A DNA stretch of 64,000 nt from Antedon mediterranea. Its lineage: Eukaryota; Echinodermata; Crinoidea; Comatulida; Antedonidae. Where the stretch lies: positions 21,369,001-21,433,000 of the forward strand of contig NC_092680.1 of NCBI RefSeq assembly GCF_964355755.1, read 5' to 3'. The notes beneath the pieces were generated by a model. It was given only the letters and a program-made list of their open reading frames with translations. It made no database searches and was not told the origin of the DNA. Positions 1 through 64,000 of this stretch are shown piece after piece (the stretch's first letter is position 1; the number at the start of each line of letters is the position of its first letter). The position numbers were made by a program, and so were the translations under genes.

Positions 1-853
<853 letters not shown>

Positions 854-912
854 CAACAATTTTGATATTCTTGTGTTTTGCATCCAACATTATGTTTTCC
901 ATCTTTAAATCT
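854..912 (-). CDS. Kinase exon 4: catalytic loop DLKMEN
   Basis: This is a 59-bp exon that is short but firmly placed. Its first base completes the Arg codon of HRD, and it then reads DLKMENIMLDAKHKNIKIV, ending with the G of the DFG aspartate codon. D136 is the catalytic base and N141 binds metal in this family. The acceptor is TTTTCAG|A and the donor is GTTG|GTATG, phase 1. It falls below usual open-frame length limits, so it is easily missed. It lies 27.5 kb from exon 3 but only 415 bp from exon 5. Confidence 0.9.
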
Positions 913-2313
913 CTGAAAATGAATTGAAAATGTTAGATGATCGCATTTGAAAACAAATCTTATCTAATATTTTCATCATGGCCATCCCATATCAACATGA
1001 ACATGGAACGTAGGGTTTCTTCTAGGTGACAAGATACTTAATTACACAAATTGACACACAAGAAAAGATCAAAAAGTTTTCAGCGGGACTCGGGAGATTG
1101 AATGTTATTGCTAATGATTTGATGACAATTCAACCTTCCAAATAATATCAAGTTTCAATAGAAAATCTGACTTGTTTAACACTAGGATTAATTACCAAAT
1201 CCCCGCCTAACTGAGCGTTCTGATAAACGTTTAATATTGAATATGAGGATGGCATATAACGAGGATCCCACGTGAAAACACAATACTCGTATATCGTGTG
1301 TCGTTACGTAGATTACAGACGTATTGTGACGTAGCCTGGTGATTTAAGAACGATTAATAAACGAATTATCATCTTGTATTTTGGAGCATCTCAACCGAGG
1401 ACACATCTCATTCAGGTTTTAGCGCAACTAGCCAAGGTCAAAGTTACATTTTGTATAGCTATACTTTTGCTCAGTTCTAAAGGAGACAGTACATATTTTC
1501 TCCTTCTAATCACACTATGCCGACCGTTAGTCTGAGTTCCAGAAAGGCGGAGTTAATTAATATTAGTAAAAAGATAAATATTTTGGGACATATGGCTACT
1601 ACTGTGGCTGGCACTACTACTTGGGCTTGTATTTTCAAAAATTGAAACTTCGACTGGTGGACTAACCTAAAAAAGACAATAAATACAGACTTGGAATGGC
1701 AATGTTAAAATCGTATCTCGACAGTTCTCTGTGTGCAAGCGTACCACATTTTCCCTCTTAAAAGATTATGTTTATGCCTTATATGTACGTTTATGTGCAA
1801 ACTCCATGATACTATCGACGTCTATGATAGTATTTAGGCCTATTAAATGTTAACATAATAATTACATGTTTCGTAATGTGTTATCAAAAGTACAGTGGCC
1901 TAAGAACTACCTGTCGCATCGTAATATTATCGGGAAAATTGAGATGTCAATCAACATGTCAATCAAAAAAATCCTTTAGATGTGAGAGATTATTTTTAAA
2001 TTGACCATCAAATCAAATCAAATGATTGAAAGACTGACCAGCACTGTCATGACCTTGTCAGTGTGCTGAACGTCCAAAGAGTATTACGCCCTCTATCTTT
2101 CGAATGTCACATTCGTATCGCATTTATATACTATACTGTTTAAACTCTCAATTACACAAAGATGCAATATGAAAATAGTCACTTATTACAACTGACATTA
2201 ACAATCCTACAAAAATATGATACAGAGTTAAAAATGTTGGTATTGTAACGACGTATGCGAGAAAAAAACCAAAGATTATGTTTTACTACTAATTACTATC
2301 AAAGTTAAAATTA

Positions 2314-2473
2314 AGCTCTGTCCACACTATCAAATTTTTTGTGCCAACAAAATGTGATGTGCCCATATATGGACATGATAATGTCATATCACTACCATAT
2401 TTAAGCATATCACTACCATATTTGGCCACATCACACTTTTTTGTCAAACTAGTTTGATAGTGTAGACAGAGCT
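2314..2473 (+). mobile_element. MITE family A copy 1
   Basis: It starts AGCTCTGTCCACACTATCAA and ends GTTTGATAGTGTAGACAGAG plus CT, an imperfect inverted repeat. Inside are two copies of ATATCACTACCATATTT. It is flanked on both sides by TTA (2311-2313 and 2474-2476), a 3-bp target duplication of the type made by PIF/Harbinger transposons. Confidence 0.85.
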
Positions 2474-2585
2474 TTACATTTCAATCTGTTGAAATACAAG
2501 TAAAAAACACACCCACTATTTATATAAAAAATCATTCACAAATTACAAATCTGTCTCCAATTGGATGTACGCACATTAATAAGAT

Positions 2586-2661
2586 GAACCAACAAATTAC
2601 CTGTCAGCAGCAACCTGGGTTTATGGAACCAACGAATTACCTGTCAGCAACAACCTGGGTT
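2586..2661. repeat. Short direct duplication
   Basis: ACCAAC(A/G)AATTACCTGTCAG, followed by CAACCTGGGTTT, occurs twice in 76 bp. Confidence 0.85.
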
Positions 2662-4406
2662 TCACTAATATGTTTCTCTATTGTCACTTAATCACGTTGT
2701 TAATTGACAACTGTTTGTTTAGATGGAAGGATTTATGGCATGGCTGATTGATGACCAACATTAATTAGTTAAGAAAGAGAAACTGTGTGTGCATTTATAT
2801 AAAATAAAAATGTCTACAGCGAATAAAAATAGATTGAGTCATGAGAAACAATCACGTGTTGTTCTGCTCACACATGTCCTAAATGTTAGTTTTATATTTG
2901 GCTTGTTTTATTCTGATCATATAATTTGGGTATTATTGATTGGCAAATTTGAGCTACGTTCACATTGAGCCCAGATTTCGATAAAAAAAACAAATAAACA
3001 TCGTGAAAATAGCGTATAGTATTGCGTTCACACGTCATTGACTCGTACCGGATCCCGTACGGATTTGATCCAGTGCGCGGATTCGACGGAGTGGTGTATC
3101 TAAAAATAGTACGGACTTTTCATGGGTCACCGGACAGGATCAAGACTTGATGTGAACTATTACATGTCAATGATTTCACATAACAAGTACAAGTGCACTT
3201 ATATACAGTACCTTGTAATTCTAAGAAACGAAAGAACGGAGCCTAACCTTGACATCTACAGGAATCCATAGCCTCAAGACCGGACTACTGCAATAGCATA
3301 ATTACTTTAATCAATCGAAGAAATCTTACACACAACTAAAAACGGAAGTATAAACAAGCGGTTCTCTTTGCCCAGTCCCGTAACGAATGATCCTATCCTA
3401 CTACTATCAAATAATCATTGAACATTCGTGTCTTTAAAATACAACAGTTACATTCCATCCATCAGCATCTTGTTGTTAGATTGCCTGGCTTGGACAATGT
3501 AGTTTAAATCAGAAAAACTCGAAGAAAAAAAACAAACATCGTTAAAACCACCGCGAAGTGTCAAGTGAAACCCGATATAAGACACCACCAACGGCTGAAT
3601 CAAGTCTTTGGACAAACTTCGGACAAAATCAGCAAATGTCCAAACACCATGGGGTTAAAAATGACCACAATATTTGTACCACCACCAGTGTCACCAAGGG
3701 CAATATTAACAGTATGGCGACAAGATCGTTGGCCATGAAAAGTACAGTCATTGTATTAAGCTTGGTTTAAATATGTAGATACTTTCATTCAACAAGTCAT
3801 CATAGTTTGGGACAGAGATGGGTGGTTACTGATTGCTTCTCGTTCATAATGGGATACATTTAAGAAGACAAATCAGCAGATATAGCTCCTCGAACTTTTC
3901 GTGTATGCGAGCAGTTGGAGTAGATCAGCGCCGAATTAGATCTTGCCGATTTTTTACACTAGTAATGCATACATTTTTAATTGTTGATTTTAAACTAAAT
4001 ATATGTTGGTAAACACATAGTTTTCTGTGTATTTACTATTTGTTGTTGGTTTAGGCACATCAATCGGTAAATCAACTCATGACGGCGAGGTCAGGGTCCA
4101 CAAATTATTTTCTCTACCCCCTGAAATCAAATGGTAAACACACATGGCCTATCAATGACTCCATACACACCTTTTGCTTTAGGTCCCTGGGCTATCACGA
4201 CTCAGCCTCGACCTACTACCTGCCTGTAACTTATTAAAATCATGTTTTGACCTGAGTTTGTATGTGATTATATGTCAAATTATTTGGTAACATTTTTAGC
4301 CAATATATCCGGTTTAATTACGGAGTTATAATTGAGAAATAGGTACACGTGGGAAAAAATATTCAGTATAATACTCACAATATATATATATTTGGCACCA
4401 TTATTT

Positions 4407-4545
4407 AAAGGTCTGTCTCCACTATCAAACCAAAGGTGTATGTGTTTAAATATGGTAGTGATAAGCTCAAATATGCATGGTAGTGATATGACCTCATATT
4501 GTCCATATGGGCTACAAACCGTAAAAAACTTCATATGGTATATCT
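4407..4545 (-). mobile_element. MITE family A copy 2, degraded
   Basis: The left end GGTCTGTCTCCACTATCAAA and two internal TGGTAGTGATA blocks are present in the reverse order to copy 1. The right inverted repeat is missing or unreadable, so this copy is truncated or badly worn. Open frames on both strands here follow the element. Confidence 0.65.
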
Positions 4546-5071
4546 TCTAATTTCACTATATTTGTATTGCATGAATAATTTTGATATTTTTTTATGTTAG
4601 TCATGTACGATGTGAGTAAAGATGTATAACTTCTTGCGAGGACCCCAGAAATGTAATGTTCTGCATTGACCAACTAGCGTAGCTGTTTAGCCTTGTCTTT
4701 TATATTAGTTTTTTTTTAATTATATATGACAGAAATTGAATATAAAAAAATGAAGTTAAATGATTATGTGAAAATACTAATAACAATGACGTCATTAGTA
4801 CTCCACTGAAGGTATCCATGATGATGGTGTAATCTACACTTTAATCAACAATGACGTCATTTATGATAGCGAGAACAAAACTATAACGGCGGGAGGCAGT
4901 GAAGGTTTATTATGTTAGCAGAACAGTCGCCAAGCACACCCATCTCCAGCTGAGTGCATGGGTTCCACACTGGTTGCACATACCTGTCGACTCTGCTAGT
5001 ACAATGTGTGTGACCGAAGAAAATAATGCCGCGAACAATAATCAATTGCGTGTACTGTATATTGTTAGTAA

Positions 5072-5224
5072 AGCTCTGTCTATACTATCAAGCTTTATGT
5101 GACAATGTGATGTACCCATATGAACACGATGATGTCATATCACTACCATATTTAAGCATATTACTACCATATTTAGGTACGTCACATTTGTTTGTCAAAC
5201 TAGTTTGATAGTGTAGACAGAGCT
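5072..5224 (+). mobile_element. MITE family A copy 3
   Basis: Both ends are intact, AGCTCTGTCTATACTATCAA at left and TTTGATAGTGTAGACAGAGC at right. The flanks are TAA at 5069-5071 and TAA at 5225-5227, a perfect 3-bp duplication. Confidence 0.88.
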
Positions 5225-5659
5225 TAAGTTACAAACCACCTCACATAGGAATATTATTCAATTCAAGATTGCCAGAAGAAAAGCATTAATATAAGTCAAT
5301 CAAAGACCCAACGTAACCACCGTGGAGTTCTACACAAACTATAAAAAAAAATAACATACGTCGTTTTATTTTCGGCCACCAAAAAACGAGACCTACATTA
5401 GCTACACGCAAACCAACCAGAGCACCTCTTTCAAAGTTATAATTGGAACAGCGATTCGCGTGGGAGATCCCCACAGACTGTTAATTCAATACTCAATCCC
5501 ATCTCGCCTGTCTAGTGTACAGATAATAAAAGTAAAGACTTTGATAAATTGCGCCCTTTTGGCCCTTAAAGTAACTACTACACCAGGTTTGTGCGGCGTA
5601 TGCCAGCTCTGTGGATATTGTATAGTAAAAATGTACACACTGTGTGTAACGAAACAGAC

Positions 5660-5990
5660 GAGGGTTGTGACAACGACGATGATGATGATGACACAAGACT
5701 ATACGATGCATCCATAATTATTGGTGCCATTGATGACAAAGACGACGACGGTATGATGGCATCCATTACGACTGTGGGGCATCCATGACGAGATTGGTGC
5801 CATACAATGACGACGACGGTATAATGTATGATGACATCCGCTACGAAGGTGAGGAAACCATGACGATAGTGCCATTAATTGCGACGACGTGTGACGGTAT
5901 GATGATATTCACTATACGGTAAGGCATCCATGAAAAGGGTGATGACGATAACGGTATTCGTGGCGACCGTGGTTAAATCCATGATAAATA
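5660..5990. repeat. Degenerate GACGATGATG-rich stretch
   Basis: Words such as GACGACGACGGTATGATG and GCATCCATGACG recur irregularly. It looks like an old microsatellite with scattered larger duplications. Confidence 0.6.
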
Positions 5991-6424
5991 TGCATTTTAT
6001 AGGCATCGATCATTTATCATCGTCGTCAATCAAAATAATTAGACTAAGTTCGAATCCAGTAACCTGGTTTCGTCGGCTGAATTTAATTGTTGACAACACA
6101 ATATGCGAATCTCTTTGCCACACAATGTGAAATTTCAATAGATTTGAATAGTTTTGGTAAAATAGCAACAGACCAACTTGAAGCAGCAATAAATTATCTA
6201 ATTTGTTTTGACATAGTTTTGTACATCTTGTTAATGGCTTGTAAATTAGGACAGGTATGGGTAAAAATGTGTCTTGGCTGTTTCCGGCCTCTGCTGTCGG
6301 CTGGTGGTCATTGTTTGATAATAAATTACATAATTACACCCATTCATCATAATAAAAGTGGTGCACATAATAAATGTGTTAAATGTTACATATGGGAAGA
6401 TATCTGTGACTGTCTATTTCCGAA

Positions 6425-6631
6425 AAGCGTGGTTCCCGCTAGCGACGTAACGTGACGCAACGACGTATCGACGCAAAGTGCTGTATCACAAGTGGGAACC
6501 GACGACGCAACAGTGCTGCAAACACCGTAGGTTTGATTTCACGCAGGCGGGGGCAAACACAATTATTAAAAGGGCATTTTCTTACGTTGCGTAGGTTGTG
6601 TTACGTTGCGTCGCTAGTGAGAATCACGCTA
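6425..6631. mobile_element. MITE family B copy 1
   Basis: It starts AGCGTGGTTCCCGCTAGCGA and ends GCGTCGCTAGTGAGAATCAC plus GCT, a long imperfect inverted repeat rich in ACGCAACG words. The end of a weak open frame at 6087-6455 overlaps it. Confidence 0.75.
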
Positions 6632-7157
6632 AACGTGAAATACGAACACATTAGCTGTTGACATTTTTATGGCAAAAATCTATAAATAGAAAAGGTAATT
6701 ATTAACACAACTTGTTAAAAACATTTCTCGGAAACATTATATGAATACATTATATATGAATAATGTTACACATACTGTCAATCGTCAAATCACCTGTTTA
6801 GATTTTTCCCGTACATGCTTTCAGTGTGACGATGATAAACCTTGAAATGATATCGTACCGACCGAAACCTTACGTTATTATTCTCCCGATTACAGTTCGA
6901 AACCGTATCAATAGACAACGTCTGTGTTTTAGAATAGTTATGGCTTATATTTACGCTAAATACAATCCCTTAAAACCCCTTGAACGCATTCATTCTATAC
7001 CGCGCAGTTATCACCTCTCTTCCTGTTTGGTTTCAATACAATTGTAATCGGTTTTACAGCTTGAATTAATTATTATTTCCTCCTTCTAGTCTATTTCATA
7101 ATAAACATCCGATTGATTAGATAGTTCAATAAATTATGGAATACTTTAAGTACACTA

Positions 7158-7270
7158 GCTTAAGTTTGGTTTCCAATGGGACGCGACTCATGCAATATTG
7201 ATCAAACAAATCCAACGGATTAGCCATCACTTGTGATTGGTCAAATGACTTGCGTTGCGCGCACGAATTG
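7158..7270. mobile_element. MITE family B copy 2, partial
   Basis: AGCTTAAGTTTGGTTTCCAA and later CTTGTGATTGGTCAAATGAC with TTGCGTTGCGCGCACG match family B. The far end is missing. Confidence 0.6.
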
Positions 7271-7424
7271 CCTTATATACATCCTATACAACGTTAGGTG
7301 TAAATGTACAAAGGTGTAAAAGTAAAAATACGCATACTAAGCACTCACACGTATGACGTAAGGCTGGCGTACTACCTGTGAACTACGCCACGTCCTTGAT
7401 GTTACGTAAAGCTACATGACATTA

Positions 7425-7584
7425 GGCTCTGTCTGTACTATCAAACCTTACGGTGACAAAAACAATGGATGTACCCATGGGCATGATCATGTCATATCAC
7501 TACCATGTTTGAGCATATCACTACCATATTTAGGCACATATAACTTTTTTTTTATCAAACTAGTTTGATAGTGTAGACTGAGCT
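7425..7584 (+). mobile_element. MITE family A copy 4
   Basis: The left end is GGCTCTGTCTGTACTATCAA and the right end is TTTGATAGTGTAGACTGAGC. Flanking TTA occurs at 7422-7424 and 7585-7587. The internal ATATCACTACCAT blocks are kept. Confidence 0.87.
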
Positions 7585-9165
7585 TTAGTTCCACCTGGTG
7601 TAATCTAGACCATAATTAGGCAGGCTAAACTCATATTATGTGAAGGCTACTGTGCTGGACTTGAACCCTGAGCTTTTAAGTAAGTGCTAACTTGTCCGGA
7701 AATCTATTAATTCTGATGGGAATAATATGACGTCTGCAATAATTGATCAACAAGTGTTTTATTTTTTACAGGGTGTATATATATTTTATATATTTTATTT
7801 CAGTATCTTTTATTCATCAAGTATATACATAAAACAATTCATGGCAGTATAAACTGAATTGCGAACTAAGTAGTTAAAAACATTATACAAAATATACAGA
7901 ATTAAACAAAATGAGTATATAGGTCATTGGTCAATTTTCGTACAGTCATGTTTACAATACAGACTATAGTCTACCTTTGAAATAGAGTAAACTATTAGAG
8001 TAGGAGTGGCCTAAGCCTGTGGATATGGAAGGCAGGAACCTCAAAATCGGTACAAAGACACCGCCAATACTTTGAAGGGTACAGTACGTTAAAAATACGC
8101 GAATGTCTCCTTTAACTCGTTCTTGGTAGGATCACACGTAACCGCAAGATACGGATGAAATACGCTGCACGAGCGCACGTAATAATAGTTTATGCACAAT
8201 CTAGCAAAAATAATAGTAACACAAAATAGTGCATTAGCTAAATAAAGCAAGCCCATCTGTAGGCGTATTATTCACACAAAATCCTATTGCATATCCTTAG
8301 AGCATTTCACATGCAGTTAAAGAAAAAAAAGATTTATTTTGACGTTTCCTGGGCTACCTGCCAGAAAAGTTCAAGCCTGAATTGAAGAAGAATGCAAGTA
8401 TAGTTTATCTATTGATGAATGCTTATCGCACACGCCGGGCACGCGAGTGTCCTCACCGGAAACGGATACGACGGGAAGCCTCATGGGCGTACATCCGAGG
8501 TCGCGACTACATTTCGCAAACACCTCTTTTAGTGAGTTCTGTACGAGATTGATAACACAGGTAAAAAAAAACCAGTTTCTTGGTAAGATGTAATTAAGAA
8601 AAATATAAAACTTGAATTGATTATATGAGGTGCCTAAATATACTATCAAAGACAAGCAATACATTTAATTTATGGCCTACAAGCGGCTGACATAACATGG
8701 TGGTGCTTCAAAAGATAATTGCACCACCCTCGGACATTAATGGTAGAATAGGCTTATTTAAAGATCAGGAAATACTATGCCAGTTATAATTCATTCGAAA
8801 ACTTTGTATTAGGAAAAAAATATGAATATTGTCGATGTGAAGGTGATAAGGACGAACGTGTTGTGAGGAATTCTTCATTAGGTGATAAATAATGTTTGGC
8901 GCCCTCATGGTAAAAGTTTTGGTATTTATAATATTAAATAATGTATACATTTATATAAAATCAATATACAAACTATACCATTGAACGTGATGAACAAAAA
9001 CTAAATTCTCGATCAAACACTGATTTAAGTCTATCCCGTCAGTACAATCAACATAATAGGCGGATACACTAGAAACGTCTACAATGCAACAGATGGGACA
9101 TTTAGGTTCAGATTCTAATTTTGTCACCCTCTATTTCAAAACCGTCTTGTTATTTTCCTAAAATA

Positions 9166-10006
9166 TGTTTAGGGTGGTCGTTAGGAACAGGCTAGGAGTA
9201 GGAGAATGTGTTATGTTTGGGTATGTACGTACAAGCTATCTTAGTTTAAGGCGGTCGTGTTGGGGGTACATTGAAACAGTGGAGTAATGTGTTATGTTAA
9301 GTTGATATTAAGCCTACGTACACGCTATCTTAGTTTAGGGTGGTCGTGTTGGGGGTACATTGAAACAGTGGAGTAATGTGTTATGTTTGGGTATGTACGT
9401 ACAAGCTATCTTAGTTTAAGGCGGTCGTGTTGGGGGTACATTGAAACAGTGGAGTAATGTGTTATGTTAAGTTGATATTAAGCCTACGTACACGCTATCT
9501 TAGTTTAGGGTGGTCGTGTTGGGGGTACATTGAAACAGTGGAGTAATGTGTTATGTTAAGTTGATATTAAGCCTACGTACAAGCAATCTTAGTTTAAGGT
9601 GGTCGTGTTGGGGGTACATTGAAACAGTGGAGTAATGTGTTATGTTAAGTTGATATTAAGCCTACGTACAAGCAATCTTAGTTTAAGGTGGTCGTGTTGG
9701 GGGTACATTGAAACAGTGGAGTAATGTGTTATGTTAAGTTGATATTAAGCCTACGTACAAGCAATCTTAGTTTAAGGTGGTCGTGTTGGGGGTACATTGA
9801 AACAGTGGAGTAATGTGTTATGTTAAGTTGATATTAAGCCTACGTACACGCTATCTTAGTTTAGGGTGGTCGTGTTGGGGGTACATTGAAACAGTGGAGT
9901 AATGTGTTATGTTAAGTTGATATTAAGCCTACGTACACGCTATCTTAGTTTAGGGTGGTCGTGTTGGGAGTACTTTAAAGAAGTTGTGTAATGTGTTATG
10001 TAAAGA
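9166..10006. repeat. 89-bp tandem array, about ten units
   Basis: Units beginning GG(T/C)GGTCGTG start at 9173, 9250, 9339, 9420, 9509, 9598, 9687, 9776, 9865 and 9954. The spacing is 89 bp except 77 and 81 where the TTAAGTTGATATTAAGCC part is replaced by TTTGGGTATG. Units are almost identical apart from CACGCTATCT against CAAGCAATCT. Confidence 0.95.
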
Positions 10007-10460
10007 TATTTCATAAAGTGTTTGCATCAAGGAAGTGTTACGGGAATTCAAGAATACCTATCCCAAGTTTACCTCTTATCGTATACCCAGGTCTTGTGTA
10101 TCGTAACCACAAATTCATCAATCAAAATAACAAACAAGTTTACAATAAAACACAATATTACAATCAAAGTGACCACCAATATCCGCATATTCGACAATCC
10201 CTTTCCGGTTGTTGATACACGAACACAGAGTTCTTTGCCAAGGATAAGGTATACCATCTTTCACTACGTTCTAGTTGTTGTCCCTTGATAATAATTATTC
10301 CTGTGTTGTTTTCATCATTTTTTGGGTTGCCCTGACCAGTACTCTGTTATGGATTAAGTAGTAGGACTGTGATCGTCTATGCGACAAAATAGGGGTGTTC
10401 AGACGTACATCGTAAGGCTGCCTACGCCTTTGCATGTAAACTAGGTAGTGGCGTTATTAA

Positions 10461-10619
10461 AGCCTGGTTCCCTTTTAGGACGTAAGGCAAGGACGTAGAC
10501 GCAATGCAAGCGAGTTGACCAATCACACACGACTGTTCGTATAATCCATCACTTGAGATTGGTCAAATCACTTTACGTTGCGTTACGTCCTTGCGTTGCG
10601 TCCTAGTGGAAACCAAGCT
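10461..10619. mobile_element. MITE family B copy 3
   Basis: This is a near-complete copy, with left end AGCCTGGTTCCCTTTTAGGA and right end CCTAGTGGAAACCAAGCT. The flanks are TAA at 10458-10460 and 10620-10622. The centre contains GTTGACCAATCACACACGAC facing GAGATTGGTCAAAT, so the arms each carry a CCAAT box. Confidence 0.87.
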
Positions 10620-11417
10620 TAACGCTCACTACGCTCATTGGCGACTTAAAGTTGCCTACTTCAAAATCGTTATTTAAATTTTCTCACATTAGTGATGATG
10701 ATGAACATTCGGATGTGGCCATATTGATAAATTTCAAATATTTGGTTATTTTGAATTGTCTCCCGTAGAGTGAACACTTACGATATCGTTTGTCAGTAGC
10801 CAGAAGGAACAAATTCAAACGTAAACCTAAATATTAGTTGACCTTAAACGCCTGGGTCGAGTGCCCAGCACGATAAGTATTCTGAAATATACCAGACTGA
10901 TTTTATATGCAAAATCATCTATCTAGAAAAACAAACAGTCTCGTTAGCTTCTCATACCTGGCCTAGGAAAATAGATAACATTCAAAATACGACTCGTCCT
11001 CCCGTCGCGTGACCCGGCAATTCGGCCTTGAATCTTCACTTTACCCTGAAATGCGGGCTAAATATTTAGAAGTATCGGCGTCGTAACACTGTTGCTGTTG
11101 CTTCGTATGTCATTACTAATAATGTGTTATTCATAAAGAAATATGCGATATTAAATCACCTTTATTAATATCACTACAGCTGATGAACTAAATGGAACCG
11201 ATTGTAGGTACCGATAATGAGACTAACGAGTGGTTTGCGGTATTATTTGATTGAACCCATGACCTGCCTAATAATGATGCCTCGATAGCATAAGAAACGA
11301 ACATACAGAGTGGAGTATGAACAAGAAATATTGTCAGTATCAGTATTATTTTGAAAAACTGCTCAATATGGAATCACTGTCTATCTATATTTCCCTTTTC
11401 TCATCACTATTCTGTAT

Positions 11418-11520
11418 TTTTTTTCATTTCATTTCATTTCATTTAATTCAATATCATCATCGCAGCCTTAGCTGAATTACAAAGATATTTACATTTTCTC
11501 AATATTAAAATTTGTATAAA
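11418..11520 (-). mobile_element. Probable retroelement tail on the minus strand
   Basis: On the minus strand TGTAATTCAGCTAAGGCTGC is followed by a pentamer run of AAATG. The end matches the (AAATG)n tail type seen at 24361-24380. Confidence 0.4.
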
Positions 11521-11651
11521 AGTATAAAACCAATGAATATATATAAAAAAGGAGGCAATTTACACAAGAAATACAATACAGGAACATTCAAAAAGTTTAG
11601 CTTAAAATATTAAAATAGAAAAAAAACACCTAAAAGCACCAATAAGAATAT

Positions 11652-11766
11652 ACATATACACACACTAGTACATACTAGTACATACATATACACACACTAG
11701 TACATACTAGTACATACATATACACACACTAGTACATACTAGTACATACATATACACACACTAGTA
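11652..11766. repeat. 32-bp tandem repeat, 3.6 units
   Basis: The unit contains CATATACACACACTAGTACA followed by TACTAGTACATA. It lies within the stretch following a retroelement tail. Confidence 0.9.
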
Positions 11767-11811
11767 TCTAATCAGTATTAACCCGTGATTCATGTTATGA
11801 AGAAATAATGG

Positions 11812-11950
11812 TAATGATGATGATGATAATGATGATGACGTTGATTGCGTTGATGACGTCGAAAATGATGATGATATTATTGTTGATGACAATAATGATG
11901 ATGACAATAATGATGATGATGATGGTGATGATGATGATGATAATGATGAC
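11812..11950. repeat. ATG-type trinucleotide microsatellite
   Basis: Imperfect GATGAT and AATGATGATG runs occur here, interrupted by GATGACGTTGATTGCG. Confidence 0.9.
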
Positions 11951-14459
11951 GTACCACGTCTTCTTCAAGAGCTACAAATAATTTATGTTTTATGTAATTA
12001 TCTCGTGATCTATATTTTAGATTGCTGAAATTCAGAGCACGTTTTGAAATGTATCATTATTTATAATTATGTACAATAACTTTCGTACAGACCACGTGAT
12101 AATTGAAAACGAGCTGTCGTCTAACATAAGCTTATTTTAATATAATACATAGATATAATAATATAGTTGCATGGTTGTACAAAATACAGCCGCTTAACAG
12201 TTATACAATCATAATGTCACCAAGTTCATCGTCGATTCATTCCATCTCATCCATCCCATAATTTACACTAAACGCATTGTATCATTAACATATAGTTATA
12301 ATTATTGATCATCGGAATAAATCAACCTTAATTCACTACTGGTTTTTAGCTTTTTGAGCCCTATAGTCAATTACCAATAAAAAAAAAACTATTACTTTAG
12401 TCGGTACAAAAAAAGATCCACGTCATCTTTTAAAAATTAAATTGCATCGCTTGAGGGCAATATGACGTCACAATAATTTAACTACCGTACCTGTACATTT
12501 TATCTTGTACAAAAATGACGACATTTGATATGAAAAACTGTCTTCAATTAGGAATTAATTGGTAACCTTGTAAAGGTAGTATTAGATTAAATTGTATTAC
12601 TAGAAAATGGAATAAAAATGTCGCTGATACTCAACCCCCTGCGCGTTTGCAATTTATAGTGTGAAAGGTTATTAATTATCTTAGGTGGGTGTTCAGACGC
12701 TAATTATCGTTTAATGTCATCTGTATTTACAACGGGTGAAAACATTTGCTATGAATCAAAGGAATTAACATAGCTAAACGTACAGTGCGTACGGACTCTA
12801 AATATGTAAATGATATTACTGTATAAAATGGTCCTATTACAAAAAAGTCACCTATACAAAAAGTCAGAAAATAAAAGGTAAATAAGTCAAATCAGGCTCA
12901 ACATGAAATAGGATTGAGTTTTTAGCCACCAGCTCAAATGGAAAGTCGTGGTAGCCTACAAAAAACATGCTGTAAATAAAGGAAAGTCGCAAGCGTACTA
13001 ATAGTAAAACCTGCTCAGAAAGAGAACATGTTATGCTCACTGGTAGCGTTCCATATTCTATAATCATTCTATCTTGTTAATTGTGACGTATTTATACTTA
13101 AAGGTATTTTCATTTACTGCTATATGTATTTCATTAGGGTTCGTTTTTAATACTCTAATCCCAGAAATGTCCTGTTGCTAATCAAATCAGTCACGTGTTA
13201 TCATTGGTGTCAATAAATGGCGCTAGCAACTGTTTCTGTTTACACGACACATATAATCGTTATACGACGCTCGAAGCGTGATACATTGTCGTGTGAACGC
13301 GAGGTTCTCACCCTCCCGTCGACACACCATGGCGTAAGTGTGTTGCTTTAGTTTCCATCCGGAGGGATATTTTAACCAAATATATTATTAGTTTCACGTC
13401 GCGCGGGCCTAATATCGAAAGCTATCTTGTCGCAGACTGTGTGGTCCCGTGGGTGAGTCATAGTATGGTGAGAAGATCAGGTAAATGTTGCTAAAGATAT
13501 CATTATCATTTTAATACTCATCGATTCTATCCGATTGCCGGCGGCAAATTAACTCGGATTTGTACTTTCTAAACATTCTGAAAGCTGATTCGCCAAAGTT
13601 GTTATGACAACAAACGTCTATGTATACCCAAAGGTTGATTTTTTTACATTATTGATAATTACTTGATAATGAAGATATATCGTTTGACTGACAGTATCAC
13701 GTGACTATGTTTAATTAATAAGCATAGATAAGTATCTTGTTAAGTAGGTCATCCATGATAGGTGCTTGTTATGAAGACATAAAAAATAAAAAATAAATGT
13801 ACGGTAACAATCGTTGTATAGTTGCTATGGTGACAATACGCACGGCCTGATATCAAATTTAACAGAAGAAAAGTGCGCATGTGTATTAAACAGTGTCCAG
13901 TAACATTATGATATTAATTATCTTTATAATGTTTGTTTCGAATATACTTGAATTGTTGAAATTTCGTGTTTGTCGTTCTATTTGGTATAATGTATATTTT
14001 TAATGGCCTACATTGTCGACAACCCCTCTGGCGTGTATTTGGCCGTCCAACAGCGAATGCCTTCCTCCCGTCACCAATTTATGTATTGGTATTCATGATG
14101 GGTTAGATTAAAATGGGTGTTTTTCTATACAGTACAAATGTATTAATGGCTCAGATCTTGTCAATCAGTGAGACCAAATACCTGCTCAATTGTGACTTTT
14201 ATGACGATAATTAGACAACTATAGGCCACCCATGTATCCAGGAACCCACACTGTGACGAAATACACATCAACGTGGCAGCCAAACAAACACCATCCAACA
14301 CTAGAAAAACATAACCAAATACACGTGAAAGAAATCATCTTGTAAAGGGTGAGAGCCCGCGAAGATCTTACAACAAGACGATGCCTAATAAATACCCTAT
14401 GGGATGCAGAATACGGGATAGAAATCGAAAACTACTCTGAAGCCGACATGACAGGATGA

Positions 14460-14690
14460 TTTCTCACACGGAAAAAATCTACAAACACCAAATCGGAGAC
14501 AAAATATAATTATACAACGTGCAAATAACATATGTACAATTAAACACCCAATGGGTGGGAGATATAACAGAATGATGCCCCAAATGTACAAATAATCTAC
14601 AAGCACTCAATTGGAGAAAGATATAACAAGATAATGCCCCAACGGGAAAGTAACATACAAATAACCTGCAATGAGAGGAAGTCCTAGCGA
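14460..14690. repeat. Degenerate direct repeat of about 75-80 bp
   Basis: AGATATAACA, GATGCCCCAA-type and ACAAATAA(T/C)CTACAA words recur two to three times with drift. No coding sense is seen. Confidence 0.5.
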
Positions 14691-15017
14691 GACAGTCAAC
14701 CAGTGAGAGGCAGATAGCAGCGTGTGTGTATGTTCATCAACAGTCACCTGCATACTAATTACCAGCCCCTCCTGAAACAAATTAAGTATACGTAACCCAT
14801 GTGGTATCCGATGACTCTTTAGTATAATTTACAACAGCTTCATGGCTTCATGTTTCCAACAATTAATGAAATCATTAACTTAATTGATTAACTCAAGTAC
14901 ACAACAGTAAAATAGCTGCGCTCAACCAATCACCACTTTCGAACACTTGTAAAATTTAAAAAAGAGAAGCCACGTGACAAATGTTACAAGTTAACTAATC
15001 ATGTTATGTGTTGGTTC

Positions 15018-15115
15018 GCAACCAAAGGATGTATGCGCAACGCACGTAAAAACCCAAGCGAGCTACAGTGTTGATTTATCACTCAAATTACTTGCGTTGT
15101 ACGTATGTTCTTGTA
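15018..15115. mobile_element. Possible MITE family B remnant
   Basis: GCAACGCACGTAAAAACCCA and TTACTTGCGTTGTACGTATG resemble the two arms of family B, but the CCAAT centre and both ends are not clear. Confidence 0.35.
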
Positions 15116-17228
15116 AATATACATAATTTTTAAAAATAAATAAAATGGTGGATTATTCTGTTCACACTCATGCATGCAAAACGAGAATTCAAACAATAAA
15201 TTGTTATATTATAAGTAATTAATTTAAAGAATAGTGTTGATATCGTTTCAATAAGCCTTCAAAAAGCATTTTCTAACATATTGCAACTAAAGTGATAAAT
15301 AATACTGTATTCAATGTAGCTGGTATGTTTTGTAAAATACGTTGTTTATTATATAGACTTTATAGCCTGTAAATACCTCCATTACTATATTAGGACAAAA
15401 ATGCTGCGTTTGACGAGCGACGGACCTCCGCAGGAAGATAAGTAATAGCAAAATATGACCCTAAAAACAAACCGAAAGTTTTACGGTTGCTTCCTTTCGT
15501 GCCGCGATCTCATTTCGATTTTGATAAGTGGAACTTAGGCCTAATATGCAACGCGAGAAGTGTGCTCTGTTTTCACACCATGGTATGTTGATAGAGAAGT
15601 GTCTCCGTAACTGGACAGACTTCAACCAATTTCGAAAACAATTGTGTCGTAATTTGCAACTGCACTTGTCAAACTGGGCTAGGCCAGCCCTCCCTTTATG
15701 ACACACGGGGTAGTTTATTAGCCGCTTGCTCGCCAGGTATTATTTTTCTCGTCTAAATTTTTGGGAACAAATTCGATTAGCGAAAAGATGAGCGCAAATA
15801 TGACACGAACGACCCTAACGGTTTAAGTTAACAACTAAATATACTTGGTGAATGTTTGTTTGAGGCTTTTTCAACTGGGTGACCCGTGGCCTAGAAGGGT
15901 GCGGTAGAGGAACAGGCACGCGAGGTGTATGTGTAAGGCGATACCATCCCGTGATCAGATCCATCAGCCACTCTCCTAATGGAATGGCTTTTAAGATTAG
16001 GCCCACTTGAAACCATAATCAACATTCCGCACGAGTCTATTACCTCAGCGGCACACGACGCACCTGTCATTATTTTCGGGACCCTATCTACCCTCCACAG
16101 AGGTGTTATTATACATCACTGTTTACTCAAGAGGTTACATTCCCCAAAAAATCCGGCTTGCTGTACCTCTTTTCCATATTTGGGCATAAGATGAGAAACA
16201 TCCATGAATCAGATTAAGAATCAAAGTATTATAAGGTTGAGCGTATTATTGATTGTTTGTGTGTCTACATGCGCGTTTTGTAGGCCTAACATAAATTAAA
16301 GAAAATAGTTTTAAAAAATTTTTATAGGAGGAGAACTCAGAAACGTTAAATTCGAATATGATAACTCGCTTGGAAAACCAGGTTTCAAATGTGTTTACCA
16401 GTATTGAATAAAACTGAATGAAATCTTTATAATAAACATGAATAAATGCTGGTCTATACAAAGGTTTACTGTATCAACCAACCAGAATAAAAAAATACAT
16501 TAAATACAAAATGTTATTTTATAATTGGTTTATAATTGGTTTTGGAAAAAGGTACAAAGCAACTGAGCATTAGCTTTTACAAGTTCAACGCATAGTTTCG
16601 GCAAATACAATGCAATTAATATAATTATAATGTTAACAATGTTGTTTTAATGTTCATTTATGTTTTTAAATAAATCAATAACGTTATTTCCTTTGATTTG
16701 TATGTGAGGTACGGTACGTTCCCTTAAAAGGTAAGCATCTCCAAAGATACCAAGGGACCGGAATTAAGTGTAACTAGACCCGTCAATTTTCTGGTATGCT
16801 ACAAACAAACTGAAAATATACAACAATAAGGAAGTACACAGAATAGCTTTGACAGCTTTAAGAGTTACAAATGATGCCATATATAAATGGGTTCACCAAG
16901 ACACGTGTAACAAGAAAAATAATATACAATTCCGATACGGGTGATACGCGTGCTTGGAAGATTGTCCAATTTATAGGGTTGACCCACGATAGGAACATAG
17001 GTAGCCTAAAACAGGAAAACTAAGTCCTAGAAAGTGGGGTGATTTTCAGTGATGCTAAAATCTTAAAAACAACATTTTATTTTGTAACGGAGGCTCATTC
17101 AAAGGCAGTTTTTTGATCAAAAATATAATACAAAGCAAAGGTAGGGCTTCATTTTCGAGTTACAATCATTTCCCTTGAATTGAAATTGAATGACAATCTA
17201 TGTACAAGAAAGCAACCGAATGCCTTTA

Positions 17229-17278
17229 ACCGAGTATAACCGAGCATAACCAAGTACAACCGAGTATAACCGAGTGTA
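17229..17278. repeat. 10-bp tandem repeat, five units
   Basis: The unit is ACCGAGTATA, with single-base variants CGAGCATA, CAAGTACA and CGAGTGTA. Confidence 0.85.
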
Positions 17279-17889
17279 CTGATCATGGTTATGTGGAAAG
17301 AATGTTGTAAAGTTGAGAAACTTTTGATTGCAAGATGACTCAGTGGAGGAATGAAATGAAAGCGTGCGGCGCAATAGGTGAGCAATGCAACAGTGATTGA
17401 TATGAAAAGAAAAGTTTATTTTCACTAAGTCAATTAACGTTCACAATTTTTTTGATGATCGCTTGGGTAGAATTACTTTGACAGGAGTCACGTGTAACAG
17501 GTATAACTATGTCATAATACACTAACTAAATTATGTGTGCACCTTTCGATTTGTGAATGCGGTGTACCTAATTTGGCCCCTCGCATGCGAGTGCAATACC
17601 AATTTTGGGAATCTTGACGAGTTTCTTTATGTACTAGACATTTTCTGGTGTTAATTTGTGAATGGTCCATGTATTGTAACATTTTTGGCTTTGCAATTAG
17701 TGTTATCTATTTAATATATCCCACACTGAATTTCATAAATGTCCTTAAAATCGAAATGTAAAACCTAGCAGAATAGGATTTACACAGAAGTGCATTTCAT
17801 CCTGTATCGTAATTATTTCACTTTTACCTAAACCTAGGCTCTAATACTTTACTGGGGAACATATAGGTTTCTCTTGAATATCATCAATA

Positions 17890-18056
17890 CGGCTTGGTTA
17901 CCACAAGGACGCAACGCAAGTACGTAAACGCAGCGCAATTAATTTGACCAATCACGACATTTGGATCATGCGAACTGTAGCCTGTGATTGGTCAACTTAA
18001 TTGCGCTGGGCCTACGTACGTATAAGTCGTTGCGTTAGGTCCAAGTGGATTCCAAG
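17890..18056. mobile_element. MITE family B copy in the first of two related segments
   Basis: It starts GGCTTGGTTACCACAAGGAC, has TTTGACCAATCACGACAT at the centre, and ends AAGTGGATTCCAAGCT. About 70 bp before its left end matches sequence before the copy at 18746. Confidence 0.8.
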
Positions 18057-18745
18057 CTCAAGAAAGGGATAAACTAATGGACGTGTTTAGATTATGATGA
18101 GGATATCCACCATACTGGAATAGGGTCCTAACAAAACAAAAATACAATTTTACAACATTAATACCCAAACCTTAGGCCTATAGCACCAATGGGAATCTGA
18201 GGTGTGTACCCAATTATCAGCATATTATTAAAACATACTTTCGACAGACTCTTCACCCCTTACCCCTATACCCTACTCTGGATTGTAGAACTAAAGTTAA
18301 TTTGGTTTAAAATAAACATTGCTAACATGGGTGGACACATTCTTATGTATGAATGTATGCAGGATAGGTATTAGGCCACATTCCATCATGTAGCGATATT
18401 ACATTCCATATTGAACCGACCCTGGCCTGCGTGCGATGATAGGTACCATGGCAACTCAAAATCAAATTGTGTTGTTATTATTATGAGTGTATTTTATTAG
18501 TTATTGATTTATGTTTTTATTAGATGTGACTGATTTTGTATTATGAGTTGACAATGTAAATATGGTGTAATTTATACTATAAATTGGATTGTACCTCGAA
18601 TCCAGGTCAACATTATATAACTTGTTGAACTAGTTTAATACGTTACGTTATCAAGTGTATCAATGTTCAAATTAATTAAGCTTTACCTAAGCCTAGGCTC
18701 TATAATTTACTGGGGGAACATATAGGTGTCTCCTGCATATCAATA

Positions 18746-18903
18746 CGGCTTGGTTACCACAATTCAAGGACGCAACGCAAGGACGTAAGCGCAACGCAAG
18801 TGAGTTCCCAATCACGACAGGATGGATACTCCTGAACTGTCGCTATGATTGGTCATTTGCGTTGCGCGTACGTCACTGCGCGCGTCCTAGTGGAAACCAA
18901 GCT
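18746..18903. mobile_element. MITE family B copy in the second of two related segments
   Basis: It starts CGGCTTGGTTACCACAATTC and ends CCTAGTGGAAACCAAGCT followed by TTA. Its left flank repeats that of the copy at 17890, including CCTAGGCTCTA and an ACATATAGGT block. Confidence 0.82.
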
Positions 18904-20924
18904 TTAGATAACAACACATTTTGCAGGATCGACTGTATTTACTTGGTTGTTAATAGGATGCAAATCAGATTCTTATTATATTTTGCAAGGAACAAGGAAG
19001 GATGTAAAGTATAAACAGCCCTTATGCCTCGCCTACAGTACTCAGAAAAGTATAATGTTTTTGTACCATTTTAACAATAATAATATCCGTTAATTTCTTA
19101 TAGTTCCTTAAATATGGGTCTACATAGAATCGATCAAGTTCGGCATTACAGTTAACATACTTTTTTTTTCTTGTTCAGGAATTATACCAAACGTGTTGGA
19201 ATGCGATATTCATATTCAGTCGTCTGGTGTGGCGATGACAGAATTCGGCCGGTCAATTTAGGTCCTTATTTAAATAAAATTAGCCACGACCAAATGCCTA
19301 CTTAACTATATGAACCTCTTGGTAGTGTTATCAAACAATTGTATCAATTAACTGTATCATTACGGTTGTAAAATCTTATAATCTATATCTATGTGCGGAC
19401 AGTATATACCACCGTGGTACCAAAACAGTACTTATTTTTTTAGTCTTTAATGCTTGAAGAAACACTCTCAGATCTAAGGGCATTAGATATAGGCCTAGTT
19501 ACCATATATGTTAATAATACAACAGAGGCCTACTCAACTGGACAACATCTATTGCCATTAATTTATAGGAATTTGACCTAATATTGTATACCGTAATTAA
19601 AGCACTTTCGATACTTCATCTTTCAATTTATTTGTATGTCGCCCTCTATTATTTTAGTCACTCGACAGGAAGGCGGGAGATAATTTGGCTAAAAAGATGA
19701 TACAAAATAAGGTGAAGATTCCATAAATTCCGGAACTGACAATCCTTTCAAAGTTTTAGCAGGTACAATAAAGATAAGGTAAATGTTTACAAACGATACG
19801 AAACTGTACTAAATAAACAAACTCTATTCATTAACATGAAACCGAGAGTTACAAACATTGTCCAATTTTTATGAATTATAATTGAAACTTTAAATCGAAA
19901 ATGGAGGTCATTAATTATTTTTCCAGATGTTAACATGACATGGAATTATTATTAGCATAATACATTGTTAACATCAATATGAATGTACAGGTTATGCAGT
20001 ATTAGTCATCCGTCGTCAAGACGTGGGCCTATACGGCACTGTAACACCGAAAACAATGTCCCCTCTCATAGCTCATCTTCTCCCGTTTCAGCCATAACAA
20101 TAAAAAAGTGGCTTAAAATAAGAATTAGAAAATTTATTGCAAAGGTTAAGAAATGTTAATATGTGAGTAATTTAGTTAATATGTCGTCAATTTCTAAGCA
20201 TATTTACTAAGACCCTTGACACGTCCAGGACCCAACAAAGTGTCCCAAAGAAGGGATTCTACTATTTGTATTATTTTTTGGGAAAAGGCTACATAATGTA
20301 GCATGAAGTAACAGAACTCAAAGAGAGACTTACGAGATATTGTTAATTATAGCATGGATGAGTCACTATGTAAGAATGTATAGAAACCTTAGTCTACAAA
20401 AATATCAAACAGTTGTACATAATAGATGTGTGAATGTAGGCATAGATACTGTAGTCAGTTATCCCAGCAGCCTAAGCTCAGAGTAAAATCTTTTTTTTAC
20501 ACTCCCGTCTCTCGACTTTCCAACCTTTTTAGTTACATTTTCTAGACACAATAAATCGAGTATCTACTATCATTAGGTACAGTATGTAATGGTACTACCA
20601 AGCCTACAAATTAGCATTATTCATGAAATTGGTGAACGGATTTCATTGCGACTGCTTAAAAAATGCGCAGTTACCTCGAAAATAAAAATTCACCAACTTG
20701 GTATCTCACCAAAACACTGGTAAATTAAAATTAATAACAATTGGAGAAAGAGGTCTGTATAGATGTTTCATTACTTAATTCCTGCTGCGCTTAGAATGTC
20801 AATCCAAACAAATCGCCATGATCTGTCAGACAAGGAGGGCATGGCATGGGAGATGTCAGTCCGTGGCAGTTAACCAGTGGATTTTGGCAACGCTCTTCTG
20901 TTCTCTCTACATGTGGCAGAGTCG

Positions 20925-20951
20925 TGTGCGTGGTTTAATGAACCACGCACA
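20925..20951. other. Perfect inverted repeat, 11-bp arms
   Basis: TGTGCGTGGTT and AACCACGCACA flank a 5-base loop, TAATG. There is no T-run after it and no known element around it. Confidence 0.85.
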
Positions 20952-22359
20952 ATGTATATTCCATGCAATCCGATACAAACGCACAAGACGCATAAATGGG
21001 TTGTAACTAGCGCCATCCAACATACACAAGACGCAAACGTTGTTGGGAGAGTTGAGTGAGCTATCGTTTACGACAGGTCATACGGCAAGAGCTGTCTGTC
21101 TTTTGTCTTGTTGACAGGACAGAACACAAGACACTGGGATAGAAGCATCGCGGCCCCACTCTCCAAACTATATTTTTTAGAGGCTTTTAAAGGTTTTTAA
21201 ACAGGGCCGTTCTCGTACTGTACTTTTGTGACACATTCAAACTATACAAGTGGTATATACGATGTCTCAAAAAGTATGTACAGTATTTTCAATTTTCTGT
21301 TGTTTTTCTGCCAACGTATAGTTAAACCAAATATTATGATTCCATATAAGGGTGTGACAAATTCCTTCTGAAAAATTCACACGATATAACGCATACAGCA
21401 TGAAATAGCACCGACACAATCTAAACCGTATTTCTCACGATACTGTTTTATGCACAATATAAAAATCGGGGCGATTATGATTTTGAAAGGGAGAGGCGTA
21501 AGCACTGTGATAATCGAAGTACTGTCTGTCGCACTCTTGTAACATACCGACGAACAGAACACAGATTGATGTTACTAGGTGATTTTCTCAGTGGATATGG
21601 TATTATACAACCCTCTTTTACATAAATAAAACCTGTATTCAGAAACTTCTTTTATATATCGACACAATTCTTGTTTTGTATGCATGTAATACTCGCTCTT
21701 CAGCCGGAACGATTGCGGTTTGTAATATGGGGCAGAAAAGAAGATCATAAACAGAGGTAGGCATAGTGTCAATCAATCCACCTGTAGAAATAAACTAACG
21801 TACTTCTTTACAATCACAATGCACTTAAACCTGAAATAAAACAGTATAAGCTGTCGAAATTTTGCCGAACTAATTGTAGATACAGGGTAATTGTTACGAG
21901 GAAATCAAGTAAATCAACGCGGGAATGATGATCAAAATACTTGTTGCGACCGACAGCGGCACTTATTATAAGCGTTTTGCATTGATAACTGTTTAATAAC
22001 TATCCTGACTTTTACTATTCTGTTCGAAAGGAATAAAGTGAGATACGCAATATGTTTCCTGCCGTCTTTACTTTCACCAACGCCCATTTAAGATCATGGG
22101 TGGATGCAAAGGACGCTTGTAAAACCACGTCCAAACATGAAATGAATGAAAATATTTAATTTAACCAACAATAATTTGATATTAATGCATAATTTTTATG
22201 GCGACGAACATAGAGTCAATGGTCAAGTATCATGCATAGACACTGACAGAGAAGGTTGACCCAGACCATGCAAGGTAACATTACAATCATAAAGTTCCCC
22301 CTAGGCCGTCTGAACCTGAGGGAAAGGGAGCCCCATTTATATAAAAAAAATCAATTGGT

Positions 22360-22435
22360 ACGGTACAGCGATCATCCAAACTGTCGCTTGTGATTGGTCA
22401 ACTGAACAGCGTTGTGCCTAGTAGGAACCAAGCTT
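22360..22435. mobile_element. MITE family B half-copy
   Basis: Only the right arm is clear: CTGTCGCTTGTGATTGGTCA, then CCTAGTAGGAACCAAGCT followed by TTA. The left arm is absent. Confidence 0.65.
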
Positions 22436-24209
22436 TAATTACGTGTACGTAAACAGCGCACTATGCCGAACACAAGTAGCCCTAAATCATTTTTACTTTT
22501 CATCCACTTTTACACAAGTACATTCACACATCCAGGTAAATACGCATGACTCAGGGGCGTACTTTAGTTGATGTTTCCAAGTTGACGGTTCTGTTAATTT
22601 TTGACAGTTCGATTTGGTCAGATCGTGTCAAGCAGTATACTGACAAATCCGTTAATTTAAAAACTTGCAACTCGTGTCAGGCCGCAAAGAAAACAGATAA
22701 CATATCTGACGCTCAAATGAAAATAATTAGAATTGAATTATCCTGGACCGCACAATGAACTTTAATATTGGTACTGACCCATTTCGCGGGTGGTATTGAT
22801 AGTAAAAACGCAAACGCGGTATACATGCGTTAGGTTTACGAGGCAGTCAGCGGTCTCGAGGGCTGAAAATAAGGGTGAAATGACCTGAATATAGGTCTTG
22901 GTGACTGACAGATTTACGGCCAGGTCGATGGAAATGAGTGACCCGTATTTTCATAGGGTGTCTAATAAATATGACGTCATAGTGGTTCGTGTGTCTCATG
23001 TTTTGATAACTATAATAGAAAGACTATCTATTTAAGCTGGTTTACGGACAGTCTTGAACGATACTAACATTAGTTACTGTAGCTTTGACGTACTTGATGA
23101 ACAATAATGCTCATATTATTAAGGTCAATATTCATTTCTGTTAAATACCTATTATTATATAAAACCGTATCACTAATATAATACAGGAAACTCTGGACTT
23201 AATGGTACGGAACTGAACGATTTTAGCTGTAACTAGACCAACAGGATAGACAGGCGTGGATGATGCCTCATGGGGTCTTTTTCCTCAAAATGACTGTAGG
23301 CACAAATTGACACCGATAGGTGCAGGAATCGGAAGACAATTAATCGTATTTTGATTGTTTGTAAATCACTGTGGATTCAACACTAAAGTCACCTGTTAGC
23401 TGCAAAAAACCTTCTGATAAACGGACAAAGTTAAAGCTCGAGATTTCTACAGATCAAAACAAAATAAATCTGATTGCACATTAGGACAAAATATTTAACG
23501 TAATTTTTACGTTTTCAGAGTATTGGGTCTATTATAAAATAAGATAAGATAAACTTGTATCGTTTACAAATTATGTTCTATGTATGATATTTGAGTTGTG
23601 GAGGAATAAGCTGACACGGTAAATTAAAAATATAACGGCTTAAAAGAACATTGCACCAACAGTATAGACGCGGCCTATACAAATATTTATATTTTCTGAA
23701 ACCGACTGATTGACTGAATTTTCAATTTCTGAAAAATGTTTGAACAATTAGTATTCCATTACATAAGCTATGGTTCAACTTGTAGGTGCAATTTCTACCA
23801 ATGAAAATGGTTTTCAGCTGAAAGCAAAGATTAAATATATCGGCGGCACGATCAAAGTAAACCGTGTCTCAGAGATGGTCTCGTGCTTACTCACGCTAAT
23901 CCAACAGGAATTACATATCTTTTAGGTATGTTATAAAAACATATGATCCCATAGACCGCCCTAATTTCTACCTGAAATATTGAAGAGCATTAATGTAGGT
24001 TGTCGGGACGAGTATAGGTAAAGGTGAGTTGGTTTGACGGCATACCTCGATGCTGTCAAATGTGACCTGTTTTAAATGACTTAATGTGATTTTCTTCGAT
24101 AAGGGGGATTTGACACAAGGCACAGTTTGATAAGCTAATATCGGTCATTCACCAACATTTGAACATTATTGATTAGAAAAGTTCATATTCATTTTGATTC
24201 GCTGTAACT

Positions 24210-24380
24210 GTATTTTGTCTTTTGTCCTTTATGTGTAAACTGACTTTGGGGTTGGGTCAACCGGCTCAGCTACAGTGATTCAGTTCACTTAGGTTGACCC
24301 TGGTCTCCCCAATTTCAGTTTTTTTTTTGTTATGTATATACTCAAATAGACCAAATAAATAATGAAATGAAATGAAATAT
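24210..24380 (+). mobile_element. 3' tail of a LINE or SINE
   Basis: A short hairpin (GGGTCAACC facing GGTTGACCC) is followed by TGGTCTCCCCAATTTCAG, a T-run, ACCAAATAAATAATG and a short (AAATG)n end. This layout is typical of non-LTR retroelement tails. No coding part remains. Confidence 0.55.
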
Positions 24381-25177
24381 ATTAATGTAAGACACTGTGA
24401 CACTCGATCCCCTCATTCATGTTCACCAATGTTCACCGAAAAACGCTTTTTCGAGAGATATGTCTGGTAGTAGAAACAGTAGTAGTGTTTATCAGTATGT
24501 TCTTATTTCAAATGTGCTTGAACGTATATGCAGGCCTATGGATTTCGAGTTGGCTGTGGGTTTAAATTGTTCCCCATTCGTTTCTGGAAAAAAAAGGTGT
24601 TCCAGATGATTGGGTGTGTGTGTGTGGAGTGGGGGGGGTTGTGTTGTCTATTGTAACGTGAAGAAGATGTATCGTTGCTGTGTATAGTATTGTGGTCTAG
24701 TGAACATATTTTAACTGTCATACAGTTCCATTATGTTTGTAAACTGTTTTCAACAGTGAGTTGTGATTTATCGGAATTTGGTTAAAATAGCAATGTTACC
24801 TGTCTAAGGAAAAAACAACATTTATAAATGTTATTTAGGCGTGCCATGCGGGACACATTTTAGCCAGACAGTCTTCATGTTTGTAAACTGTCTTCGCCAG
24901 TTTATCAATAGTGTTGTTTTTTTTGTGATATATGGTACCGATGTTAGCCCATATCTGCAAACCATCTAGGTCACATGTATTAGTGACGTCAGAAAGAAAA
25001 GGTCTGTGAATCAAGGCAGGGTGGTAAGCACAATAAGCCTCTGTACCTCAAACCTGACTGGTACTCGCCAAGCAAACCTTAAAATATTGTCTACATAGTT
25101 AAAGGTAACATAAAGAAGTTGATGAGTTTCAGTGACATGTTCAATATGTAGTTCAAAGCCATGGCTATCCTCAATAA

Positions 25178-25315
25178 AGCTTGGTTTCCACTAGAACTAA
25201 ACGCATGGACGAAGGCGACCAATAATAACAAGCGACGGATTATCCCAATTGGTATTGGCCAACTTAATTGCGGCGCGCCCATGTCATTGCGTTGCGTTCA
25301 AGTTGGAAATAAGCT
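25178..25315. mobile_element. MITE family B copy, nearly complete
   Basis: It starts AGCTTGGTTTCCACTAGAAC after TAA and ends GTTGGAAATAAGCT before TAG. The centre has AACAAGCGACGGATTATCCC and ATTGGCCAACTTAATTGC. Confidence 0.8.
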
Positions 25316-26035
25316 TAGGCTATTTCTGTAAATTGTTTGTATATTATTGTATTAGATTCAACGAATTCGGGTCAAAATTTATAAATTAAATACGGTATTA
25401 GGTCCTACGTGATAATTGGAGATGGTATTGATAGCGCCACCAAATAAAATGTTCATTTCATAATGTGTCATAATAGATGCTGACAAACTCTATGTGAACC
25501 TTTGTATCTCTACAATACACAATCAAGGACATTCAATTGGATTGGGTATTACAAATGATATAAGTGTCTTAACATCTAGTAACTCATCAAACACATTATG
25601 GTTCCAATTGCACGTTTTCATCAAAATTCAGAAGGTAATAAAAGCTACAATTTCTGTTTTCTTCCTAAAAACGATATTAAACTCAACTTGTAAACTGAAT
25701 TGGAACATGTATAAGTCGTGTTTTATTTCATCTGTGACGTAGAGCGCGTAAATGCATTGATTGCTATTGGCATAAGTTGTTTTCTAAGAATCGTATGACA
25801 TTTGCAAGCATAAGAAACCAACATTCCAAACACGTTCTTAAAACACGCTTATTTATAAACTAAATTTACACTATTGTAGCCTAGACCTATATTTTTTACA
25901 TATTCTACCAATGTCTAATTGCCATTCCTCTGCGCGCGTACGTGCATGTTGCATTGTGTAGTGGTCTCTCCTAATTCATACTTTAAGAGACATTTACTCA
26001 CTACATCTATACATCCGAGATTTTTCCAATGGAGC

Positions 26036-26168
26036 GTTATGTGATGTGCCCATATTTGGACATGATGATGTCATATCACTGCCATATTTGAGCATATCAC
26101 TACCATATTTGGGTAAATCAGTTTGTTTTTGTCTAGTAACTAACTAGTTTTATAGTGTAGACAGAGCT
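26036..26168 (+). mobile_element. MITE family A copy 5, left end lost
   Basis: The body from GTGATGTGCCCATATTTGGA to the right end TATAGTGTAGACAGAGCT is clear and is followed by TTA. The left inverted repeat is not recognisable. Confidence 0.75.
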
Positions 26169-26239
26169 TTAGGCTTTGACTAAGAACGGTAAAAGTATCA
26201 GCATATAGACATATACTATTCAAACCACTCAGGCTTTGG

Positions 26240-26320
26240 GAACCGAACATCCAGAGAACCGAACATCCAGAGAACCGAACATCCAGAGAACCGAACATCC
26301 AGAGAACCGAACGTCCACAG
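26240..26320. repeat. 16-bp tandem repeat, five units
   Basis: The unit is GAACCGAACATCCAGA. The last copy has ACGTCCACAG. It begins about 70 bp after family A copy 5. Confidence 0.93.
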
Positions 26321-26639
26321 ACATCAATAAGTAGGCTGATAATCCAATCAACGGTCAAACATCCATCTGCATTTTATGAGTGAGGTATGCGTTCATGTTT
26401 TAATTTCCAATTAGTAATGAAAGATTCGTTTAAATAAGCAAAGTCAAATGTAGTGCAAGAGACGTAACGTCATAATTCAAATAACTAAATTAATTATTGC
26501 AATTACATCCGGGCCTACTGGTAGTATTAGGTGTCAGTATTGTGTCTGCAACTGTGCCTCTGTTGCCCATGCGCGGCAACAGTATTCCGCCTTTTGTTGG
26601 TTTTATTAATAACTAACATACTATTGAACATAGGGTATA

Positions 26640-26836
26640 ATGTTAGCTGTTAGGAGCTGTACTAAGCCTCGGCATTATGTGGTAGGGTGACCAGTTCCTT
26701 TCCACGCCGCCTTATCCTCTCTAGTATTGTCAACCATGGTACTCATTTACAGCTGAGTAGACTGGGAGTTGTCGGGAATTGAACCCAGTTCTCTTTGTGT
26801 GACAGTCAAGTGTCCTAACCACTCGACTATCTTTCA
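26640..26836 (-). mobile_element. tRNA-derived SINE
   Basis: On the minus strand a tRNA-like head carries a pol III A box TAGTCGAGTGG (26829-26819) and a perfect B box GGTTCAATTCC (26785-26775). A GTC lies where the anticodon would be, recalling tRNA-Asp. The body that follows contains CTCAGCTGTAAATGAGTACC and GGTCACCCTACCACATAATG, a non-tRNA body as expected for a SINE. The 3' limit is approximate. Confidence 0.75.
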
Positions 26837-27342
26837 CAAAATTGAGACAAATTACTATAAAATGAAGAATATCGTAAATCTACACGATTCTGTAGATTTA
26901 CTGTACAAGACAGCGCATTTCAACTTTTTGACACAAAATTACCGTTTCACTCGAATTGAAAACGAAAGAACTTAAATTACCTGAATAAATGACACTATGA
27001 AAGTGTATAAAATGAAAAACCAACTAATATTAGAGAATCTCTAGCGATTAAATCGTCTAACTGTGCAGAACAAAAGAACGAAACCAATCGGGCTCCTTTT
27101 AAAAACTAAAGGTCCCAAACACAGAAAATTTAAGAGTAGAAGAGGAACAGAAACGATAACAACCTTACATAAAAACAGGTGTTCAATAATTGATAAAATA
27201 ATTAGGGGCAGTCCCTGATAATAATACTGATATTGTTAACAAAATTAAACTTCTGTTATGTTTATGTTGTATAACTAACCTGCAAGTAAGTTTATTATTA
27301 GCGGATACAAAAATAGGAAAATATTGTGTCTGAAAAATCAAT

Positions 27343-27665
27343 CAATTTACACAGACGAGAAGTATCATTCGGTAAGCCGAAAACCGCGTAGTTTGTCCCA
27401 CGTAGAATATGTATCTATCCTGAGCGGCGGAAACCGCGTAGTTTGTCCCACGTAGAATATGTATCTATCCTGAGCGGCGGAAACCGCGTAGTTTGTCTCA
27501 CGTAGAATATGTATCTATCCTGAGCGGCGGAAACCACGTAGTTTGTCTCACGTAGAATATGTATCTATCCTGAGCGGCGGAAACCGCGTAGTTTGTCTCA
27601 CGTAGAATATGTATCTATCCTGAGCGGCGGAAATCGTCCGTCCACTCCACGTTGTGTGTAAATGG
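27343..27665. mobile_element. MITE family D copy 1, with internal 50-bp array
   Basis: The left end CAATTTACACAGACGAGAAG pairs with the right end, whose complement reads CCATTTACACACAACG. Between them lies a tandem array at 27381-27630. A second element with the same kind of ends lies at 29105-29315. Confidence 0.6.
27381..27630. repeat. Five exact-length 50-bp tandem repeats
   Basis: The units start at 27381, 27431, 27481, 27531 and 27581. Each begins AAACC(G/A)CGTAGTTTGTC and ends CTATCCTGAGCGGCGG. Only a few substitutions separate them (TCCC against TCTC, CGCG against CACG), so expansion was recent. Confidence 0.95.
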
Positions 27666-27789
27666 TCATAATAAACAAGAATATTTCTTATAAAAAACGC
27701 TGCTTGCTTATTGTTATTGCTAAGGTAAAGTCTGGGGGTCACTTCATCAAGCCTAGATACTTCAAGTATCCTATTACAAACAAAAACTT

Positions 27790-28265
27790 CAATGGACTGT
27801 TTTGATAATAATTCAATGATTATCTGAGAGTGAATTATAGTAATATCATGGACTCATAAATACCAGAAATGCTTTGGGATTTGTCATTAGACTCTTTTCC
27901 CAGCCGTTTTTTGGATTCAACAGGTGGTACCTATAAATTATAGTCGAGTTTCCATTTTAACAAAAATGTCAAAGTGTAGTACTATACTGCTGCTTGATTT
28001 CATCTAAAGCTTGGTTCCCACTAGAACGTAATGCAAGGACGTAAACGCAACGCAAGCGTTTTAACCAATGACAAGCGAAGTTATAGACAGTTAGCAATCA
28101 CAAGCGAATAAGCCATCGCTTGTGATTGGTCAATTCACTTGCGTTGCGTTAAGTCCTTGTGTTGCGTCGCTAGTGGGAACCACGCTTAATGAATGAGTCA
28201 TCTCGTGTGACCATGGAGTGTGACGTAGCGGGCTAGAGCAGCAGCGTGAAAACATATAGATTCTA
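27790..28265. repeat. Dispersed repeat E copy near kinase exon 3 (filled site)
   Basis: It matches 44030-44365 before and after an inserted family B MITE at 28008-28186. The best block is at 27930-27953, TACCTATAAATTATAGTCGA. Confidence 0.75.
28008..28186. mobile_element. MITE family B copy with matched empty site
   Basis: It starts AGCTTGGTTCCCACTAGAAC and ends GCTAGTGGGAACCACGCT, flanked by TAA at 28005-28007 and 28187-28189. The surrounding dispersed repeat E has another copy at about 44030-44365 that reads straight through with one TAA before TGAATG. It lies about 210 bp downstream of kinase exon 3. Confidence 0.88.
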
Positions 28266-28393
28266 TATTTATATACCGTTACCACTAGTCTGTATTAATT
28301 AGACTTAAGTCGATACTTAACGGTAAAAGTACGTTAGACGAAAAGCACGTTATTGGAAACCAGAATAGTTAACAAGATTGGTATTCCTCTTAC

Positions 28394-28560
28394 CTGTGCA
28401 CCACTCTTCTCTCGTGCATGTGATGCAAGGCTGACACCAACTGGCGTACATACGGCCGTGCAGACCCTTCTGCCAACCTACCCCCACGATGACGGCGAAC
28501 CACAGAGAGCAGGTCACCACCAGACGCATACTCGGTAACGAGGCAGTACAGGTTTGTAGA
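28394..28560 (-). CDS. Kinase exon 3: hinge to HR of the catalytic loop
   Basis: This exon holds 55 full codons plus AG of an Arg codon, residues 80-135. It starts STNLYCLVTEYASGGDLLSV, the hinge and helix D, and ends HHMHERRVVHR, just before the catalytic Asp. The acceptor is TTTTCTAG|TCT and the donor is CACAG|GTAAGA, phase 2. A basic, Gly-rich stretch RRHRGGR (about residues 101-107) lies between helix D and helix E and looks slightly longer than usual for AMPK-related kinases. The long open frames on the plus strand and in another minus frame at this place are shadows of this exon. Confidence 0.9.
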
Positions 28561-29104
28561 CTAGAAAACAACAAAATAACAGTTTAATGACAAAACGTAC
28601 CACAAAATATCAGGATTATTATTATTGTTCCATTTACTACTACCCCTGTATTATCATCGTCTTGGTCGTCGTCATCATCTTCTGACATCATTATCAACAA
28701 TTAAGTCACGTTGTTAATTTTGTTTATTCATTATCACCCCATGTTGGAAATAAATGATTACTAGGCCTAGATGTAAAATGCAGTTTCTCAAAAGTTTATG
28801 ATCAAGAGTAGGCCAATAGATATCATATTACAACTTATTTTGAGGGTTTCTCAATGGCTGACAAATTATAATATTAGACAATCAAAAAGACCATGTTCTA
28901 AAATGTAAAGTTTACAATTAATTAAACTATAATATGCCAAACTGGTTGTGTTATTGCGATATACCTTTAAATTGGGCCACGTTTCCCCATATTAAACCGC
29001 ATCCAGAGTTTAAAGGGGGAAGTTGGTCTGAGGGATGAAAGACATGAGCCACATGTGGGGTGGTGTACTGCCGGCCGATGTCCTCGTGACTATTTAAATA
29101 GGCC

Positions 29105-29315
29105 TACACGTTTCTATTTTACGACGACCAGCGGTATAACGGTAAGCGTAAACGGTAAGCGAAAAATATCAATATGTAGAATCTATGCTATTTCTTACGA
29201 TCATTTACACAAAACCAGGAGCGGACGGGAAGTTGAGCGTAAACCCGCTTAGGATGACGAGCACGTGGTTTTCCGCGCGCCTACCGTTACCGCTCGTCTG
29301 CTGTGTAAATTGGCC
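29105..29315. mobile_element. MITE family D copy 2
   Basis: TTTACACAAAACCAGGAGCG near 29203 pairs with CGCTCGTCTGCTGTGTAAAT at 29291-29310. A second inner pair is GCGGTATAACGGTAAGCG against CGCCTACCGTTACCGC. The exact left limit is uncertain. Confidence 0.55.
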
Positions 29316-30090
29316 TTAACCGTGTCCATCAATAATATACAAATCAAAAGTATAATACAGTATGATACAAATTGGGGTCACATCGTAATATAATCAGTAA
29401 CGTATTTATTAGCTATATACAATCATCGCTAACGATGGAAATACAATCATGTTTTGATAGGTCGTCCGTGGTTCTTAATTGGCCAACACTGACTTGCTAT
29501 GGGGTCGAGGAATGACCGACGACACGAAGGTAAAATATTTGCCCTGTTCAATTAAGTTTTCGACAAGTTTGTACTCATTTATTTGATGCTTAGACAGGAT
29601 AAGTGTGTCGCTTTCTAGTTCATGAGTGATTTAATGATCAGTGGTTGAAATTAATAAGTTATATATTTCAGAATTCCATGGAAACATTCATCACATTTTT
29701 AGTCTAAACAAACGGATACGTGTCTCCTTGTCGCCAGTAATCTGAATGCGGTAATAGTTTGGCGATAAGTGTCAATAGTACATAGATACTTGAGGCGATT
29801 GTTTGAGATATTATTTCGTAGGGTTAACGTAGCTGCTCCTAATTACTGGAAATCGAGTTACCTGGCCACTCACAGGCTGATATTACCGAATGGTCACAAT
29901 TTCTGAAGTTTAAAAATACTCTTTATAGTTTAGGACCACCATTGCAGAGCAAAAGAGGACGTATTTTATAGAACAACATTTTGGCTAAAATATATACTCA
30001 TCTCATTCTATCCATATATGATATAAATAAAATATAAGAGATATACTGTATGCTCCATGGTATATTAGCCAATAGGCCTATAATAAGACA

Positions 30091-32220
30091 CTATCCAGGC
30101 CAGTAATCAACAATCACAAAACACAAGACAAATATCCAGGCCAGTAATCAATAAACACAAGACACATATCCAGGCCAGTAATCAATAAACACAAGACACA
30201 TATCCAGGCCAGTAATCAACAATCACAAAACACAAGACAAATATCCAGGCCAGTAATCAATAAACACAAGACACATATCGAGGCCAGTAATCAATAAACA
30301 CAAGACACATATCCAGGCCAGTAATCAATAAACACAAGACACATATCAAGGCCAGTAATCAATAAACACAAGACACATATCCAGGCCAGTAATCAATAAA
30401 CACAAGACACATATCCAGGCCAGTAATCAATAAACACAAGACACATATCCAGGCCAGTAATCAATAAACACAAGACACATATCCAGGCCAGTAATAAATA
30501 AACACAAGACACATATCCAGGCCAGTAATCAATAAACACAAGACACATATCCAGGCCAGTAATCAATAAACACAAGACACATATCCAGGCCAGTAATCAA
30601 TAAACACAAGACACATATCCAGGCCAGTAATCAATAAATACAAGACACATATCCAGGCCAGTAATAAATAAACACAAGACACATATCCAGGCCAGTAATC
30701 AATAAACACAAGACACATATCAAGGCCAGTAATCAATAAACACAAGACACATATCCAGGCAAGTAGCCTAATCAATAAACACAAGAAACATATCGAGGCC
30801 AGTAATCAATAAACACAAGACACATATCCAGGCCAGTAATCAATAAACACAAGACACATATCCAGGCCAGTAATCAATAAACACAAGACACATATCCAGG
30901 CCAGTAATCAATAAACACAAGACACATATCCAGGCCAGTAATCAATAAATACAAGACACATATCCAGGCCAGTAATAAATAAACACAAGACACATATCCA
31001 GGCCAGTATTGAATAAACACAAGACACATATCCAGGCCAGTAATCAATAAACACAAGACACATATCCAGGCCAGTAATCAACAATCACAAAACACAAGAC
31101 ACATATCCAGGCCAGTAATCAATAAACACAAGACACATATCGAGGCCAGTAATCAATAAACACAAGACACATATCCAGGCCAGTAATCAATAAACACAAG
31201 ACAGATATCCAGGCCAGTAATCAATAAACACAAGACACATATCGAGGCCAGTAATCAATAAACACAAGACACATATCCAGGCCAGTAATAAATAAACACA
31301 AGACACATATCCAGGCCAGTATTGAATAAACACAAGACACATATCCAGGCCAGTAATCAATAAACACAAGACACATATCCAGGCCAGTAATCAACAATCA
31401 CAAGACACATATCGAGGCCAGTAATCAATAAACACAAGACACATATCGAGGCCAGTAATCAATAAACACAAGACACATATCCAGGCCAGTAATCAATAAA
31501 CACAAGACACATATCCAGGCCAGTAATCAATAAACACAAGACACATATCCAGGCCAGTAATAAATAAACACAAGACACATATCCAGGCCAGTATTGAATA
31601 AACACAAGACACATATCCAGGCCAGTAATCATTAAACACAAGACACATATCCAGGCCAGTAATCAATAAACACAAGACACATATCAAGGCCAGTAATCAA
31701 TAAACACAAGACACATATCCAGGCAAGTAGCCTAATCAATAAACACAAGAAACATATCGAGGCCAGTAATCAATAAACACAAGACACATATCCAGGCCAG
31801 TAATCAATAAACACAAGACACATATCCAGGCCAGTATTGAATAAACACAAGACACATATCCAGGCCAGTAATCAATAAACACAAGACACATATCCAGGCC
31901 AGTAATCAATAAACACAAGACACATATCCAGGCCAGTATTGAATAAACACAAGACACATATCCAGGCCAGTAATCAATAAACACAAGACACATATCCAGG
32001 CCAGTAATCAATAAACACAAGACACATATCAAGGCCAGTAATCAATAAACACAAGACACATATCCAGGCAAGTAGCCTAATCAATAAACACAAGAAACAT
32101 ATCCAGGCCAGTAATCAATAAACACAAGACACATATCCAGGCAAGTAGCCTAATCAATAAACACAAGACAGATATCCAGGCCAGTAATCAATAATTGCAA
32201 GATATCAACCAGGCAAGTAA
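30091..32220. repeat. 34-bp minisatellite, about 62 units
   Basis: The unit contains ACACAAGACACATATCCAGG and CCAGTAATCAATAA. Variants (ATCGAGG, ATCAAGG, AGTATTGAATAA, and a 4-bp longer AAGTAGCCTAATC) recur in the same order, so larger blocks were copied. The several minus-strand open frames with LDMCLVFI and WPGYVSCVY are by-products of the array. Confidence 0.97.
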
Positions 32221-33187
32221 TTAGGCCAACGCTGTTTATATTTCGTGTAATTTGACTATGAAGCACTGTACACTGTTACTTTGCCAGTTGCTTGTTGTAT
32301 CCTACATTTCTGATATTAAGATATATAGGACGATCTTATTCATAATTGAAACAACATTTACACTGTATTCTTTTTCATCTTAGTTACGTCACAAATCGTC
32401 TGTGTAAGTAGGTTAATCACACGTGTTTTATTCTGTGAATACACTATAGTGGATACCTTTGCCTACAGGGTCCCTGTATATTGTAATCGATGGATAAGTG
32501 CTATGAAGTCAAAGTGAAATACATTTATTTTTCGTATTGATGTTTATGTCATGTTAGACTTGCCTCTGTAGTTATTTCGAGGTTTGAAATACAAGCTCAA
32601 GTAGTATACGTATGAAACGCCATATGTGCCAAAATATTTATATTTTTACTAATATTAAGTCAAAACTCCGTCTGGAACCCAGATTAATGTAATGTGTGCA
32701 GGATAACACAAATTTGTATCATAGCGCCCACTGTTGTCCGGAGGTCCATGACCCGTTATACTTGCTATAGTTTCTATTAATCACTTTGTAAACAACAAGT
32801 GGGCATCGCGATAGTATTTACACAACACCACATAAAAACACGTTGCGTCGAGTCGTCATGCCAAGAAACACCTTGAGTATTCATGCCAAGCTTGTTTCGG
32901 GGAAAATGAATCCCATCAATTTAATAAAAGCAATCGAAAACATAATTTATGAAGGCAGCGCATTTTGACTTGTATCAGAATTCACATTATTGTGTAGCAC
33001 TAGCAGGAAGAAAACAAGAATTGTTCTATAGTTATAGATATATTATATAATATATAAATAAACGGAAGCAAACTTAAATCACACTTAAATTTGTATTTCA
33101 GTATTGTTTTTTTATATTTATATATAAAAGATGTCCGTATATTGACATTGACCTATTCATACAAACATTGAATATTAATAAAGAGGT

Positions 33188-33346
33188 GACATATATTACG
33201 TTGGGATAAGTTCAATATTGATTGGTATATAGGTGTATTTAGTCGGTCATTTACTGGACATTCTTTGTCATATATTGCGTTGGGATAAGTTCAATATTGA
33301 TTGGTATATAGGTGTATTTAGTCGGTCATTTACTGGACATTCTTTG
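33188..33346. repeat. 79-bp tandem duplication
   Basis: Two nearly identical units, with TTGGGATAAG at 33201 and again at 33280, end TTTACTGGACATTCTTTG. They differ at one or two bases. Confidence 0.92.
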
Positions 33347-33690
33347 GAAAGATAACATTACAAATTGAGAACACGAAGTGGTATATTCGGAAGTGGTCAA
33401 GCTATTTACTGCAACAGGGTCAGTTTGTTTTTTCCTGAATCACTAAACTGTCCGTGGGACTTAAAAGAAGGGGGCTTATCACCGGAATTGGTATTGACTT
33501 AAGTACATTGTCAACTAAAATAGGAAATACGTCCTGTATTGTTATACAATAGATAGAGGATGAACACACAAACTTCAAAGGCAAGCCGTCAGGTGACTGA
33601 ACGAGTAGGGCATAAGTTGTTCTGTTATTAATAGCCTCCTATTTCAAGTTCTTATAATATATTATTATATGAATCTTACAGCTGAATATT

Positions 33691-33827
33691 GAACACTATC
33701 AAAATAGTTTGACAAAAAAAAGTGTGATGTGGCCAAATATGGTAGTGATATGCCAAAATATGGTAGTGATATGACATCATCATGTCCATTTGTTGTCACA
33801 TAAAATGTGATAGTGTAGACAGGGCTT
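33691..33827 (-). mobile_element. MITE family A copy 6
   Basis: It is in reverse orientation, with AAAATAGTTTGACAAAAAAA near the left and GTGATAGTGTAGACAGGGCT at the right, followed by TTA. Two TATGGTAGTGATATG blocks lie inside. Confidence 0.8.
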
Positions 33828-34469
33828 TAGAATAATTAGCAAAGATGTATGGGCCTACGTTAACAAATAAAATGTCAATCAAAAACCTACATTGGCTTCA
33901 AGCATTAAAGCCACATAATATCGAAATTCTTGGTTTTTGGTTGAAACTTTGTCTGAACTAATTTCTTCATGGTATCAATTTTAACGGAAAAACTTAGCGT
34001 AACGATTCTTACTAAAACCATCTCACAATAACGAAATGGAGATCGGTTTGCTTATTTCTAATAATTTTAAATAAACGATGAGGTTCATTCAATAAATAAT
34101 AACTCAACGCCTCCAATCCTTTAACAATGACACAGTCATGGTAAAATTAGGGTTGGGTTTCATCTGTCTGTTCAAGAACTACCCAGACGCCTGCCTAACC
34201 CACCGATATGGTGTCATAAATCATGCATTATAACCCTAGCACACTTCTGGTGGTGGTATTGAATATAAATTTAGTTTACCATACCAAGGACATGAATGAT
34301 TTAATATTTGAACTAACGATTGACCTAATGAGCAAAATCACGGTTAGTAAACAAACTGATTAAAGGACAAGTTAACTGTTTCGGGGGATCAATTAAAATT
34401 GATACCATGAAGTACGTATAACAAATTTGATAAACGACACACGGACAGACGACACTGATAGAAATGAAC

Positions 34470-34645
34470 GTACAACATGCGCAACATGTACGGCGTGCCA
34501 TACAACATGTGCAGCGTACCATACAACATGTGCAGCGTGCCATACAACATGCGCAACTTGCCTAAGGAGTCGGCCCAACATGTGCGGCGTACCATGCAAC
34601 TTGTGCGGCGTACCATACAAAATGTGCGGCGTGCCATACAACATG
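34470..34645. repeat. 21-bp tandem repeat, about seven units
   Basis: The unit is ACAACATGTGCAGCGTACCA-like. It is broken at 34553-34578 by CTTGCCTAAGGAGTCGG-type sequence. Because 21 is a multiple of three, overlapping frames stay open on both strands. None has a recognised domain. Confidence 0.85.
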
Positions 34646-36440
34646 AATGTCATTGCTGGCTCACTCCATTGCATGTGGATGACTCATCCTCCTTGATTTA
34701 CGATACAGTTACTGAACTTACAAAGACCTTTGAAACATTATTTAATATTTCTTTTTTTATCAGTTGCCTCGGGTGCCGACGTTCTCCTCAGATTTATGAT
34801 ATCTATCGCTTCTTCTGAGACGGTGACCTATATATGATACAAATCAGCCCTATTCCTTGTTATTCATATATTCATTTATAATGTCCCTAGATAGCAGTAC
34901 AGTAATGTAGCATAATTATGGATATTTACCCTACAGGATTATAAATAATATATCAACTATAGGAACACCACCTCAATGCAAAATATAATCAATAAGTGAT
35001 CGACCACCGTGTACGACTCATGTATAAGTACCATACACACGTTATGTACACTAATCAATCAAAATGATCAATTACTCTCAATATCAATCGATAAAGACGT
35101 TCTATGTTACTACTTTGTACTTTTTGGAATGAAGGAATTTCATAAAATAATTTACAAACTTGTGCAAATAGATATGTCATTTAACTGTTCATTCCCTCTT
35201 CTTACACAAGATTAGGCGTATATTCTATTATTGGGTATGGTACGCCGCCGGTACCTTTTATCAAACTTGCCCCAAGACTCTAGTTTTTGTGTTATGTACA
35301 GTTGTTCTACATCCGTGCCACTAGTCGTTTTGAATTTTTTCTGCGTGAAAGTATTATACGTATTCAACGCCATATGTGCCAAATGTATCATACACCTCTA
35401 ATCGAGACAACATTTTCTCGGAAGTGGCACCATGATAAAAAGTATTTTGAAAAATGAACAATAACATACCGTAGTGCATGAAGTTTAAAGCATCGGCCTG
35501 AATAATTAGTTTATTGATTTAATACATTATTATATAATTGTCTCGTAAAAGTCACCTAACCACGTTCGTTAGCTTTGGTTTCCATCGATTCACCAGACTG
35601 ATTTTGGAAAAAAATATGAATAAATAGGACAATGACCTTGTGTCTAGTAGAGGTGTAAGAACTCCTATATAAGTACAGGGCAACCCCACTTGTACTTTCT
35701 GGTGTTTTTAATAATACCTGAAGTATCTGTGTCGAAGGACAGTTGTCTTATAATATTGTGATATTGTGATATTTTTAAAATTCTTACTTGCTTATAAAAT
35801 TTACTAACGCATACGGTAATTACGGAAGGCCTAAATTATAATATTCTACACCTAAAAGGCAGACTGTAGACTAACGGATACGCATGTCCAGCCCCGCCCT
35901 CTCAGCCCCGTATTTTTAAATTGCAATGTAAAACATAGGATCCGCACAGGATACGTTATACCAACGTTACCTACCTATTTCAAAGCTTGGATCTATACCG
36001 ATAAGTCCTATGATACAAAATATCAACAAGACAAAACCATTACGGATTACCGCCGTATGGTCTTCCAAATTCTCTAATACCCAGACAACGACCAAAGCGG
36101 ACCAGGAAATGGATCAACCTACATTTGAAAGGCATAATTCGATAATTTAAATTTACCGTTTAAATCGTTCTACTATACCTATCAATCATGTGACCTTGTT
36201 TATTTTTAAAACATATGAATGACGGCAATAAGAAGATCTAGGAATGGTAGCTAAGGGTCCCGATCTATTTTGAATGTTGTGAGGGTGAGATGCATCTCGT
36301 CGGATGTTCAAGAAAAGCAAAAATAACCAATAAAACATAGATTTCTATGGCTATACACATACTGTGGTTTGCCGTTAAAAAGTATGGGGGCGCCATCCCA
36401 TCCTAAACAAAATTCACCTATAAAATTGACAAATTGATGC

Positions 36441-36759
36441 CAAGTTAGGGCGCGACATGCACGCAACACGCGTACATCGGTACAGCAGCATGTGTAGCTA
36501 GGCCAAGTTATTTAGGGCGCGACATGCACGCAACACGCGTACATCGGTACAGCAGCATCTGTAGCTAGGCCAAGTTAAGGCGCAACATGCACGCAACACG
36601 CGTACATCGGTACAGCAGCATCTGTAGCTAGGCCAAGTTAGAGCGCGACATGTACGCAACACGCGTACATCGGTACAGCAGCATCTGTAGCTACAGTAGG
36701 CCAAGTTAGGGCGCGACATGCACGCAACACGCGTACATCGGTACAGCAGCATCTGTAGC
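36441..36759. repeat. CpG-rich 63-bp tandem repeat, five units
   Basis: Units start at 36448, 36515, 36578, 36641 and 36709, each with GCACGCAACACGCGTACATC and GGTACAGCAGCAT. Two carry insertions of 4-5 bp. A minus-strand frame, 36752-36498, is open through four of them. Confidence 0.93.
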
Positions 36760-36968
36760 GGAAGAACTTGGGTAAAGTATTGAGGAAATATAGGCTTTAA
36801 TAAGAGTTATGTATTAATCCTATATAGATGGTTGTGACGGATGCTTTGCACCGATGTTGGAATTGGATAAGAACATAACCTTGAATCGTTATACAATAAT
36901 CAATAAACTGGCAATGACTTGTCACTTGGATATAGGGGGACTACTTTACCCATGTGTATTATATGTGC

Positions 36969-37125
36969 TAAAGCTTGGTTTCCACTAGCGACGCAACACA
37001 AGGGACGTAACGTAACATAAGTGACTTGACCAATCACAAGCGATGGATTATTCAAACACTTGCTTGTCTTTGGTCAACTCGCTTTCGTTGCGCGTACGTC
37101 CTTTCGTTGCGTCTCTAGTGGTTAG
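36969..37125. mobile_element. MITE family B copy, right tip lost
   Basis: It starts TAAAGCTTGGTTTCCACTAG, has TTGACCAATCACAAGCGATG at the centre and ends TTGCGTCTCTAGTGGTTAGG, without the final ACCAAGCT. Confidence 0.8.
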
Positions 37126-37189
37126 GAGGCCATAACATATTGCATTGTGTTTTGTATTGATAGTTGAATCTCCCTCCCAAGCTTGACAT

Positions 37190-37322
37190 TTGTCTATCAA
37201 ACTAGTGTGATGTGTCCAAATGTTGTAGTTATATGCCCATATATGGCAGTGATATGACATCATCATGTCCATATATGGGCACATCACAGTTTTTGTCACA
37301 TAAAGTTTGATAGTGTAGACGT
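37190..37322 (-). mobile_element. MITE family A copy 7, ends worn
   Basis: The body GACATCATCATGTCCATATA and the right arm AAGTTTGATAGTGTAGACG are clear. The left end has only TCTATCAAACTAGTGTGATG. It lies about 65 bp from a family B copy. Confidence 0.75.
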
Positions 37323-37826
37323 TAAGCATCATGTTATGGTCAATGGTAAGTGAAGAACCCATCTGGAAAACGTGGCTGATATTATTAAATCTTGCGACCG
37401 AACCAAATTGTATAAAAATGCGGCGAACCTATTTATGCGCAATGTCACGCTCCGGTCAATACTGAGCATAATAAACTCACGGGCATTTTACAGGTTGAAC
37501 GTTGATGAGGTCCCATCCTTCCGCCGTCGTAATTCGTGGTTATAGGTTATCCAGTAATGATCTTTCGGGTCAGGAGACAAATCCATGGGATTATTCGACC
37601 AAGGCCTACGTCTAATGTGTTACATACCTCGGTCATTGGCATGTCATGCCCTCCCAAACATATAAATCACAACCCATCCAATTAATTTCTTATTTATGGC
37701 AATACGAAGTAAATATATTAAGCATAAAAAAGGAGACAAACTTTACGGTAAATTAGGATCTATAACAAATCCAAAAAGTTGTTGGAGGGATGTTTAGGTA
37801 AAGTGTTAAAATGCCAATATACCAAC

Positions 37827-37955
37827 CTCAATGGTTTCATAAATGCGAATGATGTTCGGGTGTCTCAGTTGAGAGAGCACTTTAGCCTCACGGTATAGGT
37901 TTTGTCGAACGTAATCTTCTTTTACTTTCCGAAGGTCGATCACTTTGATTGCAAC
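37827..37955 (-). CDS. Kinase exon 2: ATP-binding lysine and helix C
   Basis: This exon holds 43 codons, residues 37-79, phase 0 at both ends. It opens with VAIKVIDLRKVKEDYV, where K40 is the invariant ATP-contacting lysine. YREAKVLSQLRHPNIIRIYE carries the helix-C glutamate E59 and the HPNI motif. The acceptor is TTTTTAG|GTT and the donor is GAG|GTTGGT. The frame joins to TNTK at the end of exon 1 without change, which is the usual position of a kinase intron before VAIK. The exon is richer in G+C than its flanks, and no in-frame stop interrupts it. Confidence 0.9.
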
Positions 37956-40282
37956 CTAAAAACAACAATATCCAATTTATTAATAATAATAATTACCGGT
38001 ATATAATGCCTATCATCGTTATAATAATCTACAAACATATCATTTAATTCATTAATCATTAATTTCATAAAAAATTATCGCGTCGTCATTATCATACCAG
38101 CCTCATCATACATATTCATATCACCTATACAGATATAATCATTGTCGACATTCGTCAAATCAATAATCATCATTATTTCTACTTTATTATTTATCTTGGA
38201 AATATTATTATTATTATTATTAAAAGAGGAAATAAAATATATTCATTAATTTGTATATATTATTTAAAGAGATTAACCCAGCAGATATAAACCCAAACGT
38301 CAGATTAAAAATATACCAAGAAGGTTGAACTAATTTACTTTAGCCCACCTTTAATCCCCATCACCCTCACCTGGTAGAAACAGGTGTGTCAAAGTTTAAT
38401 TAAATGTCTGTAATACGTCTGATTTAGATCAACCAGTGCCATGCTCTATTGTAAAACATTTCACACTTTCTAATCCAGCAATCTACCAACCTCTATCAGA
38501 AGTTTTAGAACCCAAAACACAATACGTCAATTATCGCATGTTTTGTGCGCAGACGATAGCAGATTAGCACACTATACATCATTCATGTTAATTGTTTTTT
38601 TAAAAGATAAATACCAGGAATTCTATTTAATTTAGGGTCGTTAAATAATAATAAATACAATCTAATTCTACGTTTAACTTAAGATTGCGTAGAATAATAT
38701 TGCACCTCTATACTAAATAGAACAGACTGGGTCCAGCAGCCTTGGTCTGCTATTGTTTATTATCTGTATATTATCGGCTGATCTCTTCAACAAGGCAAAT
38801 AAAACAAACTTGCTAATGTACAGGATTGTCCTAATGAACAATTAACCAATCTAAGTCTAATTCAAGGCGATTTAATATTTAAGAAAACAACATCGACGTC
38901 CAACATGCGGTCGCCCTCTTTTCAAAATGTGAATACTACTAAAATACTACAGTCATGGGAGATAGCTCTATCATTCAAAGAATAACATCAAAATATGTAA
39001 TGAAATTCGTGTCTCTGCACAACGAGAAACGACGTCTCAGATTTAACCCTAACCCCTTATTCGGAGACAAATATTAACTTTTTTAATATCAATACAAGGT
39101 TAAGTGAACGAAAAGAAGAGCTCAACTAAGTTGGTCCTAAGAAAATATAAAAAGCATTACATGTCAGGAAGCCAATCTGCCAGTGACTGCTTAACAAAAA
39201 TATACTAAAAATAAACTGGTATGACGTCATACGCATTTACTTCCCTGGATATGACGTAATAACAAAATCCGTTAATGACAGTTCATCGTATTTTTTTTCT
39301 AAACATTTAACTATATATACGATGTTCTTCACTGATAGCCATGTAGATTCGAATTCTTTATCCAAGGCAATCGAACAGTTAGCCCACTAGCCGTTTAGAA
39401 AATAAAACATAACAACAGTCAACAGTACACACAGAGGCCAATTATAACATAACACTTCAACAATAACATAATGGCATATGTTGCTAGCAAACACATATGC
39501 AACAAAGCTAGAGCCAAATTAAACCAAACAATAACAATTAACAAATACAATTAAATTAAAGAGGTCGGATTATCGCTAAATTTTAGCATATAAACCCACT
39601 ACAATCCTTACATTGTAGTTTTTATTTGTTGTGTTTTTAAAACTTATTTACTTACATATTACCAAGTCATGGGGCTAGAGGTTATATTAATTATACTAAA
39701 AGAGGACGGATGTTTTGCGATTGAGGCTTTGTATTGTTTGGTTAACCACTGCGTTAATATAGATCAAAATAAGGTTGGACAAAAGTTAAAAGTTGGCTTA
39801 TGTACACCAATAATTGGACCATAGGTCACAATTTTGGCTTAGCTGATCCCTTTCACTTTCTTTCAGGCCCATGGTATGGTGGCTACTTGATCCCTTTGCA
39901 GATCATTAATAAAGATAGGATTTTGGTACACGTGAAACATCAGAGCCAAAATGTGCACCATGTATGTGTAAGTTTACAGTTAAAAGATACCGGTATTATA
40001 TGATGCGGCGTCCGCGTTGAAAATATGATAATAATAAAACGGCTTTTGTACGCGCACGTCAACTTTGTGACCGTTTGTGAGACTCACGTATCGATCAAAT
40101 TTTGAACATTCCGTAAAATGAGGGAAGGCAGCGAAGTATAGTGGCATTCTTTAAGATGCCATAGTTCACTAAACAAAACCCAAACAAAACACTTACGCTG
40201 ATACTTTTATTAGCTGTTCAACAATTTAGTTATTCTTGACACAGTTATTATTTTAAACATAACTACACAGCAAAATTTGAAA

Positions 40283-41622
40283 TTCTAAGCAAGAAAAAAA
40301 AATCTTGTTTTAAGAAAAAATTCTTAAAATAAGTATTTTTTTTCTTGTCAAGATTTAAAATTACTTAAAACAAGAAATAATTTTCTAGAAAAGACAAATT
40401 TTCTTAAATTAAGTTTTGCAATATTCTTGAAAATGCTTATTACAAGAAATATTTTACTTAAAATAAGAAGTCAATATCATTCTCTTCTTATTAAGAATAG
40501 TTTTGCTTAAAACAAGATTTGAAAATACTTAATTTGAAAAGTATTTTACTTAAAATAAGAAATCTATATTATATTTATCCCTATCAAGAATAATTTTTCT
40601 TAAATCAAGATTGATGAATTATAAAAATTACTTAAAACAATCAATATTTTTCTAGGTAAGACAAAGTTTCTTAAATTAGGTTTCGCAATAGTCTTGAAAA
40701 TACTTGTTTTGAGAAATATTTTACTTAAAATAAGAAGTCAATTTCACACTACCCTTATCAAGATTATTTTTACTTGAATCAAGATTCGCAATATTCTTGA
40801 AAATGCTTATTACAAGAAATATTTTACTTAAAATAAGAAGTCAATATCATTCTCTTCTTATTAAGAATAGTTTTGCTTAAAACAAGATTTGAAAATACTT
40901 AATTTGAAAAGTATTTTACTTAAAATAAGAAATCAATATTATATTTATCCCTATCAAGAATAATTTTTCTTAAATCAAGATTGATGAATTCTAAAAATTA
41001 CTTAAAACAATAAATATTTTTCTAGGTAAGACAAAGTTTCTTAAATTAGGTTTCGCAATATTCTTAAAAATACTTATTTTGAGAAATGTTTTACTTAAAA
41101 TAAGAAGTCAATATCATACTATCTTATCAAGACTATTTTTGCTTAAATTGAGATTCGCAATATTTTTAAAAATACTTATTTTGAGAAATGTTTTACTTAA
41201 AATAAGAAGTCAATATCATACTATCTTATCAAGACTATTTTTACTTGAATCAAGATTCGCAATATTCTTAAAAATACTTATTTCGAGAAATGTTTTACTT
41301 AAAATAAGAAGTCAATATCATACTATCTTATCAAGACTATTTTTGCTTAAATTGAGATTCGCAATATTTTAAAAAATACTTATTTTGAAAAATGTTTTAC
41401 TTAAAATAAGAAGTCAATATCATACTATCCTATCAAGACTATTTTTGCTTGAATTCAGATTCGCAATATTCTGATTTTGAGAAATGTTTTACTTAAAATA
41501 AGAAGTCAATATCATACTATCTTATCAAGACTATTTTTACTTGAATCAAGATTCGCAATATTCTTTAAAATACTTATTTTGAGAAATGTTTTACTTAAAA
41601 TAAGAAGTCAATATCATACTAT
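40283..41622. repeat. Left subterminal array of the 7.4-kb element
   Basis: AT-rich tandem units, most about 105-115 bp, each contain TTTTACTTAAAATAAGAAGT and TTATCAAGACTATTTTT-like words. The 41079-41620 part is most regular. The open frame at 41079-41372 is a by-product of the period. Confidence 0.9.
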
Positions 41623-41742
41623 GGCCAACGGTTTTTTAAAGTAATCATTCAAAATCTAGAGTTTGTAAGTAAAAGACACCTTTCATCGCAATTTATATAT
41701 TAAATGCTTCAATAGGCCTAGTAAGATTAGTCTAATATAATG

Positions 41743-41809
41743 TCGAAGGAAGACGCTTTGTTGAAGATCCGAGAAATAGATGAAGAAGTGGCCAATATTT
41801 TAACAGGTT
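41743..41809 (+). CDS. Candidate first exon inside the 7.4-kb element
   Basis: ATG opens 22 codons reading MSKEDALLKIREIDEEVANI and then LT, followed by ACAG|GTTCGT. The peptide is acidic and helix-like, with better codon texture than its surroundings, but I recognise no family. Without splicing it stops two codons later. It is the best candidate for the start of a gene carried by the element. Confidence 0.3.
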
Positions 41810-42680
41810 CGTAGGCCTAATAATTATATTTTAATCTGCCAGCAGTCTAGGCCTAGCCTAGGCTCCTTCCTAGTTAGTAATACTGTAGGCCTGGAACTAG
41901 TAGGTCTAGGCTAGCCTACTATGCCTGAACTGACTAACAGGTGTATAGGTTTAGCTTAGCATTTTAGTTCAGAAATTGACAGAGGGGACAAATATTGTCG
42001 GACCTATTTCAGCTAGGTATAAGGAAGGCCTAATAATAGATAATACAATTATAATGTAACACTAACAGTTATTTTGTAATGTAGCCATGAAATATCTACG
42101 AAGGATTATACTGTATTATATACACATATTCCAATGAGAAATATAATGACATTTAAAAACACTTCTTTATATTTAATTAATTGTACACACTAAGTAATCC
42201 CCGAAGTGATCACATCGATATTGAAACTTTATGTTTTTAACTCTAAATTTAAAAAAAACATACTAAACAAGAAATATTTCTTACAAAAAACGCCGCGTAA
42301 CTTTTTGACTGAGCAGTTGTAAGAACAGTCTTCATTAATCTAATATAATAGGTCGGCCAATCAAAACGCAAGTGAACAATTGGGACTTTACTTGTGATTT
42401 ATGTCATTGGCCTGTCAGCACAGTCGTTTCTTTCTAGAATTAAACGCACAAACTTGTATTGGGAATAATGTATGTGGTTATTACTATCGCATTTAGGTAT
42501 TGATAATAATAATAATATGGCTTTTGAATATATAATTACTGTCTGTAGAATAACATTTATACATTTTCGGTTCGCGATCAAAAGTTATATGAATGGATTT
42601 GTAATAGGTATTTATAATAATAGTATATGGGTTGTATTATTGCTAAGCTATCACCAAATCGCGTTATAACATTATTTCTC

Positions 42681-43930
42681 AGGGTTTTTTGCACCATTGA
42701 TCAATACCAAACGCGTATCGGTATTATAGTTTTTAATGAATCATTACATTAATAAAAATACCCAATTAAATCAATCGCGTCAGTCCAATTCCGACTTATG
42801 TTTCGATCACATAGTTCTGTGTCTACACTGTCCCAACTAGTTTAACAAAAAAAGTGTGATGTGCCCAAATATGGTAGTGATATGCCCGAATATCGTAGTG
42901 ATATGACATCGTCATGTCTATATAATATGGGCACATCATATTTAGTTTGATAGTATAGACAAAGCTTAAGGATTATATTTATATTTATATTTATTTATAT
43001 TTTACATTTTGAACGAAAGTATTTATTTGTTGATAAGCCCAATTTTGCATTCTTATTTTACATTTTAAATGAAAGTATTTATTTGTTGATAAGCCGAATT
43101 TTCCAGTTTAATAATAATGACCCCTTCCACAGTGCTTATACCATATACATTTTACATGATATTGACCGTGGGTTCTTTACGCCTCTGATGCATTTGTTTT
43201 TATTGTACCTTTTTAATAAATTATTATATGTTTAGGCCTAATCACACCCAATTTAATGAAACGGTCAGATTCCGATTTCAATTGAACGAAAGTAGTACTG
43301 TATTTATTATTCATTGATAAGCCAAGGGTCCCATGGCGTTAGCTGATATCTTGAGCATTTGACTCTTGTGTGAACCTGTAACACAAATCATTCTTCAAAA
43401 TCTAAAGAAAGAACCTCACACGTCTTTTTTGTGAGTGATACACTATGGATATGCCCACGGAAATAATATGTGGACATTGCAAACAATTATAGGCCTACAG
43501 TAACAAACATAGAATGGCCAATAAGCATAACATTCAGACTTGCTTGTTTTCTAGTGGATTTTTATTTACTTTAGCATGTAGAATAAAACTAGTAACAGTG
43601 GCTATATTAATAATTATACTGATTATCCTTGATGTTATCGCGTCTAATAATAAAATATTTTGTTGTTGATAAGCCCAATTTTTCAGCCTTGATTTTACAT
43701 TTTGAACGAAAGTACGGTATTTATTTGTTGATAAGCCCAATTTTGCAGTCTTAATAATGACCCTTCCACAGTGCATTTTACATGATATTGACCGAGGGTT
43801 TTTACGCCTCTATAGCCACTGATCAATACCATAATTAATGTACTTTTTTAAATGAATATTGAAATGTTTCAACATACCCAATTCAAAAAAACGGTCCGTT
43901 TTCGAGTTCAATCTTTTGATTAGAGAGGTT
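42681..43930. repeat. Three diverged copies of one repeat inside the 7.4-kb element
   Basis: Copies at about 42681-42810, 43140-43290 and 43780-43930 share GATCAATACCA-like and ACCCAATT words followed by an ACGGTC..TTCCGA-like block in two of them. Between them TTTATTTGTTGATAAGCC recurs near 43023, 43079, 43310 and 43720. The copies are old and uneven. Confidence 0.6.
42812..42966 (-). mobile_element. MITE family A copy 8, nested in the 7.4-kb element
   Basis: The left end GTTCTGTGTCTACACTGTCC and the right end TTTGATAGTATAGACAAAGC are readable, with TAA after the right end. It sits inside the larger element at 40264-47668, so it inserted there after that element's interior was in place. Confidence 0.8.
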
Positions 43931-44029
43931 GGATTTTCATTTTGAATTATAACATGGCCTAGATTGACAGTCATAAAAAAGAAAGTCATTGTAAATACTT
44001 CCCTTTATGTTGACAGAGCCAAAATAAAG

Positions 44030-44365
44030 TTTTGACCATTATCGAATGATTATTTGACAGTGACTTATTATAATACCGGCCTGGTTGACAGCAAAAACGA
44101 AGTTATTATTTATTAAACAAGATTTTACAGATTTCCGTCTACATCTCAATAATACTGTATTATCAGCAAAGGCTTTCATATAGACTCTCTTCTCCCAGAC
44201 GTTTTTTGGGTCCAGCAGCTACCTATAAATTATAGTCGAGTTTCCAAATTCACAAAACTGTCAGCCTTAGATACTAAAGCTACCGCTATGAAACAGCTTA
44301 TTAATGAATGTGTCCTCCTGGGACATAGCTGGCTAGAGCCGCGGCGCGAAAAACAAACAAAAAAC
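44030..44365. repeat. Dispersed repeat E copy inside the 7.4-kb element (empty site)
   Basis: It shares with 27790-28265 the block ACCTATAAATTATAGTCGAG and, before it, CCCAG.CGTTTTTTGG. Further on both have TTAATGAATG and GGCTAGAGC. It lacks the family B MITE present in the other copy. Confidence 0.75.
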
Positions 44366-44989
44366 ATACGTACTGCATAACTAAAATTGTTATATTAAAT
44401 TTCTTTTTAAAAAACTGTGTTATTTACAATATCTTAAATTATTTGTTAGGTAATTGAAGAAGTTCGAAGGATACTAATTATTACTAGGCAAAGAGGAATG
44501 AAATACAAAAGAAAGCTTTTTAAAAAAGTGCTTAGCAAATTTTTCCAAAGAAGAGAATAATATAGTTTATTTTGGTATTTTAAAGAGAAACACCAGTCCT
44601 CCATCTGGTAAGTACAGTGTATGTTTTTGTACTTTTATCTATTCATAAATAGTTTTATAATGGACCAATGGTAGTGAGGAAAATACGTGTACATATTGTG
44701 TACGTATTTTTAACAGCTTGGTTCGACTCAAGCTAGTGTCATGCACTCCTCCCTTTGACAACTAAAATTAAATAAATGACTTATGAATATTAATTTTTGA
44801 CATATTAATGCTCTCCTGGCCAGCCCACCTTTTCCCCTTCCTTTTACATTGACCACCTACAAAACTGTAGGCTACATTATTAAAAATTTGAGCTACAGTA
44901 TATCAAGTTTATGTCCATACATTATTCCACTCATTTAAATAAATTTATATAATATAATGTTTTCAATTTGTTATTTTTGGTTAGGTTCA

Positions 44990-45070
44990 AAGATAACCCA
45001 TATGTTGTCAAATCTGTCAAACATATTTGTTGGGAAAAACTCATCAAAAAAAGTCTGCCGACCTTGAAGG
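44990..45070 (+). CDS. Candidate internal exon of the 7.4-kb element
   Basis: Between TTTGGTTAG| and AAG|GTATTT one frame is open and reads FKDNPYVVKSVKHICWEKLI and then KKSLPTLK. An upstream piece at about 44565-44612 ending ATCTG|GTAAGT joins in frame to give W-F-K-D. A further possible exon, 45635-45685, does not keep the frame, so the gene may be broken or wrongly joined. Confidence 0.25.
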
Positions 45071-46149
45071 TATTTAGTGTTTTTTAAAATTTAAAATACA
45101 AGTAACATTATGTACATTAAAAAAAAATATCTTAAAGTGTTTTTTTAAAATCAAATTTATCTTAGCTTAAAATTCGAGGTATATACTATGTTTACAATAA
45201 TTTATTAAAATCAAACAATTAAACAAAATTTACATTTAATTGTATGATTGTTATTATAAACATTGATACGGAATAAAAACATCAATCAGGATTGAGCACC
45301 GTTTTGCGTATTGTCTTCCTAAATAGTAATATTAAAAATAAATTTAGACCCTAATAATTTAACTAAAAATAATAGATACAGCCAGGCCTGTCTTTGGGAT
45401 CGGTATAAACAGGGCAAAGTTTGTGATTAAAAAGTTCAAATGCATATTCCACCCACCCTTATGTCTTATAATGTAAAATTATTCTTACCACCGTTCTAAT
45501 ATTGCGTCATGTTTTTGTGTTTACCGCCCCAGATATAGGACTCTAAAACCACACCGTACCCAATTAGTTGATGATGTTACACATATTTTAAATACAGTAA
45601 TAACTAAAACTATATTAATCTCTTTTCATTTTTAGGAACATGAATAAAGATCCAGAATCCTGGTCTTCACGCCGATCAGGTAATATGCCGGTATTGCTTT
45701 TGGACACAGAAATGGCCTACATTAAAGTTTAGCAAACAATTCTAACTACAAAGAAAGCAAAATTAGATGAGGCTCTAGTTACTCTCCTCTCCACTTTTTA
45801 CCTTCTGGATTTCGATTATCCAAAATGAAAAGAAGTAGGCCTCACTATCCTTTAACAGTTAGTGATTTGTGATGAAAACACACCTGTACACTTGACAAAG
45901 GCTGTTGAATCATCATTAGTATACATTAATAAATTTAAAGACACCTAATAGTTAAAAGCCCAGGTGCGGGAGAAGAATTTTACAAAATTTGTATTTTATT
46001 TCTATTTTAATGTTTTTAAGTTTTCTTTTGATGGCATTTTATTATTAATAAAAACAAGTTTGTTTTAAAGAAGTTGTATATATTATTGTACCTAATGTCA
46101 TGTAAATTGTAGTTCTTAATGAAAATAACAGTATTGTTAATATTATGTT

Positions 46150-47640
46150 TTATAACATTCTTGAATTTATTTGTTTAAGTAAAATATTACTTAAAATGAG
46201 TATTCATTTATCGTTCTTAAAATAAATTTTTAATGATTTATATTTTATAGAATTCTTGTTTCAAGCAATTTTTTTCCCAATATAAGTAAGAATTTACGAA
46301 TTTTAATTTGATAGAATTCTTGTTTCAAGCAATACTTTTCTTAAAATAAGTAAACATTTACTGGTTTTTATTTGATAGACTTCTTGTTTACTTATTTTAA
46401 AAAAAGTTTTGCTTGAAACAAGAATTCTACAAATAAAAATCGGAATATTCTTACTTATTTTAAGAAATATATTGCTTGAAACAAGAAAACTAAAAATATA
46501 AATCGGAATATTCTTACTTATTTTAAGAAAAATATTGCTTAAAACAAGAATTCTGAAAAATACAAACCGGAATATTCTTACTTATTTTAAGAAAAATATT
46601 GCTTGAAACAAGAATTCTACAAATAAAAATCGGAATATTCTTACTTATTTTAAGAAATATATTGCTTGAAACAAGAATTCAAAAAATACAAATCGGAATA
46701 TTCTTACTTATTTTAAGAAAAATATTGCTTGAAACAAGAATTCAAAAAATACAAATCGGAATATTCTTACTTATTTTAAGAAAAATATTGCTTGAAACAA
46801 GAATTCAAAAAATACAAATCGGAATATTCTTACTTATTTTAAGAAATATATTGCTTGAAACAAGAATATTAAAATTAAAAATCGGAATATTCTTACTTAT
46901 TTTAAGAAAAATATTGCTTAAAACAAGAATTCTAAAAAATACAAATCGGAATATTCTTACTTATTTTAAGAAAAATATTGCTTGAAACAAGAATTCTACA
47001 AATAAAAATCGGAATATTCTTACTTATTTTAAGAAATATTTTGCTTGAAACAAAAATTCAAAAAATACAAATCGGAATATTCTTACTTATTTTAAGAAAA
47101 AAATTGCTTGAAACAAGAATTCAAAAAATACAAATCGGAATATTCTTACTTATTTTAAGAACTATATTGCTTGAAACAAGAATTCAAAAAAATACAAATC
47201 GGAATATTCTTACTTATTTTAAGAAATATATTGCTTGAAACAAGAATTCTATAAAATACAAATCGGAATATTCTTACTTATTTTAAGAAATATATTGCTT
47301 GAAACAAGAATTCAAAAAAATACAAATCGGAATATTCTTACTTATTTTAAGAAAAATATTGCTTGAAACAAGAATTCTATTTAAAAAAATCGATAAATTG
47401 TTACTTATTTTAAGGCAGATACTGCTTAAAACAAGAATGAAAAAAGCAATTAAATTCTTGGTAAGAATATTGTTCTTAAAGTATTATTTCTTGGTAAGAA
47501 TAATTTTCTTGATAAGAATTTGTGTGATTCTTGTTAAGAATTTTACGATTCTTGGTAAGCCAAAAAGTATTGAAATACGGACAAGTCAAAATTTACTTGT
47601 TTCAAGAAATATTTTGCTTGAAACAAGTTTTTTTTTTCTT
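46150..47640. repeat. Right subterminal array of the 7.4-kb element
   Basis: About 15 units of roughly 63-65 bp share ATTCTTACTTATTTTAAGAA and TTGCTTGAAACAAGAATTC. Several are exactly 63 bp, so a plus-strand frame stays open for over 120 codons (46599-46985). Unit length and sequence differ from the left array, although the complement shares CTTAAAATAAG. Confidence 0.92.
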
Positions 47641-48140
47641 AAAACAAGAATCAGAATTTTGCTGTGTATAAAACATGTAAATATATAAGTCCGCTGCTTA
47701 ATTTATATATGTGATTTAATGAGGCTAGACGGCTAGTGGAGTGGCCTGGGGTGTACTCACTCAGACATAGCTTCGCCTCAGTCAATAACTTGCGATCTTT
47801 TACCAAATTGATTATTTTCATACCTATAATAATTTACAAATTATATGATAAGGGTTGATGGGTGTAATATAAATTGATGGATAAGAGCCACGAAACAGAT
47901 ATAAATTAAATGCTTTTAAAGTAAAGAGACACATAGGATCATTTATTATGTCTACTAAATCGAATCGTCAATGCGATTGTAGTTCATAGCACCATAGTAT
48001 TCCATCGAATTAGATACATTTACAGAAGTAAGAAGAAGTAAGAGAAACTAAATAGAAATATTGAGACATAGGAATAATGTTTATTATACAATGTTGATGT
48101 GTATAGTATGCTCAGGTCTACTAACATTATTTTCACAATA

Positions 48141-48345
48141 TCATCTCATGATGATAATGATGATGAATACCATAATGATGATGATGATGATTATCATGAT
48201 GATGATGATAATGATGATTATTATCATGACGATGATGATAATGATGATGATGACGATGATGATATGATGGATGGATGATGATGATGATAATGATGATGAT
48301 GATGATGATGATGGATAATGATCATGATAATGATCACGATCATAA
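48141..48345. repeat. GAT-type microsatellite
   Basis: This is a long imperfect GATGATGAT run with ATT and CATGA interruptions. It makes Met- and Ile-rich frames on both strands that are not genes. Confidence 0.93.
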
Positions 48346-49003
48346 TGTGACCAGGTTTGTGCTGATTGTGTAGACCTATGAGGTTCCTCCAAATCCAGGT
48401 CAGTTACAGTAGCTATTTTAAAAGTAAGCATTTGATATAAAAATACCAATGAGTTATTGAGTGCAAATTCGTGAACTTAAATTTCCGAAAAAGGTAACGC
48501 AGTCGACAGACCAGGTAGAGAAGTCTCACCTCAACGAGCAAAGAATTCGTGGACTGTTAAGATGAATAGGGTGGTAAACCATGCAACTACTCCACGAGGC
48601 CTTGACAGCACCATATAAGGAAGACGTTGGGTCTTCTAAGTTAGATGGATCGCAAACGGGTACGCTAATGCTTCTATAGCGTACTTCGAAGATATGCAAT
48701 TTATTTATGTTATTTTACACAGACATTTGGTTTCTGTAAAAGCGTAAACAGCTATTATTTAAACTTTTAAACGATCAAACAACCCCTTGACATATTTTCA
48801 AAGACTATAATATTTAATAAGGCAAAGCAACACTATAATCTATACCTGTATAGGCCTAGGCCTACCCAAAACATTTTAAAACATAATGCATCATCTGACT
48901 CCATCAACATTTTTGTTTCTCTACATGTATGCCTAAATATTCAACTGTATTTTTTATGATTTCAAGTTTTGACTGTCATTTTTACATTGACTATGGTACC
49001 AAC

Positions 49004-49111
49004 CTTTGTGTTGCATACGGTATCTGTAGCTAGCTCAACGACAGCAAAATTTCCCTTCCCGAGTGTCTCATTTTCAATTCTATACCGTCCTATCGATTTC
49101 AGGTGCGTCAT
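49004..49111 (-). CDS. Kinase exon 1: start codon and glycine-rich loop
   Basis: This exon holds 36 codons, residues 1-36, beginning MTHLKSIGRYRIENETLGKG. The glycine loop reads LGKGNFAVV at residues 17-25. The ATG at 49111 is chosen as start because an in-frame TAG lies about 15 codons upstream, no other Met falls between, and IGRY is where kinase domains of this group normally begin. The donor is AAG|GTTGGT, phase 0, the same unusual GTTGGT as exon 2. A 5' UTR intron upstream cannot be excluded. The exon lies about 1.3 kb outside the 7.4-kb terminal-inverted-repeat element in intron 1. Confidence 0.85.
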
Positions 49112-49275
49112 TGCTATAAACGTTTTAAATAAATAATCAAAATACAGTCTATTCTACGAAAAACGACATAACTTTTATGTTTTTATTGCCAAAGTATACT
49201 TAAGGCATCTGCTCTAAACGTAACTAAGTTCCAAATGCAATAAATACAAACATGTCACAAGCAACCAACACACAT

Positions 49276-49343
49276 GGTAACCAACACGCGTTGTTGTATA
49301 CGCACATGGTAATCAACACGCGTTGTTGTATACGCGCGCGGAT
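49276..49343. repeat. Two-copy direct repeat about 170-230 bp upstream of the kinase ATG
   Basis: Two copies of a 33-34-bp unit share the core CAACACGCGTTGTTGTATAC. The core contains the palindrome AACACGCGTT-like ACGCGT. The repeat is followed on the plus side by a CpG-rich run GTATACGCGCGCGG. The position just upstream of exon 1 makes a regulatory role possible, but that is inference only. Confidence 0.7.
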
Positions 49344-50259
49344 TTTAACTGCGTCGTGAAGATGCGTTGATCGCAAGAGGGCGTTTGTTGGTCAGTGATG
49401 GACGGACGGAAGTATCCTTCAAATGATACTGAGATTATATTAGGTGAAAAAGATTTACATAAACTTTAATATCGGTGTTTGTATTAGCAATGAATTCACA
49501 CTTAGCCAATTGTGTCGAAACAGCCAAGGTAAGAGAGTACGGCCGCGACAAATGGCACGTCCTCTTGAGTCAGAGGCATCGTGTAAAAGTAAACTTTGTT
49601 GAGATTAGGAAAACATCCAAAAGGACTGATGAACAATTGTTATGCCATCCTCGTATATTGACATTGTACAGAAATATATCATTCACTTAATGTTACGTTT
49701 CTTAGATTTACTAACCAAATTTTACTTAACGATAAACATTCATTATACACACGTACCGTGATACTTGGGACCGCATCTTAAGATTACATAATGTAAATAT
49801 GTCGGTTTCTAACGGGTCCCAAACCCGTCTAGCACGATGGGTGGCCACCCATCAGCGGTAAATATGTGATGGTGATTTCTGTCTAGGTTCATGTGATTAA
49901 TACAACATCAAAATACCACATGCGACAATGAACTTCCGACTTGGTTATTTTGCCTAAATCATTTTGACATTATATTAACCCGTAAAAACGGATTAGTTCG
50001 AAACGGAAAAAAAAACATAATTGTGGTACACGGACTGGCAAGAATGTTAGCGCCACCACCTCTGAGGATAATAGTTGGACCCGGTGTTGCGAAGGTTAAA
50101 TTTATTTAGGCGCATGAACTGTTAATAGTTAATGTACTTATCATGCACAAGAAGATGATCAAGCAATAATAACATTTAAAGGGCTACACATTATCGAATG
50201 ATACAGATTATGACAACGATGTCAGCGAGCAAAATAAGGTTGTGTGACGATGATGATAC

Positions 50260-50383
50260 ATCTTGGTTTCCACCTGGACGCAACGCAATCGAATCAAGTT
50301 GACCAATTACAAGCGCGCGATAGTTCGGATGTTCCACGCGCGCGTCATCCTTTTTGCGTCCAATCCAAGTGAAAACCAAAGCT
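50260..50383. mobile_element. MITE family B copy, short
   Basis: The left end ATCTTGGTTTCCACCTGGAC and the right end CCAAGTGAAAACCAAAGCT, followed by TAA, are clear. At about 124 bp it is shorter than its relatives. The short open frames on both strands here come from its inverted repeat. Confidence 0.75.
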
Positions 50384-51264
50384 TAAAGGAGGATTGTGGA
50401 TCATCGTCGAAAATTAATATACTAATAATGCCCGAACATAAATACAATTTTTATTTAAATATCTATTCTGAAGTCGGTCTAAAAGCCACATTAGAGAGAA
50501 ACCGCTATTCATGTCTGCATTCCTCTTTCTAACCCGGGTGGTGGTGGTGATCTGGGGAGCATAATACACCCAAAATACAAACCAGGATTAGAGCATAAAC
50601 TAGACTGACTGTTACTTTAATGAACCGACAGCCTAGATTATTGATAGTTTACAGAAACATAATAATATTCACATTAAATTCTCGTTAGGAACTTTTCCGG
50701 AAACATGCCGTCCGTGGTATAAATTCCTCAATCAATCTTTAACTTGATTGAAAGAGGCCTTTTACATTTTTAGGCGCAGCCTAGGTATACGGTTGCTAAA
50801 GATCATTGAGTGCGCACGCGTATAAAAAGTGAGTAGAAATGCGCAAAGCAAGTCTACAATGTAATTTTGCGAGTAGAGCTGGCAGTAGTATTCAGAATTA
50901 TAGCATTAAATCAGGAAATTGTAGGTAGAATAAACACTGAATATTACAATGGTGACCTGGCTAGCACACGGTTTAAGTATACCAACAACACGAGTCATAA
51001 AAACAATATAAAAGATGTTTTTACTTAGCGCCAATAGTGTATTGACACTATCCGTCTAAAAAGGTCAACAAACGGGCAAGCCATACCTGACCTACACTCT
51101 CTCATTGATGAATCACCAAATCAGGCTGCTGTAGATTACAAACAACAAAACACACCATCATCTACACACAAGCATTTTGTGTTCATGTTTTCTAAATGTG
51201 GAAAATGTATTAGCACTGACCTAGTTTTCAATACGACGTTGTAATGACGTCATAACGTGGTTAA

Positions 51265-51330
51265 TATGACGCAACATACGTACGCGCAACGCCATTAATT
51301 TGACCAATCACAAGCAACAATTCGGATAAG
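51265..51330. mobile_element. MITE family B fragment
   Basis: One arm only: CGTACGCGCAACGCCATTAA then TTGACCAATCACAAGCAACA. Neither end is seen. Confidence 0.55.
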
Positions 51331-52574
51331 GGACGAACACTTTTCTTTATGTAAACTTTAAACTGGTATAAATTAAACGGTAACCAATTGTCATTGATCA
51401 TCAAACCCTAATGTTTTTTTTTATTATTACATTTTATAAATTCTCTGAATGGGACACGAAAGAGAAAAAAAAATTCTTTAAATGGGATTTAGGTCATCAA
51501 ATGACGACTTTCCAGTGCACTGAACCGTAACTAACATTCCTTCAGCATGCCCCAATAAACTGGGTTTTTAATGTGTGAATGTGAAGGTGTACATGCCAAA
51601 CCGTAATAACAACATGAACCCTGCCCAACATGATTTAATTTATATCGATTTGGAATACCAATAACATTAAACAAATGTGATAGTATCATGCAGGAATTAG
51701 TAATTAAATCCGAATTCCTTGTATGTATCCCTTTAAAATGTTTCAATGTACTATTCGGGGCGCGCATACCATGGTAACAAAATCACGTCGGAAATATTCA
51801 ACTAAAGGTAATCTTAGCGCCGTTATTTGGTAAACAAATTTGTCAATAACTTTGTCGGTGGATTTTCTTTCAACACTTTCCGGAAATAGCAATTTACCGG
51901 GAGGTATATTGGCTACAAAAATAAAATGAACAGTATTGGATGAGTTCACGTCAAGTGCATTTTACATTATGCTACGGTCCGACGACACAGAACCGTCATA
52001 GAGATGACGCGTTAGCGTCATGTAGCGACGAATACAACGCGTTGTAACGTATTGGTCTGCGCAACGTTTTCACTTTATAATTAAAGCAAGTACCCTGTAG
52101 CTTATTTTTAAAAACTAAACAATCTTAGCTACCTAAAGATGAGACTATTTTATTTTGAATTAGGCCTAGGCCTACATATTTGTAACAAGTAGGCGGAATC
52201 TTCACAAAGGTGAAAATTACACACAATACAAGGACATGTCGGTACAATGAGCGACATGGTTAAAATGTCACTATGAAAGGAATGCGGATACTTTGTGACA
52301 GTTTCTAAACGTATTAGTTTTAATTTTAGCTCGAGCTTGTCGACATTGTGACGACCTCAACCTTCATTTTGATTCACACAAATGATGTCATTTTTAAATA
52401 CGATTACTATTTAATTATCGTATTAATAGAAACAGTCAACTCATGGCTAGTTTAGGCCTATTAGCTAGAAGGAATAAATCAGAACACTCCAAACCAAACG
52501 ACAGAAAGAGTAGTACAGTAGGCCTATTATACTACTATAGTAGTAGTAGGCTGGGTGAGCGCTTAACTAAACTG

Positions 52575-52706
52575 GAGGACGGAACGACGCGAACGCGCAA
52601 TGCAAACAAATGGATCAATGAAAAGCGTCAGTTCGGATCTGTCCCTGTGATTGGTCAAACCACTTGCGTTACGTGTACGTATTTGCGTCCTTGAAAACCA
52701 AGTCTA
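52575..52706. mobile_element. MITE family B copy, left end worn
   Basis: GACGGAACGACGCGAACGCG at left and GTGATTGGTCAAACCACTTG then CGTCCTTGAAAACCAAG at right match the family. An open frame at 52443-52694 runs through it and is not a gene. Confidence 0.65.
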
Positions 52707-53321
52707 CTTTATACATTTAATTTAATTCACCCTAACGAAAGAATCCATAAATCTGTATGTGAATGCGAGATTGAACCTTTAATGTTCGTCCTATATATTT
52801 TGGAAGGAGAGATCGTTTTTTTTTCAATGGTTTATGTATCAAGGTGTAGGCTAAGTACATTAATTCATCATGTGTACAGAGTGACTCAAAACAACATAAA
52901 ACATGACTCACGTTTTTCTTCAATCAAACAATAATTTATTATCAATATAGACCTATATTTATTTATATTAATGATGTGGTTTCAGATATGAAATGCGTAC
53001 CTAGATAATTTGATCCTCTGTGTTTCTCGAGGCATAATTAACAGTGTAGCTCGGCTATACAAACGCTTGAGAACAAGATAGATAGATTCGTGTCTCTAGA
53101 CTTTTGGTTTGTATTAATAAGCCTATAAACCCAGATGAATAGTTGACTACTGTATGAATAGGCTAACACTGTTTCGTGTCACAGGAATTTAACGAGAGCA
53201 AGTTCCTAAAGTAGACCTAATAGTCAAAAGCACTCAGTTTATAAGAACAGAGTGCAAACGTTATATATTATAGGTTAATGCTAGCACCGTGTCTTTCGGA
53301 TCAGCAACAACATCTTTCTAA

Positions 53322-53462
53322 AGCTTGGTTCCCACGCAACGACGAAATCTCACCCTAAGTATAACTTAACTAATCACGACGCGGTGGATCCTCTGTCGGT
53401 TGTTGTAATTGGTCAACCCACTTGCGTTGCGCACCAGTTCTTGTGTTCCGCGAAATAAAGCC
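53322..53462. mobile_element. MITE family B copy
   Basis: It starts AGCTTGGTTCCCACGCAACG after TAA and has GTAATTGGTCAACCCACTTG in the right arm. The right end is worn (AAATAAAGCC) but is followed by TAA. Confidence 0.75.
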
Positions 53463-53717
53463 TAATACGTATGGTGTAGCATAGACAGGTAGTCTGTATT
53501 ATCTTATAATATATACAAATGCAACGTCACACCTATACCATCAATATGAATCATTTTGTATCAGAACGTCGTAACCCAGAATATTGTTAACTTACTAATT
53601 ATAAAGCATGAAGGATTAAAATATTAAGTCTTGGCATGACTTTGCACGACGATCAAGAGAATACGGTAGTAATCAACAAAATAAATGAATAGAAGAGAGC
53701 AACTAGGCATAGCATAA

Positions 53718-53878
53718 AGACTGGTTTACACTTGAACGCAACTCAAGGACGTACGCGCACCGCAAGTGTATGATCTATCACGCGGTGCGCGATACATTAA
53801 TTGTCCGAACTGTCGCTTGTGATTGGTCAACTCATTTGCGTTGGGCCTACACGTCATTGCGTTGCGTCCAAGTGGTCA
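53718..53878. mobile_element. MITE family B copy with worn tips
   Basis: Left arm: ACTGGTTTACACTTGAACGC. Right arm: CTGTCGCTTGTGATTGGTCA and TTGCGTTGCGTCCAAGTGGT. An extra CpG-rich palindromic patch, CACGCGGTGCGCG, lies at the centre. Confidence 0.75.
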
Positions 53879-53984
53879 GTTGTTTAAATGGTCATGTGCA
53901 ATCATAGTATTAGTAAAGTAAGAAGTACTGGGATGGTAAATCAGACTCGTTTGTGCGGGAGGAGTGGCGTACCCTCCACAAACA

Positions 53985-54360
53985 TATCAATCAATCAATT
54001 TATTTGGAAATTGCACCTTTACATCGGTGGCACACACAGGAAGTGGTGCATCCATATTGAACACAATTAACATAAAATGACGGATACGGATACTTAAGCT
54101 AATTTGAATTAAAATTAGTACTCTATACTGTAGCAATATTTGTCTGACATGAGTTGATACATTTTAGTTAAATATATTTATATATATATAGGCCTACATA
54201 AAGAGGAAGTAGTAACAAAAATATTTGTTGATGAGGATATTAAAATTATCATGATAGTTAATATTGAAATGGTTTCATATACAGTATAGTAATAACAATT
54301 ATACATAGTGATACAAAATAATATATAAAAAATACATTCACATAAAATCATAAGTTAATA

Positions 54361-54397
<37 letters not shown>

Positions 54398-54760
54398 ACT
54401 ATACTACTATACTTAACTTAAAAAGCCAAAAGAAAACGTTGGTAAGTAAATATATTTAATGTAAGGTATAGCCTGTTAATCATTACTGTATTTATAGTTC
54501 TACATTAGTAGTACCAGACTACTACAGTTTAGTGATAACAATAATTATTAATACATGATACAAAATAATATATATATAAATACATTCACATTCACAAAAA
54601 AAACTTAAGTATACTATACTTAACTAAAAAAATTCTTTATTTCGTTACTCTATTTACATACACACTTAGTGGAGTCTGGCCCAAACGCTAAATAAATGGA
54701 GATGGGCACCACCACGGCATTAGCTTATGTTTTGACTTTACCTTTACCTTACCCTTACCT
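53985..54760 (-). mobile_element. Possible retroelement 3' region with internal duplication
   Basis: Read on the minus strand, the segment ends CCAAATAAATTGATTGATTG, a short repeated tail of the retroelement kind. Inside, about 100 bp is duplicated (54283-54425 and 54525-54635), each copy holding GATACAAAATAATATAT and TATACTTAACT. One copy carries an uninterrupted run of 31 A at 54362-54392. No coding sequence is visible. Confidence 0.35.
54362..54392. repeat. Run of 31 A
   Basis: An uninterrupted poly-A run lies inside one copy of a local duplication. Length is likely to be unstable or subject to sequencing error. Confidence 0.9.
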
Positions 54761-55231
54761 ATTAGTAATGAGATTGGCATGTTTAACTATAATATCACTG
54801 TTTTAAAAACATCGATAATTTATCTAATACAATGATGATTGTAAACAGAATTGTAATTAATTACTTGTTGGTTTGATTGACAAGCGGTAGTGTACAGACA
54901 TATTGCACCAATATTTATACTTGTGGAAACAGCGCCTCAAAATACAGTCAAATACTGAATCCATACAACACCGACACTTGTTTACAAACGCTATCACTAA
55001 ATACACACATAAATAACTCAACATTGTACAACCAACCAGTCTGATTGTCTTTACTATGGTGGTATGTCACGAATACAAGATACAATTGAAGAGGTGGTTT
55101 GTTTCCTTATAAAATACATACGTCAATCAATCAAAATGATTGGCAACTGTCCTCTGATTGACATACGACACATATACATATTTAATAACTCTGGGCATCT
55201 ACACAAATGAGGTCATTATCTTCGTTGTTTC

Positions 55232-55405
55232 TAAAGCCTTGTCTACACTATCAAACTTTATGTGACAAAAAGATGTGTCCATAATGGTAGTGATATTGTC
55301 AAATGTGGTAGTGATATTGTCAAATATGGTAGTGATATGACATCATCATGTCCATATTTGGACAGATAACATTTTTTTAACACATACAGTTTGATAGTGT
55401 ATACA
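55232..55405 (-). mobile_element. MITE family A copy 9, with an extra internal block
   Basis: It starts AAGCCTTGTCTACACTATCA and has three rather than two GGTAGTGATAT blocks, each followed by a short TGTCAAAT-like spacer. The right arm is AGTTTGATAGTGTATAC. The internal block appears to have been amplified in this copy. Confidence 0.78.
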
Positions 55406-58380
55406 ATATCAAACTTTATGCTTTAAAATGCTTAATGGAGCATTACTTTTGAAATTGTCTTTATTTTAAAAGTTCCTTGATCACGATTATAAATGAAATC
55501 AAATAAACAGGGTGATAACAAATAAATGATGAACACATGAACAAGATAAGTAATATTGACCAAAGGAATATAAATCATAATGATATGAGAGTGAAGTTAA
55601 GAGTGTAGAAGAGTTGATACGTTATAGGCTATCCCTAAATATTGAACAGCTAGATTGACTGAACAACTAGATGCGTGAGGGTTTTCAACCATAAGATTAT
55701 ACCAGACATATTGAAAATATAATATAATTGGAGACCAAAATTAGAAAAGATTAGTCCTGGACAACGACCCTTAAATTGCAATCTATATGAGTCATTCTCA
55801 ACCTTATTTATACCTTTTATATCGACATAAATCTATCGGAGGTAAAAAGAAAGTATTGGTTAAAATGTGGCATTTCAATTAGCTATACAACAAATGTTAA
55901 CAATATAACACTAATCTAAATTATTTATATAAGTACCTCAATTAAGTATTTGCGGAAGCAGTTAAATTGTTAGTAATTGTCTGGGAATATGTTTAGATTG
56001 TTTGTATTATTTCGCTATGAAACCAACGTGAATTGTGTGTTCGATGAAGAATAGTTGAAAAGGTAAACAGCAGGTAAGTATAGATTTGTATCAATTGATA
56101 TCGTGCCAATACGAGCAGACGAGTTCACCCACAAAGTAAACACAATCGACAATGAACAATACTGTGAAAACACACAACCAGGAATTCACCCAATGCATTT
56201 TGTAACACTAACTACAGCGTGAAGTAAAAACACCATGAACCGACGGGCCGTTCAGACGATGACTATCTACAGGGGTTCATACGGGACAATACACACACGG
56301 TCAACAACCTATGATGCTTTATATAATTATTTCATACACCAAGTACTTCATAATATTTATATACTAGCTGAATCGTTTACTTAAATCAACTGATAGTTCA
56401 ATATTGTGTTAGTTTAATAGCTCGTAATTGAAAACAGTTTAAACAAGGAGGTATACTAAATACTTATCAGCTTAATCGATGAAAGGATGACTAAAACACC
56501 GCCTCCCTTTCAAATTCAATCCTTTTAGACATTTAATATATAAATGATATTCTTCTTATTAAGTGCCGACGAGAACTTTGAACTCCTTGAAGTTAACCTT
56601 AAATCAACAAAAAAATAATTTCATGTTCCACTGGAGTTCAAATGAGGAAGTATTAATACCGTAATACCTCGAAAATGAGCCACTCGTGTTTCTGTTCGAA
56701 ACGAAGCCATCTCGAAAAAGAATCTCCCTTCTTGGTTTGCAAAAGTAAGAAAGAAGCTCATCTCGAAATAAAGTCCCGTCTTCTTTTCAAGACAGTGTAT
56801 GCGTTTAGTTTGGTTAAAATTACTTTGCGTTGCGCCCTACGTGCTTCTTGTGCTGCGTGTCATACGTGCTTCTGCGTCCCATCGTATCTTAGAAACAAGC
56901 TCATTAATCACACCCTACTGTAAAGCTCAAGTCCCACTATCGGTTTTTTTCTTCCGTCTTCCAAAGGGACTTGTATTGATTGATACCTTTGGATTTAGAA
57001 TAATTACGGTATTGTTAACGTGAATTTCGTAATTAAGATGAAAATTACAGGTTCATTTATCGGACATTGGCCGCGCGCGTAAACAGCAGTGGGTATAATG
57101 ATAATTAGTTCCAGGGACATAATATCCATGTCTAAAAAACTGAAAATAATGTAAAAATAAACTGTCGCAGATACGTACGAGTATTCTACGAAATGAGGTT
57201 ATTGCATTGAGTATTACACCTTCCAAGAAGATAACACAGTCTCATCAGTTAATTTACGAGTTCCGGCAATTCAATGTGTCTCTAGCCAAAATGGTGAAAT
57301 CAATTTGTTTTCCAATTAACTGATTTCACAACCTAAATGAACAATACATTATAAATTGGGTTCTACGATACGAGAAATAAACAAAAGATGTTGAAAGTGA
57401 GAAAAGTTCAGATGGTTGAACGCGTCCATATAAGAGCACGACTAATTGAAGATCTTTTTTTTTTCAAAACATGAATTAACACATTATTGCAATAAATAGT
57501 TATAATGGATGTGATGCTTCTTTTAATACAAATTTAGTTTCTTGTATTGTTTATGTTATGCATTAGGCCTACAGTATTTGATAGTATTGTTGGTCGCTTG
57601 TTTTTAAGGACGTGTTTCTTGTTTTGGAACCACTGCCTATGACAATTCATTTTTAATGGGATTCTACACGATAAGTTCCGTTTTTTTTAAGGCATTGTGT
57701 TACGGTAAGATGTTTCCTCCATGGTTAAGAACTGTTTCAATTAATTAAATTGAAGTGAAATCATGTTCATTATTATTATTATGTTCATATTTCCTAAGGC
57801 TGGTTTATTTGTTATAGACCTATATTGTATGTGTACGTTCGTATGTTGTGTAATACTATTTCGTAATGAAGGTTCAATAAGTTCAAATGTGTAGGCTGGC
57901 CTACTGGTTCCAAACAAAAGGAGTCCGCCTTGTAGGCCTACATGCAAATGTCGTGGTTCATAACATATCCTGTTTTTTATTGAGACTATTGTTTCATTAT
58001 GATTTAGAGCAAATCCGTGATCTTATTTCGAAATTATGTTTCAAGTTCAACTCATTAATAATAATCATTTAAGATATCCAAATTAAAAGGACCACAATTG
58101 TAAACATACATAATAGGCGCTTTCGATTTTCGATGAACCTAGGGCCTAGAACCAACGCATTGTCACGGTTGAATTGCCGACTGGACCTCATACGGACTGT
58201 CAAAGATGAGTGACGTAACTTCCTTAGTATTGTCGATCGACATCCTATCCAGAGTTTTCTTTACCTTAAAAATTATCAAAAACTGCTGATGTGAGAATTT
58301 ATGTTATTTGATATAATAGAAAACTACGATACAAACTATGGCTATACACAAAGTATATAAAATAATTCATTGTCGGATGA

Positions 58381-59462
58381 GATCATGTGTACCTAGTGTG
58401 AAAACAGTTTAAGAGAAGATAGGGACCCTAGCCAGCACCACGATTAAAGAAATCATGTGTATCTAGTGTGAAAACAGTTTAAAAGAAGATAGGGACCCTA
58501 GCCAGCACCACGATTAGAGAGATCATGTGTACCTAGTGTGAAAACAGTTTAAGAGAAGATAGGGACCCTTGCCAGCACCACGATTAGAGAGATTATGTGT
58601 ACCTAGTGTGAAAACAGTTTAAGAGAAGATAGGGACCCTAGCCAGCACCACGATTAGAGAGATTATGTGTACCTAGTGTGAAAACAGTTTAATAGAAGAT
58701 AGGGACCCTAGCCAGCACCATGATTAGAGAGATTATGTGTACCTAGTGTGAAAATAGTTTAAGAGAAATAGGGACCCTACCCAGCACCACGATTAAATAG
58801 ATCATGTGTACCTAGTGTGAAAACAGTTTAAAAGAAGATGAGGACCCTACCCAGCCCCACGATTAGAGAGATCATGTGTATCTAGTGTGAAAACAGTTTA
58901 AGAGAAGAAAGGACCCTACTCTGCACCACGATTAAAGAGATCATGTGTACCTAGTGTGAAAACAGTTTAATAGAAGATAGGGACCCTAGCCAGCACCACG
59001 ATTAAAGAGATAATGTGTACCTAGTGTGAAAACAGTTTAAAAGAAGATAGGGACCCTACCCAGCACCACGATTAGAGAGATCATGTGTACCTAGTGTGGA
59101 AACAGTTTAAAAGAAGATAGGGACCCTACCCAGCACCACGATTAAAGAGATAATGTGTACCTAGTGTGAAAACAGTTTAATAGAAGATAGGGACCCTACC
59201 CAGCACCACGATTAGAGAGATCATGTGTACCTAGTGTGAAAACAGTTTAAGAGAAATAGGGACCCTACCCAGCACAAAGATTAAAGAGATCACGTGTACC
59301 TAGTGTGAACACAGTTTAAGAGAAGATAGGGACCCTACCCAGCACCACGATTAGAGAGATTATGTGTACCTAGTGTGAAAACAGTTTAAAAGAAGATAGG
59401 GACCCTATCCAGCACCACGATTAGATAGATTATGTGTACCTAGTGTGAAAACAGTTTAGAAG
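58381..59462. repeat. 70-bp minisatellite, about 15.5 units
   Basis: The unit begins GATCATGTGTACCTAGTGTG and contains GGGACCCTAGCCAGCACCAC. Substitutions such as GCCAGC against CCCAGC and GTTTAAGAG against GTTTAAAAG are spread through it. The last unit stops in GTTTAGAAGA. Confidence 0.97.
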
Positions 59463-60799
59463 ATTTATTTTTATCAATATGATACTTTTGTTGACTTTTG
59501 TATTTCTCGTGAATTTTAGGGTACACTTTTATCAAGCTCATTTCGAGTTTTATGTGTTTCCTTCATCTCTTTCTCAACCTATTTTTCTGATTTACTTATA
59601 TTTTAACCTTTGTAAAATTGCATTTATTTTTATATTTAATAGCAAATGTACTACCAAACGTATCGAAGTATTATTCCTTTTAGAAATAATACTGCACGAT
59701 ATCAATAAAAAAGCTAAACTGGTATATTAATATACAATATCATTGTATTTTTAATTAATCAATTATTACGCATTTTACGTTCAATATATAGTTTCCAAGT
59801 CTAAACAAAAACATAACTTTATATTTTGACTTACTGCATAATACATGTATGGGATTCTCTTGTACAACAGATGCACATGGACTAGATTTCTTCTATTTTA
59901 AACAAATCTTTGACAAGTGTGTTTTATCTGAATATTAACGTGTAAAATTCCTTTGTTCTACCGACTGGTTTCTGTCTATCCAATCTACCAACCCGACCTA
60001 TACAACGGATTGTCTTGTCTACTTTTAACAAGTGTACATAACTTACCCATCAACGCATGTATAAAGTATATATATCCATTATATAATATAAAGTGTTAAT
60101 GCATAGATGTTATATCGGAAATCCAGGGTATTTTGTCGAAGAAACCGCCGTTCGTCGGTGTGTGTTTCCGCCCAAAATTATCACTAAACTACGATATTCC
60201 TTTGTTCTGGAGAAAACCAGACGACCCAAGTAAACAAAACACTTCCGAAACTGTTTAAACGCCAAATGCAATCGTAAATAGCCATCCTCGGGATATATTT
60301 TCCACATTTACGTATCAGAAATTACGTATAGATCCATATTTTTGTCATAAATGGAGAAAAATCATCAATTTTAGCAAGTTTAACGCAACATTCCAATACA
60401 CAACTCGAGGACAAAGCGAGTCGTAGGCCTGCACAAAGGCATATCGTGCCATACACACATCGGTCGGTGTGTATCCCTGCTGTGGTCTCACAATAAATGA
60501 TTGGCTACAAGAATTCGAGGCGGTAAAATTGATTTGACTAATAAAAGATTCCGATTTTAATTGGAATACGTTTAAATCGGTCAACTCAGGAATCAACAAA
60601 ATAGTTGAATAATTACTAAAAATGAACAGGTAAATAAGTATCGTACCTGCAGTCACTAGTGTTCAATTAGGTGGATCAGATTAGAATGTGTTATCGGTTT
60701 AAACATGAAGAAATAAAAAACAATTATGCAATATATCGATATTACTCCTAACTTATTTTTCCATCATGGTTTATACATTTTTATAAAGTTTATTAAATC

Positions 60800-60985
60800 A
60801 TGAATAAATACAAGTTATATAAAAACAAGTTTAGGCTTAATTCCAGGAAGTTTTCCTCAGTTGTAGAGTTGTGGAATAGCTTACCATCTAATGTTGTAAA
60901 AGCTCCAAATTTAAATCTATTCAAGTCACTCCTCAATGATCATTGGAAGTCCCTTGACTGCAAGTTTACCTTTTCACATTTATAA
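60800..60985 (+). pseudogene. C-terminal remnant of a non-LTR retrotransposon reverse transcriptase
   Basis: The 61-residue frame ends with VVELWNSLPSNVVKAPNLNL, then FKSLLNDHW. The pattern W-N-S-L-P, then V-V, then F-K-x-x-L, then H-W is the usual C-terminus of LINE reverse-transcriptase proteins. No upstream polymerase domain (no YADD motif) is present, so this is a 5'-truncated copy. A short 3' UTR with GTAGGCCTACACCCGGAGCC follows the stop. Confidence 0.75.
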
Positions 60986-61750
60986 ACACTTTGGAGCATT
61001 ATGTGTAGGCCTACACCCGGAGCCCTAATAAGCACCTATATTTTGGTCATAAGAAGACAGGAAGGGTCATTATAAGCTATATTAGCTTTCTAACCGACCC
61101 ATAACATCAAGCAAGTATCAAGCAAGTATGAACTTATCTAAGCTGATTATATTTTTAATATGCTTTTGGTATACTGCATTGGGGAATGTCTCACGCATGT
61201 CCAAGCTCACGGTTGATTTTACATATAATTACGACAACACAAAAATATGATTTCTACTTATTATTTCCCCAGTGGCACCACTTTGTCCATTTTACAAGTT
61301 GTCCATTCGTGCTCGAACATTACGCATAAATTATGTTCTGTTAAATAAGCAAGTAATTATGGTTCTTCAATGAAACTTTTAAAACCTAAAATAACCATGG
61401 ACCTATAAATTAATGTATAGGTCCATATATAACTTAACAAGATGTATTACCTCTATAACGACCTCCTGGTATTACGTCAACTGGTCTAATTTGAGATTGG
61501 ATTTTGATGATAAATGTAACTTTATCAAATAACAGATATCCTTATTTGGAAATATAACTCTTTTCCATAAGTGTACATTTTCAAAAAAACCATGATCAAC
61601 ACCGCCCAGCATTATGTTTGGTTAAACAAAATCTATTATATACTGTACGTTCATTATCTAATGTCTAAACCGTTGCAATGTATCGATAACGCCTCAATTT
61701 AAACATACATAGACAATAAAAAAACAATTAGGACGTAATCTAAAATCAAA

Positions 61751-62929
61751 TCTAAAAATAGAAAGACGCGATGCTGTTTACGGTATCTAAAAATAGAAAG
61801 ACGTGATGCTGTTTACGGTATCTAAAAATAGAAAGACGCGATGCTGTTTACGGTATCTAAAAATAGAAAGACTATATGTGATGCTGTTTACGGTATCTAA
61901 AAGTAGAAAGACGCGATGCTGTTTACGGTATCTAAAAATAGAAAGATGTGATGCTGTTTACGGTATCTAAAAATAGAAAGACGTGATGCTGTTTACGGTA
62001 TCTAAAAATAGAAAGACTATGTGATGCTGTTTACGGTATCTAAAAATAGAAAGACGCGATGCTGTTTACGGTATCTAAAAATAGAAAGATGTGATGCTGT
62101 TTACGGTATCTAAAAATAGAAAGACGTGATGCTGTTTACGGTATCTAAAAATAGAAAGACTATGTGATGCTGTTTACGGTATCTAAAAAGAGAAAGACGT
62201 GATGATGTTTACGGTATCTAAAAATAGAAAGACGTGATGCTGTTTACGGTATCTAAAAATAGAAAGACGCGATGCTGTTTACGGTATCTAAAATAGAAAG
62301 ACGTGATGCTGTTTACGGTATCTAAAAATAGAAAGACGCGATGCTGTTTACGGTATCTAAAAATAGAAAGACGTGATGCTGTTTACGGTATCTAAAAATA
62401 GAAAGACGCGATGTTTTTTACGGTATCTAAAAATAGAAAGACTATGTGATGCTGTTTACGGTATCTAAAAATAGAAAAACGCGATGCTGTTTGCGGTATC
62501 CAAAAATAGAAAGACGCGATGCTGTTACGGTATCTAAAAATAGAAAGATGCGATGCTGTTTACGGTATCCAAAAATAGAAAAACGCGATGCTGTTTGCGG
62601 TATCCAAAAATAGAAAGACGCGATGCTGTTACGGTATTTAAAAATAGAAAGATGCGATGCTGTTTACGGTATCCAAAAATAGAAAGACGCGATGCTGTTA
62701 CGGTATCTAAAAATAGAAAGATGCGATGCTGTTTACGGTATCTAAAAATAGAAAGACGCGATGCTGTTACGGTATCTAAAAATAGAAAGATGCGATGCTG
62801 TTTACGGTATCCAAAAATAGAAAGATGCGATGCTGTTTACGGTATCTAAAAATAGAAAGATGCGATGCTGTTTACGGTATCTAAAAATAGAAAGACGTGA
62901 TGCTGTTTACAGTATCTAAAAATAGAAGA
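61751..62929. repeat. 35-bp minisatellite, about 34 units
   Basis: The unit reads TCTAAAAATAGAAAGACGCG then ATGCTGTTTACGGTA. Length variants of 34 bp and 38-41 bp occur (ACTATGTGATG insertions). In 62490-62850 the units pair into a 69-bp dimer, which keeps a plus-strand frame open at 62553-62849. That frame is not a gene. Confidence 0.97.
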
Positions 62930-63101
62930 CTATAAAAAAAATAATGTTGTTGATGACGTCCACGGTAAGTGATACAATATTAATGTCACTGATGTGGGTG
63001 GTGTCAACAAAACTCTCTGACCTTGCCTGGCCCTGATCGCTTAATCACGGTCAATTATTACTACGTGTTACCTGAAAGGGTCACAAAGGGGTGAGTGTTA
63101 C

Positions 63102-63277
63102 CTTGGACAAGAACTTGAAATAGCCTCGGTGGTGAAGGTGCCAATAAGGCTAGAAACAGACCAGCCAGTAGCAAAGCGTGGTTTAACGACCGCGAGGTCA
63201 CCATTCATACCAGCAGACATGTCATATTGCACTTCCTCTACCCACCTTATACCTGATCCGTATGCTGATCGGTAATT
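63102..63277 (-). CDS. Candidate exon of unknown gene
   Basis: Between TTTAG| at 63278 and CCAAG|GTAACA at 63102 one minus-strand frame is open for 58 codons. It includes YGSGIRWVEEVQYDMSAGMN and, further on, VVKPRFATGWS. It is richer in G+C than its surroundings and its splice sites are passable, although the acceptor lacks a good pyrimidine tract. I recognise no family. It lies on the kinase strand, 14 kb upstream of the start codon. Confidence 0.2.
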
Positions 63278-63353
63278 CTAAATTCTTCAAAGTCATGTCC
63301 TATTATTGACCTCTTTCTAGGGTCAATATTAAACCTTATTTTTTAGGACAATA

Positions 63354-63373
63354 ATATATATATATATATATAT
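63354..63373. repeat. TA dinucleotide microsatellite
   Basis: About ten TA units in a row. No flanking element is recognised. Confidence 0.85.
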
Positions 63374-64000
63374 TTGATATTTCACATTTGACTGCCTATA
63401 GTATAGTATAGTAGAGTAGATAAAAATGATCGGAATACGCCTAGAGCGACTACGATCGTTTACGTAATTTTAATAAAGACGTTAATTTTGACCGTTTCCT
63501 ATCTTCATTCAAAGAAATCAGTCAATACGAAGTTATTATATTATATATTTTACTTTTGATATAGATATTATTAGACTATTTATATAAAACATAGCATACA
63601 ATGGCGGAAAACAGGTCATATGCACCTGTGTGTTTATAAGAACTTACTTACTTAACTTACTTTAGGGCCTAGAGTTGTTTTTAAGATAGTATCAGCGGTT
63701 AACCTAAATGGAAGGAAGGAAACAGTAAGATAACTGGCCTTCAAAACTATATATTAAAGTGGGACTTGAGTGCCATGTACACCTTTTAGGCCTAGCCCTG
63801 ATTATGAAAGGTGCTTCGAACGTGCTGACGGTCCCGACTAATCATTTCCTGAATTATGACATCGGGTGATTACGAGCTATTAACAGCCGCTCCCCGGAAT
63901 ATAAGATTATGACAAAAACAAACCCTAACGTTCCACGAATCATGTTCTTGGCAGCTAGCTCTTTTAAATATTAATAATGCATAAGTTCCTCCTCCTCCTC

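What the first reader, a model, noticed from the sequence alone, without database searches (positions are those of the whole stretch)
40264..47668. 7.4-kb inverted-repeat element with two unlike subterminal arrays inside a kinase intron
Seen: perfect 14-bp ends, a left array of about 110-bp units and a right array of about 64-bp units, both carrying CTTAAAATAAG-type palindromes. The two arms are related by complement but have different periods, so each side has been amplified independently. Such arms could be multiple transposase binding sites. This is the best candidate in the window for an undescribed system.
Basis: partly seen in the sequence, partly recalled or inferred. Interest (0 to 1): 0.75.

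Follow-up and report, generated by a model that had tools for sequence, protein, structure and literature searches.

The report
Transposon with repeated protein-docking ends
This looks like a non-coding jumping-DNA element sitting in an intron of a kinase gene, with matching short tips and a long row of small palindromes at each end that probably serve as docking sites for the enzyme that moves it; the general design is already known.

Summary
A 7,405-bp element (40264-47668) has perfect 14-bp inverted ends and a long AT-rich array at each end (left about 102-bp units, right 63-bp units). Both arrays carry one 32-bp module: two 11-bp near-palindromes with starts 21 bp apart. Exact palindromes: 60 inside, 1 in the rest of the window, 0 in the core. 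The element lies in an 11-kb intron of a SIK/MARK-like kinase gene. The arrays are related equally well in direct and inverted orientation; only the outermost ~76 bp are clearly inverted. The core shows no Pfam domain. Best reading: a non-autonomous cut-and-paste transposon whose arrays are multiple binding sites for a transposase or helper protein, working like CACTA or Galileo ends. The superfamily stays open: the target duplication is ambiguous (TA, or AAACAT with slack), and neither beats chance clearly. The decisive test, a second copy or an empty site, was not made: the genome search was unreachable in 8 of 8 tries.

The parts
40264..47668 (.). whole element (7,405 bp by the 14-bp ends; 40266-47666 if TA is the target duplication)
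40264..40277 (+). left terminal inverted repeat TACACAGCAAAATT
47655..47668 (-). right terminal inverted repeat TACACAGCAAAATT
40291..40366 (+). outer left stretch that matches the outer right stretch in inverted orientation (77% over 78 columns)
47565..47640 (-). outer right stretch, partner of 40291-40366
40304..41622 (+). left subterminal array: about 102-bp units, 370-bp higher-order unit; 40 palindrome sites (up to 2 mismatches) in 40291-41622; 11 of 39 neighbour spacings are 21 bp; most units carry a third palindrome
46388..47438 (-). right subterminal array: 63-bp units x 16.6; alternating 21- and 42/43-bp palindrome spacings
46237..46389 (+). inner part of the right array in opposite orientation (head-to-head junction near 46389)
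47596..47648 (-). three outermost right palindromes, 21 bp apart
41623..46159 (.). core: no exact palindrome, no Pfam or Rfam match; longest stop-to-stop frame 93 aa
42817..42976 (.). short interspersed repeat nested in the core, with related copies at other places in the window
43016..43282 (+). direct duplicate within the core, partner 43652-43912 (73%)
42259..44352 (+). four blocks of the core match a collinear remnant at 27667-28252
45636..45679 (+). exon-like stretch (speculative): the only plus-strand stretch in the core that passed the script's acceptor and donor filter; further exon-like stretches (41740-41806, 44985-45069) were picked by eye; no homologue found

Best explanation
A non-autonomous (or degenerate) cut-and-paste DNA transposon. 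A transposase made elsewhere cuts at the short inverted ends (CACAGCAAAATT, possibly with TA as target duplication). Each arm carries dozens of 11-bp near-palindromic sites, many of them arranged as 32-bp modules of two sites two helical turns apart. These are most likely bound by dimers of the transposase's DNA-binding domain, or of an accessory protein like TNPA of En/Spm, forming a multimer on each arm that selects and pairs the ends. The arrays then lengthened separately on each side by unequal exchange or repair slippage, keeping the module while the linkers diverged. Shown: ends, arrays, module, spacing, intron location, lack of a recognised coding domain. Inferred: protein binding, synapsis, mobility, and the way the arrays grew.
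For: Perfect 14-bp inverted ends at the outer edges of both arrays. Palindromes confined to the arrays: 60 exact inside, 1 outside, 0 in the core. Both arrays share the 21-bp pair: 11 of 39 neighbour spacings left, 20 of 43 right. Modules of the two arrays agree at 79% over all left-right pairs, their 40-bp flanks at 35% and 37% (ungapped and anchored on the palindromes, so biased towards the module). Unit consensuses align better than all 1,000 shuffles in either orientation. Within the right array, palindrome columns vary less (mean entropy 0.055) than spacer (0.254) and linker columns (0.279) over 16 units. Right-array spacings of 21 and 42 bp put the sites on one helix face (resultant 0.81 at 10.5 bp). 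Repeated binding sites in transposon ends have precedents (PMC2613891, PMC3688188, passages).
Against: Only one copy has been seen; no empty site and no second copy could be tested. The target duplication is weak: TA alone (chance about 0.08), or AAACAT with 2-3 bp of slack (0.063 in AT-rich flanks). The 14-bp inverted match was reached at least once in 5,000 shuffles of the AT-rich flanks. No transposase domain was found. The helical phasing does not hold in the left array (resultant 0.38; periods 9, 9.5, 10 and 13 score higher). The 32-column module is not the most conserved stretch of the right unit (rank 15 of 64). Uniformity within one array can come from recent homogenisation, and the 21-bp spacing shared by two related arrays may be inherited, not selected.
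Confidence: 0.74

Rival explanations
1. It is specifically a CACTA (En/Spm-type) element of an animal: ends beginning CAC, 2-3 bp target duplication, subterminal repeats bound by a TNPA-like protein, and a degenerate multi-exon gene in the core.
For: Ends begin CAC and TA is a possible 2-bp duplication. Tgmt* of soybean has a similar layout: 13-bp ends, 24 subterminal repeats in 732 bp on one side and 4 in 159 bp on the other, in direct and inverted pairs forming palindromes (PMC2613891 section 7). A CACTA-type element of Hydra with a 2-bp duplication is described (PMC4298943 passages). Exon-like stretches lie in the core (and by eye).
Against: Ends are CACAG, not CACTA. No transposase domain. 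The duplication is ambiguous. The joined exon-like peptide has no homologue.
Confidence: 0.3
2. It is a foldback-like element of the P (Galileo) or Mutator superfamily with 6-9 bp target duplications, its long repeated arms being tandemly grown inverted repeats.
For: Outermost ~76 bp of the two ends are inverted copies at 77%. AAACAT (6 bp), or 7 of 8 bases of TTAAACAT/TAAAACAT, flank the ends with 0-3 bp of slack. Galileo long inverted repeats hold three THAP-domain binding sites, two of them in tandem repeats (PMC3688188 passages). Muta1 has 9 copies of a 12-bp subterminal repeat (PMC5225508 passages).
Against: The arms are not inverted copies of each other beyond the outermost part: periods differ and direct matches are as good or longer. 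The 6-bp match is not clearly beyond chance (0.017 in all window positions, 0.063 in AT-rich flanks) and does not abut the perfect ends. No transposase domain.
Confidence: 0.17
3. Not a transposon: two AT-rich satellite-like arrays grown from a shared palindrome on either side of an intron segment, with inverted ends by chance or by an old inversion. The window holds several other tandem arrays.
For: The window is rich in tandem arrays. No second copy or empty site is available. Right array is partly inverted. Shuffles of the AT-rich flanks reached a 14-bp match at least once in 5,000.
Against: 14-bp perfect inverted match just outside both arrays (0 of 1,959 window pairs reach it). 60 of the 61 exact palindromes of the window lie between the ends.
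Confidence: 0.09

Closest known systems
CACTA (En/Spm) transposons, e.g. soybean Tgmt* (PMC2613891; passages and section 7 read)
   Same: Short inverted ends beginning CAC; many subterminal copies of a short motif in direct and inverted pairs that form palindromes; different layout on the two sides; insertion in an intron.
   Different: CACAG instead of CACTA; no transposase domain here; 11-bp palindromes, many at 21-bp pitch, embedded in long tandem units, in place of a 17-bp motif; target duplication uncertain.
Galileo (P superfamily) of Drosophila (PMC3688188; passages read)
   Same: Long internally repetitive ends with several binding sites for the transposase's DNA-binding domain; there one was footprinted and two more bound in gel shifts.
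   Different: Galileo arms are long inverted repeats (0.5-1.2 kb); here only the outermost part is inverted. No THAP domain found here; binding not tested.
Foldback-type elements: Tetris (PMC4079207, passages) and Muta1, a Mutator-like element (PMC5225508, passages)
   Same: Tandem repeats near the ends; Tetris copies lack conserved reading frames.
   Different: 8-10 bp duplications and long matching inverted repeats, neither shown here.
Zebrafish Pdre2 (P-like; PMC10983969, passages)
   Same: 13-bp ends plus separate subterminal inverted sites.
   Different: One 12-bp subterminal pair, not arrays; 8-bp duplication.

Membership tests
Cut-and-paste DNA transposon (any superfamily) | Terminal inverted repeats | tested here: met
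   14 of 14 bp
Cut-and-paste DNA transposon (any superfamily) | Target-site duplication abutting the ends | tested here: inconclusive
   TA (2 bp) abuts; AAACAT (6 bp) with slack; neither clearly beyond chance
Cut-and-paste DNA transposon (any superfamily) | Further copies at unrelated sites, empty sites in relatives | not testable with these tools
   The genome search unreachable in 8 of 8 tries
CACTA (En/Spm) | Ends beginning CACTA | tested here: not met
   Ends are CACAGC
CACTA (En/Spm) | 2-3 bp target duplication | tested here: inconclusive
   TA possible
CACTA (En/Spm) | Reiterated subterminal motif in direct and inverted orientation | tested here: met
CACTA (En/Spm) | Tnp2-type transposase | tested here: not met
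   0 Pfam families at E up to 1 in 6 of 6 frames of the core, stops read as X; a non-autonomous copy would lack it
Galileo (P superfamily) | Long inverted repeats at both ends | tested here: not met
   Only the outermost ~76 bp are clearly inverted copies
Galileo (P superfamily) | THAP-type transposase | tested here: not met
   a non-autonomous copy would lack it
Mutator / foldback | 8-9 bp target duplication | tested here: inconclusive
   Best 8-bp pair has 1 mismatch and leaves 3 unexplained bases on one side
Tc1/mariner | TA target duplication | tested here: inconclusive
   TA at both edges, chance about 0.08
Tc1/mariner | DDE transposase of that family | tested here: not met
   a non-autonomous copy would lack it

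The most novel reading that the evidence does not exclude
The arms are the recognition platform of an undescribed transposase lineage that reads pairs of 11-bp palindromes two helical turns apart, and each arm tunes its own strength by growing its array separately. That would make array length a direct, evolving dial for competition between elements for the same transposase.
Probability: 0.13. Interest if true: 0.6.

Novelty: new member of a known kind. Interest (0 to 1): 0.36.

Why it matters
If mobile, it is a natural case in which the site module is kept while the repeat period and linkers differ between the two ends. That would let one test whether repeated subterminal sites raise transposition and whether the two-turn spacing matters. 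As it stands it is one well-formed but unassigned element.

Tried and rejected
Kinase exons: strict motif patterns gave nothing; looser patterns, Pfam on frames and a glycine-loop pattern then found exons. Pfam found none in the minus strand of 47700-62696 (3 of 3 frames) or 62600-64000 (3 of 3 frames), so the glycine-loop exon rests on the pattern, the splice sites and the match of the joined peptide. The idea that 27341-29315 is a second transposon with TACACAG ends was dropped on reading: the stretch holds a kinase exon (28393-28569), and by eye the ends belong to two short repeats (about 27345-27664 and 29117-29307). The 27667-28252 remnant matches the core in four collinear blocks but has neither arrays nor ends by reading. 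Core coding: no accepted Pfam match (core hits with E of 0.019 or weaker, all below cut-off, dismissed), no Rfam match, no homologue of the joined exon-like peptide; hits to concatenated RecA constructs (E down to 8e-07 for the whole chain, no stretch passing on its own) were dismissed as artefacts. Hairpins: of 6 modules folded as single-stranded DNA, z was -0.20, -2.96, -1.07, -2.00, -1.47 and +0.45, so hairpins are not a consistent feature. Paper searches: end sequence (3 papers, unrelated by title, not opened); arrays and families. Plasmids: no match for the left flank.
Full report
What is there. Between 40264 and 47668 lies a stretch with perfect 14-bp inverted ends, TACACAGCAAAATT. A 12-base search allowing 2 mismatches gave 7 matches in the window, against 11.7 expected by chance; the only exact ones are the two ends. 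Comparing the 100 bp outside each outermost palindrome, the longest inverted match is the 14-bp end. Of 2,000 random pairs from the rest of the window 41 were dropped as too close; of the remaining 1,959, none reached 14 and 2 reached 12. Of 5,000 shuffles of the element's own AT-rich flanks, 10 reached 12 and the largest was 14, so at least one equalled the observation.

The arrays. Tandem Repeats Finder gives a left array with about 102-bp units and a 370-bp higher-order unit (other rows of 92, 103, 175 and 267 bp overlap), and a right array of 63-bp units, 16.6 copies. Both are rich in 11-bp near-palindromes of the type CTTRAAWYAAG. Exact sites: 60 inside the element, 1 in the rest of the window, 0 in the core. 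With up to one mismatch, 78 positions inside and 21 in 56,595 bp outside.

The module. A piece shared by both arrays is a pair of such palindromes with starts 21 bp apart, a 32-bp module. Among neighbouring sites (up to 2 mismatches), 11 of 39 spacings are 21 bp on the left and 20 of 43 on the right; a further 16 of 43 on the right are 42 or 43 bp. Most left units carry a third palindrome, at 48-50 bp. On the right the spacings put the sites on one face of the helix (resultant 0.81 at 10.5 bp; values from 10.25 to 11 are similar). On the left they do not (0.38; periods 9, 9.5, 10 and 13 score higher). Over all pairs of 11 left and 17 right modules, the module agrees at 79% and the 40-bp flanks at 35% and 37%; the consensus figures are 78% against 25% and 30%, where undecided positions count as mismatches. 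That comparison is ungapped and anchored on the palindromes, so it favours the module.

Orientation. Unit consensuses align with score 45 in direct and 46 in inverted orientation; the best of 1,000 dinucleotide shuffles of the right unit were 39 and 37. Array against array, BLAST gave 148 direct matches (best 55.4 bits, longest 344 columns) and 177 inverted ones (best 55.4 bits, longest 177 columns). The arrays are therefore related, but the module is close to its own reverse complement and the orientation cannot be read from it. Only the outermost stretch is clearly inverted (40291-40366 with 47640-47565, 77% over 78 columns). The inner 150 bp of the right array run opposite to the rest.

Constraint. 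Over 16 right-array units, palindrome columns vary less (mean entropy 0.055) than spacer (0.254) and linker columns (0.279), but the 32-column module ranks only 15th of 64 circular windows, because part of the linker is just as uniform. Constraint on the palindromes is suggested, not proven, since tandem arrays also homogenise. Single-stranded hairpins are not a consistent property: z from +0.45 to -2.96 over 6 modules.

The core. The 4.5 kb between the arrays has no Pfam match at E up to 1 in six frames with stops as X and no Rfam match (39500-48500); the longest stop-to-stop frame in it is 93 aa. A few exon-like stretches can be found; only one on the plus strand passed the script's two-site filter (45636-45679), the others I picked by eye, and a peptide joined from some of them has no homologue. 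The core holds a short interspersed repeat present elsewhere in the window (42817-42976), an internal duplicate, and four blocks (79-89% identical) that match a collinear remnant at 27667-28252. So this copy carries no recognised transposase.

Location. Pfam finds kinase exon pieces on the minus strand at 305-439 (E 7e-10, above cut-off), about 28393-28569 (E 3e-7) and about 37827-37958 (E 1e-4), the last two just or well below the curated cut-off. A glycine-loop exon, seen by pattern and not by Pfam, ends at 49004, and the next exon begins at 37955 after an AG acceptor (the intron length of 11,044 printed starts 4 bases off; 37956-49003 is 11,048). The joined 73-residue peptide matches SIK3 best (E 2e-14) and MARK kinases next, over its whole length (60 of 224 matches shown). 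The element therefore lies in an 11-kb intron.

Target duplication. TA abuts both CACAG ends (chance about 0.08 from composition). AAACAT, 6 bp, matches if 2-3 bp are left over next to the ends, and shorter or imperfect matches exist at other offsets (AACAT, ATAA, 7 of 8 bases of TTAAACAT). An exact match of 6 bp or more within 3 bp of given edges occurs in 1.7% of 5,000 random window pairs and in 6.3% of 3,000 pairs with AT-rich flanks like these. Neither settles the superfamily.

Reading. Short inverted ends plus many short sites in each arm is the anatomy of elements whose transposase or helper protein binds many subterminal sites. In CACTA elements TNPA recognises subterminal repeats needed for excision, and Tgmt* has 24 repeats in 732 bp on one side and 4 in 159 bp on the other, paired into palindromes (PMC2613891, passages and section 7 read). 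[quoted passage not shown]). Muta1 and Tetris give further parallels (PMC5225508, PMC4079207, passages). I therefore take it as a non-autonomous member of this known kind, with the superfamily open.

Limits. Only one copy was seen. The genome search did not complete, so mobility, copy number, an autonomous partner and an empty site are all untested. No claim is made that the family is unpublished: the paper searches cover only the held open-licence papers, and no library of repeat families was searched.

Noticed in passing
window 27667-28252: Remnant collinear with four blocks of the element core (79-89% per block), interrupted by what looks by eye like a short inverted-repeat insertion near 28010-28190; neither arrays nor ends seen.
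   Followed up: partly
window 27345-27664: By eye, a short repeat with TTTACACAG/TTTACACAC-type ends that holds five copies of a 50-bp tandem unit.
   Followed up: partly
window 29117-29307: By eye, an inverted-repeat element of about 190 bp ending CTCGTCTGCTGTGTAAATTGG; its ends resemble those of 27345-27664.
   Followed up: no
window 42817-42976; copies at 2346-2471, 4432-4508, 5071-5222, 7482-7578, 26039-26166, 33693-33836, 37194-37320, about 55240-55357: Dispersed short repeat (GTGATRTGCCCAAATAT type), one copy nested in the element.
   Followed up: partly
window 30112-32194, 58379-59463, 61750-62927, 9226-10005: Long tandem arrays of 34-, 70-, 35- and 89-bp units, with no match to the element in the search.
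   Followed up: no
window 28393-28569, minus strand: Kinase exon whose last codons read VVAQ by eye, where an HRD motif would be expected next; the HRD exon was not located.
   Followed up: no
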